Shown: positions 1 to 45,380 of the stretch, piece after piece
Layout: every line of letters starts with the position of its first letter
Position numbering within the stretch: position 1 is the stretch's first letter
NCBI GenBank assembly: GCA_012521185.1
Contig: JAAYMV010000100.1
Coordinates: 1 to 45,380 of the forward strand
Reading direction: 5' to 3'
Length of the DNA stretch: 45,380 nt
Source of the DNA: Bacillota bacterium
Lineage (GTDB): Bacteria > Bacillota > Limnochordia > Darwinibacteriales > DTU012
The notes under the pieces: model-generated
What the model saw: only the letters and a program-made list of their open reading frames with translations
Databases searched by the model: none
Told to the model about the DNA's origin: nothing
Position numbers and translations under genes: made by a program

Positions 1-1
1 C

Positions 2-100
2 AATATGGCAGAAAAAGGAATCAGCGATACTGGCACAGTTTATTTACAAGCTGGACAAAAGTTAGCTGGTAAAATTGAATTAAAGATTAGTCGAATATAA
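2..100 (+). CDS. C-terminal end of an unidentified protein (truncated by window edge)
   Basis: An open frame runs from the window edge to a TAA at 98-100 and encodes the last 32 residues of a protein, ending in KIELKISRI. A strong terminator hairpin follows within two bases, which supports this being a real gene end. The residues alternate hydrophobic and charged positions as in a beta-rich C-terminus. I do not recognise the family and the piece is too short for a functional guess. Confidence 0.6.
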   Translation, partial: NMAEKGISDTGTVYLQAGQKLAGKIELKISRI

Positions 101-101
101 T

Positions 102-131
102 AAAACGACCTTCATTTTTGAAGGTCGTTTT
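102..131. terminator. Bidirectional intrinsic terminator
   Basis: A 13-bp perfect stem (102-114 with 119-131) encloses a TTTT loop. A-rich and T-rich ends lie on both sides, so it can end the rightward gene finishing at 100 and the leftward HAD gene finishing at 133. Confidence 0.9.
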
Positions 132-132
132 G

Positions 133-921
133 TTATTTATTACTATATCCAGGAACGATATCTCCAACACCATCTAAAATATAGTCGGGCCGGTAAGGGA
201 AACGTTTAACTGTGTCTCGAGAACTCACTCCGCTGAGTACTAAAACAGTTTCAATTTCTGATTCAATTCCTGCGATAATATCGGTATCCATCCGATCGCC
301 GATAATAGCAGTTTCATCACTTTGAGTTTTTAACTTTTTCAGAGCATGCCGCATCATCAATGGGTTGGGCTTGCCAATAAAATATGCTTGTCGTCCAGTT
401 GCTAACTCAATCGGTGCAATTAAGGCTTTAGTAGCCGGAACAATCCCCCGCTCAGTTGGACCAGTAAGATCTGGGTTAGTTCCGATTAATTTGGCACCTT
501 TTAAGACTAGGCGGACTGCATGCTCAATTTTTTCAAAGCTATAGGATCTAGTATCGCCAACAACAACATAATCAGGGTTAACATCGTTCATGGAGAAACC
601 AGCATCATATAGCGCATTTGTAAGACCAGCTTCACCAATTACATAAACACTGCCACCAGGAGTCTGACTGGCTAGAAAGCTAGCTGTTGCTATGGCGCTA
701 GTATGAAAGTGATGTTCATCTACCTCGATACCGAGACGTTCCAATTTTTGTTGTAGTTCTTTTGGTGAACGTTCACTACTATTAGTGAGAAACAAAAACT
801 CTTTATTTTCTTGTTTGAGCCAATTTACGAACTCAAGGACACCAGGTAGGAGATAGTTCCCATGATAGATAACTCCATCCATATCAATGATAAAACCTTT
901 TTTTGCTCTAATGTTATCCAA
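133..921 (-). CDS. HAD-IIA family sugar-phosphatase (NagD/AraL-like)
   Basis: This 262-residue protein is a HAD-superfamily hydrolase of subfamily IIA (NagD, AraL, p-nitrophenyl phosphatase group). The nucleophile motif DMDGVIYHG lies near residue 14. Motif II is the TNSSERSP stretch, a GKPNP segment carries the conserved Lys, and GDRMDTDI is the metal-binding motif IV. Members dephosphorylate small phosphorylated metabolites in the cytosol and often act in metabolite clean-up; the substrate cannot be read from sequence. The start is TTG at 919-921, with GGGAGG about 8 bases upstream. It lies downstream of the folate transporter gene in the same direction, about 100 bases away, and could be partly cotranscribed. 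Confidence 0.88.
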   Translation of the reverse strand: MDNIRAKKGFIIDMDGVIYHGNYLLPGVLEFVNWLKQENKEFLFLTNSSERSPKELQQKLERLGIEVDEHHFHTSAIATASFLASQTPGGSVYVIGEAGLTNALYDAGFSMNDVNPDYVVVGDTRSYSFEKIEHAVRLVLKGAKLIGTNPDLTGPTERGIVPATKALIAPIELATGRQAYFIGKPNPLMMRHALKKLKTQSDETAIIGDRMDTDIIAGIESEIETVLVLSGVSSRDTVKRFPYRPDYILDGVGDIVPGYSNK

Positions 922-1025
922 ACAGATCCCTCCCTTACCCTTAGTTTACCACGTTTTGTCAGAACAAACTAGCTCTTTAGAGATGCACTACATTAATTTT
1001 AACCAAACTATTTATAAATTAGTAA

Positions 1026-1559
1026 TTAACTAGTCTTATCTCTAGCATAGTTCACTGGCAAGTAGCTTAATAGTGTTCTTAGGAAGTAAGCAAATATTGG
1101 TACTTGTAATGGAAAGCTAATTAGTCGTGGAATGAAGTTGAATAGGAATGGTTGACCAAATAGGCTATAAAGAAAATAAGGAATTAGTAACAGTGTGGTT
1201 ATTCCTTGACCAATAGCGATAGCTAATACTAACCCCCAATAATTTTTGCTATCCTTGATGATATGGCTTACGATTAACCCGGGGATAAACCCTGTTAAAA
1301 AGGAAACAAAGGTAAAGTGAGGCAAATAGGCTCCCATTGGACTAATAATATAACCGACTATATCAGCAATGGCGCCGACGATACCTCCAGCCAGTGGTCC
1401 GTAATATATTCCTGCTAGAATGATTGGCAGCCCGCCAAAACCGATGCGGATAGCATCAACCCCGCCTAATGGAATACGAAAACTAAAGAAACGGGATAGC
1501 AAGACGCTTAAGGCAATCATTAATCCGAGGAAAACCAGATTACGTGTATTTTTTAGCAT
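1026..1559 (-). CDS. folT: Folate-type ECF transporter substrate-binding component (FolT-like)
   Basis: This is a 177-residue integral membrane protein with about six hydrophobic segments, the size and style of ECF S components. The N-terminal LVFLGLMIALSVLLSRF segment followed by a GFGGLPIILAGIYYGPLAGG region is typical of the folate family. It would bind a folate and dock to an EcfA-A'-T energising module, which is not in this window. The assignment is strongly supported by a tetrahydrofolate riboswitch in its leader. The start ATG (1557-1559) has the ribosome binding site GGAGGG five bases upstream, and that site is caught in an RNA hairpin. Regulation is therefore probably at translation. 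Confidence 0.9.
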   Translation of the reverse strand: MLKNTRNLVFLGLMIALSVLLSRFFSFRIPLGGVDAIRIGFGGLPIILAGIYYGPLAGGIVGAIADIVGYIISPMGAYLPHFTFVSFLTGFIPGLIVSHIIKDSKNYWGLVLAIAIGQGITTLLLIPYFLYSLFGQPFLFNFIPRLISFPLQVPIFAYFLRTLLSYLPVNYARDKTS

Positions 1560-1568
1560 CTCAACCCT

Positions 1569-1617
1569 CCTTTCTCTTTGGTACTATGGCAGAAGCTGCT
1601 CATACCAAAGAGAAAGG
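1569..1617 (-). promoter_or_regulatory. RBS-sequestering hairpin, expression platform of the riboswitch
   Basis: A perfect 15-bp inverted repeat (1569-1583 with 1603-1617) has a 19-base loop that can itself fold (GCAG/CTGC). In the leftward transcript the 3' arm ends in AAAGG, the start of the folT ribosome binding site AAAGGAGGG. The proximal arm's CUUUGGU (1610-1604) can alternatively pair with ACCAAAG (1626-1620), which lies at the 3' edge of the riboswitch P1 stem. This gives two mutually exclusive folds. Confidence 0.75.
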
Positions 1618-1621
1618 CCCT

Positions 1622-1731
1622 TTGGTGACAGCGGACGCGATGAACATACCGCAGCCTGTAACAGGCATTTCGTCTTAGGGCAACGTCCCATCCCTAAGCA
1701 CTAATTACGCATGTCATCTACTCTACCACAG
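1622..1731 (-). promoter_or_regulatory. Tetrahydrofolate (THF-I) riboswitch
   Basis: Read on the minus strand, the leader has the THF-I aptamer landmarks in order: a GGTAGAGTAGATG 5' segment, an ATGCG helix strand, an AGTGCTTAGGGATGGGACGTTG segment resembling the conserved GGGAUGUCG-type loop, a GACGAAATGCC strand, a CTGCGGTATGTTCATCGC strand and the closing GTCCGC near the 3' end. UGGU and ACCA can close P1. It sits between a candidate promoter and the folate transporter gene, the classic location for this class. Confidence 0.88.
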
Positions 1732-1742
1732 GTTTATATTGC

Positions 1743-1771
1743 ATTTTACCAAAATATGAGTTAAGATTCAA
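1743..1771 (-). promoter_or_regulatory. Candidate sigma-A promoter for the folT leader
   Basis: On the minus strand TTGAAT (1771-1766) is followed 17 bases later by TAAAAT (1748-1743), with a TG extension before the -10. The predicted start of transcription lies just before the riboswitch. Confidence 0.6.
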
Positions 1772-1772
1772 G

Positions 1773-1781
1773 TGATACAAT
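1773..1781 (+). promoter_or_regulatory. Candidate extended -10 promoter for the glyoxalase-like gene
   Basis: TGATACAAT is an extended -10 element without a convincing -35. It lies about 30 bases upstream of the ATG and overlaps the divergent folT promoter region. Confidence 0.35.
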
Positions 1782-1809
1782 TTGACAGAATTTGATAAGG
1801 AGTGAAGCA

Positions 1810-2187
1810 ATGTACAAGTTTTTACACACACGCGTTCGGGTTAGTGATTTGGAAAGGTCAATTAATTGGTATTGCGATAATTTAGGATTTCAAGTAAAAA
1901 GCAGAAATGATAAGTCACCTGCTGGTAATCGGATTGTTCATTTGGAATTACCGGGGAATGAACATACATTAGAATTAACTTGGTCAGCAGATTATAAGTT
2001 GGCTGTACCTGAGGATTTAATGCATTTTGCAATTGGCGTTCCAGATTTAACTGCTTTTTGTGAAGAATTGGAAGCGAAAGGTATCGAAATCTGGCCAAGC
2101 AATTGGCGGGAAGCTTTTGCTGAAGGTCGGAAAATGGCCTTTATTACTGATCCTGACAATTATGAAGTTGAACTTTTAGAAAGATAA
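1810..2187 (+). CDS. VOC-family protein, glyoxalase I-like
   Basis: This 125-residue single-domain vicinal oxygen chelate protein has the length and metal-ligand pattern of bacterial glyoxalase I: His6, Glu55, His72 and Glu121, aligning with the His5/Glu56/His74/Glu122 set of the E. coli enzyme. The end DPDNYEVELLER is characteristic. It may isomerise the hemithioacetal of methylglyoxal in the cytosol, although the thiol cofactor used by this organism is unknown. The start is the ATG at 1810, placed 6 bases after AAGGAGTG; an in-frame TTG at 1792 overlaps the region before that ribosome binding site and is not favoured. The gene stands alone, with a terminator immediately downstream. Confidence 0.85.
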   Translation: MYKFLHTRVRVSDLERSINWYCDNLGFQVKSRNDKSPAGNRIVHLELPGNEHTLELTWSADYKLAVPEDLMHFAIGVPDLTAFCEELEAKGIEIWPSNWREAFAEGRKMAFITDPDNYEVELLER

Positions 2188-2193
2188 TTATAG

Positions 2194-2229
2194 CTACCTG
2201 GTGAGTTTATAGGCTTACCAGGTAGTTTT
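2194..2229 (+). terminator. Intrinsic terminator after the glyoxalase-like gene
   Basis: CTACCTGGT (2194-2202) pairs with ACCAGGTAG (2217-2225) around a short loop and is followed by TTTTA. Confidence 0.85.
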
Positions 2230-2268
2230 ATTAAAATGTCATAGATTTTAAGAAGCGGAGGAGTTTAT

Positions 2269-2538
2269 ATGCGAGCTATTATTACAGTAATTGGTCAAGA
2301 CAGGGTTGGAATTATTGCTGGCGTTAGCGGAGTATTGGCTGCGGCTAAGGTCAACATTTTGGATATTAGTCAAACAGTTTTACAAGAATATTTTACTATG
2401 ATGATGTTAGTTGAAATTAGTAATGCCAGTATACCCTTAGAGCAATTACAAGCACAGTTAGTTGAGGAAGGTAACAGGCTAGGAGTAACTATTAAGCTAC
2501 AACATGAAGATGTATTTAAGTCAATGCATCGGATTTAG
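2269..2538 (+). CDS. ACT domain protein, UPF0237 family
   Basis: This is an 89-residue protein made of one ACT domain. It starts MRAIITVIGQDRVGIIAGVSG, the typical opening of stand-alone ACT proteins of the UPF0237/GcvR-like group. ACT domains bind amino acids or other small ligands and regulate partners; no catalytic function is expected. AGCGGAGGAG precedes the ATG at good distance. The next gene (UPF0210) begins 18 bases after its stop, so the two form an operon, a pairing seen in many Bacillota. The ligand and the target are unknown, although the neighbour is the obvious candidate partner. Confidence 0.88.
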   Translation: MRAIITVIGQDRVGIIAGVSGVLAAAKVNILDISQTVLQEYFTMMMLVEISNASIPLEQLQAQLVEEGNRLGVTIKLQHEDVFKSMHRI

Positions 2539-2556
2539 TAGAGGAGAGTGTTAGTT

Positions 2557-3915
2557 ATGCTTACATCTTATGAAGTTTTAGAGACCTTTAAGATGATTGA
2601 AGAAGAACATCTTGATATCCGGACTATTACTATGGGTATATCTTTGCGGGATTGTAGTCATAGTGATGGGAAAATTGCTCGACAAAAGATCTATGATAAA
2701 ATCACCAGATATGCGGAGAATTTAGTGGCAGTTGGTGAAGCTATTCAGCTAGAATATGGCATACCGATTATTAATAAACGAATATCGGTAACTCCGCTTT
2801 CCATGATTGCTGAAGCAAGTGATGAAGAAGACTACGTTAAATTTGCGGAAACTTTGGACCGGGCTGCAGATACAGTGGGAGTAAACTTTATTGGTGGATT
2901 TTCTGCCTTGGTACATAAAGGATATACTAAAGGGGATCAGCGCTTAATTGCCTCAATTCCAGAAGCGTTAAGTCGTACTGAAAGGGTATGCGCCTCTGTT
3001 AATGTTGCTACAACAAAAGCAGGCATTAATATGGATGCTGTCGCTGAAATGGGACGGGTTATTAAAGAAACTGCCGAACTAACCAAAGAGCGAGATGCGA
3101 TCGGTTGTGCAAAACTTGTTGTATTTGCTAATGTGCCAGAAGATAATCCGTTTATGGCTGGTGCTTTCCATGGTGTAGGAGAACCAGAATGTGTTATTAA
3201 TGTTGGAATTAGCGGCCCAGGAGCGGTTAAATCTGCTTTAGAAAGAGTGCGGGGCGAAAGGTTTGATGTGTTGGCTGAAACGGTGAAAAAAACTGCGTTT
3301 AAAATTACTCGGATGGGTCAATTAGTTGCCCAAGAGGCATCTAGACGTTTAGGTGTTCCTTTTGGCATTATTGATTTATCTTTAGCTCCTACACCAGCTG
3401 TAGGGGATAGTGTTGCACGGATTATTGAAGAAATGGGGATTGAAAGCTGCGGTGCGCCCGGCACAACAGCTGCTTTAGCATTATTGAATGATGCTGTTAA
3501 GAAAGGTGGAACTATGGCATCTTCCCATGTTGGCGGTTTAAGTGGTGCTTTTATTCCAGTTAGCGAAGATGAAGGAATGATTGCAGCTGTGGAAAAAGGC
3601 TCCCTAAGTTTAGAAAAACTAGAAGCCATGACATGCGTTTGCTCTGTAGGTCTTGATATGATTGTTGTGCCTGGTGAGACTTCAGCCGAAACGCTAGCAG
3701 GTTTAATTGCTGATCAAGCAGCTATTGGTATGATTAACAATAAAACCACTGCAGTACGGGTGATTCCCGTTCCAGGTAAGAATGTAGGAGATTGGGTTGA
3801 ATTTGGTGGGCTACTGGGTAGTTCACCAGTAATGCCGATTAGTAAATTTTCTAGCAGTGATTTTATTAATCGGGGTGGAAGAATCCCTGCTCCAATTAAT
3901 AGTCTGAAAAATTAA
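2557..3915 (+). CDS. UPF0210 (DUF711) family protein
   Basis: This 452-residue cytosolic protein belongs to the widespread UPF0210/DUF711 family, which has solved structures but no agreed function. Recognisable features are the N-terminal [14 protein letters not shown] segment, [15 protein letters not shown] near residue 112, a central [17 protein letters not shown] glycine-rich loop and [20 protein letters not shown]. Length is normal for the family. The ATG at 2557 is chosen because GAGGAG lies 10 bases upstream; the in-frame GTG at 2548 overlaps that ribosome binding site. It follows the ACT-domain gene directly and probably works with it. Confidence 0.88.
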
Positions 3916-3934
3916 CAAGCCCGATCAGGGCTTG
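3916..3934. terminator. Terminator hairpin between convergent genes
   Basis: A CAAGCCC/GGGCTTG stem with a 5-base loop starts immediately after the UPF0210 stop codon and is followed by TTTATT. It lies against the end of the leftward gene (stop at 3936) and may serve both directions. Confidence 0.7.
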
Positions 3935-3935
3935 T

Positions 3936-5417
3936 TTATTCTTCAGCAGTTAATTGTTCTAGTAAGCTTTCTAATTCTTTTAGCTTTTGTTTAATCTCTG
4001 TGATTAAATCTTGTTTAGTTCCTTTCTGATCCGTAATGAGTTCTTGATCAATGGTGTTGCCTGTTAGGAAGTTAATGATTGCGGATTGATTATTAAATTG
4101 ATAAACATCATTAGTTTCCGCATCGATAAAGGATTGAAAAGCAATACCGGCTGCATCACTAGGAATAATTGTTAGTTTCCAATACAACTTTTGGTTGCGA
4201 ATAAAAGGCAGTGGCTCAACGGAGTGAAACATGCTCCAATCAACGGAAGGATTGTTTCTCCGAATATAATCTACCGCCCGTACTGGACCAGTTAAGGTTT
4301 CTTCCGGTGGTAATTGATAAATTTCAATTTGACCAGTTCTAGCATCCACTATAAAGACTTTAAAGATTCCATGACTAGCCCCATAAGGTTCGGTACTGAT
4401 AAACCACTTTAACCCTTCTTTAGTGTTCATTAAATAAGGTTGACGATTGATTGAGGAATTAGCTCCTGCCGCATCTTGGATTTGAATTTGATCTTTATGA
4501 ATAAAAAACTTGTTAAGTACTCCAAGATGGTATTGATAGGCATCTACATAAGTACGAGTTAGATTTTCTGGAAAAATGCGATTACCTGTTAATACTGGAT
4601 GTTCTAAAGCTTTTTCTGGGGTAACAAACTCGATATTCCCAGCAGAGTCCACTATAAATACTCCTTTAAAGTAAGGGACAGTAAAAGGGATTCCCCAGCG
4701 AAAATGAAAGCGATAACCAATAGCTCCGACTATTGTATATAGATCATTATTGTAAGGAATATACATTGGATCATCAGTGGTGACGAAATAATTCTTACGG
4801 TAAAGGTTCCAATAGAGATTGTCAACTATTTGCATTCCTTCACCAATAGTAAGGTTTTGGCGGATTTGCTTAGAGTTTTTTGCTTGAGTGGTAGCATCCA
4901 CAGCAATGATTCCTTGATTTTTTTGATTAAAAGTTAAGATAAAACTATCTGGTGTAAGTGGGAAGACCCATTGGATTTTTCCATCTATAATAGCGATATT
5001 TTCTGTACCTAATTTAAACTGACTGGATTGTAACGAGTCTTTGGCATAGCGCTTAGCAACTTCATAAGGCATTAGTCGAATACTATCGGTGGATTCTGGT
5101 AAAGATTCCCTTGTTTGATACTCAACAGTTTCAGCGATAGTTAATCCTCGAGCAATATGCGCTAGAATAAGGCCACCAGCTAATAAGAAAACGAAGACAA
5201 AGAAAGAGACAGTTATTGCAGCATTGCTACCGATTTTCTTTAGCTCGGGACTTCTATTAAATAATGCAAAATGGAGTATAATTGTAATTAACAACATATA
5301 CCAGATTACTGGTGTGGCATAGAGGAAAACAAAAATTCCATGGAACCAGGTGCGGAAAAACCATAGTCCAGCAATTAGTAGCCCAGTTATAACTAAAAAA
5401 CGTATCAAGTTTTTCAT
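3936..5417 (-). CDS. Membrane-anchored protein of unknown function
   Basis: This protein has 493 residues and I do not recognise its family. The first about 100 residues hold three hydrophobic membrane segments (MKNLIRFLVITGLLIAGLWF, a second around residues 27-47 and a third around 66-90). A long, probably extracytoplasmic beta-rich region follows, with repeated patterns such as IVDSAGNIEFV, IVDARTGQIEIYQ and FIDAETNDVYQF. These resemble PepSY-like or beta-sandwich repeats, which is only an impression. The C-terminus (about 455-493) is a charged predicted coiled coil, KQDLITEIKQKLKELESLLEQL. The start is the ATG at 5415-5417, preceded by GGAGGTGAAGCT; an in-frame upstream start would give a non-hydrophobic 22-residue leader. 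It is divergent from another envelope protein. Confidence 0.7.
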   Translation of the reverse strand: MKNLIRFLVITGLLIAGLWFFRTWFHGIFVFLYATPVIWYMLLITIILHFALFNRSPELKKIGSNAAITVSFFVFVFLLAGGLILAHIARGLTIAETVEYQTRESLPESTDSIRLMPYEVAKRYAKDSLQSSQFKLGTENIAIIDGKIQWVFPLTPDSFILTFNQKNQGIIAVDATTQAKNSKQIRQNLTIGEGMQIVDNLYWNLYRKNYFVTTDDPMYIPYNNDLYTIVGAIGYRFHFRWGIPFTVPYFKGVFIVDSAGNIEFVTPEKALEHPVLTGNRIFPENLTRTYVDAYQYHLGVLNKFFIHKDQIQIQDAAGANSSINRQPYLMNTKEGLKWFISTEPYGASHGIFKVFIVDARTGQIEIYQLPPEETLTGPVRAVDYIRRNNPSVDWSMFHSVEPLPFIRNQKLYWKLTIIPSDAAGIAFQSFIDAETNDVYQFNNQSAIINFLTGNTIDQELITDQKGTKQDLITEIKQKLKELESLLEQLTAEE

Positions 5418-5520
5418 AGCTTCACCTCCGAATTTTATGTTTAATTCTGTAAATAACAACAATTTCCTGCAACTTATTAGCAAATTATTAGTTTAATCTC
5501 TATTTTAGAAGGGAGATATC

Positions 5521-6321
5521 ATGAAACTACGTCGATTAACGCTTGTAATCTGCTTGCTGTTTTTAGTTAGTATGCTAGCTTCTGGTAGTACAACTGCTTC
5601 TTTAATTGAGAGTTTGCCTGTAAGGCAACAATATCAGGTTCAGATTATAACCCCTTTAGGTGAAGAAGAATATCGCTACTTTGTTGACTATCAAGTTCTG
5701 GAAGACGCTCAACAGTTGCAAGTGACTATTGATGGCTCTGGATATATCAGCACCACATTCTATGATCACAGGTTAAATTTAATCCAGGGAGAAATGGAAG
5801 TAATTGACACAGAGGATATTGCTCGTGTAGGGTTTGACCGGCGTGTTGCCATAGCTATCCCGGAAAAAGAACAAATTATTTTAGAGTTTTACTTAGCAGA
5901 AGATTTACAGCTTAGTCGGGAATTATATCCACCTAATAATAATGCTACTGAAATCGGTATTTTAGGTCTTTACTTACAGGCTTTATTACACAAGTCTGGT
6001 ATAGCTAACTTAGAGTTTCATGGGAATTTGTTTGATATTAATCGAGGCAGTTATTTTAAATTAGGAACTAGTTTGTTGACTGGTGCTGAAGTAGAAAAAT
6101 TAGCGGCAGGGCTACGTGTTCCACAACAGGTAAAAGCTATTTTAAGTGATCCCAATCAGATATTTGTTTTTAAACTTGGATATACAGGAATAGTGCGCTG
6201 GTTTATTCCTAATCAGTTCTATGTTGTATTGGAAAAAGCAGCTCCCCATCGGATTTTAGCCTTTTGGGGTGGTAGTTCAAAGTTATTACGTTATGAAATA
6301 TATAGCTGTCCTGAACATTAA
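5521..6321 (+). CDS. Exported protein of unknown function
   Basis: This protein has 266 residues. The N-terminus has a positive MKLRR stretch, a hydrophobic core (LVICLLFLVSMLASG) and a likely signal peptidase I site near TTAS, so it is probably secreted. No lipobox Cys is present. The mature part is rich in beta-strand-like sequence and lacks motifs I can name. GGGAG precedes the ATG. It starts about 100 bases from the divergent membrane protein; the two may belong to one envelope function, but nothing in the sequence proves it. Confidence 0.7.
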   Translation: MKLRRLTLVICLLFLVSMLASGSTTASLIESLPVRQQYQVQIITPLGEEEYRYFVDYQVLEDAQQLQVTIDGSGYISTTFYDHRLNLIQGEMEVIDTEDIARVGFDRRVAIAIPEKEQIILEFYLAEDLQLSRELYPPNNNATEIGILGLYLQALLHKSGIANLEFHGNLFDINRGSYFKLGTSLLTGAEVEKLAAGLRVPQQVKAILSDPNQIFVFKLGYTGIVRWFIPNQFYVVLEKAAPHRILAFWGGSSKLLRYEIYSCPEH

Positions 6322-6392
6322 CGGAGGCAGGAAATGGATAGGTAAAGTCGAAAGACAATAGCAATATGATGTTATTTTTAGGAGGCTCTAAA

Positions 6393-7112
6393 ATGCACGA
6401 ATTACAAATTAAGTATGAAGGCCAAATTAAGGAATTAGCCGATGCTAGTGTACGTCTGGCTGAGTTAGGCTATGTTACTTCTCATGGTGGTAATCTATCT
6501 TATCGAGTTGCGGAAAATGTAGTTCTTATTACGCCAACCAAAGTAGCAAAAAGAAAGATTACTTTTGATGATATTTGCATAATAGATATGGAAGGTCATG
6601 TGCTCTATGCAAAAGAAGGGCGAAAACCAACTGGAGAAACACCCTTTCATTTACGAATTTTCCAAAAGCGTCCTGATCTAACTGGCATTGTTCACGCTCA
6701 TCCGCCGGTCATGACTGGATTTGCCATTGCTAATACTGATTTGTTGGCTAAGCCATTCTTACCAGAGCCAATTATCGAAGTAGGACCAATGGTAATGGTG
6801 GATTATGAAGAACCTTTATCAGATGAGTTAGCTAGAGCATTTGATGATAAATTAGACTATGCTAATGCTTTTTTAATGAAAAATCATGGGGCGCTGGTAA
6901 CTAGTTCAGAAGGTGTGGAAAGAGCATTAGAATTTTTTGAAATGATGGAAGCGGCTGCCATCTCAATTTTTGTTGCTGAATTATTAGGTGGAGCTGATGT
7001 TTTAGAGAAAAAGCATGTTCAAAACCTGGAAAGAACCATGAAGACTAGAAATTTACCAATGCCCGGTGCTAAAGGCAAGGTAACTGGGTTATTAGATTTG
7101 TTCTATAAATAA
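6393..7112 (+). CDS. Class II aldolase / adducin family protein (fuculose-phosphate aldolase-like)
   Basis: This protein has 239 residues, close to the size of E. coli FucA. The zinc ligands are visible as the HAHPP motif (His101, His103) and KNHGA (His165). The catalytic Glu is Glu82 in the TGETPFH motif, and TSHGGNLSYR near residues 30-38 forms the phosphate-binding loop. The family cleaves sugar phosphates to dihydroxyacetone phosphate and an aldehyde, or epimerises ribulose 5-phosphate; the exact sugar is unknown. The start at 6393 follows TAGGAGG at 7-bp spacing. The next gene, an ASRT-like ligand-binding protein, begins 29 bases after the stop and is probably cotranscribed. Confidence 0.88.
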   Translation: MHELQIKYEGQIKELADASVRLAELGYVTSHGGNLSYRVAENVVLITPTKVAKRKITFDDICIIDMEGHVLYAKEGRKPTGETPFHLRIFQKRPDLTGIVHAHPPVMTGFAIANTDLLAKPFLPEPIIEVGPMVMVDYEEPLSDELARAFDDKLDYANAFLMKNHGALVTSSEGVERALEFFEMMEAAAISIFVAELLGGADVLEKKHVQNLERTMKTRNLPMPGAKGKVTGLLDLFYK

Positions 7113-7141
7113 AGATAACTAATGACGGGAGTTGATTCTAA

Positions 7142-7519
7142 GTGGAGAAAAAAACAGCTGGCTCAAAGGTTTGGTTTATTCCTGATTGTTATTGGCCGGA
7201 AATTACTACAGGTAAGCATTACGTTAGTCATGAGGCTATCTGTGTCTTAAACCCTGGCCAAGTTGATGCTAGGATTAAGTTGACATTCTATTTTTCAGAT
7301 GCTGAACCATTACGAGATTTTTACGCTGAATGCAAAGCTGAGCGAACTAATCACATTCGTTTAGACTTAATCGAAAACAGTCAAGGACAGAAAATACCAC
7401 AAGGAGTTCCTTATGCTGCCATGGTTGAAAGTGATCAACCGATCATCGTACAATATAGTCGCTTAGATACAACTCAAGCAGAAATAGGTTTAATGACTAC
7501 TATTGCATATCCTTTATAA
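7142..7519 (+). CDS. Anabaena sensory rhodopsin transducer (ASRT)-like small-molecule-binding protein
   Basis: This 125-residue soluble protein clearly resembles the sensory rhodopsin transducer family. Shared signatures are KVWFIPDCYWP, YVSHEAICVLNPG, FYFSDAEPLRDF, AERTNHIRLD and IIVQYSRLDTTQAE, matching family blocks such as SHETVCILNAG, IYYSDKEP and VQHTRLDSRQAE. The family folds as a small beta sandwich, and bioinformatic work proposed that it binds carbohydrates or other small ligands. No rhodopsin gene is in this window. Cotranscription with a sugar-phosphate aldolase fits a role in sugar metabolism. The start is GTG, 10 bases after GGGAG. Confidence 0.87.
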   Translation: MEKKTAGSKVWFIPDCYWPEITTGKHYVSHEAICVLNPGQVDARIKLTFYFSDAEPLRDFYAECKAERTNHIRLDLIENSQGQKIPQGVPYAAMVESDQPIIVQYSRLDTTQAEIGLMTTIAYPL

Positions 7520-7533
7520 TCGATAAATACTTA

Positions 7534-7562
7534 TTGACATTTTTTTCAAATCGTGATATCTT
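7534..7562 (+). promoter_or_regulatory. Candidate promoter upstream of the acetolactate synthase-like gene
   Basis: A perfect TTGACA is followed 17 bases later by TATCTT. The predicted start (about 7569) is only about 9 bases before a terminator-like hairpin. An alternative promoter, TTGAAA (7565-7570) with TATAGA (7590-7595), would start after the hairpin but has a 19-base spacer. Confidence 0.45.
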
Positions 7563-7577
7563 ATTTGAAATATATTG

Positions 7578-7605
7578 ACCTCGTCTGAATATAGACGAGG
7601 TTTTT
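7578..7605 (+). terminator. Intrinsic terminator or attenuator before the acetolactate synthase-like gene
   Basis: ACCTCGTCT (7578-7586) and AGACGAGGT (7593-7601) form a perfect stem with a 6-base loop and a T-run. It most simply ends the aldolase-ASRT operon, but it also lies downstream of a good promoter, so read-through control of the next gene is possible. Confidence 0.8.
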
Positions 7606-7627
7606 AGCCATAAGGGAGGAGATTGTT

Positions 7628-9241
7628 GTGCGCGCAGCAGATGCAATTATCCGCTGTTTACAGGAGGAAAAGGTAAAAGTTGTTTTTGGTTATCCTGGAG
7701 GAGCAGTCTTACCCTTATATGAAGCGCTTCGTAACTCAAATATTCGCCATGTGCTAGTTCGGCATGAACAAGCTGCTGCCCACAGTGCTAGCGGATACGC
7801 TAGAGCAGTAAGAGATGTTGGAGTAGCTATAGCTACTTCTGGTCCTGGTGCAACAAATCTAATAACTGGAATCGCTACAGCATACATGGATTCCATTCCT
7901 ATGGTAATTCTTACTGGTCAAGTGAGAACGAACTTAATGGGCAGGGATGTTTTTCAAGAAGTAGATATTACTGGTGCAACAGAGCCATTTACTAAGCATA
8001 ATTATTTGGTTAAAGATGCGCAAGAAATTCCTAGGATTATGAAAGAAGCATTTCATATTGCCCGTACAGGTCGTCCAGGACCTGTTTTAATTGATTTGCC
8101 AGTCGATATACAAAATACGGAAATTGACTTTCAGTATCCAAATCAAGTTGATATTTTAGGCTATAAACCAACAGTTAGAGGCCATATTGGTCAGATTAAG
8201 CGGGCATTACGTAAGCTGAAAAGTGCTAAAAAACCCTTGGTATGTGTTGGTGGTGGGGTAATTCGGGCTAATGCGGAAGACGAATTGGAAAGGTTTATTT
8301 CGAAGGCAAAACTTCCAGTTGTCCATACATTAATGGGCACCGGCGCTTTACCAAGCGATCATTCTTATAATTTTGGTATGATTGGTTCACATGGATTTAA
8401 AGCAGCTAATCAGGCGGTCAATATTGCTGATCTATTAGTAGTGATTGGTGCACGGATTGCTGATCGGGCTACTGCTGGACCGGGTTTATTTGCCCGGAAC
8501 GCTAAATTAGTTCATATTGATATTGATCCTGCAGAAATCGGTAAAAACATTGGTGCCTTTATCCCTGTAGTTGGAGATGCCAAGAATATTTTGGAGCAAT
8601 TAACTGAAGGTATTGATGAATTAAATACATCGGGGTGGTTCGCTGAACTAGAGAGTTATAGAAACAAGGAATTAGAGAAATTAATACCCTCTGAAACAGT
8701 GGTTAATCCCAAATTAGCACTACAAGCATTATCAAAATTGCTTGATGAAGACGCAATTATAACTGCCGATGTTGGTCAAAATCAGATTTGGGCGGCCCGC
8801 AATTTGACGTTTCCAAAACGAAGGATGTTTTTAACCTCTGGCGGTTTTGGTACTATGGGTTATAGTTTACCTGCAGCTGTAGGTGCAAAAATAGCTCAGC
8901 CAAAACGTCAAGTAGTGGCCATTGTAGGTGATGGCGGTTTTCAGATGAGTATGTCAGAGTTGGGAACCATTGCGCAAAACAATTTAGATTTAATTATAAT
9001 TTTATTTAATAATTGTCAGTTAGGCATGGTCTGGGAACTGCAAGATCGGGGTTATGGCAGCAGTCATGGAATTGCCCTTGACGGAAATCCAGATTTTCAA
9101 ATGTTAGCTAAATCTTATGGGTTTAAGGCTTATAAAGTTACTGATAACGACACTTTTGAGCAGGTTGTAAAGAATACTTTAGGTGAATCAGGTGTAACAG
9201 TGATAGAATGTATTGTTAATCCAAAAGAGAGTACATTGTAA
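7628..9241 (+). CDS. Acetolactate synthase large-subunit-like ThDP enzyme
   Basis: This protein has 537 residues with three ThDP-enzyme domains. They are an N-terminal Pyr domain with FGYPGGAVLPLYEAL and the catalytic Glu47 in VRHEQAAAHSASGYAR, a central FAD/Rossmann-like domain with IGARIADRATAG near 275, and a C-terminal PP domain with GDGGFQMSMSELGTIAQNN (Asp435; Asn462 region). The family condenses pyruvate with pyruvate or 2-oxobutyrate. Two oddities weaken a confident ilvB call. No small regulatory subunit gene follows, and the segment after LGMV reads WELQDRGYG instead of the usual RQWQ/KQWQ-type sequence, so it may be a paralogue with other specificity. The start is GTG with AAGGGAGGAG upstream. 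Confidence 0.8.
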   Translation: MRAADAIIRCLQEEKVKVVFGYPGGAVLPLYEALRNSNIRHVLVRHEQAAAHSASGYARAVRDVGVAIATSGPGATNLITGIATAYMDSIPMVILTGQVRTNLMGRDVFQEVDITGATEPFTKHNYLVKDAQEIPRIMKEAFHIARTGRPGPVLIDLPVDIQNTEIDFQYPNQVDILGYKPTVRGHIGQIKRALRKLKSAKKPLVCVGGGVIRANAEDELERFISKAKLPVVHTLMGTGALPSDHSYNFGMIGSHGFKAANQAVNIADLLVVIGARIADRATAGPGLFARNAKLVHIDIDPAEIGKNIGAFIPVVGDAKNILEQLTEGIDELNTSGWFAELESYRNKELEKLIPSETVVNPKLALQALSKLLDEDAIITADVGQNQIWAARNLTFPKRRMFLTSGGFGTMGYSLPAAVGAKIAQPKRQVVAIVGDGGFQMSMSELGTIAQNNLDLIIILFNNCQLGMVWELQDRGYGSSHGIALDGNPDFQMLAKSYGFKAYKVTDNDTFEQVVKNTLGESGVTVIECIVNPKESTL

Positions 9242-9263
9242 ACATTCTTGCTATTGGATTTAA

Positions 9264-9293
9264 TTGACAGCATTATAAGGTCCGTGGTATAAT
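9264..9293 (+). promoter_or_regulatory. Near-consensus sigma-A promoter
   Basis: TTGACA (9264-9269) and TATAAT (9288-9293) are separated by 18 bases. Both hexamers are perfect, so strong transcription of the downstream synthase gene is expected, with a leader of about 70 bases. Confidence 0.85.
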
Positions 9294-9371
9294 CGTTGCA
9301 ATAAAAAAAGGGATAGGGAGAAATACCTGTACAATGATGATTTAGTCTTTTAGATTAAGGGGGGAAGTTTA

Positions 9372-10664
9372 ATGGGAGAGCATAGGACTGAGAAACGGGA
9401 AAAGAAGAACAAAATCTATTTGATTGATGTGACGAATAGGGATGGTGTACAAACAGCATTTATTAGTTTGTCAAAGCTGGAAAAAACCATGTTAAATATT
9501 TATTTAGCGGAAATGGGGATTTATCAAAGTGAGTTTGGTTTTCCAGCACTCCAACACGAATGGAATTATATTAATGCAAACCTTGAACTCCAGCAAAAAG
9601 GTATCATGGGGGATATGATACTTCAAGGCTGGGTTCGGGCAACGGTGGAAGATGTGGAGCGAGCAGTTAAGTATACTAATGTTGAGCATTTAAATTTATC
9701 GATTTCTACATCGCAAATTATGACTGAAGGGAAATTTGGTGGCCGGATTACTCGCGAAGATGTTTTAAAGATGATGACGGAAGCAGTAGCAGCGGCTAAA
9801 GAAGCTGGTATTAAAACAATAGGAGTTAATGCGGAAGATGCTTCAAGAACAGAAACATTTAACAAAGATGGTCGTTATGATGAGGATTATCTGATTCGCT
9901 TTGCTTTAGCTGCTAAAGAACATGGTGCCGATCGAATTCGTTACTGTGATACATTAGGATATGATGGTACGATTTCTATTTATGAAAGTGTAAGAAGGAT
10001 TGCAGAAGAAGTTCAATTACCAGTAGAATTGCATTGCCACAATGATTTAGGTCATGCTGTAGCTAATTCGGTAGCAGGCGCGATGGGTGCTATTGATGCA
10101 GGAGTAGATGCTTACATTAATACAACAGTAAACGGCATGGGTGAAAGAGCGGGAAATGCAGATTTAGTGTCAGTTATCCTAGCTTTAAAGAAATCCCGCG
10201 GATTACAGGGGAAAGATATCTTAGATGAAAAAGTAGATTTAACTAAAGCATGGAAAGTTGCTAATTATGTGGCTAATTCTTTTGGTGTAGGGATTCCAAT
10301 TAATCAAGTGGGTGTAGGTTCAAATGCATTTGCCCATGAATCAGGAATTCATGCAGACGGAATGCTGAAAGATCGTAAGAATTATGAATTGTATTCACCA
10401 GATGAATTAGGTATCTATGGCAACGAAGTTAAATCTGTCGGACGAATTATTACGACTGGAGAGTACGGTGGTATAAAAGGCTTATTACATGTTTACGAAC
10501 AACTTGGTATCGAATTAGAAAGTCCAAGAGATACATTACGCCTAGTACAATACGCTAATTTACACAATCAAAAGCCACTTACTCCTGATGAATTAAGATT
10601 AATTGCAAAATATCCAGCTGAAGTAGAAAAAATACTAACTGTTGATCCACGAAAAGTTGATTAA
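9372..10664 (+). CDS. Homocitrate/2-isopropylmalate synthase-family enzyme; candidate Re-citrate synthase
   Basis: This 430-residue DRE-TIM metallolyase condenses acetyl-CoA with a 2-oxo acid. The catalytic signature is DVTNRDGVQ (Arg23, Asp24), the divalent metal ligands are in ELHCHNDLGHAVANS (His221, His223), and NGMGERAGNADLVSV and HESGIHADGMLKD follow. The protein ends without the C-terminal LeuA regulatory domain, so leucine-type feedback is unlikely. The TNRDGVQT variant is, from memory, that of the clostridial group containing Re-citrate synthase, normally annotated homocitrate synthase. The PEP carboxykinase and isocitrate dehydrogenase next door fit citrate formation for glutamate synthesis. 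Homocitrate synthase remains possible. AAGGGGGG precedes the ATG and a strong promoter lies upstream. Confidence 0.82.
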   Translation: MGEHRTEKREKKNKIYLIDVTNRDGVQTAFISLSKLEKTMLNIYLAEMGIYQSEFGFPALQHEWNYINANLELQQKGIMGDMILQGWVRATVEDVERAVKYTNVEHLNLSISTSQIMTEGKFGGRITREDVLKMMTEAVAAAKEAGIKTIGVNAEDASRTETFNKDGRYDEDYLIRFALAAKEHGADRIRYCDTLGYDGTISIYESVRRIAEEVQLPVELHCHNDLGHAVANSVAGAMGAIDAGVDAYINTTVNGMGERAGNADLVSVILALKKSRGLQGKDILDEKVDLTKAWKVANYVANSFGVGIPINQVGVGSNAFAHESGIHADGMLKDRKNYELYSPDELGIYGNEVKSVGRIITTGEYGGIKGLLHVYEQLGIELESPRDTLRLVQYANLHNQKPLTPDELRLIAKYPAEVEKILTVDPRKVD

Positions 10665-10676
10665 GCGATTTTATGA

Positions 10677-10706
10677 GGGAATTCCTGTCCAAGGAGTTCC
10701 CTTTTT
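10677..10706 (+). terminator. Intrinsic terminator
   Basis: A 10-bp stem with one T-G pair (10677-10686 with 10692-10701) is followed by TTTTT. It closes the single-gene unit of the synthase. Confidence 0.85.
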
Positions 10707-10718
10707 GTTTTCCAATTC

Positions 10719-10747
10719 TTGCAAGTTATAAACTTTTATGTAATAAT
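10719..10747 (+). promoter_or_regulatory. Candidate pckA promoter
   Basis: TTGCAA is followed after 17 bases by AATAAT with a TG extension (TGTAATAAT). The predicted start falls near 10754, at the left edge of an imperfect palindrome. Confidence 0.55.
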
Positions 10748-10752
10748 TGTAG

Positions 10753-10774
10753 TATACCTAACATGGTAGGTGTA
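10753..10774 (+). promoter_or_regulatory. Imperfect palindrome at the pckA transcription start
   Basis: ACCTA (10756-10760) and TAGGT (10767-10771) are inverted around ACATGG. The symmetry extends outward to TA/TA with two mismatched pairs overall. Its position just downstream of the -10 element suits a repressor operator; the regulator is unknown. Confidence 0.4.
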
Positions 10775-10806
10775 TAAAAATATAATAGTTTGGGGGAATT
10801 GCGCAA

Positions 10807-12369
10807 ATGGTTCTTAGTTATCTTGGGTTTGCTAGCACTAACAATTTGTACAGAAATCTACCAGTTTCTGAACTAGTGAAGCATGCACTAAAGAATAATG
10901 AAGGAACTTTAGCCGAGAACGGAGCACTAGTAATCAACACAGGGAAATATACTGGTCGATCACCCAACGACAGGTTTATTGTAAGACAACCAAGTGTTGA
11001 GGGTCGTATTAATTGGGGCAATGTAGTAAAAGCTGTAGATGAAGAAACTTTCAACAATTTGCATCAAAGGGTAGTTAGGTATCTAGAAGATAAGGACTTA
11101 TACATCTTTGATGGGTTTGTAGGGGCATTAAGGGAATACAGAATGCCTATCAGGGTTATTAGTGAGTTTGCTTCTCAAGCGATGTTTGCCAATCAACTAT
11201 TTATTAGACCTACCACCGAAGATTTGGAAGACTTCCAGCCTGGATTTACAGTACTAGCTGCACCCGGTTTTAAGGCTAACGGAAAAGAAGACGGAGTTAA
11301 TTCAGAGGTATTCATCATTATTAATTTTGAGAAAAAGATGGTTTTAATTGGTGGAACTCAGTATTCAGGAGAAATTAAGAAATCAATCTTTTCAGTAATG
11401 AATTATTTGTTACCTTTACAAGGCGTATTTCCAATGCATTGTTCAGCTAATATAGGTGCTAACGGTGATACTGCTATCTTTTTTGGCTTATCTGGAACAG
11501 GAAAAACTACATTGTCAGCAGATCCAGAACGACGTTTAATCGGCGATGATGAACATGGTTGGTGTGATCAAGGTATTTTCAATTTCGAGGGTGGCTGCTA
11601 CGCAAAAACAATCAATCTATCCCAAGAAAAAGAACCAGAAATCTACAATGCCATTCGCTTTGGAACTATTTTAGAGAATGTAGTTTTAAAAGAAAATAAA
11701 GAAACAGACTATGATGATGCTAGCTTAACTGAAAATACTCGAGCAGCCTATCCATTGCATTATGTTAGTAATATTGAGCCAAGTGGGATTGGCAGTCATG
11801 CTAAAACAGTAATCTTTTTAACAGCTGACGCCTTTGGCGTTATGCCTCCGGTCGCTAAGCTAACTAAGGAAGGCGCTATGTATCATTTCTTGTCCGGATA
11901 TACCAGTAAACTAGCTGGTACAGAGCGGGGCATCACTGAACCAGAAGCAACTTTCTCGACCTGTTTCGGCGAACCATTTATGTTAATGAAGCCAACAGTT
12001 TATGCTGAGTTACTTGGAAAATGTATTGAAGAGCATGGTTCAGATGTTTACTTAATTAATACAGGTTGGTCTGGCGGTGGATACGGCGTTGGCAAAAGAA
12101 TAGATTTAACGTACACTAGGGCTATGGTGAAAGCAGCTTTAGAGGGATCGCTTAAAGATGTTGAATATGTCCAGGATCCGATTTTTAACGTAGCGGTTCC
12201 GACTGAGTGCCCAGGAGTTCCTAGTGAAATCCTAAATCCAATTAATACATGGGCTGACAAAGAGGCTTATCAGCAAAAAGCCAAAGAATTGGCTAATGAG
12301 TTTAGAAAGAACTTTACTAAATTTGATGCCTCAGCAGAAATTGTGGCTGCTGGGCCCAAGGTTGAATAG
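10807..12369 (+). CDS. pckA: Phosphoenolpyruvate carboxykinase (ATP)
   Basis: This 520-residue cytosolic enzyme interconverts oxaloacetate + ATP with PEP + CO2 + ADP. The ATP-type family is shown by the P-loop GLSGTGKTT (about residues 227-235), the following DDEHGW metal/substrate segment, YTGRSPNDRF with Arg51, GGTQYSGEIKKS (Tyr186, Lys192) and MHCSAN (His211). Length is close to the usual about 530. In anaerobes it may run either way; with the neighbouring citrate-type synthase and isocitrate dehydrogenase it could supply or drain oxaloacetate. GGGGGA lies about 9 bases before the ATG. Its own promoter and a palindrome precede it and a hairpin follows. Confidence 0.96.
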   Translation: MVLSYLGFASTNNLYRNLPVSELVKHALKNNEGTLAENGALVINTGKYTGRSPNDRFIVRQPSVEGRINWGNVVKAVDEETFNNLHQRVVRYLEDKDLYIFDGFVGALREYRMPIRVISEFASQAMFANQLFIRPTTEDLEDFQPGFTVLAAPGFKANGKEDGVNSEVFIIINFEKKMVLIGGTQYSGEIKKSIFSVMNYLLPLQGVFPMHCSANIGANGDTAIFFGLSGTGKTTLSADPERRLIGDDEHGWCDQGIFNFEGGCYAKTINLSQEKEPEIYNAIRFGTILENVVLKENKETDYDDASLTENTRAAYPLHYVSNIEPSGIGSHAKTVIFLTADAFGVMPPVAKLTKEGAMYHFLSGYTSKLAGTERGITEPEATFSTCFGEPFMLMKPTVYAELLGKCIEEHGSDVYLINTGWSGGGYGVGKRIDLTYTRAMVKAALEGSLKDVEYVQDPIFNVAVPTECPGVPSEILNPINTWADKEAYQQKAKELANEFRKNFTKFDASAEIVAAGPKVE

Positions 12370-12381
12370 CTAATATGAACA

Positions 12382-12411
12382 AACAACCACTATCTTAAGA
12401 TAGTGGTTGTT
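12382..12411. terminator. 30-bp perfect palindrome between convergent genes
   Basis: A completely symmetrical 30-base palindrome centred on TT|AA (12396/12397) forms a long stem in either transcript. There is no strong T-run, so its use as a terminator is likely by position but not certain. It separates pckA from the oppositely oriented isocitrate dehydrogenase gene. Confidence 0.6.
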
Positions 12412-12425
12412 CGATCTAAGTATAA

Positions 12426-13622
12426 TTATTTCATATAGCTTTCATATTTTTGGGCTAAATTAGGATCATTAAGAGTTTCTAGAATGTAATCTGTGTATTG
12501 ATCATTTGTTGCTCCATCAGCTCTGCCTGTTAAAACAACATTTCTTTCAAATTGACCACAGATTTCTAAAGCCATTTGTAGATTTTTAGCTTCTGTTTGT
12601 AAGCCCATATGTTCCAACATCATAGCTGCGGCTCGAATTAAGCTGCTTGGATCAGCATATTTTGCTCTTCCTTCAGCCACCATACGTGGTGCTGAGCCAT
12701 GAATAGCCTCAAACATAGCATGTTTGTTACCAATATTAGCACTGCCAGCTGTACCAACGCCGCCTTGTAGTTGAGCAGCTTCATCAGTCAAGATATCACC
12801 ATAAAGATTAGGCATAACCATAACTTGGAAATCTGTACGACGACTTTCATCTAATAATTTAGCAGTCATAATATCGATATACCAGTCATCCCAAGTGATT
12901 TCTGGATAATCTTTAGCTACTTCGGCAGCGATTTCTAAGAACTTACCGTCAGTAGTTTTTACAACATTAGCTTTAGTTACTACTGTAACCCGGTTCTTGC
13001 CATTTTTTCTGGCATATTCAAAAGCTGCCCGAATAATTCTTTCCGAACCTTGAGTAGTAGTAGCTTTGAAATCTATTGCTAAATCAGGTGTTACTTCAAT
13101 GCCTTGGCTGCCTAAAATATATTCGCCTTCAGTGTTTTCGCGGAAAAATACCCAATCAATTCCTAGTTGTGGAACTTTTACTGGGCGTACATTAGCAAAC
13201 AGATCAAATTCCCGGCGCATTGCCACATTGGCACTTTCAATATTAGGCATGCCATCGCCTTTTGCTGGAGTAGTAGTAGGTCCTTTAAGAATTAAGTGGC
13301 ACTCTTTAAGTTGTGCTAAAACGTCATCGGGAATTGCTTGCATTTTGGCAATTCTATTTTCAATGGTTAGACCTTCAATTACACGTAATTCAATTTTACC
13401 ATTAGCAATTTTTTCATGTAATAAGTGTTCTAAAACTTTTTGAGTTTGTTCAGCAATGAATGGGCCGATTCCGTCACCGCCAACAATTCCGATAATAGTT
13501 TTTGGTAGATTGCTGAAGTCAACTACTTCAGTGTCACTTTTCATTCGTTCTACGCGTGCTAATTCTCTTTCTAGGATCTTAGCGAAATGTTCTTTAGCTA
13601 GTTCAATTTGTTCTTTATACAT
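12426..13622 (-). CDS. icd: Isocitrate dehydrogenase (isocitrate/isopropylmalate dehydrogenase family)
   Basis: This 398-residue beta-decarboxylating dehydrogenase has GIVGGDGIGP after an N-terminal extension of about 40 residues. The substrate loop SANVAMRREFDLFANVRP (Ser130, Asn132, Arg136, Arg146) fits isocitrate rather than isopropylmalate dehydrogenase. PNLYGDILTDEAAQLQGGVG supplies the metal Asp residues. The cofactor-selecting positions after HGSAP are Arg313-Met314, neither the Lys-Tyr of NADP enzymes nor a clear NAD type, so cofactor preference is open. The product 2-oxoglutarate would feed glutamate synthesis. GGAGG precedes the ATG. It converges on pckA, and the candidate citrate synthase is one gene beyond. 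Confidence 0.88.
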   Translation of the reverse strand: MYKEQIELAKEHFAKILERELARVERMKSDTEVVDFSNLPKTIIGIVGGDGIGPFIAEQTQKVLEHLLHEKIANGKIELRVIEGLTIENRIAKMQAIPDDVLAQLKECHLILKGPTTTPAKGDGMPNIESANVAMRREFDLFANVRPVKVPQLGIDWVFFRENTEGEYILGSQGIEVTPDLAIDFKATTTQGSERIIRAAFEYARKNGKNRVTVVTKANVVKTTDGKFLEIAAEVAKDYPEITWDDWYIDIMTAKLLDESRRTDFQVMVMPNLYGDILTDEAAQLQGGVGTAGSANIGNKHAMFEAIHGSAPRMVAEGRAKYADPSSLIRAAAMMLEHMGLQTEAKNLQMALEICGQFERNVVLTGRADGATNDQYTDYILETLNDPNLAQKYESYMK

Positions 13623-13684
13623 GGCGTACCTCCTTTGATTTTCTTATTTTGTTCTTTATTGAGATAACCAAATCCTTTTAGTTG

Positions 13685-13693
13685 TGTTATAAT
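13685..13693 (+). promoter_or_regulatory. Candidate extended -10 promoter for the MFS/flavoprotein pair
   Basis: TGTTATAAT is a perfect extended -10 element; no good -35 is seen at the normal spacing. Confidence 0.5.
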
Positions 13694-13739
13694 TAATAGA
13701 AATTATACATATTAAATGTATTTTTATGGAGGTATAACT

Positions 13740-14915
13740 TTGAAACGAACTTTTTTTCGTAATTACGGTACATTTATTTTTGTCACATTAATCTTCTGGT
13801 TTTCTGGTTATGTGTACATGCCAGTATTAACACCCTTTGTTGAGAGTCTAGGCGGATCATTAAAAATGGTCGGTTTAGTGATAGGTTCTTATGGTTTTAC
13901 ACAAATGGTGCTCCGGATTCCCTTAGGTATTTATTCAGATTGGATTTCTAAAAGAAAAGTTTTTGTCATTTTAGGAGTTGCTTTAAGTGGATTAAGTGCT
14001 CTGGGTTTAGGTTTAGCTAGCAATCCCTGGTTTGCTTTATTATTTCGTTCATTGGCAGGAGCTGCGGCTGCGACTTGGGTTGTTTTTACAGTTTTGTTTT
14101 CTAGTTATTTTACAATAGCAGATTTACCAAGGGCAATGGGCATTATTATGTTTTTTAATAAGTTAGGACAGATGAGCGGCACCTTAATAGGTGGATTTAT
14201 TTCAGATCTTTTTGGTCAACGAGCCCCTTTTATAGTTGGTGGGATTGTTGGTGTACTTGGGCTGCTTTTAAGTTTTCGGATAAAAGAGCAGGAATTCACT
14301 AGGCCACGAATGAATATTAATGATTTAGTTAACGTTGGCAAAGATGCCTTGTTGATTAAAGTGTCTATTTTAGCTATAATTGTGCAAGCCATTAGTTTTT
14401 CTACTACTTTTGGCTTCACCCCGTCCTATGCGGTTAATATTGGTGCTTCAGATATGCAGTTAAGCACTTTAATGTTTATTGCGTCATTGTCAGCTGCCTT
14501 ATCGTCACTAGTTAGTGGAAACCTTGCTCAGACTTTAGGTGAAAAAAGACTGATAGTCTATAGTTTTATTGCTTCAGGCATCGCCGCTGGCATGATACCC
14601 TTCAGCGGAAATATACTGATGCTATATTTGACCCAACTAATCTTAGGCGTTGCTAATGGTCTTTGTTTTCCATTATTGATGGGCATGAGTATCAAGACGA
14701 TTGATCAAAGTAAACGGTCGACCGCCATGGGCTTTTTCCAAGCTATTTATGGATTAGGTATGTTTGCTGGACCAGTAATAGTTGGGATTATCGCTGATAC
14801 TTTAGGATTAAGTATTGGATTTTATAGCGTTGGGTTAATTGCTTTGTTTGGTGCTGTTTTTGGGTATCTTACTATTAACAGTTCCCAAGTTCAAGATCGG
14901 GGTTTATCCGTATAG
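13740..14915 (+). CDS. MFS transporter
   Basis: This 391-residue integral membrane protein has about 12 hydrophobic segments, the usual MFS size. The loop between segments 2 and 3 reads RIPLGIYSDWISKRKVF, matching the G-x-x-x-D-x-x-x-R-K-x MFS signature. The substrate cannot be inferred. The start is taken as TTG at 13740 because GGAGG ends 7 bases upstream and the resulting N-terminus is MKRTFFRNYG; an in-frame ATG at 13716 has no ribosome binding site. The next gene, an FAD-dependent oxidoreductase, starts 22 bases after the stop. The carrier may therefore import the substrate, or export the product, of that enzyme. Confidence 0.87.
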   Translation: MKRTFFRNYGTFIFVTLIFWFSGYVYMPVLTPFVESLGGSLKMVGLVIGSYGFTQMVLRIPLGIYSDWISKRKVFVILGVALSGLSALGLGLASNPWFALLFRSLAGAAAATWVVFTVLFSSYFTIADLPRAMGIIMFFNKLGQMSGTLIGGFISDLFGQRAPFIVGGIVGVLGLLLSFRIKEQEFTRPRMNINDLVNVGKDALLIKVSILAIIVQAISFSTTFGFTPSYAVNIGASDMQLSTLMFIASLSAALSSLVSGNLAQTLGEKRLIVYSFIASGIAAGMIPFSGNILMLYLTQLILGVANGLCFPLLMGMSIKTIDQSKRSTAMGFFQAIYGLGMFAGPVIVGIIADTLGLSIGFYSVGLIALFGAVFGYLTINSSQVQDRGLSV

Positions 14916-14937
14916 GATATCAGAAAGGATGATCGAC

Positions 14938-16932
14938 ATGAATGTAAAAAAAATACATATCAATGACACAGAGATTAGAGTTATCTCCTGTAATACTGTG
15001 GTAGTAGGCAGTGGAGCAGCTGCGCTAAATGCTGCTGATCGTTTGGTTACTTACGGTCAATCAGATATTGCTATTGTGACCGAAGGTATGAATATGGGCA
15101 CATCCCGTAATACTGGTTCAGATAAACAAACTTATTATAAACTGACATTAGCTGGTGACGGTTCCGATTCCATTTATGAAATGGCTGAAACCTTGTTTAA
15201 TGGCGGTGCTATGGATGGGGATATTGCTTTAGTAGAGGCTGCCCTATCTGCTCAGGCTTTTTATCATTTAGTAGATATTGGCGTGCCATTTCCACATAAC
15301 CGTTATGGAGAGTTCGTTGGTTACAAAACGGATCATGATCCAAGACAGCGGGCAACTTCAGCAGGACCATTAACGTCTAAGTATATGACTGAGAAACTTG
15401 AGGAACAAGTTAGAAGAAAAAATATTACTATTTTTGATGGTTTTCAAGTAATTGGTATTTTAACTGACGAGCAACAAGAAAAGGCGATTGGTTTATTGAC
15501 TTTAGATTTAAATGGAGCAGCTAATAAAGATACTCGATATGTCTTGTTTAACTGTACAAACATTGTTTACGGTACAGGCGGTCCTGCCGGTATGTATCTA
15601 ACTTCTGTTTATCCAGAAAGTCAAACAGGAGCCACTGGATTAGCATTTGAGGCAGGAGTACAAGGTAAAAACTTAACTGAAAGCCAGTATGGAATTGCCT
15701 CCATTAAATTTAGATGGAATCTTTCTGGTACTTATCAGCAAGTATTACCACGCTACGTTTCAACGGATCAAGAAGGCAATGATCCTCAGGAGTTTTTGGA
15801 ACAGTATTTTGAAACGCCGGGTCAGATGTTGGATGCGATCTTCCTAAAAGGTTATCAATGGCCATTCGATCCACGGAAAATCGATAATTTCGGTTCTTCT
15901 TTAATTGACATTTTAGTATACTATGAAACTGTAATTAAAGGTCGACGAGTATTCTTAGATTTCTTGAATAATCCTTCTTGGGGTAGTAAGGACGGCGAAT
16001 TAGACTTTTCATTATTAGGTGAAGAAGCCTATACTTATTTGAAAAACTCTGACGCCCTTTTTGGCACACCAATTGAAAGATTAGCTCATATGAATCAACC
16101 AGCTATTGATTTATATATGAATAATGGTATTGACTTAACTAAGGAAATGTTGGAGATTGCTGTTTGTGCACAACATAATAACGGCGGTCTTCAAGGTAAT
16201 ATTTGGTGGGAAAGTAATTTAAAACATTTCTTCCCAGTTGGTGAGGTAAATGGTACTCATGGTATCTATCGTCCAGGAGGCAGCGCCCTTAACTCTGGCC
16301 AGGTAGGCAGTACTAGAGCAGCTCAGTATATAGCTACTAGATACCAAGATAAGCCATTAGATGTAGAGGAATTTGTAGCTGCTGCAGAAAAACAGATTAA
16401 GGCTAAAATGAAACTTAGTGATGATTTCTTATCTAATCAAAGTGAAGAGAGCACTGTTTTGGCTATTAGGAAACAAATTGGTGAAAGAATGACGAAATAT
16501 GGGGCTCATATTCGCTCCTTAGAAGATGCCGAAAAAGCAGCAGAGGAAGCGCTCAAACAATTACATTCTTTAGTAGAACAAACTAAAATATCTTCACCAC
16601 TAGAATTAAGTTTCTGCTTCCAAAATTATGACTTGCTTATCTGTCAATACGTTTATCTGTCCGCTATAGCAGACTATATTAAACGTGGTGGTAAAAGTCG
16701 CGGCTCATATTTAGTTTATGATCCGAACGGTCAATTACCTTTAGAGCAACTTCCTGAAGAATTTAGATTTTCATTGTCAGCTGATGATTCATTAACTAAT
16801 CTGATCCAAAGAGTTATCTATAAAGATGGAAAATGCGAATTTACTTGGGATCCGGTTAAACCAATTCCAGCTGATGACAATTGGTTTGAAAATGTTTGGA
16901 ATGAGTATATGCAGGATAAAATAATTAAATAA
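14938..16932 (+). CDS. FAD-dependent oxidoreductase (fumarate reductase/succinate dehydrogenase flavoprotein-like)
   Basis: This protein has 664 residues. The N-terminal dinucleotide-binding motif is VVVGSGAAALNAADRL (Gly24, Gly26, Ala29). Near residues 440-480 the FAD-domain return segment FPVGEVNGTHGIYRPGGSALNSGQVGSTRAAQY is typical of the fumarate reductase/aspartate oxidase superfamily, and a helical C-terminal region follows. No heme, Fe-S or membrane-anchor subunit is adjacent, so it is a soluble flavoprotein or uses a partner encoded elsewhere. The substrate is unknown. The ATG at 14938 is preceded by AGAAAGGATGA; the ATG at 14929 lies inside that region. It is cotranscribed with the MFS gene. 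Confidence 0.85.
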   Translation: MNVKKIHINDTEIRVISCNTVVVGSGAAALNAADRLVTYGQSDIAIVTEGMNMGTSRNTGSDKQTYYKLTLAGDGSDSIYEMAETLFNGGAMDGDIALVEAALSAQAFYHLVDIGVPFPHNRYGEFVGYKTDHDPRQRATSAGPLTSKYMTEKLEEQVRRKNITIFDGFQVIGILTDEQQEKAIGLLTLDLNGAANKDTRYVLFNCTNIVYGTGGPAGMYLTSVYPESQTGATGLAFEAGVQGKNLTESQYGIASIKFRWNLSGTYQQVLPRYVSTDQEGNDPQEFLEQYFETPGQMLDAIFLKGYQWPFDPRKIDNFGSSLIDILVYYETVIKGRRVFLDFLNNPSWGSKDGELDFSLLGEEAYTYLKNSDALFGTPIERLAHMNQPAIDLYMNNGIDLTKEMLEIAVCAQHNNGGLQGNIWWESNLKHFFPVGEVNGTHGIYRPGGSALNSGQVGSTRAAQYIATRYQDKPLDVEEFVAAAEKQIKAKMKLSDDFLSNQSEESTVLAIRKQIGERMTKYGAHIRSLEDAEKAAEEALKQLHSLVEQTKISSPLELSFCFQNYDLLICQYVYLSAIADYIKRGGKSRGSYLVYDPNGQLPLEQLPEEFRFSLSADDSLTNLIQRVIYKDGKCEFTWDPVKPIPADDNWFENVWNEYMQDKIIK

Positions 16933-16946
16933 AGAATTTACGGATA

Positions 16947-16981
16947 ACAACCCTTACTTAAAGTGTAAGGGTTGTCTTTTT
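16947..16981 (+). terminator. Intrinsic terminator
   Basis: An 11-bp perfect stem (16947-16957 with 16965-16975) with a 7-base loop is followed by CTTTTT. It ends the MFS-flavoprotein unit. Confidence 0.9.
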
Positions 16982-17046
16982 AAAGGAAGTATCGACTTAG
17001 ACTAGAATAGAACAATATGGACATGCTATAGCAGGGGGTAAGAAAA

Positions 17047-17916
17047 ATGGTTGATAACATTAAATTTATAATTGTGACTGGGTTATCGGGTGCAGGTAAG
17101 ACACAAGTAATGAAGATTCTTGAAGATCTGGATTACTTTTGTATTGATAATTTACCCCCATCGTTATTATCTAAGTTAGTCGAAATTCATGCTGCCAACA
17201 AGGAAAAGCGAAATTTTGCTGTAGCCATGGATGTTCGCGGTAAAGAACATTTTTCCGATTTAAATAAGGCTTTGCAGTGGCTAGATGACAGTGGGGTTAA
17301 GTATCAAATCATCTTTCTAGATTGTGAAGATGAGGTATTAGTTCGTCGCTTTAGTGAGACGCGAAGACGACATCCTTTATCAGATCAAGGTAGCATTTAT
17401 GATAGTATCGCCTATGAAAGAAAGCTGTTAGCTGACGTCCGTCAACTGGCAGACGTGATTTTAGACACATCTTCCTTAAAACCAGCTGAATTAAAAGTAC
17501 AGCTGAATACGATTTTAACTGGTAAACCGATTGATCAGTTGTTAAATATTGACATTATGTCATTTGGTTTTAAATATGGGGTTCCTAATGATGCTGATAT
17601 TATTTTTGATGTACGATTTTTACCAAATCCATTTTATATTGAAGAAATGCGGCATTTAACAGGTAATCATCAGGACGTAGCAGATTATGTCTTGCAATGG
17701 GAGCAGACTCAGACCTTCTTAGATAAGTTCTATGATTTAATTCTTGATCTAGTCCCGGCTTATAGTCGTGAGGGGAAAGCTAACTTAACTATTGGTATAG
17801 GATGTACTGGAGGACAACATCGTTCAGTAGCTATCAGTAATGAGTTAGGAAGCCGATTAAGTCGGGATGGAATTAGTAATCGAGTCAGGCACCGAGATAT
17901 TCCTTTGGAAAAGTAG
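17047..17916 (+). CDS. rapZ: RNase adapter / nucleotide-binding protein RapZ (YvcJ)
   Basis: This 289-residue P-loop protein has the Walker A GLSGAGKT at residues 12-19, the family segment LEDLDYFCIDNLPPSLL right after it, SFGFKYGVPNDADIIFDVRFLPNPF near 180, and the C-terminal GIGCTGGQHRSV motif. E. coli RapZ binds GlcN6P and guides RNase E cleavage of GlmZ; B. subtilis YvcJ hydrolyses nucleotides and affects competence. Which role applies here is unknown. AGGGGG precedes the ATG. In many Bacillota this gene sits with yvcK and whiA, but neither is next to it here; the neighbours are a terminator upstream and a cold-shock gene downstream. Confidence 0.95.
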   Translation: MVDNIKFIIVTGLSGAGKTQVMKILEDLDYFCIDNLPPSLLSKLVEIHAANKEKRNFAVAMDVRGKEHFSDLNKALQWLDDSGVKYQIIFLDCEDEVLVRRFSETRRRHPLSDQGSIYDSIAYERKLLADVRQLADVILDTSSLKPAELKVQLNTILTGKPIDQLLNIDIMSFGFKYGVPNDADIIFDVRFLPNPFYIEEMRHLTGNHQDVADYVLQWEQTQTFLDKFYDLILDLVPAYSREGKANLTIGIGCTGGQHRSVAISNELGSRLSRDGISNRVRHRDIPLEK

Positions 17917-17937
17917 GAACAAATTTCAAGCTTTTGC

Positions 17938-17966
17938 TTGTAATAGCTTTGATTTTGTGTTATGAT
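17938..17966 (+). promoter_or_regulatory. Candidate promoter of the cold-shock gene
   Basis: TTGTAA and TATGAT are separated by 17 bases, with a TG extension before the -10. The predicted start near 17973 gives a leader of about 115 bases, long for so small a gene, as is usual for cold-shock mRNAs. Confidence 0.55.
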
Positions 17967-17972
17967 AAGAAT

Positions 17973-18088
17973 GAATTAAAAGCCTGTGAAGTACGTAAAC
18001 ATTGTTGTGGCCTCTTTTAGGTCTACGGTGTATGCTTTCAACTTCCACTTTTAATGAAAGATTATTTTTAAGGAGGCCATATAAATTT
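17973..18088 (+). promoter_or_regulatory. Structured 5' leader of the cold-shock mRNA with RBS pairing
   Basis: UGGCCUC (18008-18014) is perfectly complementary to GAGGCCA (18073-18079), which contains most of the ribosome binding site AAGGAGG (18070-18076). A nested hairpin CUUUCA/UGAAAG (18035-18040 with 18055-18060) would bring the two together. The fold could hide the ribosome binding site and act as a temperature-dependent switch; this is inferred from complementarity only. Confidence 0.5.
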
Positions 18089-18286
18089 ATGGTAGGAAAA
18101 GTTAAATGGTTTAACGCAGAAAAAGGATACGGTTTTATTGAGCATGATGGTGGGGACGATGTTTTCGTACACTTCACTGCAATTCAAGGCGATGGATTCA
18201 GAACTTTAGAAGAAGGTCAAGAGGTTGAATTTGAAATCGTACAAGGCGAACGTGGAGCGCAAGCTGCCAACGTAGTTCGTTTGTAA
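18089..18286 (+). CDS. csp: Cold-shock protein, CspA/CspB family
   Basis: This 65-residue protein is a single cold-shock domain (OB fold). The RNA-binding motif [22 protein letters not shown] carries RNP1-like (KGYGFI) and RNP2-like (VFVHF) strands. It begins [15 protein letters not shown] and ends [10 protein letters not shown], both standard. It binds single-stranded RNA and DNA and acts as an RNA chaperone. The ATG at 18089 is 12 bases after AAGGAGG, slightly long. In-frame upstream codons exist but lie in the leader and would give a non-homologous extension. A long leader and its own promoter suggest post-transcriptional control. Confidence 0.96.
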
Positions 18287-18306
18287 TATAACATCGAACA
18301 AGAAAT

Positions 18307-18338
18307 GGGGGCTGTCCTAAATAGGGCGGTCCCTTTTT
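18307..18338 (+). terminator. Intrinsic terminator after the cold-shock gene
   Basis: A GC-rich imperfect hairpin (GGGGGCTGTCCT against AGGGCGGTCCC, loop AAAT) is followed by TTTTT at 18334-18338. Confidence 0.8.
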
Positions 18339-18387
18339 GGATACAATAACCTTGGTCTAATTTTCCTAAAGAGAAAGGGAGAATTAT

Positions 18388-20100
18388 ATGGATTATGCAT
18401 GGCAACGGTATAATCAGTGGCTGACGAGTGCAAGTATTGATCTAGATACTAAAGCTGAATTGGAAGCTATAAAGAATAATGAAGAAGAAATAAACGAGCG
18501 GTTTGGCAGGCAGTTGGTTTTTGGAACAGGAGGATTAAGAGGAATTGTTGGCGCTGGATTAAACCGTATGAATATTTATACAGTAGGATTGGCAACACAA
18601 GCTTATGCGATTTTTTTGCGAAAACATGGTTTAGGTGATCGGGGAGTAGTATTAAGCTGTGATTCTCGCAATTCATCAAAGGCTTTTTTGCAAGAAGCTG
18701 CTGCTGTACTAATTGGAAATGACATTCCTGTTTTTGTTTACCAGCGAATTTCTCCTACGCCTTTACTTTCTTTTGGGGTTCGTCATTGTCAGGCTGATGG
18801 TGGAATTATGATTACTGCTAGTCATAATCCAGCAGAGTATAATGGCTATAAAGCCTATTGTAGTAAAGGTATTCAACTGTTGCCTGAACCTTCAAATGAG
18901 ATTAGTTTGATTATGGAAGGTTTAGTACTTGAGGATATTAAACGAGTGGAACAACCAACAGAACATCCTCTTTGGAATTGGTTAGATGAGGAGGTTTATC
19001 AGGCATATTATCGCCAGGTGGAAAAGTTAGCTCCAGCTCGAGACGATCAGGACTTAACTGTTAGCGTTTTGTACACACCGTTACACGGCACTGGCGGAGG
19101 ATTTGTACCACAAGTTTTAAAAAATGCTGGATTCGTTAATGTTGATTACGTCCAAGAACAGTTGGAACCAGATGGAAATTTTCCCACTGTTACCGTCCCT
19201 AATCCAGAGGAAATTAGCGCCTTTGATATAGCTTTGCAATACACGAAGCAAAAACAGTATGACCTGGTGATTGCCACAGATCCAGATGCTGATCGAGTAG
19301 GTGTAGTTGTTTGGACAGGTGAGCAATATGTTTTACTAAGCGGAAACCAAGTAGGCGTTTTACTAGCTGATTACTTACTGCAAACTTTGCCACAGGAAAG
19401 ATTGACTAATGGATTTATGATAAAAACTGTAGTTTCAACTGAGATGGTGGTACCTATCGCCAAAGATTATGGTGTGGAAGTCTTTGATACTTTAACTGGT
19501 TTTAAGTATATTGGAGCTCAAATTGAAGCTTTGCAGCAACAAGGCAAAAATTTCATTTTTGGTTTTGAAGAAAGCTGCGGGTATTTAACTGGAGATTTTG
19601 TACGAGACAAAGACGCGGTTTTAGCTAGTTTATTAATTGTCCAGATGGCTGCCTATTATAAAGCTCAGGGGAAAACACTTTTGCAGCGTTTAGAGGAGTT
19701 AATGATTAAATATGGCTTTTATGTTGAACGTTTGCACTCCTATTCTTTTGCTAGTGCTAGTGATGTTGAGCGAGTTGCTAATTTTATAGAACAATTACGG
19801 CAAAAAAGATTAACAGATATTGGTGGATTTCCTATCAAAACATTTAAAGATTATTTGAATGGGTTAGCCTTTGATTTAGAAACTGGAATAGAATTAGCTT
19901 TAGAATTTCCGAAAGAAAATGTATTGCAATGGGAAACAAAAGTAGGTGATCGGATTACGCTGCGCCCATCAGGTACAGAGCCTAAAATGAAGCTGTATCT
20001 AGCAATTGTGGAAAGTAGTTATGATTCAGCCATTGCAAAGTTAGAATTATTAGAGGCAGCTTCTAATGCTATGATTGATCAAGGATTATCCTTGAAATAA
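18388..20100 (+). CDS. pgcA: Alpha-D-phosphohexomutase (phosphoglucomutase, PgcA-like)
   Basis: This 570-residue enzyme of the phosphohexomutase superfamily has the length of the Bacillota PgcA group. The catalytic phosphoserine is Ser145 in TASHNPAEYNG. The metal loop is DPDADRVG (Asp298, Asp300, Asp302), the sugar-binding loop is GFEESCGYL, and the phosphate-binding loop is RPSGTEPKMKLY near the C-terminus. It interconverts glucose 1-phosphate and glucose 6-phosphate, possibly also mannose phosphates, supplying envelope polysaccharides and glycogen. AAAGGGAG precedes the ATG. A terminator follows directly and the next gene is convergent, so it is monocistronic unless read through from the cold-shock gene. 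Confidence 0.93.
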   Translation: MDYAWQRYNQWLTSASIDLDTKAELEAIKNNEEEINERFGRQLVFGTGGLRGIVGAGLNRMNIYTVGLATQAYAIFLRKHGLGDRGVVLSCDSRNSSKAFLQEAAAVLIGNDIPVFVYQRISPTPLLSFGVRHCQADGGIMITASHNPAEYNGYKAYCSKGIQLLPEPSNEISLIMEGLVLEDIKRVEQPTEHPLWNWLDEEVYQAYYRQVEKLAPARDDQDLTVSVLYTPLHGTGGGFVPQVLKNAGFVNVDYVQEQLEPDGNFPTVTVPNPEEISAFDIALQYTKQKQYDLVIATDPDADRVGVVVWTGEQYVLLSGNQVGVLLADYLLQTLPQERLTNGFMIKTVVSTEMVVPIAKDYGVEVFDTLTGFKYIGAQIEALQQQGKNFIFGFEESCGYLTGDFVRDKDAVLASLLIVQMAAYYKAQGKTLLQRLEELMIKYGFYVERLHSYSFASASDVERVANFIEQLRQKRLTDIGGFPIKTFKDYLNGLAFDLETGIELALEFPKENVLQWETKVGDRITLRPSGTEPKMKLYLAIVESSYDSAIAKLELLEAASNAMIDQGLSLK

Positions 20101-20123
20101 AAAGAGCCGTAAGGCTCTTTTTT
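20101..20123. terminator. Bidirectional terminator between convergent genes
   Basis: AAAGAGCC (20101-20108) and GGCTCTTT (20113-20120) pair around GTAA, with A and T runs outside. It starts right after the pgcA stop and overlaps the stop codon of the leftward gene (20122-20124). Confidence 0.9.
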
Positions 20124-21336
20124 ATGATACGTAAGTTGAAGTAGCAATTAGTGGAATAGCGACTTCAACAACTTGAGGATCTAAGGCATTTTCGACTACA
20201 AGTTGCCGTAAAATACCTCGTACTTTATCTGGGGGCAAACTTCCGCGGTAGGGTCGGTTTTCTGTTAGAGCTTGAGTAATATCGGCGACAGCGATGATTC
20301 TGCTGCCTAAATCTAGTTGACTAGCGTCAAGTCCAAAAGGATAACCTTGACCATCAAGGCGTTCATGGTGGTAAGCTGCCCAATCTCGAATTTTATTTAA
20401 TCCTGGTCCCATGAAATTTATTAAATGATAAGTTTGATAGGTATGCTGTTTCATTAAAAGCCTTTGGTTTTCAGAATAGGTTCCAGGATAGTCTAACAAT
20501 TGATCTGGCAAGGCAAGTTTACCTAAGTCATGTAATAAGCCGGCAATCTTTAATTGTTGCAAGTCGATTTCATTGACCCCTACTTCCTTACCAATTTGTA
20601 CTGCATAATTGGCAACACCTTGAGAGTGATTGGCTGTAAAACTACTTTTGCGGTCAATGATTTTAGAGAATAATTGAGCTATATCTTCTAGCTGATTTAG
20701 ATTCAGTTTTTGCATTCCGGTTGGATATATTTCTTCAAGATAATGTTGAAAAAAGCCAGTTTGCAAATCTAGCCAAAAGCTGTCCTTCCCACCAATCTTC
20801 AACATAATTTCTACTAGTTCGGGATTAAAGGTTGTACCGCTATGTTGTTTAAGGTAGTCTAAGATATTACTTTTTTGCCATAGAATGTAGACGCTAGTGT
20901 CAATTAGGGAATCGATTCGATCAGCTATACAGATAATTTGGCTAAGAAAATCGGGTTTATCCTGTTCATCAACTAGCGATGGACCATTCCAAGGATCATG
21001 ATGACGTAACACTACCTCATTTAGATTCGCAAACATTTTAGTCTCTTCCAGTAGTTTAGCTCCACTTCTACAATGGGGGGCTACTTGTGATGGCTTACTG
21101 CTTAAGTCAACTACTAATAACTTTTCATAACTACTTGCTACACCTACATCATGCAACAAGCTAGCCTTCATTAAAGTGTGCTTTGTGGATTGACTAAGCT
21201 CTAATTCTTCAGCGATTTTCATGGTAATGTAGGTAACTCTTTCGCTATGATTAAAGATTTTTAAATCAGTTAATTCACTGGCAGCGCTAAGAGCACGTAA
21301 AGTACTAAAAATGTTTATTTGAAACTTCAAGCCCAT
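20122..21336 (-). CDS. Tandem HD / HD-GYP domain protein
   Basis: This 404-residue cytosolic protein has two HD-type phosphohydrolase domains. The first (about residues 25-180) keeps metal-type residues His30, His62-Asp63, His88 and His112-His113 but lacks the GYP sequence. The second (about 225-395) has His237, HDLGK (His269-Asp270), His298 and the diagnostic HHERLDGQGYP (His323-His324, GYP 331-333), plus Asp352. HD-GYP enzymes hydrolyse cyclic di-GMP or related dinucleotides. No sensor or receiver domain and no membrane segment is present, so the first HD domain may be regulatory. AGGGGTG precedes the ATG and a good promoter lies upstream. Confidence 0.85.
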   Translation of the reverse strand: MGLKFQINIFSTLRALSAASELTDLKIFNHSERVTYITMKIAEELELSQSTKHTLMKASLLHDVGVASSYEKLLVVDLSSKPSQVAPHCRSGAKLLEETKMFANLNEVVLRHHDPWNGPSLVDEQDKPDFLSQIICIADRIDSLIDTSVYILWQKSNILDYLKQHSGTTFNPELVEIMLKIGGKDSFWLDLQTGFFQHYLEEIYPTGMQKLNLNQLEDIAQLFSKIIDRKSSFTANHSQGVANYAVQIGKEVGVNEIDLQQLKIAGLLHDLGKLALPDQLLDYPGTYSENQRLLMKQHTYQTYHLINFMGPGLNKIRDWAAYHHERLDGQGYPFGLDASQLDLGSRIIAVADITQALTENRPYRGSLPPDKVRGILRQLVVENALDPQVVEVAIPLIATSTYVS

Positions 21337-21370
21337 GTTTGCACCCCTAAAAGATAATTATTATAATTAT

Positions 21371-21399
21371 ATTATAACTCACTAATTATAGAAGGACAA
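21371..21399 (-). promoter_or_regulatory. Promoter of the HD-GYP gene
   Basis: On the minus strand TTGTCC (21399-21394) is followed after 17 bases by a perfect TATAAT (21376-21371), about 35 bases before the start codon. Confidence 0.7.
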
Positions 21400-21463
21400 A
21401 CTTATTTGTTCGAGAAGTGAATTAGGGTGGTTTTAACTGGGATTATGATTAAGAGGTGATGAA

Positions 21464-22009
21464 GTGAATTTTCGTTTTTTACTGGAGTTATTTGTAACCT
21501 GGTTTAAATTAGGCTTGTTTACCTTTGGCGGTGGCTTTGCTATGTTGCCCTTGATTGAGAAAGAAGTGGTGGAGAAGGGATGGGCTACCCGGGATGAAAT
21601 TCTCGATATTATGGCGATTTCCCAATCAGTGCCAGGCGCTATTGCGATTAATACAGCGATTTATTTGGGGAAAAGGATGGCTGGCTTTGTTGGTGCAATT
21701 GTAGCGGCTATAGGCGTTATCTCACCGTCAGTTTTGGTCATTTTAGCCATTGCCGTGTATTTTGTGCAGTTTCAAGAAAATTTGTACATAATGAAGGCTT
21801 TTTCCGGTATTCGGGCGGCTATTGCTGGCTTAATTACGGCAACTGCAATTCGTGTAGCTAGTGTTAACTTTCATAGTAAAATAGCCATGACTATTATTAT
21901 CGGGTCATTAGCGTTAAATCTATTTACTAGCGTTCATGCGGCATGGATTATTCTGCTTGGTGCATTTGTTGGTTATGTAGTTTATCACTATTTGCCGAAC
22001 TATAAATGA
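21464..22009 (+). CDS. Chromate transporter (CHR) family protein, first half-size subunit
   Basis: This 181-residue membrane protein consists of one CHR domain, so it is a short-chain member that needs a partner. The N-terminal amphipathic start leads into LGLFTFGGGFAMLPLIEKEVVEKGW, the signature of the family, followed by AISQSVPGAIAINTAIYLGKRMAG. About five or six hydrophobic segments are visible. Paired half-size CHR proteins form a functional transporter; some export chromate, but the natural anion is often unknown. The start is GTG with GAGGTGATG upstream. The homologous second subunit follows after 16 bases. Confidence 0.9.
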   Translation: MNFRFLLELFVTWFKLGLFTFGGGFAMLPLIEKEVVEKGWATRDEILDIMAISQSVPGAIAINTAIYLGKRMAGFVGAIVAAIGVISPSVLVILAIAVYFVQFQENLYIMKAFSGIRAAIAGLITATAIRVASVNFHSKIAMTIIIGSLALNLFTSVHAAWIILLGAFVGYVVYHYLPNYK

Positions 22010-22025
22010 TCTTGGAGATGATAAA

Positions 22026-22574
22026 GTGATTTATTGGGAATTATTTATTTCTTTTTTTAAAGTAGGATTATTTACTATTGGCGGCGGTTATGCTATGTTA
22101 CCGTTGATTCAGCAAGAAATTGAGGCCTATCAATGGATTACTACTCAAGAGTTTATTGATATTTTAGCTATTGCTGAAATGACTCCTGGCCCGGTGGCTG
22201 TTAATACGGCTACTTTTGTCGGTTATAAAAGTGCTGGAGTATTAGGTTCCTTACTTGCAACAACAGCAGTAGCTTTACCTTCATTGATCATTATTCTTTT
22301 GTTAGCTAGATTTCTTGAAAAGTATCAAGAACATCCGATTATGAAGGCTGTATTTTCCGGTATTCGTCCGGCAGTAGCTGGCTTAATTGGAGCTGCAGCT
22401 ATCTTTATTATTCGCAATACGCTTTTTGTAGTTAATGGCGGTACCAGTCTTGGATTACCTGATTTGAGAGCGGTTCTGATTGCAATTGCTGTATTTATTG
22501 CTGTCCGCTATTACAAGGTTGATCCGATTAAAGTGATCATCGCCTCGGCAGTAGTTGGATTAATTATATTTTAA
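22026..22574 (+). CDS. Chromate transporter (CHR) family protein, second half-size subunit
   Basis: This 182-residue protein is homologous to the preceding one and clearly arose by duplication: KVGLFTIGGGYAMLPLIQQEIEAYQWIT and AEMTPGPVAVNTATFVGYKSAG align with its neighbour's motifs, as do both MKAFSGIRAA / MKAVFSGIRPA stretches. In paired CHR systems the two halves have opposite membrane orientation. The start is GTG, 16 bases after the first subunit's stop, with GGAGATGAT as ribosome binding site. No regulator of the chromate-responsive type is adjacent. Confidence 0.9.
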   Translation: MIYWELFISFFKVGLFTIGGGYAMLPLIQQEIEAYQWITTQEFIDILAIAEMTPGPVAVNTATFVGYKSAGVLGSLLATTAVALPSLIIILLLARFLEKYQEHPIMKAVFSGIRPAVAGLIGAAAIFIIRNTLFVVNGGTSLGLPDLRAVLIAIAVFIAVRYYKVDPIKVIIASAVVGLIIF

Positions 22575-22598
22575 TTGTTATATTTTTGCATTTTTTAC

Positions 22599-22627
22599 TT
22601 GCACCAGTTTTAAACAGATGATATACT
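22599..22627 (+). promoter_or_regulatory. Candidate promoter of the tetR-dpp operon
   Basis: TTGCAC and TATACT are separated by 17 bases, with a predicted start near 22634. A second TATAAT at 22655-22660 overlaps the first operator and may instead be the -10, but it lacks a good -35. Confidence 0.5.
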
Positions 22628-22638
22628 ATAAGTGTATA

Positions 22639-22656
22639 TGTGACCGTGTAGTCATA
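22639..22656 (+). promoter_or_regulatory. TetR-type operator, site 1
   Basis: TGTGACCGTGTAGTCATA matches the downstream palindrome at 13 of 18 positions, keeping the TGTGAC and TAGTCA arms. It lies at the predicted transcription start, as expected for autorepression. Confidence 0.55.
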
Positions 22657-22687
22657 TAATAAGGACTGAGTTAGTCCTTATTATTTT
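22656..22687 (+). terminator. Terminator-like hairpin between CHR genes and tetR
   Basis: A 12-bp perfect stem (22656-22667 with 22673-22684), a 5-base loop and following T residues. It could end the CHR operon. It also lies downstream of the best tetR promoter candidate and between the two operators, so a leader role is possible. Confidence 0.7.
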
Positions 22688-22694
22688 CCGAACA

Positions 22695-22712
22695 TGTGAC
22701 TACCTAGTCACA
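22695..22712 (+). promoter_or_regulatory. TetR-type operator, site 2
   Basis: TGTGACTACCTAGTCACA is a palindrome with only the central CC breaking symmetry. Outer GAACA (22690-22694) and TGTTC (22715-22719) add further inverted symmetry. It ends 22 bases before the tetR start codon. Confidence 0.65.
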
Positions 22713-22733
22713 AATGTTCAGTGGAGGTGAGTT

Positions 22734-23339
22734 ATGCCTAGAGAGACTTTTTTGAACTTACCAGCAGCTAAACAAGAAGCAGTAATTAATGCTGCCCTGG
22801 AGGAGTTTGCTAAATATCCATATGAGAGAGCTTCATTAACAAGAATAGTTAATAATGCTGGAATTGCTAAAGGAAGCATGTATCAGTATTTCGAGAATAA
22901 ACGTGCCTTATATTTATACATAGTTGGCATAGTTTACGATTTAAAAAGAGAATATCTTTGGGATGTGTTTGAGAATGAACAAGACTTTTTTGGTACGTTA
23001 ATCAAGTATTATCAAAGGTCTTATTTGTTTGCGATAGAACATCCCTTACATCATCAAGTGGCAATTAATTTTTGGGAAAGTAAAGATGAAACTTTACACA
23101 ATGAGCTTACCGAAAATAAGGAATTACGAGCTAACGATTTTATTCGATTATTAGAAATTGCTCGAGCTAAAGGGCAAGTAAAGCAAGACATTTGCCCTGA
23201 AGCAGCCTTCTTTGTTTATCATTCGGTAGGCAAGGAGTTAATTGATAAATTCAGTGATTTGCCTGCAGAAAAAACCGATGAGCATTTACAGTTCATTCAA
23301 AATGTATTAAGGATTTTAGCTGAAGGTTTGCAGGCTTAA
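22734..23339 (+). CDS. TetR/AcrR family transcriptional regulator
   Basis: This 201-residue regulator has an N-terminal helix-turn-helix: EEFAKYPYERASLTRIVNNAGIAKGSMYQYFENKRALYLYI (residues 23-63 region) is the standard TetR DNA-binding segment, followed by a helical ligand-binding domain. GTGGAGGTGAG precedes the ATG. Two related palindromes lie in its upstream region, arguing for autoregulation and for control of the peptide-type ABC genes that follow 12 bases after its stop. The ligand is unknown but is plausibly a solute of that transporter. Confidence 0.92.
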   Translation: MPRETFLNLPAAKQEAVINAALEEFAKYPYERASLTRIVNNAGIAKGSMYQYFENKRALYLYIVGIVYDLKREYLWDVFENEQDFFGTLIKYYQRSYLFAIEHPLHHQVAINFWESKDETLHNELTENKELRANDFIRLLEIARAKGQVKQDICPEAAFFVYHSVGKELIDKFSDLPAEKTDEHLQFIQNVLRILAEGLQA

Positions 23340-23351
23340 GAGAGGAGAGAT

Positions 23352-24842
23352 ATGATGAAGAATAAAAAAGCTTTGCGCTTAATAGTAATAGTGATTAGTT
23401 TGTTCATTTTGACAGTACCGATGGCGGCAGCCAATGAAAAAGTGCTTAATATTGCTGTTCAGGCCGATCCAGATAGTTTTGATCCGACTCGTTCTGTGGC
23501 AGCGGCTACGGTAGAGATAGCGTTTAATATCTATGAAGGTTTAGTCAAAGCCAATGAGTATGGTGAATTGGAAGCAGCCCTGGCTACCCATTGGGAGATC
23601 GATCCTAGCCAAACTGTCTATACTTTCTATTTGCGAGATGCTTACTTTCATAATGGACAAAAAGTTACAGTCGATGATGTAGTAAACGCCATCAATCGGG
23701 CTCGCGACCCGCAAATTGGGCAAAAGGCTGGCGAGTATCAAGCTATCGAAAGTGTTTATGGTGAGGATAACAGAGTAATAGTTAAGCTGAGAGCTCCTCA
23801 TGGCCCCTTGATTTATGAATTTGCTGACTTAGCGATGGCTATTTATCCGAAGGATGCAGCAAATTTAGCAAATCAGCCAATTGGCACTGGTCCGTATAAG
23901 TTTGTAGAATGGCGGCCTAACCAAAGTATTAAGCTTGCCAGGTTTGATGAGCATTGGGCAGATGCTAAACCCTACTTTGAAGAAGTGAATTTCCGGATTA
24001 TTCCAGATGACCATAGTGCCATTTTAAACTTAAAAACCGGATTTGTTGATTTGATTCCCCGATTGGATGCTAGTTTATTGCATCAAGTGGAAGGGGATCC
24101 ACGAATTAACGTGCTTGCCGCACCTATGAATTTGGTTCAATTATTGGTGATTAATAATCAAGATCCGATTTTAAAAGATCTGCGAGTTCGTCAGGCAATA
24201 GCTTTAGCAATTGATCGAGAAGAAATTATTTTTGGTGCAGCATGGGGTAATGGAGATCCAATTTATACTGGATTAAGTCCAGCAATGCCTAAGTTTTATA
24301 ATGACTCCTTAGAAGATGTTTATCCTTATGATCCTGATAGAGCTAAAAAGTTATTAGCGGAAGCCGGTTATGACAAGCTGGAATTTACTTTTTACTTGCC
24401 AGCTCAGTATAGCTTACATGTAAATACTGGTGAGATTATTGCAGAGCAGTTAAATAGAGTTGGAATTAAAGCAAATATTGAAATTATAGACTGGGGAACT
24501 TGGTTAGATAAGGTTTATACTCAAAGAGACTACCAATTGTCTATTGTTGGTTTAACTGGTAAATTAGATCCTCATGCCATTTTGGTTAGATATACAAGTG
24601 ATTCATCACGGAATTTCTTTAATTTTGACAATCAAGAATACGATCGAATAATTGCTGAGGCTATAGATGTCCCAGATGAACAACGAGTTCAATTATATCG
24701 ACAGGCGCAAAAAATCATGACTGAAAATGTGGCTGGAGTATTTATTATGGATCCAAGTCAGTTAGTAATTACCAGTAAGGATCTTAAAGGTTGGAAAAAC
24801 TACCCGATTTATGTAATTGATGTAGCAGCTTTATACCGATAG
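23352..24842 (+). CDS. Peptide/nickel-type ABC transporter substrate-binding protein
   Basis: This 496-residue protein is of the SBP family 5 (DppA/OppA/NikA). The mature N-terminus reads LNIAVQADPDSFDPTRS, followed by family blocks such as IYEGLVKANEYGELEAALATHWEI and PIGTGPYKFVEWRPNQSIKLARFD. The signal sequence has a KNKK basic start and a long hydrophobic core ending VPMAAANEK; no lipobox Cys is present, so it is not an ordinary lipoprotein. The substrate is not predictable. Either ATG, at 23352 or 23355, may be used; GAGGAG lies closest at good spacing to the second. It is followed by two permease genes. Confidence 0.92.
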   Translation: MMKNKKALRLIVIVISLFILTVPMAAANEKVLNIAVQADPDSFDPTRSVAAATVEIAFNIYEGLVKANEYGELEAALATHWEIDPSQTVYTFYLRDAYFHNGQKVTVDDVVNAINRARDPQIGQKAGEYQAIESVYGEDNRVIVKLRAPHGPLIYEFADLAMAIYPKDAANLANQPIGTGPYKFVEWRPNQSIKLARFDEHWADAKPYFEEVNFRIIPDDHSAILNLKTGFVDLIPRLDASLLHQVEGDPRINVLAAPMNLVQLLVINNQDPILKDLRVRQAIALAIDREEIIFGAAWGNGDPIYTGLSPAMPKFYNDSLEDVYPYDPDRAKKLLAEAGYDKLEFTFYLPAQYSLHVNTGEIIAEQLNRVGIKANIEIIDWGTWLDKVYTQRDYQLSIVGLTGKLDPHAILVRYTSDSSRNFFNFDNQEYDRIIAEAIDVPDEQRVQLYRQAQKIMTENVAGVFIMDPSQLVITSKDLKGWKNYPIYVIDVAALYR

Positions 24843-24872
24843 TTCGCGATTGTTGTTAGGGAGGACTAGATT

Positions 24873-25790
24873 ATGAAGTTTATTGCAGAAAAACTAATCA
24901 GCTTTATTACCACTATTATTTTCGTTAGTTTAATAACCTTCTTGGCGATTCAGGTCCTCCCTGGTGACCCTAGCTTGTTGATCTTGGGTACTGAAGGTGA
25001 TCCAGCAAGTCGCGAGATAATTCGTGAACAGCTAGGGTTAAATGAAAATATAGTTGTACGATACTTTAAGTGGATTATTGGTGTATTTCGTGGCGATTTA
25101 GGCCAATCAATTCGTTATAGTGTTCCTGTTCGTGACTTAATTAGTGATGCTCTACCTTTAACCCTATGGTTAGCATTTTTAGCAGTAATTTTATCCCTAG
25201 TGATTAGTATACCGTTAGGTATTGGTTTAGCGGTGAAGGGAGGCAGTGTCCTTGACTTACTTGGTTCCTTAATCATGCAAATTGGAATGTCAGTTCCTGC
25301 TTTTTGGATTGGTATTTTGCTAATTCAACTTTTCGCTGTTAAGCTTCAATGGCTGCCGCCAGGCGGTTATGGTTCATTTGTTAGTTTTATTTTGCCTGTT
25401 TTGGCTTTAGCTCTGCCAAGAGCTGCTGTTTTAACCCGGGTTGTAAGAGCAAATATGCTTGATGAGTTTCGCGAGGACTATTTACGCACCGCACGCAGTA
25501 AAGGATTACCTCAAGGTAAAGTTCTCTACAAACATGCCTTGCGCAATGTGGCTATTAGTATTTTTACAGTAGCGGGCATTCATTTGACTCAATTATTGGT
25601 TGGAACTATCGTGATTGAACAAGTCTTTAGCTTACCAGGTTTAGGACAGTTGCTGTTAGCAGCGGTATTACAACGTGATTTACCTTTAGTTCAAGGATTA
25701 GTGTTTATTGGGGCAGTGCTAATTTTAACAGCTAATCTTTGTTTTGATTTCTTAATTGCTGCATTGGATCCGCGAGTTCGCTTTGAATAG
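24873..25790 (+). CDS. ABC transporter permease, DppB/OppB type
   Basis: This 305-residue inner-membrane permease has six predicted membrane segments. The N-terminal LPGDPSLLILGTEGDPASREIIREQLGLNENIVVRYFKWI region is typical of DppB-like proteins, and the EAA-type coupling loop DYLRTARSKGLPQGKVLYKHALRNV lies near residues 205-230. It forms the translocation path with the next permease. GGGAGG precedes the ATG. The gene lies 30 bases after the binding-protein gene and 11 before the second permease, so this is one operon. Confidence 0.95.
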   Translation: MKFIAEKLISFITTIIFVSLITFLAIQVLPGDPSLLILGTEGDPASREIIREQLGLNENIVVRYFKWIIGVFRGDLGQSIRYSVPVRDLISDALPLTLWLAFLAVILSLVISIPLGIGLAVKGGSVLDLLGSLIMQIGMSVPAFWIGILLIQLFAVKLQWLPPGGYGSFVSFILPVLALALPRAAVLTRVVRANMLDEFREDYLRTARSKGLPQGKVLYKHALRNVAISIFTVAGIHLTQLLVGTIVIEQVFSLPGLGQLLLAAVLQRDLPLVQGLVFIGAVLILTANLCFDFLIAALDPRVRFE

Positions 25791-25801
25791 GTAGGTGCAC
25801 G

Positions 25802-26611
25802 ATGAGGTTAAAGAAAATTAATTTTCCGTTGATTTTAGGCTGTTTATTTATTTTGATCGTTTTTGTTGTTACAGTTGTTGGTTTTTTTTATACACCTTAT
25901 GATCCAAATCAGATGGCTATTCGAAACCGGTTTATAGCTCCGTCGAAAACTAATTTGTTTGGCACTGATCAGTATGGACGAGATTTACTTAGCCGGATTA
26001 TGGTTGGCGGTCAAACAACATTAACTGTTAGTATAATTGCAGTAACTGTTGGTATGGTTATTGGCATTACCTTAGGTGCTATTGCTGGCTATACTTCTCA
26101 TGCCTGGGATGAATTTTTGATGCGTATTGCTGATGGAATCTATGCTTTTCCTTCTTTTCTTTTAGCTTTATTACTGGTCACTATTTTAGGTTCAGGCAAA
26201 ACACCAATTATTATTGCAATTATTATCGGTAATGTTCCGGTTTTTATGCGCATTACTCGAAGTAATTTTTTAAAACTGCGTGAAATGGATTATGTCATGG
26301 CTGCCAGGGCCATTGGAGCATCACCATGGCGGATAGTCTTTAAACACTTGCTTCCTAATGCTTTAGGTCCGATTTTGGTTCAGGGTACGGCGAGTTTTGC
26401 TGCAGCTATTCTGGCTGAGGCTTCTCTTAGCTATCTGGGTATTGGCGTACAACCACCCCAGGCCAGCTGGGGAAGAATGTTGCGGGAAGCTCAGTCATTT
26501 GCCACTTTAGCCCCTTGGACGATTGTTTTTCCAGGAATTGCTATAGGTTTAAGTGTACTAGGTTTTAATCTAATTGGTGATGGAATTAATCGCTATAATT
26601 CAAAAGATTGA
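25802..26611 (+). CDS. ABC transporter permease, DppC/OppC type
   Basis: This 269-residue second permease has an N-terminal membrane helix, then the DppC signature FGTDQYGRDLLSRIMVGGQTTL (about residues 52-73), and the coupling loop DYVMAARAIGASPWRIVFKHLLPNA. It ends LSVLGFNLIGDGINR, as usual. It pairs with the preceding permease. No ATPase gene (DppD or DppF) follows: a strong terminator begins right at the stop codon, so the energising subunits must come from elsewhere. Confidence 0.95.
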   Translation: MRLKKINFPLILGCLFILIVFVVTVVGFFYTPYDPNQMAIRNRFIAPSKTNLFGTDQYGRDLLSRIMVGGQTTLTVSIIAVTVGMVIGITLGAIAGYTSHAWDEFLMRIADGIYAFPSFLLALLLVTILGSGKTPIIIAIIIGNVPVFMRITRSNFLKLREMDYVMAARAIGASPWRIVFKHLLPNALGPILVQGTASFAAAILAEASLSYLGIGVQPPQASWGRMLREAQSFATLAPWTIVFPGIAIGLSVLGFNLIGDGINRYNSKD

Positions 26612-26617
26612 ATCCAC

Positions 26618-26664
26618 AAATCCGAATATTAACCTTTTCGCTGTGGTTAATATTCGGATTTTTT
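26618..26664 (+). promoter_or_regulatory. Terminator of the dpp operon that also contains two inverted PurBox-like sequences
   Basis: A 17-bp perfect stem (26618-26634 with 26645-26661) with a T-run is a strong intrinsic terminator. Each arm reads AAATCCGAATATT (26618-26630 and the reverse complement of 26649-26661), which fits the PurR PurBox AWWWCCGAACWWT at 12 of 13 positions. The arms are inverted, 18 bases apart, and end 5 bases before the pur -35 element, the arrangement used by Bacillus PurR. Confidence 0.7.
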
Positions 26665-26665
26665 A

Positions 26666-26694
26666 TTGACTAGCATTCTAAACTCTGTTACTAT
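26666..26694 (+). promoter_or_regulatory. Promoter of the purine operon
   Basis: TTGACT is followed after 17 bases by TACTAT. The predicted start near 26700 leaves a leader under 30 bases, too short for a purine riboswitch, so control must be at initiation. Confidence 0.65.
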
Positions 26695-26727
26695 AAAATT
26701 GTAAACTGAAAAAGGAGGAAAACACTG

Positions 26728-27222
26728 ATGAGTCAACCTTTAGTAAGTGTTATTATGGGAAGTACCTCAGATTGGGAAACAATGCGTGAAACTTGTTTAG
26801 TGTTAGAAGAATTACAAATTGGCTATGAGAAAAGGGCATTATCAGCCCATAGAACACCTGATGAATTAGGGGAATATATTAGTGGACTTGAAGAACGAGG
26901 AATTGAAATAATTGTGGCTGGTGCAGGGGGAGCAGCACATTTGGCTGGAGTGATTGCTTCCAAATCCGTTTTGCCGGTAATTGGGGTACCGATGAAATCA
27001 ACACTTAATGGTCTTGATTCATTGCTTTCAATAGTGCAAATGCCTGGAGGAATTCCAGTTGCTACAGTTGGAATTGGTAAAGCAGGTGCCATTAATGCCG
27101 GAATTTTGGCAGCGCAAGTTCTTAGTTTAAAATATCCAGAAATAAAGCAAGCTTTATTAGCGAAGAGACAAAGTACGAAAGAAAAAGTATTAGCTAATTC
27201 AGATTTAGCTGACTATCAATAG
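26728..27222 (+). CDS. purE: N5-carboxyaminoimidazole ribonucleotide mutase / AIR carboxylase catalytic subunit
   Basis: This 164-residue PurE has MGSTSDWETM at the start (phosphate-binding Ser/Asp), SAHRTPDEL with the catalytic His41, and the glycine-rich AGAGGAAHLAGVIASKSVLPVIGVP segment. It makes CAIR in step 6 of purine synthesis. Whether it works as the class I mutase (needing PurK) or as a direct carboxylase cannot be settled, because purK is not in the window. AAAGGAGGAAA precedes the ATG. It is the first gene of the pur operon, 35 bases before purS. Confidence 0.96.
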   Translation: MSQPLVSVIMGSTSDWETMRETCLVLEELQIGYEKRALSAHRTPDELGEYISGLEERGIEIIVAGAGGAAHLAGVIASKSVLPVIGVPMKSTLNGLDSLLSIVQMPGGIPVATVGIGKAGAINAGILAAQVLSLKYPEIKQALLAKRQSTKEKVLANSDLADYQ

Positions 27223-27257
27223 GCTTGAAAATATACTTAATTATTGGGGGATAAGCT

Positions 27258-27506
27258 ATGTATAAGGTTAAGGTTTTTGTAACTTTAAAGGAAGCTGTTT
27301 TAGATCCACAAGGGAAAGCTGCACAAAATTCACTCCATTATGCTAATTATATTCAAGTAAATAATATGCGGATCGGCAAGTATATTGAATTTGATTTAGA
27401 CGTAGAAGAGCGGGCTGAAGGGGAACGACTAGTTGATGAAATTTGTCAGAAGTTATTAGTGAACACAGTAGTTGAAGATTATCGTTTTGAGTTATTGGAG
27501 GTTTAA
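27258..27506 (+). CDS. purS: Phosphoribosylformylglycinamidine synthase subunit PurS
   Basis: This 82-residue protein begins MYKVKVFVTLKEAVLDPQGKAAQNSLHYANY, nearly a textbook PurS start, followed by MRIGKYIEFDLD. PurS bridges PurQ and PurL in the FGAM synthase complex and is needed for glutamine-dependent activity and ammonia channelling. GGGGGAT precedes the ATG, and purQ starts two bases after the stop. Its retention matters when judging the odd PurQ next door: the complex scaffold has been kept. Confidence 0.96.
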   Translation: MYKVKVFVTLKEAVLDPQGKAAQNSLHYANYIQVNNMRIGKYIEFDLDVEERAEGERLVDEICQKLLVNTVVEDYRFELLEV

Positions 27507-27508
27507 CC

Positions 27509-28186
27509 ATGAAAACTGCCATAGTTGTTTTCCCGGGAACCAGTGGTGAACATGAAGTTTATCAGGTATTAACGCAGTATGATGTTCAGGTGGAAATAGT
27601 CTCCGATTTGACAACTAGTCTAGATGCTTATGATGGGATTATTATCCCTGGAGGGTTTGCTTACGGCGATTATCTACGTAGTGGGGCTATTGCTAAGTTA
27701 TCTCCAATTATGACGGAAATTAAAAAGGCTGCTGAAGATGGCAAGTTGGTTTTAGGAATTGGCAATGGATTTCAGATTCTATTAGAATGTAATTTACTGC
27801 CTGGGGCAATGCTGCCTAATGCAGACTTGAAGTTTAAATGCTGTAATGTACCGGTAATTGTCGAAAATAACCAAACAGCATTTACATGTGATTATCAAGA
27901 AAAAGCGCAGTTGGATTTGCCGATTGCTCACTGGGCAGGTAATTATTATTGTGATCCTGTTACTTTAGAACAATTAGAACAACAGGGTCAGATAGTTTTT
28001 AGATACCATAACAATCCCAATGGTTCATTAAATAATATTGCAGGGATTATTAATCGCAAAGGTAATGTGCTTGGCATAATGGCTCGTCCAGAACGAGCTT
28101 GCGATCAGCTATTAGGCTCTGTTGACGGCAGCAAACTGTTTTCATCAATGATAAGAAGTTGGAGGGATAGCAATGGCTTACTATAA
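27509..28186 (+). CDS. purQ: PurQ-like FGAM synthase glutaminase subunit with lost catalytic Cys and His
   Basis: This 225-residue protein has PurQ length and family blocks [19 protein letters not shown] (residues 44-62), [15 protein letters not shown] and MARPERA. The class I glutaminase nucleophile elbow, normally GVCNGFQ, reads GIGNGFQ, so the Cys is Gly85. The catalytic His in MPHPERA is Arg193 (MARPERA); only Glu195 remains. The N-terminal PGTNC-type segment is PGTSGEHE and the AHGEGNY segment is AHWAGNY. Glutamine hydrolysis by the normal mechanism should be impossible. The reading frame is intact, the ribosome binding site GGAGG is good, and it overlaps purL by 14 bases, so it is not an obvious pseudogene. 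It may be a structural or ligand-binding subunit of an ammonia-using enzyme. Confidence 0.9.
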
Positions 28187-30410
28187 CGAACCAACTCCTG
28201 AACAAATTGCAGAAGAGAAGATTTATCGTCAAATGGCTGTTTCTGATGATGAATTTGCTTTGATTCAAAAATTGTTAGGTCGTTTACCAAATTATACCGA
28301 GTTAGGTCTTTTCAGTGTAATGTGGTCTGAACATTGTAGTTATAAGAATTCTAAACCAGTGATTAAAAAGTTTCCAACAACTGGACCACAAGTTCTACAA
28401 GGTCCAGGTGAAGGTGCTGGCATTGTTGATATTGGTGATGGTTTAGGGATTGCTTTTAAGATCGAGTCTCATAACCATCCATCAGCAGTAGAACCTTATC
28501 AAGGGGCTGCAACTGGTGTTGGTGGAATTCTCCGAGATGTGTTCTCTATGGGTGCTCGACCTATTGCCCTCCTAAATTCCTTACGTTTTGGCGAATTAGC
28601 TAATGATCGGATGAAATATTTATTTAAAGGCGTAGTTGCTGGGATTGCTGGCTATGGCAATCGGATGGGTATCCCAACGGTCGGTGGTGAAATCTATTTT
28701 GATTCTAGTTATGAAGGAAATCCACTGGTTAATGCGATGTGCGTCGGTTTAATTCGTCATGATCAAATCCAGCGTGGAATTGCTAAAGGTGTTGGCAATT
28801 CAGTTGTTTATGTAGGCGCCGCTACAGGCAGAGATGGTATTCATGGTGCTACATTTGCATCTGTGGAGTTTGGCGACGAAGCTGCAGTTGAACTACCTGC
28901 CGTACAAGCAGGTGATCCTTTTGTTGAAAAATTACTAATGGAAGCATGTTTAGAGTTAATTGAAAAAGATGTCTTATTAGGTATTCAAGATATGGGTGCT
29001 GCAGGGTTAACCTCCTCTAGTGCTGAGATGGCTAGCAAAGCTGGAAATGGTATTGAACTTAATTTAGACTTAGTCCCCCAAAGAGATCCAAATATGTCTG
29101 CTTATGAAATGATGTTATCCGAATCTCAGGAGCGAATGTTATTAGTTGTAGAAAAAGGTCGTGAACAGGAAGTAGAAGCAATTTGCCAAAAATGGGGTTT
29201 AACTGCGGTAACCATCGGTCGGGTAACAGACGATGGTCGCATGCGCTTGTTGCATAAAGGACAAGTTGTAGCCGATGTGCCTGTTGATTACTTGGCAGAA
29301 GAAGCTCCTGTTTATCATCAACCTTCTAGGGAGCCGGCTAGTTTCCGTGAGAATCAGGCTAAACTTGTAGAAGATTTATCTATTAACAATGGAACTGAAA
29401 CTTTAAAGCAATTGCTAGCTATGCCAAGTATTGCTAGTAAAGAGTGGGTTTTCCAACAGTTTGATTATTTGTCTGGTAACAATACCATTGTTAGACCAGG
29501 CTCTGATGCTGCTATTATTCGTATTCCTGAAACAAATAAAGCTATCGGAATTACCACTGACTGTAATGCTGGATATATTTACTTAGATCCATACACAGGT
29601 GGTGCTATTGCAGTTGCGGAAGCTGCTCGTAATTTAGTTTGTTCTGGTGCTAAACCGTTAGCGATTACCGATGGTTTAAATTTTGGCAGTCCCGAAAATC
29701 CAGAAGTTTTTTGGCAAATTGAACAAGCTGCTATTGGGATTAGCGAGGCTTGCTTAAAATTTGGGACGCCAGTGGTTTCAGGTAATGTTAGTCTTTACAA
29801 TGAAACTAATGGAAACGCTATTTACCCGACACCGATTATTGGTATGGTTGGTGTAATTGAAAAACTTGATCATATTACTACTCAACATGTTAAAACAGCT
29901 GGAGATGTTGTGGTGTTATTAGGTAGAACTGTACCTGGTTTAGGCGGCAGTCAGTTACAAAAGCTAATCGATGGAGAAATCAGTGGCAAACTGCCTGATT
30001 TTGATCTAGCATATGAAGCACGGGTTCAAAAACTTGTTTTAGCTGCTATTCAGCAAGGTTTGCTTGCATCAGCTCACGATCTTTCCGAAGGAGGTCTGGC
30101 AGTAGCTTTAGCTGAGATAGTAATGGAAACGCCCTTTGGATTGGAGCTTAATTTGAACAGCAGTCTACCAACAAGTGTAATCTTGTTTGGCGAAGCTCAG
30201 TCCAGGGTTGTAGTAAGCCTAAACGAAGAAAAATTAGCTGCTTTAAAGCAATTAGCAGCAACTTATGATGTAGAATTAGCTGTTATAGGTCAAGTAAATA
30301 ATAGTGGTAACTATATTTTGCGTTTAAATGGTGAAGAAATTATTGCAACATCTGTGGTTGAACTAGAAAAAACATGGAAGGGTGCAATCCCATGCATGAT
30401 CAACGATTAG
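28173..30410 (+). CDS. purL: Phosphoribosylformylglycinamidine synthase, small-type PurL
   Basis: This 745-residue small PurL works with PurS and PurQ to convert FGAR, ATP and an ammonia donor to FGAM. Visible motifs are [18 protein letters not shown] near residue 50, the ATP/FGAR segment [46 protein letters not shown] in the middle and [17 protein letters not shown] near the C-terminus. No sign of decay is seen, unlike purQ. PurL enzymes can use free ammonia in vitro, which may explain how the pathway runs here. The ATG at 28173 lies inside the purQ end with GGAGGGAT before it. Confidence 0.97.
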
Positions 30411-31807
30411 TTGATGACAAGTTTACTGAGGAATGTGGGGTTTTCGGTATTTTTGGTCATCCTCAGGCTGTCGAAATGGCTTATTATGGGTTACATGCCT
30501 TACAGCATCGTGGTCAAGAAAGTTGTGGTATTGCAGCAACTGATGGACAAGAGTTTACTGTTCACAAAGGCTTAGGTTTAGTTACTGATGTATTCACTAC
30601 AGATAGATTAAATAAACTACAAGGGGATCGGATTGTTGGGCATGTGCGTCACACCACCGCCTGGGACAATAAAATCACTGATGCCCAGCCTTTGGTTTTT
30701 AAATATCGGGCTGGTACTTTTGCTCTTGCCCATAACGGAAATTTGGTCAATGCATCGCAAATCAGACGTTATTTAGAGCGCCAAGGTTCGATCTTTCAAA
30801 CTGAAAGCGATACAGAAGTAATTGCTCATTTAATGGCTCGCTCTGCTTATGATCAAATTGATTTAGCGTTAAAAGAGGCTTTAAGTATGATCAAGGGAGC
30901 CTATGCTATTATTGTCTTAACAGAGAATCAAATGATTGCGGCTTTAGATCCGAATGGTTTACGTCCCTTTGTCTTAGGTAAGGTAGATGGTGCTTATTGC
31001 TTAGCCTCGGAAACTTGTGCTTTTGATGTGATTGGAGCTGAGTATATTCGCGATGTTCAACCGGGTGAATTAATCGTTATTGATCAAGATGGACTTCAGA
31101 CTGGCCAATTTACACGGACAGCTCATCAAACCTTGTGCAGTTTCGAGTTTATTTATTTTGCTCGTCCGGATAGTAATATAAATGGCATTAATGTTCATCA
31201 AAGCCGCAAGTTGTTAGGAGAGAAGTTAGCAAAAGAGCATCCTGTTGATGCTGATGTGGTTATGGGTGTACCTGATTCAAGTATTTCAGCAGCAATGGGT
31301 TATGCTCAGGCTACTGGTTTGCCTTACGAAGTTGGTTTGATTAAGAATCGTTATGTTGGCCGAACCTTTATCAAACCCTCCCAGCGAATTCGTTACGAGG
31401 GTGTGCGGATGAAACTAAGTGTTGTGCGGAAAGTAGTAGAAGGGAAACGAATTGTAATTATAGATGATTCCATCGTTCGAGGTACCACCATTAGCAGAAT
31501 TGTGAGAATGTTAAAGGATGCTGGTGCTAAAGAAATTCATGTCCGGATTAGTTCTCCGCCAGTAGCTCATCCTTGTTATTACGGAATTGACAGCTCTGAT
31601 AGGGAGGAATTGATTGTAGCCCATAAAACATTAGCTGAGGTTTGTGAATACATTGGAGCTGATTCATTAGAGTTCTTGAGTGTCGAGGGATTGAGAGAGG
31701 CTTTACTGCAAGAACATGGGGTGAATGGTCTGTGCTTAGCTTGTTTTACAGGCCAATATCCAACTGAAATATATCCAAATGAAAATGGAGTTGGCAAAAA
31801 TGGGTGA
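30392..31807 (+). CDS. purF: Amidophosphoribosyltransferase
   Basis: This 471-residue enzyme catalyses the first committed step of purine synthesis. The propeptide ends EE before CGVFGIFG, so processing would expose the catalytic Cys15. The glutaminase domain has HGNLVN and RHTTAWD. The PRPP-binding loop is [12 protein letters not shown]. Cys residues placed like the Bacillus 4Fe-4S ligands are visible ([27 protein letters not shown]), so it is the iron-sulfur type. The ATG at 30392 is chosen over 30374 because GGAAGGG lies 9 bases before it. It overlaps purL by 19 bases. Its intact glutaminase contrasts with PurQ. Confidence 0.97.
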
Positions 31808-32837
31808 CGCGTATAAAAAGGCAGGAGTTAATATTGAAGCTGGTTATCAAGCGGTAAAAGAGATTAAAGCCCATGTGGCTAGGGCTACTCGTCCAGAAGT
31901 GATGAGTAGCCTAGGCGGTTTTGCTGCTTTGTTTAAATTGCCAATTGAACAGTATCGTAAACCAGTTTTAGTATCAGGTACTGATGGGGTAGGTACAAAA
32001 TTAAAGATCGCTTTTGAGTTGAATCAGCATCATACTATTGGGATTGACTTAGTTGCGATGTGCGCTAACGATATTTTAGTAATCGGTGCTGAGCCATTGT
32101 TCTTTCTTGATTATTTAGCTACCAGTAAAATTGAGCCATCCAAAGTAGGACAAATTGTAGCTGGCATTGCTGAAGGTTGTGTTCAGGCAGGCTGTGCTTT
32201 AATCGGCGGTGAGACTGCAGAAATGCCTGGGTTTTATCAAGCTGGAGAATATGACTTAGCAGGTTTTTGTGTGGGTATAGTAGAGCAGGATCAGATTATT
32301 GATGGTAGTACTATTGAGCCAGGCGATGTAATTCTAGGTTTACCGAGTAGCGGTTTACATAGTAATGGGTTTTCCTTGGTACGGAAATTATTAGTGGGTA
32401 ATGATAAATTTGACTTAAATGCAATATTTGACCAAGGAAAAACTCTTGGTGAAATATTACTAACTCCTACAAGAATATATGTTAATGCCCTTAAGGGTTT
32501 AATTAAACAATTACCGCCTGCAGGCATGGCTCACATTACTGGAGGTTCCTTTATTGAAAACATTCCCCGAGTATTACCTGGCAGTTGTAATGCTGAAATT
32601 GAATTAGGTAGTTGGCCAGTGCCTGCTATTTTCCGGTTATTAGCTGAGGAAGGTCAGTTAACCCATAGTGATCTTTATAATACGTTTAATATGGGTATTG
32701 GAATGGTATTAGTGGTCAAAGATGATTTATTAGAAGCGACCTTAAAACATTTTGAGCAACTAGGTGAACCAGTGTATCAAATTGGTAAGGTTACTGCTGG
32801 AAAGCAACAGGTTATTTTTAAGGAGGCTAATCAATGA
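31800..32837 (+). CDS. purM: Phosphoribosylformylglycinamidine cyclo-ligase (AIR synthetase)
   Basis: This 345-residue PurM begins [19 protein letters not shown], the usual start, followed by VSGTDGVGTKLKIAF and the ATP-binding DLVAMCANDILVIGAEPLFFLDYLA segment, and GGETAEMPGFY near residue 138. It closes the imidazole ring of AIR. The ATG at 31800 is chosen by homology to known starts and by GGAG 9 bases upstream; two earlier in-frame ATGs lie within the purF end. It overlaps purF by 8 bases and shares ATGA with purN. Confidence 0.96.
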   Translation: MGDAYKKAGVNIEAGYQAVKEIKAHVARATRPEVMSSLGGFAALFKLPIEQYRKPVLVSGTDGVGTKLKIAFELNQHHTIGIDLVAMCANDILVIGAEPLFFLDYLATSKIEPSKVGQIVAGIAEGCVQAGCALIGGETAEMPGFYQAGEYDLAGFCVGIVEQDQIIDGSTIEPGDVILGLPSSGLHSNGFSLVRKLLVGNDKFDLNAIFDQGKTLGEILLTPTRIYVNALKGLIKQLPPAGMAHITGGSFIENIPRVLPGSCNAEIELGSWPVPAIFRLLAEEGQLTHSDLYNTFNMGIGMVLVVKDDLLEATLKHFEQLGEPVYQIGKVTAGKQQVIFKEANQ

Positions 32838-33445
32838 AAAGAATAGCCGTCTTTGCTTCTGGCAGTGGGTCAAACTATCAAGCAATTATGGAGTTTTTTG
32901 CTGAACATGCAAAGATCCAAGTAGCATTGTTGGTCTGTGACCAGCCACAAGCTAAGGTGATCGATCGAGCTAAACACTGGCAAACTCCAACTTTGATGGT
33001 TAGTCCGAAGGATTTCCCTTCGAAAGCTAGTTATGAGCGTCATATTTTAAGTTTTTTGGAAGAATATCAGATTGATTTTCTAGTTTTAGCTGGTTATATG
33101 CGTCTGATAGGACCAATTCTGTTAGAACCTTATAGTGGTCGGATTATCAATATCCATCCTTCTTTATTACCAGCTTTTCCCGGAAAGGATGCTATAGGAC
33201 AAGCATTAGCTTATGGTGTCAAAGTAACAGGTGTTACAATTCATTTTGTTGATGAAGGTATGGATACAGGTCCAATTATAGTGCAAAAAGCAGTTGAAGT
33301 CAGTACAGATGACGATCTGCTCAGTTTAAGTAGTAAAATTCAACAAATAGAGCATGCACTTTATCCGCCTACGGTAGAAGACTGTGTGTTAGGGAAAGTT
33401 TATCTTCAAGGACGAAAGGTATGTTATCGGGAGGGTACTTCATGA
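32834..33445 (+). CDS. purN: Phosphoribosylglycinamide formyltransferase
   Basis: This 203-residue GART uses 10-formyl-THF to formylate GAR. Signatures are FASGSGSNYQAI at the N-terminus, LAGYMRLIG and the catalytic region RIINIHPSLLPAFPG with its Asn-x-His, followed by GVTIHFVDEGMDTGPII with the catalytic Asp. Folate dependence links it to the riboswitch-controlled folate uptake gene elsewhere in the window. Its ATG overlaps the purM stop (ATGA), and TAAGGAGG lies upstream. Confidence 0.96.
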   Translation: MKRIAVFASGSGSNYQAIMEFFAEHAKIQVALLVCDQPQAKVIDRAKHWQTPTLMVSPKDFPSKASYERHILSFLEEYQIDFLVLAGYMRLIGPILLEPYSGRIINIHPSLLPAFPGKDAIGQALAYGVKVTGVTIHFVDEGMDTGPIIVQKAVEVSTDDDLLSLSSKIQQIEHALYPPTVEDCVLGKVYLQGRKVCYREGTS

Positions 33446-34710
33446 AAATCTTAGTTGTTGGTAGTGGTGGTAGAGAACACGCCTTGTGTTGGAAACTCAA
33501 GCAAAGCCCTCAGGTTGAAAAAGTCTATTGTGCTCCAGGAAATGGGGGAACTAGATTAGTAGCTGAAAATGTACCAATTTCTGAAAAACAGATTTCAGAA
33601 TTAGTTAAATTTGTCCAGCAAGAACAAATCGATTTAACTGTTGTGGGTCCAGAAGAACCTTTAGCCCATGGTATTGTTGATCAATTTAGAGCACAAGGCT
33701 TGAAAATTTTTGGCCCAACTAAAGCGGCAGCTATCATTGAGGGAAGTAAAGCCTTTGCCAAAGATTTAATGGCAAAATATAAGATTCCAACTGCTGATTA
33801 TCGTGTTTTTTCTAACGCTAAAGAAGCCTTAGCTTATCTTAATGAGATAGGTGTTCCAATTGTAATTAAGGCTGATGGTTTGGCTGCAGGTAAAGGAGTT
33901 GTTGTTGCTTTTAATATGGATGATGCAGTTGCTGCTGTTAACCAAGTTTTTAGTAGCGGTACTCACCAAAAGGTAGTTATCGAAGAATATTTAGAAGGTG
34001 AAGAACTGTCCTTGATGGCCTTTGTAGACGGTGAGACAGTCATTCCGATGCCGTTAGCTCAGGATCATAAGCAAGCTTTTGATGGAGATTTAGGTCCGAA
34101 TACAGGAGGTATGGGTGCCTATTCTCCAGTACCTCACTTTAGTCAAGCTTTTATTGACCAGGCTGTTGAGCAAGTGCTTAAACCAACAGCGAAAGCCATG
34201 CTTGCAGAAAATCGAGCTTTTACCGGAGTTTTATATGCCGGTTTAATGATAACTGAAAAAGGTTTAAAAGTAATTGAGTTCAATGCTCGTTTTGGTGACC
34301 CAGAAACTCAGGTGATTCTGCCGCGTTTGGCTGGTGATTTAGTAGATATTTTATTAGCTTGTGTGAATCATCAGTTGGATCAAATTGAGATAAACTGGAA
34401 TGAACAAGCAGCTTTAACTGTAGTTTTAGCTTCACCAGGATATCCTGGTCCCTATCCAACCGGTAATGAAATTACGGGCTTAGAAGCATTAGCCAAGTTT
34501 GATGATCTTGAAGTTTTTCACGCCGGCACAGTTTATGACGGTAATTGTATAAAAACAGCTGGTGGACGTGTACTGGCTGTAACTGGATTAGCTGATAGTT
34601 TAGAACAAGCCCAAAACCGAGCTTATCAGGGGATTCATCACCTGAACTTTTATGGTATGCATTATCGATCAGATATTGGCAATAAAGCAATCAATCAGCG
34701 TATCTCGTAA
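33442..34710 (+). CDS. purD: Phosphoribosylamine-glycine ligase
   Basis: This 422-residue ATP-grasp enzyme has KILVVGSGGREHALCWKL at the start, GPEEPLAHGIVD near residue 73, the ATP-grasp segment VIKADGLAAGKGVVVA, and the metal site VIEFNARFGDPETQVILPRL. It makes GAR from phosphoribosylamine and glycine. The ATG at 33442 overlaps the purN stop and follows GGGAGGG. It is the last gene of the operon. purH, which usually sits between purN and purD, is absent, and the stop codon is the loop of the operon terminator. Confidence 0.97.
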   Translation: MKILVVGSGGREHALCWKLKQSPQVEKVYCAPGNGGTRLVAENVPISEKQISELVKFVQQEQIDLTVVGPEEPLAHGIVDQFRAQGLKIFGPTKAAAIIEGSKAFAKDLMAKYKIPTADYRVFSNAKEALAYLNEIGVPIVIKADGLAAGKGVVVAFNMDDAVAAVNQVFSSGTHQKVVIEEYLEGEELSLMAFVDGETVIPMPLAQDHKQAFDGDLGPNTGGMGAYSPVPHFSQAFIDQAVEQVLKPTAKAMLAENRAFTGVLYAGLMITEKGLKVIEFNARFGDPETQVILPRLAGDLVDILLACVNHQLDQIEINWNEQAALTVVLASPGYPGPYPTGNEITGLEALAKFDDLEVFHAGTVYDGNCIKTAGGRVLAVTGLADSLEQAQNRAYQGIHHLNFYGMHYRSDIGNKAINQRIS

Positions 34711-34726
34711 GAGATATGCTTTTTTT
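34697..34726 (+). terminator. Terminator of the purine operon, overlapping the purD stop codon
   Basis: AGCGTATCTC (34697-34706) pairs with GAGATATGCT (34711-34720), with one G-T pair, around GTAA. A T-run lies at 34720-34726. The purD TAA is within the loop, so the last purD codons form the 5' stem. Confidence 0.85.
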
Positions 34727-34802
34727 ATACTTTTGGGAGCAGGAAACTTTTACAAGATCGGGTAATATAGTATTGAAGCCTTTATGTGATGGAGGTGTGA
34801 CC

Positions 34803-37280
34803 ATGCAAAAACTTAGAAGACAATTTCTTCAGCCAGCGGATGAATACACACCAATTCCTTTTTGGTTTTGGAATGATCGGCTAACTGAGGATGAAATAAT
34901 TCGACAAATTCATGATTTCAAAGCTAAAGGAGTAATGGGATTCATTATTCATCCTAGAATAGGGATCCCAAAAGAGATAGAATATTTATCTGATCGGTTT
35001 ATGGAGCTGGTTACTTGTGCAGTCGAGGAAGCGAAAAGGCTAGGTATGAAAGTAATTCTTTATGATGAGGCAATGTATCCATCAGGATCTGCTCATGGAC
35101 AAGTTGTCGCGACCAATCCTCGTTTTGCAAGTCGTGGTTTATTAATGAAAGAATACCCAGTTAGTGATAGAAAAATTGAATTGGTACCTGAGTTCGATGA
35201 TCCAGATGACTTACTTGTGTCTGTGCAGGCAGTAAAAAAAATAAGTGAAAATTCGATTGATGCCAGTTCGACAATGAAGTTAGCTTGTGAGCAAGGAAAA
35301 GTAGTTTTTGCTGCTCCTGACCAGGAACAATGGTCTGTACTAATGTTTATTGAAACTTATTCTCGTGGAACTATTCGAGGGATTCATTTTGGTGAAGATG
35401 ATGGTCAGCCTGATGCTCCGGCAGCTGCTGATCTACTAAATCCTCAAGCCATGAAGACTTATATTAATTTAACCCATGACCGTTATTATGAAGTGTTAAA
35501 AGATTATTTTGGTAATACAATTATAGCCATGTTTACTGATGAACCTGCTATTCTAGGTCGTCGTTCTCGTCGTGGATTACGACCTTGGACTACAAATTTT
35601 CTCCAAGATTATATTAGTTTTGGCTGTGATGAATTAGACCTCCCGGTTCTGTGGTTTGATGCTGGTGAAGTTACCGCTGTAAAACGCAAGCAGTATAAGC
35701 AGGCGATTAATAAAAGATTACTTCGTTCGTACTATATCCCTATTTCTAAATGGTGTGAAGAGCATGGCATTGCTTTAACAGGTCATCCAGAGGCTAGTGA
35801 CGAAATCGGGTTGTTAAATTATTTTCAAATTCCTGGTCAAGATGTGGTTTGGCGCTGGGTAGCTCCAGAGGATGAAAAAGGAATCACTGGCGTTCATAGT
35901 ACCCAAGGAAAATGTTCTGCTGATGCGGCTAGGCATTCTGGGAAACGGCGTAATTCAAATGAGTGTTTTGGCTGTTGTGGTCCTAATGGTGTCCATTGGG
36001 CATTTACTGTTGCAGATATGAAGTGGTACATGGATTGGTTATTTGTTCGTGGAGTGAATTTGCTTTATCCTCATGCATTTTTTTATTCGATTGAAGGTAA
36101 AGGCCGGTTTGATGAGCGTCCGCCTGATGTTGGACCAAACAATATTTGGTGGCCTCATTATCGGATTATTTCTGATTACATTAAACGGATGAGCTGGTTG
36201 ATGACAGACAGCGTTAACCAAGCTCAAGTAGCAGTTCTCTGTGAGGAAGATCATCTACCATGGCAAATTGTTCGTCCATTATTTGAACACCAAATTGAAT
36301 TTAACTATTTAGAGAACAAATTATTAGAATCTAGTGTAGAAGTTGACGGAGGAACACTCAAAATTTGTCAACAAAGCTATCGGGTTTTAGTAATCGAAGA
36401 TCTTAACCATTTAACGTCCAAAGCTCAAACTAAAGTGGAGCAGTTTATTGCAGAAGGTGGAACAGTGATTGTTTACAATCCAGCACAGTTAAGAATTAAC
36501 TTGCCAGTTAGTGAAATAACTATTTTTTCAGAGCTGGTGGAGAAAATCCGGCAAGTACTAGAACCCGATTTATTTGTTTCCGAAATCGCAACTGATTTAC
36601 GCCTTTCTCATGTGATTAAGGATGGTGTGCATTTTTTCCTGTTAGTTAATGAAGGAATGCAAGCAATTAAACGCAAAATTCGATTAAATGTGATTGGTAA
36701 AACTGAGGCGTGGGATGCTTGGAATGGAACAATTACTGAATTGCCTGTTTTCGCAGTCGATCAGCAAAGAATGGAATTAGAGCTCGACTTGCCTGTTCGC
36801 GGAAATCTGATTATTATGGTTGATCCAAATCAACCTTATCAATTGTTTAAGCAGAATCAGCAAGTACAATTAATACAAAAGGTGATTGATTTATCCAGTA
36901 ATTGGCGATCAACTAATCCATTGTTAGATTCCCAGTTGCACAAGGGGTTAATCTGTTGGACAACAATTCCTGAATTAGCAGATTTCTCTGGTAAGATTAT
37001 TTACGAAAATAATTTTGTTATCAATGATTTTGCTGAAATTGTTAAGGTGGAAATAGATTTTGGTGAAGTCCATGAGATAGCAGAGCTAACAGTTAATCAG
37101 CAAGCAGCTGGAGTAAGGTTGTTAGCACCTTATTCATTTGAAATCACTAATCTTGTTAAACCCGGGATTAACCAGATTCAACTTCAGGTAACTAATACTT
37201 TAGCAAATCGTCTTGTTCAGGCAAAGATTAAGTCAGGTTTGCTTGGTAAAGTACAATTGAAGATTAGTTACAAACCATAA
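34803..37280 (+). CDS. Putative glycoside hydrolase, GH106-like
   Basis: This protein has 825 residues and no signal peptide, so it is cytosolic. The N-terminal segment PIPFWFWNDRLTEDEIIRQI, then KGVMGFIIHPRIG and KRLGMKVILYDEAMYPSG, is the pattern of large glycosidases related to the rhamnosidase family GH106. FTDEPAI near residue 245 and GHPEASDEIG near 325 carry candidate catalytic carboxylates. A carbohydrate-binding beta domain appears to occupy the last about 150 residues (HEIAELTVNQQAAGVRLLAPYSFEI). Substrate specificity is not predictable; rhamnose or other deoxyhexose linkages are possible. GGAGGTG precedes the ATG at 34803. It opens a carbohydrate island with GH1 and GH43-like genes. 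Confidence 0.75.
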   Translation: MQKLRRQFLQPADEYTPIPFWFWNDRLTEDEIIRQIHDFKAKGVMGFIIHPRIGIPKEIEYLSDRFMELVTCAVEEAKRLGMKVILYDEAMYPSGSAHGQVVATNPRFASRGLLMKEYPVSDRKIELVPEFDDPDDLLVSVQAVKKISENSIDASSTMKLACEQGKVVFAAPDQEQWSVLMFIETYSRGTIRGIHFGEDDGQPDAPAAADLLNPQAMKTYINLTHDRYYEVLKDYFGNTIIAMFTDEPAILGRRSRRGLRPWTTNFLQDYISFGCDELDLPVLWFDAGEVTAVKRKQYKQAINKRLLRSYYIPISKWCEEHGIALTGHPEASDEIGLLNYFQIPGQDVVWRWVAPEDEKGITGVHSTQGKCSADAARHSGKRRNSNECFGCCGPNGVHWAFTVADMKWYMDWLFVRGVNLLYPHAFFYSIEGKGRFDERPPDVGPNNIWWPHYRIISDYIKRMSWLMTDSVNQAQVAVLCEEDHLPWQIVRPLFEHQIEFNYLENKLLESSVEVDGGTLKICQQSYRVLVIEDLNHLTSKAQTKVEQFIAEGGTVIVYNPAQLRINLPVSEITIFSELVEKIRQVLEPDLFVSEIATDLRLSHVIKDGVHFFLLVNEGMQAIKRKIRLNVIGKTEAWDAWNGTITELPVFAVDQQRMELELDLPVRGNLIIMVDPNQPYQLFKQNQQVQLIQKVIDLSSNWRSTNPLLDSQLHKGLICWTTIPELADFSGKIIYENNFVINDFAEIVKVEIDFGEVHEIAELTVNQQAAGVRLLAPYSFEITNLVKPGINQIQLQVTNTLANRLVQAKIKSGLLGKVQLKISYKP

Positions 37281-37292
37281 GGGGCTGTTGGT

Positions 37293-38012
37293 ATGGCGTA
37301 CCAAAATTCACGACGTTTTTTAAATGCTTTTGTAGAGATTGAGGGAGCTTTAAAGACCATTAGTAAAAATACACGTAATCGTCCTTTCTATCAATTAGTT
37401 GCTGATGCAGCTAATTATGATCCTTTTGTTCGAGATATTGCTGTGGAATTAAGGGAATACGGTGATTTACGTAATGCTATTGTCCATGAACGGATCAACG
37501 ATGAACCAATTGCTGAGCCACATGATCAGGTAGTAGAGCGCTTAGAAGCGATTCGTGATTTATTAACTACACCGCCGCGAGTAACACCATTATTTTTGCG
37601 GAAAGTAGTAACCTGTGAGTGTGATGAAGCTTTAAGTACGGTAGCTAAGCGAATGTTTGAGCATTCATTTTCTAAAATTCCAGTTTATCGTGGTCGAGAA
37701 TTCGTTGGTTTATTAACAGCAGAAGCAATTACCTATTGGTTAGCAGATCGGATTTCAGATCAAGGATTCTTAGTAGAAGAAAAAGTAGAAGTGGTTCTAA
37801 ATTACTTGGATAAACCCGATAACTATCGATTTGTTACTCAGGACTGCTCTTTATTTGATATTATTCGCTTATTTGATGAATTTCATCATAATGGTACTCG
37901 TTTACAGGCCGTATTGATAAGTGATGATGGAACAGAAAGTGGTCAGCTGCTTGGAATTATAACAGCTTTTGATTTGCCAAGGATTTATCGGTTGATTAGA
38001 GGTAAGCAATAG
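37293..38012 (+). CDS. HEPN-like domain fused to a CBS pair
   Basis: This protein has 239 residues. The N-terminal about 90 residues are all-helical and contain LRNAIVHER: Arg60-x4-His65 fits the R-x(4-6)-H motif of HEPN RNases. Residues 100-235 hold two CBS motifs: VVTCECDEALSTVAKRMFEHSFSKIPVYRGREFVGLLTAEAI and a second from NYRFVTQDCSLFDI to LLGIITAFDLPR. CBS pairs bind adenine nucleotides or related ligands. A ligand-gated RNA-binding or RNase role is an inference. It starts 12 bases after the glycosidase stop, with AGGGG before the ATG, so it is cotranscribed with it although no functional link is evident. Confidence 0.8.
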   Translation: MAYQNSRRFLNAFVEIEGALKTISKNTRNRPFYQLVADAANYDPFVRDIAVELREYGDLRNAIVHERINDEPIAEPHDQVVERLEAIRDLLTTPPRVTPLFLRKVVTCECDEALSTVAKRMFEHSFSKIPVYRGREFVGLLTAEAITYWLADRISDQGFLVEEKVEVVLNYLDKPDNYRFVTQDCSLFDIIRLFDEFHHNGTRLQAVLISDDGTESGQLLGIITAFDLPRIYRLIRGKQ

Positions 38013-38056
38013 AAAAAATGGCTTTCTCCAGTTAGTACTGGAAAAAGCCATTTTTT
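38013..38056. terminator. Bidirectional terminator between convergent genes
   Basis: A 20-bp stem with one mismatch (38013-38032 with 38037-38056), loop TAGT, has A-tract and T-tract ends. It begins right after the CBS gene and reaches the stop codon of the GH1 gene. Confidence 0.92.
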
Positions 38057-39386
38057 ATTTTTGCGTAGTTAGGAATTCTCTATACCATTTTGCACTGTCT
38101 TTTAGGTATCGCGTTTGAGTTTCATAATCAACGTAAACGATACCAAAACGATAATCATAGCCGTAAGCCCATTCAAAATTGTCCATTAATGACCAAACAT
38201 AAAAGCCTTTTAAAGGAACACCGGCTTCAATCGCCCGATGGCATTGAACAAAGTGGTCTTGTAAATATTTCGTGCGTTGATGATCATGCACTTCACCCTC
38301 GACAAGCTGGTCGTCAAAGCAAGCGCCATTCTCCGTTATAAATAAAGGCAAATCTCCATAAGTTTTGTTGAGATAAACTAGCAAATCATAAATTCCCTCT
38401 GGATAAATTTCCCAGCCCATTCTGGTTTTTTCATAGACACTTGGATAACTTTTATAGTTAAAGATCGAGTCTGGATTACCGGCTCCAAGAATTCTTCGAT
38501 GGTAGTAATTAATTCCTAAAAAATCTATAGCAGTGCTGATAACATCTAAATCTTTAGCTTCCATTTCTGGTGCTAGATTGTGTTTTTTATAGATTTGGAA
38601 AATCTCTTCTGGGTAGGCTCCTTTTAAAACAGGATCTAGATACCATCCAACGTCTGCAGCAAAGCCACGTTGAGCAGCAGCTACATCCTCAGGACTATCG
38701 GAAGCTGGATACTTCGGTGACATGTTTAAAGTAATACCAATTTGTCCATTACCTGTTACAGAACGAAAAGCTTCTACTGCTAAGCCATGGGCATATAACA
38801 AATAATGAGCAGCTTGAATTGCTTGTTTTGGATCTTTAATCCCTGGGGCGTGCTGTCCGTTACCATAACCCATTTGAGCCGAACACCAAGGTTCATTTAA
38901 AGTTATCCAGTAGGGGACTACGTCACCGAACTCTTGAAACATGATTGCGGCATAGTCTTGAAAACATTTCGCTGTATCTCGATTTGTCCAGCCACCTTTA
39001 TCTTGTAAAACTTGCGGCAAATCCCAGTGATATAAAGTAGCACAGGGAATTAGATCGTTTTCTAACAGTTCATTAACTAAGCGTTTGTAGAAATCGAGGC
39101 CTTTAGGATTTAGTTTGCCAAAACCATTTGGAAAAATTCGTGGCCAAGCTATCGAAAAACGATAGGAATCTACTCCTAGGTTTTTAATCATAGCCACGTC
39201 TTCTTGATATCGATTATAATGATCGCAAGCTACGTCACCAGTATCGCCATTGAGGATTTTCCCATGTGTTTTGCTAAATCGATCCCAGATAGATTCACCG
39301 CGCCCGTCTTGATTATAGGCACCTTCAATTTGATAAGCTGCAGTAGCTACTCCCCAAATAAAATCTTTTGGAAACTGTAAATTCAT
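38055..39386 (-). CDS. bglA: GH1 beta-glucosidase / 6-phospho-beta-glucosidase-type enzyme
   Basis: This 443-residue GH1 enzyme starts with FPKDFIWGVATAAYQIEGA, has the acid/base Glu165 in TLNEPWC and the nucleophile Glu352 in ITENGAC, and contains DNFEWAYGYDYRFGIVYVDYETQ near the end. Length is typical for clostridial BglA-type beta-glucosidases. No signal peptide is present, so it acts on imported beta-glucosides. No PTS gene is nearby, which argues mildly for unphosphorylated substrates. GGAGG precedes the ATG. It lies downstream of the AraC-type regulator gene in the same direction and is likely part of the same sugar response. Confidence 0.95.
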   Translation of the reverse strand: MNLQFPKDFIWGVATAAYQIEGAYNQDGRGESIWDRFSKTHGKILNGDTGDVACDHYNRYQEDVAMIKNLGVDSYRFSIAWPRIFPNGFGKLNPKGLDFYKRLVNELLENDLIPCATLYHWDLPQVLQDKGGWTNRDTAKCFQDYAAIMFQEFGDVVPYWITLNEPWCSAQMGYGNGQHAPGIKDPKQAIQAAHYLLYAHGLAVEAFRSVTGNGQIGITLNMSPKYPASDSPEDVAAAQRGFAADVGWYLDPVLKGAYPEEIFQIYKKHNLAPEMEAKDLDVISTAIDFLGINYYHRRILGAGNPDSIFNYKSYPSVYEKTRMGWEIYPEGIYDLLVYLNKTYGDLPLFITENGACFDDQLVEGEVHDHQRTKYLQDHFVQCHRAIEAGVPLKGFYVWSLMDNFEWAYGYDYRFGIVYVDYETQTRYLKDSAKWYREFLTTQK

Positions 39387-39479
39387 CTTCGCAATTCCTC
39401 CACTGATAATTGTATATAATGAAGATACCAGTCTGAGCTGGGAAATCCTTCAACTTAAAAAAAATAAAAAAGGGTAACA

Positions 39480-39496
39480 CTAGATCGTGAATCTAG
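39480..39496 (-). terminator. Weak hairpin at the end of the AraC gene
   Basis: CTAGAT and ATCTAG form a 6-bp stem around five bases, overlapping the stop codon. In the leftward transcript a long T-rich stretch follows about 10 bases later. It is not a canonical terminator. Confidence 0.35.
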
Positions 39497-40313
39497 CTTT
39501 TCGATATTCACGGGGAGTAGTACCAGTAATTCGTTTAAACATTCTGCCAAAATATGTTTGGTTTTCATAACCGACCAGGCCAGAAATCTCGGTAATCGAT
39601 AGATCAGTTTTTTCTAATAATTGCTGGGCTTCTTTAATTCGGATATTATTGAGATATTCAATTAGAGTTAATCCAGTAACTTCCTTGAACATGCGGCATA
39701 AGTAAAATTGACTAATATAGAATTGCTCCGCTATTTCTGCAAGACAGATTGGCTTTTGATAGTTGTGTCGGATGTAGCGGACAATTTTGTGGATTTTATC
39801 GTGAATTGGATTCAGTGGATCAAAGTTAGCGCCATCTCCGATTGGTGAAATTCTGGAGGTGTGGACTAGTAGCTGAATTAAAAGGGATTTCAAGTATATT
39901 TCAGAATCTTCTTTAGGGTTTTTGTACTCAGCAACCATTTTTGCTAGAATTGTTTCAATCGTATTTTGTTCTGCTACCTTTAGACGTAGTGCTTTGCTTT
40001 CCCGGTAAAAGCAAGTCATTATTGATTGCTTATTGTTATTTGGAGCTAGCCCTGCTAAAAAACTGTCATTAAAGTATAATACTGTTCGCTCATGGTTGTC
40101 GTTATTCGCAGCTGTTGTTCGGTGGAGTACTTTTTTGGGTATGAAAATAATATCGCCAGGATTTACATGATAAATCCGATCATCAATGAAATAGTAGCGT
40201 TCGCCAGATTGAAGATAGTATATTTCGTGCAACTCATGACTATGCTTATTGTCCATATTAAAAGGTGCACTTTTTCGATATTCTATATGAAACTTATAGT
40301 TTGTTAAGCTCAT
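39480..40313 (-). CDS. AraC family transcriptional regulator with cupin sensor
   Basis: This protein has 277 residues. The N-terminal cupin half has HSHELHEIYYLQSGERYYFIDDRIYHVNPGDIIFIPKKVLH (about residues 24-64), a sugar-sensing fold in this family. The C-terminal double helix-turn-helix reads ISQFYLCRMFKEVTGLTLIEYLNNIRIKEAQQLL and then ISGLVGYENQTYFGRMFKRITGTTPREYRK. It probably activates the neighbouring glycosidase and oxidoreductase genes in response to a sugar. AGGGGG precedes the ATG, and a good promoter lies upstream, divergent from the Gfo/Idh gene. Confidence 0.94.
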   Translation of the reverse strand: MSLTNYKFHIEYRKSAPFNMDNKHSHELHEIYYLQSGERYYFIDDRIYHVNPGDIIFIPKKVLHRTTAANNDNHERTVLYFNDSFLAGLAPNNNKQSIMTCFYRESKALRLKVAEQNTIETILAKMVAEYKNPKEDSEIYLKSLLIQLLVHTSRISPIGDGANFDPLNPIHDKIHKIVRYIRHNYQKPICLAEIAEQFYISQFYLCRMFKEVTGLTLIEYLNNIRIKEAQQLLEKTDLSITEISGLVGYENQTYFGRMFKRITGTTPREYRKARFTI

Positions 40314-40333
40314 AGTGTTTCCCCCTGGTATTG

Positions 40334-40361
40334 ATTATAACATTGTTTGGTTAAATAGCAA
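40334..40361 (-). promoter_or_regulatory. Promoter of the AraC regulator gene
   Basis: On the minus strand TTGCTA (40361-40356) is followed after 16 bases by a perfect TATAAT (40339-40334) with a TG extension. Confidence 0.65.
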
Positions 40362-40396
40362 GATAGGTTGAATTCATGATTAATTGAGCAATAAAC

Positions 40397-40426
40397 TTAT
40401 AGCCTTTTTAAATTTTTTGCTATAGA
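40397..40426 (+). promoter_or_regulatory. Candidate promoter of the Gfo/Idh gene
   Basis: An extended -10 TGCTATAGA lies 18 bases after a weak TTATAG. A weak -35 is typical of a promoter that needs an activator such as the divergent AraC protein. Confidence 0.45.
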
Positions 40427-40459
40427 ATGTAGACATCAGCCTGGAGGAGGTTTTATCTA

Positions 40460-41746
40460 ATGAAGAAAAAGTATGTGCTAGTTGGAACAGGAGGCCGAGC
40501 TCGCTTTTTCTATGAGGCATTGGTCAGCACTTATAAAGAAACTAGTCAGCTCGTTGCTTTTTGTGATATTAACCAAACTAGAATGAATTATGCAGTCAAC
40601 TATTTAAAAGAAAAATATGAGGACTGCCCACCAATTAATACGTATTTAGCTCATGAATTTGACGAAATGATTGAGAAAGAAAAGCCAGACGCAGTAATTG
40701 TGACAACTATCGACAGAACACATCACAAGTATATTATCCGTGCTATGGAATTAGGCTGTGATGCAATTACAGAAAAACCAATGACCATCGACGAGGTTAA
40801 ATGTCAAGAGATTCTTGATGCAGTGAAAAGAACTGGCAGAAACTTACGAGTAACCTTCAACTATCGTTACTCTCCATATAATACTAAAATTCGTGAGTTA
40901 ATTATGAATGACACTATTGGTCAAGTTAACTCCGTTCATTTTGAATGGTTATTAGATACACGTCATGGTGCAGACTACTTTAGAAGATGGCATCGTGATA
41001 AACGTAATAGTGGTGGATTATTAGTTCATAAATCAACTCACCACTTTGATTTAGTTAATTTCTGGCTAGGAACTCAACCAAAAACAGTATTTGCTTTTGG
41101 TGATTTAATGTTCTACGGTCGAGAAAATGCTGAAAATCGTGGCATGACAAACTTCTATTATCGTGGTACAGGTTCGGAACATGCTAAAAATGACCCGTTT
41201 GCACTTGATCTATCTAAGAACGAACAATTGAAGGGTTTATATTTAGATGCAGAGCATGAAGATGGTTATTTAAGAGACCAAAGCGTATTTGGTGATGGTA
41301 TCAGTATCGAGGACACTCTAGGCGTATTAGTTCGCTATAAAAACAATGCGATTCTAACTTATTCATTAAATGCTTACATGCCATGGGAAGGTTATCGCAT
41401 TGCCTTTAACGGTACTAAAGGTCGTATCCAAGTTAATGTTGGTGAAAAGACTTATATTAACGCTGGTGGAGATGCTGCACAAGAAGGTGCGGTGCGGATG
41501 AAACAAATAGTTGTTCATCGAATCGGTGAAGAACCATACGAAGTACATGTAGAAGAAGCTCCAGGTGGACATGGTGGCGGGGATCCACGTCTTTTAGACG
41601 ATATCTTTGGTAATCCTGAGCCAGACCCATTCAACCGAGCTGCATCTCACATTGATGGTGCAATGAGTATCTTAACCGGTGTTGCCGGAAACATTTCCTT
41701 ACGTACTGGTATGCCAGTCAACGTTGATGATTTAGTTAAGTTTTAA
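40460..41746 (+). CDS. Gfo/Idh/MocA family oxidoreductase
   Basis: This 428-residue NAD(P)-dependent dehydrogenase family protein has the N-terminal Rossmann fold KYVLVGTGGRARFFYEAL, the family EKP motif (ITEKPMT, Lys about 112) that holds the catalytic Lys, and a C-terminal substrate domain with HKSTHHFDLVNFWLG containing candidate catalytic His residues. Such enzymes oxidise or epimerise sugars, inositols or amino sugars; the substrate here is unknown. CTGGAGGAGG lies upstream of the ATG. It is divergent from the AraC regulator, with a terminator before the GH43-like gene, so it may be strongly expressed alone with limited read-through. Confidence 0.92.
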   Translation: MKKKYVLVGTGGRARFFYEALVSTYKETSQLVAFCDINQTRMNYAVNYLKEKYEDCPPINTYLAHEFDEMIEKEKPDAVIVTTIDRTHHKYIIRAMELGCDAITEKPMTIDEVKCQEILDAVKRTGRNLRVTFNYRYSPYNTKIRELIMNDTIGQVNSVHFEWLLDTRHGADYFRRWHRDKRNSGGLLVHKSTHHFDLVNFWLGTQPKTVFAFGDLMFYGRENAENRGMTNFYYRGTGSEHAKNDPFALDLSKNEQLKGLYLDAEHEDGYLRDQSVFGDGISIEDTLGVLVRYKNNAILTYSLNAYMPWEGYRIAFNGTKGRIQVNVGEKTYINAGGDAAQEGAVRMKQIVVHRIGEEPYEVHVEEAPGGHGGGDPRLLDDIFGNPEPDPFNRAASHIDGAMSILTGVAGNISLRTGMPVNVDDLVKF

Positions 41747-41761
41747 TGGTAGTAGTTTTGC

Positions 41762-41796
41762 AAGCTATTGGCTAATATCTAGTCAATAGCTTTTTT
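41762..41796 (+). terminator. Intrinsic terminator
   Basis: AAGCTATTG (41762-41770) pairs with CAATAGCTT (41784-41792), and TTTTTT follows. Confidence 0.85.
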
Positions 41797-41844
41797 AATG
41801 TACCTATGATAGACTAGAAAATAATGCCTGGAGGGGAAAAAAAC

Positions 41845-42738
41845 TTGAAAAAAAGTGAAATCCAAATGCGCGATCCTTTTGTTTTGCCAGTAGAAGAAGA
41901 AGGACTTTATTATTTGTTCGGTACGACGGATAAAGACTGTTGGCGTGGTCCAGCAGTTGGTTTCGATGTCTATGTTAGTAAAGACCTAGAAGATTGGGAA
42001 GGTCCTTATCCGGCATTTCGACCGGCCACGGATTTTTGGTCTGATCAAAATTACTGGGCACCTGAAGTTTTTGCTTATCAAGGCAAGTATTATATGTTTG
42101 CCAGTTTTAAGGCTGCGGGTGTTTGTCGTGGAACTCAAATTTTGGTAGCAGATCATCCCAAAGGGCCTTTTGTACCTCATAGTGATGGACCAGTTACACC
42201 AAGAGATTGGGAATGTTTAGATGGGACTTTATATGTTGATCCTGAGGGAAATCCATGGATGGTATTTTGTCATGAGTGGGTGCAAATTGTTGATGGCGAA
42301 ATTCATGCCTTGCCTTTAAGTAAAGACTTAAAAGAAGCCGCTGGTAAACCGCATTTCTTGTTCAAGGCTTCGGAAGCTCCTTGGGCAAGAGCCTTTAAAC
42401 GAAATTTTAACGGAGTAGAAAAAGACGGCTATGTAACTGATGGACCATTCTTATACCGGACAAAATCTAATGCGTTATTAATGTTATGGTCTAGTAAAGG
42501 AGACCAAGGTTATACTATGGGTATTGCTCGAAGTGAAACGGGGAACATTCTTGGTCCTTGGATTCAAGAGCCAGAACCAATCTATGGTAAAGATGGCGGA
42601 CATGGTATGTTTTTTAAAACCTTTGATGGTAGATTAATGATGACCATCCACACCCCAAACCAAACCCCTAATGAACGCCCTATTTTTATTGAAGTTGTAG
42701 AAAAGAATAATCAGCTCACAATCAAAGAACAGCCATAA
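41845..42738 (+). CDS. Glycoside hydrolase family 43-like protein
   Basis: This 297-residue protein is a five-bladed beta-propeller of the GH43 type. The catalytic-base Asp10 is in MRDPFVLP, NYWAPEVFAYQGKYYMF is the classic blade motif, and LDGTLYVD holds the pKa-modulating Asp126. The acid position, usually Glu in EGP, reads TDGPFLY (Asp199). GGHGMFF places a His253. It has no signal peptide, so it would act on imported oligosaccharides such as arabino- or xylo-oligomers. The TTG at 41845 is taken as start because TGGAGGGG ends 8 bases before it; the ATG at 41824 has no ribosome binding site. Confidence 0.82.
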   Translation: MKKSEIQMRDPFVLPVEEEGLYYLFGTTDKDCWRGPAVGFDVYVSKDLEDWEGPYPAFRPATDFWSDQNYWAPEVFAYQGKYYMFASFKAAGVCRGTQILVADHPKGPFVPHSDGPVTPRDWECLDGTLYVDPEGNPWMVFCHEWVQIVDGEIHALPLSKDLKEAAGKPHFLFKASEAPWARAFKRNFNGVEKDGYVTDGPFLYRTKSNALLMLWSSKGDQGYTMGIARSETGNILGPWIQEPEPIYGKDGGHGMFFKTFDGRLMMTIHTPNQTPNERPIFIEVVEKNNQLTIKEQP

Positions 42739-42751
42739 AAGGAGGCAAATT

Positions 42752-43480
42752 ATGAAAGATTATCTGCGTAATTCAGCAATAATGGCTTTCGGATGGCTTG
42801 CTTTTTTGGTTATGATGGTGATTAGTGGAATGATTAGCGAAACTTATAGATTTCTGGTTTTGCTTGTTATACCTGGAGGTTTTTTAGTTGTAACAGGGCT
42901 GCTGTTTACTTACTTAGCGCTTAAATATCCCCGAGGTTATGCTGTCACTATCTGGCCTATATTAGGCTTGGTATTTCTTGATCAGGGAATAAAATTGTTA
43001 GTTTATTTCATAGGAGTTGAGCAGCTTAACCTTCAGATTATTCCCGATTTGATCTATCTTCAACCCCAGTATAACACTTATGGTTCCTATCTAGGTTCTT
43101 TATTAGGTATGGAAATTAGTAATCTGAGTTATATTGTTTTATATATCGTTTTTGCGTTTTTCATTATTGAAGGGTACCATTTTTATCTCAGCCGAAATGA
43201 GAAAAACTTCTGGACTAGCTCGTTTTATTTATCGTTAGTAGCTGGAATTTGTGCTTCAAGCCTGGACAAGCTTCTATGGGGCAAGACATTAGATACCTTA
43301 TACATTAAACCACTGTTTGTTTGTGACATAAAAGACTTTTACATTACTTATGCTTTATTTTTCTTAGGTGCAGAAATAATTCGGCAAGGATATCTAGCAA
43401 GCAAAACTACCTTAAAAGAAGATTGGCTGCTTTTGAAAGAGTTTTTTCACTTTATTGGCAGACGCCGGTGTCAAAGGTAG
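42752..43480 (+). CDS. Divergent signal peptidase II (LspA)-like membrane protein
   Basis: This 242-residue integral membrane protein is not annotated easily by eye, but its second half follows LspA landmarks in order. These are FLDQGIK (Asp77, Lys81) for the LDQ-x-SK helix, YNTYGSYLG (Asn108, Gly111) for the NxGAAF loop, and SSLDKLLWGKTLDTLY (Asp172) for the GNxxDR motif. VCDIKDFYITYALFFLGA (Asp195) matches the FNxAD motif. Both catalytic Asp positions are retained, but flanking residues differ and two extra N-terminal membrane segments (about residues 8-57) are present. It may be a specialised protease or a repurposed paralogue. GGAGG precedes the ATG, 13 bases after the GH43-like gene. Confidence 0.65.
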   Translation: MKDYLRNSAIMAFGWLAFLVMMVISGMISETYRFLVLLVIPGGFLVVTGLLFTYLALKYPRGYAVTIWPILGLVFLDQGIKLLVYFIGVEQLNLQIIPDLIYLQPQYNTYGSYLGSLLGMEISNLSYIVLYIVFAFFIIEGYHFYLSRNEKNFWTSSFYLSLVAGICASSLDKLLWGKTLDTLYIKPLFVCDIKDFYITYALFFLGAEIIRQGYLASKTTLKEDWLLLKEFFHFIGRRRCQR

Positions 43481-43497
43481 AAATCTAAAATCTTTAA

Positions 43498-43506
43498 TGA
43501 TATAAT
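43498..43506 (+). promoter_or_regulatory. Candidate extended -10 promoter of glnS
   Basis: TGATATAAT is a perfect extended -10 element; no clear -35 is found at the usual spacing. Confidence 0.5.
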
Positions 43507-43565
43507 AAAAGTTACTAGATAATAGTAGGCAGAGAAGGATATTGGAAGGATGTGGCTATAAGGAC

Positions 43566-45230
43566 ATGACAGAACGTGAACCTATGAATTTTATCGATAG
43601 AATAGTAGCTAATGATTTAGCGACAGGTAAAGTAACAAAAGTACACACCAGGTTCCCACCAGAACCAAATGGTTTTTTGCATATTGGTAGTGCTTATGCC
43701 ATTAATATAAGTTATTCCATTGCTAAAAAATACAATGGAAAATTTAATTTGCGTTTTGATGACACCAACCCTTTAAAGGAAGATATTAGTTATGTAAATG
43801 CGATTATTGAAGATATGAATTGGCTTGGTGTTAAGTATGAAGGACCTTATTACGGTTCTGATTATAATGAGCAAATTTACGAATATGCTGTCTACTTAAT
43901 TAAAAAGGGACTAGCTTATGTATGCGATTTAAGCCCAGATGAAATCCGCGAATATCGAGGGACTTTAACTGAACCAGGAAAAAATAGTCCATATCGGGAT
44001 CGTTCTGTTGAAGAAAACTTAGAATTATTCGAGCGGATGCGGGCAGGTGAGTTTGAAGAAGGGGAAAAAGTTCTTCGAGCAAAAATTGACATGGCTAGCC
44101 CTAACATTGTGATGCGTGATCCAGTAATTTTTAGAATTATTAAAGCGGAGCATTATCGGACAGGTAATCAATGGTGTATTTATCCAATGTACGACTTTGC
44201 TCATCCAATTCAAGACTATATTGAAGGTATTACTCATTCCTTATGTTCGAATGAGTTTGTTAATAACCGTCCTTTATATGAATGGACTTTAGAAAACTTA
44301 GATTTACCTAATCCACTACCACAACAAATTGAGTTTGGTCGGTTAAATATTACCGGTGTAGTTACCAGTAAGCGCTATTTAAAACAATTGGTTGACAGTG
44401 GTGTTCTAGAGGGTTGGGATGACCCACGTTTGCCCACTATTCAAGGTATGCGAAGAAGAGGATACACTCAAGATGCTATCTTTGCCTTTCTCAATGAAAT
44501 TGGTGTGCCAAAAGCTGAAAGTACAGTTGATGTAGAAATGTTAGAGCATTTTGTGCGGCAAGATTTAAATGAAAAGGCAACTTGCGTAATGGCTGTTTTA
44601 GATCCGCTAAAAGTAGTAATTACAAACTGGGATGAAGATCATGTTGAGTATGTAGATGCAGACAATAGTTATACTAATCCGAATCTTGGCAGCCGTAAAG
44701 TACCTTTAACACGGGAAATTTATATCGAACGAGAAGATTTTATGGAAAATCCGCCAAAGAAATATAACCGATTGGTTCTAGGAGGCGAGGTTAGATTACG
44801 GCATGGTTACTTCATTAAATGTAACGAAGTGATCAAAGATGAACAAGGCAATATTATAGAATTACACTGTACCTATGATCCAGAAACCAAGAGTGGTTCT
44901 GGTTTTACTGGCCGTAAGGTAAAAGGAACTATTCATTGGGTAAGTGCTAGTCATGGTTTGCCTTGCACCGTACGACTTTATGAATCATTATTTAATGAAC
45001 AGCCAACTGAAGAAAACCTATTAGAATCGATTAATCCTAATTCTAAGGTGGTATTAAATTCCATTGTTGAACCAAGTATTTTGGATTTTGTAAAAGATGG
45101 AGTAACCCATTTTCAATTCTTAAGAAATGGTTATTTCGTGTGGGATAATAAGTTAGCCGCTTTAGATAATTTAGTGTTTAACCGCATTGTAACTTTGAGG
45201 AGTTCGTACCGACATCCTAATAAAGGGTAA
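43566..45230 (+). CDS. glnS: Glutaminyl-tRNA synthetase
   Basis: This class Ib aminoacyl-tRNA synthetase has 554 residues. The HIGH motif lies in RFPPEPNGFLHIGSA, followed by FNLRFDDTNPLKED; DFAHPIQDYIEGITHSLCSNEF is GlnRS-typical, the KMSKS equivalent is VVTSKRYL, and the C-terminal anticodon-binding beta barrels include VEYVDADNSYTNPNLGSRKVPLTREIYIE. It charges tRNA-Gln directly, whereas many Bacillota use GluRS plus GatCAB. The ATG at 43566 gives the usual N-terminus; AAGGA is close upstream. A TTG start at 43542 with AGAAGGA is also possible and would add eight residues. A strong terminator follows. Confidence 0.96.
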   Translation: MTEREPMNFIDRIVANDLATGKVTKVHTRFPPEPNGFLHIGSAYAINISYSIAKKYNGKFNLRFDDTNPLKEDISYVNAIIEDMNWLGVKYEGPYYGSDYNEQIYEYAVYLIKKGLAYVCDLSPDEIREYRGTLTEPGKNSPYRDRSVEENLELFERMRAGEFEEGEKVLRAKIDMASPNIVMRDPVIFRIIKAEHYRTGNQWCIYPMYDFAHPIQDYIEGITHSLCSNEFVNNRPLYEWTLENLDLPNPLPQQIEFGRLNITGVVTSKRYLKQLVDSGVLEGWDDPRLPTIQGMRRRGYTQDAIFAFLNEIGVPKAESTVDVEMLEHFVRQDLNEKATCVMAVLDPLKVVITNWDEDHVEYVDADNSYTNPNLGSRKVPLTREIYIEREDFMENPPKKYNRLVLGGEVRLRHGYFIKCNEVIKDEQGNIIELHCTYDPETKSGSGFTGRKVKGTIHWVSASHGLPCTVRLYESLFNEQPTEENLLESINPNSKVVLNSIVEPSILDFVKDGVTHFQFLRNGYFVWDNKLAALDNLVFNRIVTLRSSYRHPNKG

Positions 45231-45235
45231 GCAGG

Positions 45236-45279
45236 AGAATTCATAAGCTAGGGTAATCTAGCTTATGAATTCTTTTTTT
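45236..45279 (+). terminator. Strong intrinsic terminator after glnS
   Basis: A 16-bp perfect stem (45236-45251 with 45258-45273) with a 6-base loop is followed by a run of seven T residues. Confidence 0.93.
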
Positions 45280-45311
45280 ATATTTAACTAACTTAAGGAT
45301 TACTTAGCAAA

Positions 45312-45380
45312 ATGGGCAGGATAACTAAATTGACTGATGAATATTATAAGAGAATATTAGTTCAGTTCGATCAGGAGTGG
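45312..45380 (+). CDS. Possible start of a truncated gene at the window edge
   Basis: An open frame begins at ATG 45312 and runs to the window end, giving 23 residues (MGRITKLTDEYYKRILVQFD and on). TTAAGGA lies upstream at a rather long distance of about 13 bases. The composition looks like a coding N-terminus, but the piece is too short to identify. Confidence 0.35.
   Translation, partial: MGRITKLTDEYYKRILVQFDQEW

Follow-up and report, generated by a model that had tools for sequence, protein, structure and literature searches.

The window analyzed here, a stretch of 45,380 nucleotides from a Bacillota bacterium, carries a gene (positions 42752 to 43480, + strand) whose product resembles the lipoprotein signal peptidase LspA and has lost conserved asparagines of its motifs. 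This raises the question of whether it encodes a working type II signal peptidase, a paralogue with another substrate, or a relative that no longer cuts. The reading frame given in the earlier note stands (242 aa, ATG start), and a Shine-Dalgarno-like AGGAGG can be read 6 bases 5′ of the ATG (42740 to 42745, + strand). On the strength of the ORF, its match to Pfam PF01252 and its match to the LspA fold, we describe it as a DxKD-type LspA-like (Peptidase_A8) gene, named for the signature D192-x-K194-D195.

The genes around it say little about its role. A GH43 gene ends at 42738, its stop 13 bases ahead of the ATG, so that co-transcription with the DxKD gene is possible; the upstream genes are for purine synthesis, GH106, a CBS-domain protein, GH1, an AraC regulator, a MocA oxidoreductase and GH43, and a class I glutamyl/glutaminyl-tRNA synthetase gene lies downstream. 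A scan of 11 neighboring proteins (28173 to 42735 and 43542 to 45230, leaving out the ORF at 32834 to 33445) indicated no dedicated substrate or partner. Across lineages we found no conserved operon partner and no conserved linkage of the DxKD gene to lipoprotein genes. A PADLOC search for anti-phage defence gave no match, and a phage, plasmid or viral origin was rejected, with no match in the plasmids, phages and viral contigs searched. The G+C content of the gene is 35.5%, compared with 38.2% for the window, a difference that does not settle its origin.

Fold and residues of the window protein

The window protein is a member of Peptidase_A8 with the LspA fold, and we do not file it as canonical LspA. 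Pfam Peptidase_A8 matches residues 71–209 at 42.7 bits (E = 8.1e-11; curated cut-off, 25 bits). No NCBIfam lipoprotein signal peptidase model matches at E ≤ 0.01, and up to E 10 the protein matches a single, unrelated NCBIfam model (0.19). All 66 aligned DxKD relatives match Peptidase_A8 at E ≤ 0.01, and 57/66 also match TIGR00077 (NCBIfam) at that threshold. Used as a single sequence, the protein found no match among solved structures; a profile of its relatives matches LspA chains only (6ryo, 9.6e-15; 5dir, 6.6e-11; 9emz, 9.5e-11). An AlphaFold model made from 65 relatives, none of them canonical LspA, reaches a mean pLDDT of 86.5 and a pTM of 0.79, and predicts a core of helix 63–87, strands 94–108, helices 124–148 and 153–176, strands 179–191 and helix 193–212, followed by an extra C-terminal helix (221–241). 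VIA-align places solved LspA structures on top (6ryp, Z 14.2; 6ryo, 13.9; 5dir, 13.2; next match, 5.5) and Foldseek agrees (solved LspA at E 2.8e-6 to 9e-5; next, 1.8). Chance or artefact is ruled out by the Pfam score, the fold match and the existence of relatives.

Most of what had been read from the letters alone agrees with these alignments. The order of the four landmarks FLDQGIK, YNTYGSYLG, SSLDKLLWG and VCDIKDFYI is that of LspA, and alignment places them on its motifs. The roughly 60 extra N-terminal residues with two membrane segments correspond to an extension of about 62 residues (residues 1–62; 42752 to 42937, + strand) with predicted helices 2–24 and 31–58, seen in the AlphaFold model and the alignment, which aligns end to end with Clostridium members of about 250 aa. 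By alignment, box A (D77-Q78-x-x-K81; 42980 to 42994, + strand) retains Asp21 and Lys25 of Staphylococcus aureus LspA, and N108 (43073 to 43075, + strand) is its Asn52, kept in 66/66 DxKD members. The asparagines of GNxxDR and FNxAD are indeed gone: in the altered GNxxDR box (43256 to 43270, + strand), S169 replaces Asn106, D172 retains Asp109, and K173 stands for Arg110, while in the signature D192-x-K194-D195 (43325 to 43336, + strand) Asn133 has become Asp, Ala135 has become Lys, and the catalytic Asp136 is kept.

The assignment of the catalytic pair needs correction. Mutational work in S. aureus LspA, as described in PMC6952399, shows the dyad to be Asp118/Asp136. Set against the alignments, this led us to drop the pair D172/D195 of the earlier note: D195 holds, D172 is the equivalent of Asp109, and the partner of D195 is D181 (43292 to 43294, + strand; Asp118, present in 66/66), all three aspartates being retained. 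Read from the alignment, the dyad of the window protein is D181/D195. Among the 14 highly conserved residues listed for S. aureus LspA in PMC6952399, seven are identical in the window protein (D21, K25, N52, G102, D109, D118 and D136); of the others, R110 is K, and G54, N106, V116, F132, N133 and A135 are altered. The same source gives 50% residual activity for R110K, and 3% for N133A and N133Q. All marks of the DxKD type are present (D192-x-K194-D195, S169, K173, N108 and D181; column string DQKNYSYGSDKTDCDIKDY), and the protein deviates from the usual DxKD type in Tyr for Trp113, Cys at 191 and Thr at 179.

A second copy in the window organism

The same genome carries a canonical lspA on another contig (C80; Peptidase_A8, 137.8 bits, 3–141 of 142), which makes the window gene a second copy and bears out, for this genome, the proposal of a paralogue distinct from the housekeeping enzyme. 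The two proteins are distant (25% identity over 145 columns, 30 bits), and the window protein shares 30% identity over its full length with a member from Clostridium tertium (103 bits). A first single-sequence scan of genome contigs for relatives gave no match. Within the order, 34/36 genomes match Peptidase_A8 (own genome included), and only the window organism has a second match over the cut-off; one other genome (G030) has a second match below it, at 18.6 bits. A protein search of the class (72 genomes) returned three weak matches beyond the gene itself (E 2.4e-6 to 4e-5), all of them ordinary lspA. In the phylum (398 genomes), 13 matches in 10 other genomes were found at E ≤ 1e-6, 12 of the DxKD type and one canonical (L046), and the nine genomes with DxKD matches also have a canonical copy, of which G344 shows only a 47-column piece, located where a contig ends.

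Because the window gene stands alone in its order and class, its distribution suggests that it was gained by transfer. In a tree of 29 long-type proteins, the window protein groups with Clostridiaceae members (bootstrap 95, SH-aLRT 97) on a very long branch (1.86–3.37 changes per column over our trees), which meets another long one (L082), making its exact position unsure. As observations on mobility and duplication elsewhere, ten loci (L067–L076) in Sporofaciens, Hominisplanchenecus, Acetatifactor, Lachnospiraceae 3-1 and 3-2 and others encode one and the same DxKD-type protein next to a MobA/MobL relaxase gene (the relaxase was checked in L071 only), on which basis the DxKD gene seems to travel on a mobilizable element in gut Lachnospiraceae. 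Second Peptidase_A8 matches at 102–116 bits, canonical by score, are present in G283, G562, G608, G610, G614 and G651, so ordinary lspA duplications also occur.

The DxKD clade and its place in Clostridiaceae

DxKD proteins differ from canonical LspA at a fixed set of positions. In S. aureus numbering, N133→D and A135→K (positions 192 and 194) separate the two completely, with D and K in 66/66 DxKD proteins and N and A in 31/31 canonical ones, while both sets share D at 181 and 195 and N at 108 throughout. Position 169 is S in 56/66 (canonical, N in 31/31), position 173 is K in 54/66 (canonical, R in 31/31) and position 179 is S in 54/66 (canonical, V in 31/31); positions 112–113 are mostly S-W in DxKD proteins and A-F in canonical ones. 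The 66-protein set leaves out two broken copies, with an interrupting stop codon, in Clostridium rectalis (L104, 4986 to 5297) and Thermoclostridium caenicola (L111, 4953 to 5537); both of these genomes have canonical lspA.

Conservation of the motif has to be judged from sets gathered without it. Our scan of named genomes (71 loci) used a pattern that included the DxKD motif and left the other columns free, and those loci therefore cannot prove that the motif is conserved; the motif-free sets are the phylum protein-search matches and the loci from Pfam searches. A later set of 76 loci (from Pfam searches, with 16 from a DxKD profile; three without a match) gave 73 proteins, which fell into 54 DxKD and 19 canonical with no intermediate, at least 14 of the 54 being genes already in the earlier alignment; the catalytic Asp pair is present in 54/54. 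In trees built with the trait columns removed, all DxKD proteins lie on one side with SH-aLRT 100 (66 versus 31, and 65 versus 36 with wider canonical sampling), both trees being quick builds on few columns. Since the replacements are fixed across the clade, motif decay is ruled out for it. A shorter inter-Asp loop was also tried as a clade mark and discarded, the spacing being 14 in 120/120 DxKD rows and 13–18 in 49 readable canonical rows. We found no account of a DxKD subfamily in the literature searched, which mostly excludes subscription journals. A second Lsp has reportedly been discussed for Clostridioides difficile.

In many Clostridiaceae the DxKD protein is the only Peptidase_A8 member found. 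Among the 26 genomes behind the named loci, 17 also have a canonical match to Pfam Peptidase_A8 and nine have a low-scoring match only (Clostridium beijerinckii HUN142, C. tertium, C. puniceum, C. weizhouense, C. neonatale, C. paraputrificum, C. gallinarum, C. mediterraneense and SFB-turkey). In the genus of C. beijerinckii, 46/68 genomes match Peptidase_A8: 45 with only the low-scoring type over the cut-off and one (G526) with both, leaving 22 with none. Across the family, 179/206 genomes match, 63 with the low-scoring type only and 116 with a canonical copy (by best E-value). We read 50 of the 63 in sequence and all 50 are DxKD, the other 13 being assigned by score alone; the 16 low-scoring genomes outside the C. 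beijerinckii genus that were searched with the DxKD profile all match it near full length and all read as DxKD.

The searched sequence excluded some stretches of the Clostridiaceae genomes, and genomes with no match (22/68 in the C. beijerinckii genus, 27/206 in the family) are no evidence of loss. Searching the 27 with the DxKD profile still gave no match, and in one of them (G490) we found the LDH gene that flanks the locus, the expected DxKD site itself lying outside the sequence searched. Such stretches could hide a canonical lspA in single genomes, though hardly in 63, and at least two DxKD-only genomes (G502 and G484) are each essentially whole in one contig. Lgt is found in 66/68 genomes of the C. 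beijerinckii genus, including 45/45 with the low-scoring type only. Lipobox-like signal peptides, counted with a simple pattern in 400 kb of each genome, occur in 4/354 and 6/420 ORFs of two DxKD-only genomes (10/774) and in 11/410 and 5/405 ORFs of two canonical-only genomes (16/815); these counts are small and include some chance matches, and several clear lipoboxes are present in both groups.

Some features of these genomes are recorded here in their own right. Lgt (PF01790) in the genus of G454 (68 genomes) often occurs in several copies, at about 243–270 and 188–211 bits. The DxKD gene in Clostridiaceae is often near a PF03618 kinase/pyrophosphorylase (PPDK regulator; L050–L064, L278–L284, L286 and L288). 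Recurrent antisense ORFs suggest that in Clostridium it adjoins ribosomal RNA operons, which would account for its appearance on contigs of 4–8 kb.

Possible functions and comparison with known systems

The DxKD proteins probably form an old, distinct subfamily of LspA-fold aspartyl proteases of the membrane, putative non-canonical type II signal peptidases, with a fast-evolving second isoform in the window organism. Their standing as the sole Peptidase_A8 in many Clostridiaceae, the retention of Lgt in the C. beijerinckii genus and the lipobox proteins of two genomes argue for a functional type II signal peptidase, though of another kind. Like LspA, DxKD members would cut prolipoproteins already lipidated on the Cys by Lgt. 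An Asp/Lys pair (D192/K194) by the dyad and Lys173 would between them do some of the positioning that falls to Asn133, Asn106 and Arg110 in canonical LspA, and the response of the pocket to globomycin may differ. In the window organism, the DxKD copy would be a second isoform acting on some lipoproteins only, or on lipoprotein-like substrates. Several facts weigh against this reading: the near inactivity of N133A/Q in S. aureus LspA (PMC6952399), the alteration of 7/14 conserved positions, the long branch, the Tyr in place of the usual Trp113, and the canonical LspA of the window organism, whose retention means that the DxKD copy may do something else. A bolder version, in which DxKD is a second, mechanistically distinct lipoprotein protease that uses Asp/Lys in place of two Asn regarded as strictly conserved, has replaced LspA in several Clostridiaceae genera and is by nature insensitive to globomycin-type inhibitors, we regard as tentative, with the odds somewhat against it.

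A different substrate in the window organism is possible. A specialized protease with the same chemistry, acting on a single lipoprotein or on a membrane peptide that carries no lipid while canonical LspA does the general work, would fit the canonical lspA in the same genome, the uniqueness of the copy in its order and class, its very long branch and its altered substrate-pocket positions (Asn106, Arg110, Gly54 and Val116). However, changes at 106, 110, 133 and 135 are common to DxKD members that are sole copies and so are alone no mark of a new substrate, and the flanking GH43 and glutamyl/glutaminyl-tRNA synthetase genes offer no partner; we judge this explanation unlikely, if the strongest of the rivals. 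Loss of proteolysis, leaving an LspA fold that binds lipoproteins or lipid, would accord with the missing Asn133 and Asn106, with the activity data for N133A/Q (PMC6952399) and with a Lys beside the catalytic Asp. Yet both catalytic aspartates are retained in 66/66 members and in 54/54 of the later set, and 63 Clostridiaceae genomes would lack any type II signal peptidase while retaining Lgt wherever it was looked for. The non-proteolytic relative proposed in the earlier note loses ground, its motif changes being fixed throughout a large clade in which the catalytic pair, the box-A Lys and the box-B Asn are all retained; it appears less likely for DxKD proteins than a non-canonical type II signal peptidase, and we consider it improbable. 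Least probable of all is a self-resistance or antibiotic-tolerant LspA copy, as in globomycin and myxovirescin producers. Extra lspA copies are described in producer clusters (PMC8689077, PMC9943842) and the antibiotic-contacting residues differ in the window protein, but there is no globomycin- or myxovirescin-type cluster here, none of the 11 scanned neighbors being a peptide or polyketide synthase, and the producer copy GlobF, according to PMC9943842, keeps all 14 conserved residues, which DxKD proteins do not.

Should DxKD proteins be working signal peptidases, the consequences would reach beyond this locus. LspA is an antibacterial target, and PMC9943842 describes the 14 residues as strictly conserved among 485 LspA proteins; a clade that departs from half of this set, and is the sole version in Clostridium species, would show another workable core. 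It offers a natural experiment on the pocket residues that the enzyme requires, and species resistant to LspA inhibitors would be predicted.

Among known systems, LspA itself (PF01252; 5dir, 6ryo, 6ryp) shares with the window protein the core fold, the Asp pair, the box A Lys, the box B Asn and the third conserved Asp; the window protein differs in N133→D, A135→K, N106→S and R110→K, in altered G54, V116 and F132, in two extra N-terminal helices and in matching no NCBIfam signal peptidase model. GlobF and the LspA3/LspA4 of Myxococcus, from globomycin and myxovirescin clusters, are likewise second Peptidase_A8 genes beside a housekeeping one, but GlobF retains the full residue set (PMC9943842) and no biosynthetic cluster surrounds the window gene. 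The low-scoring Pfam "Signal peptidase (SPase) II" proteins of Clostridium share both the DxKD motif and the architecture of about 250 aa; there they are the sole Peptidase_A8 found, whereas the window organism has both kinds.
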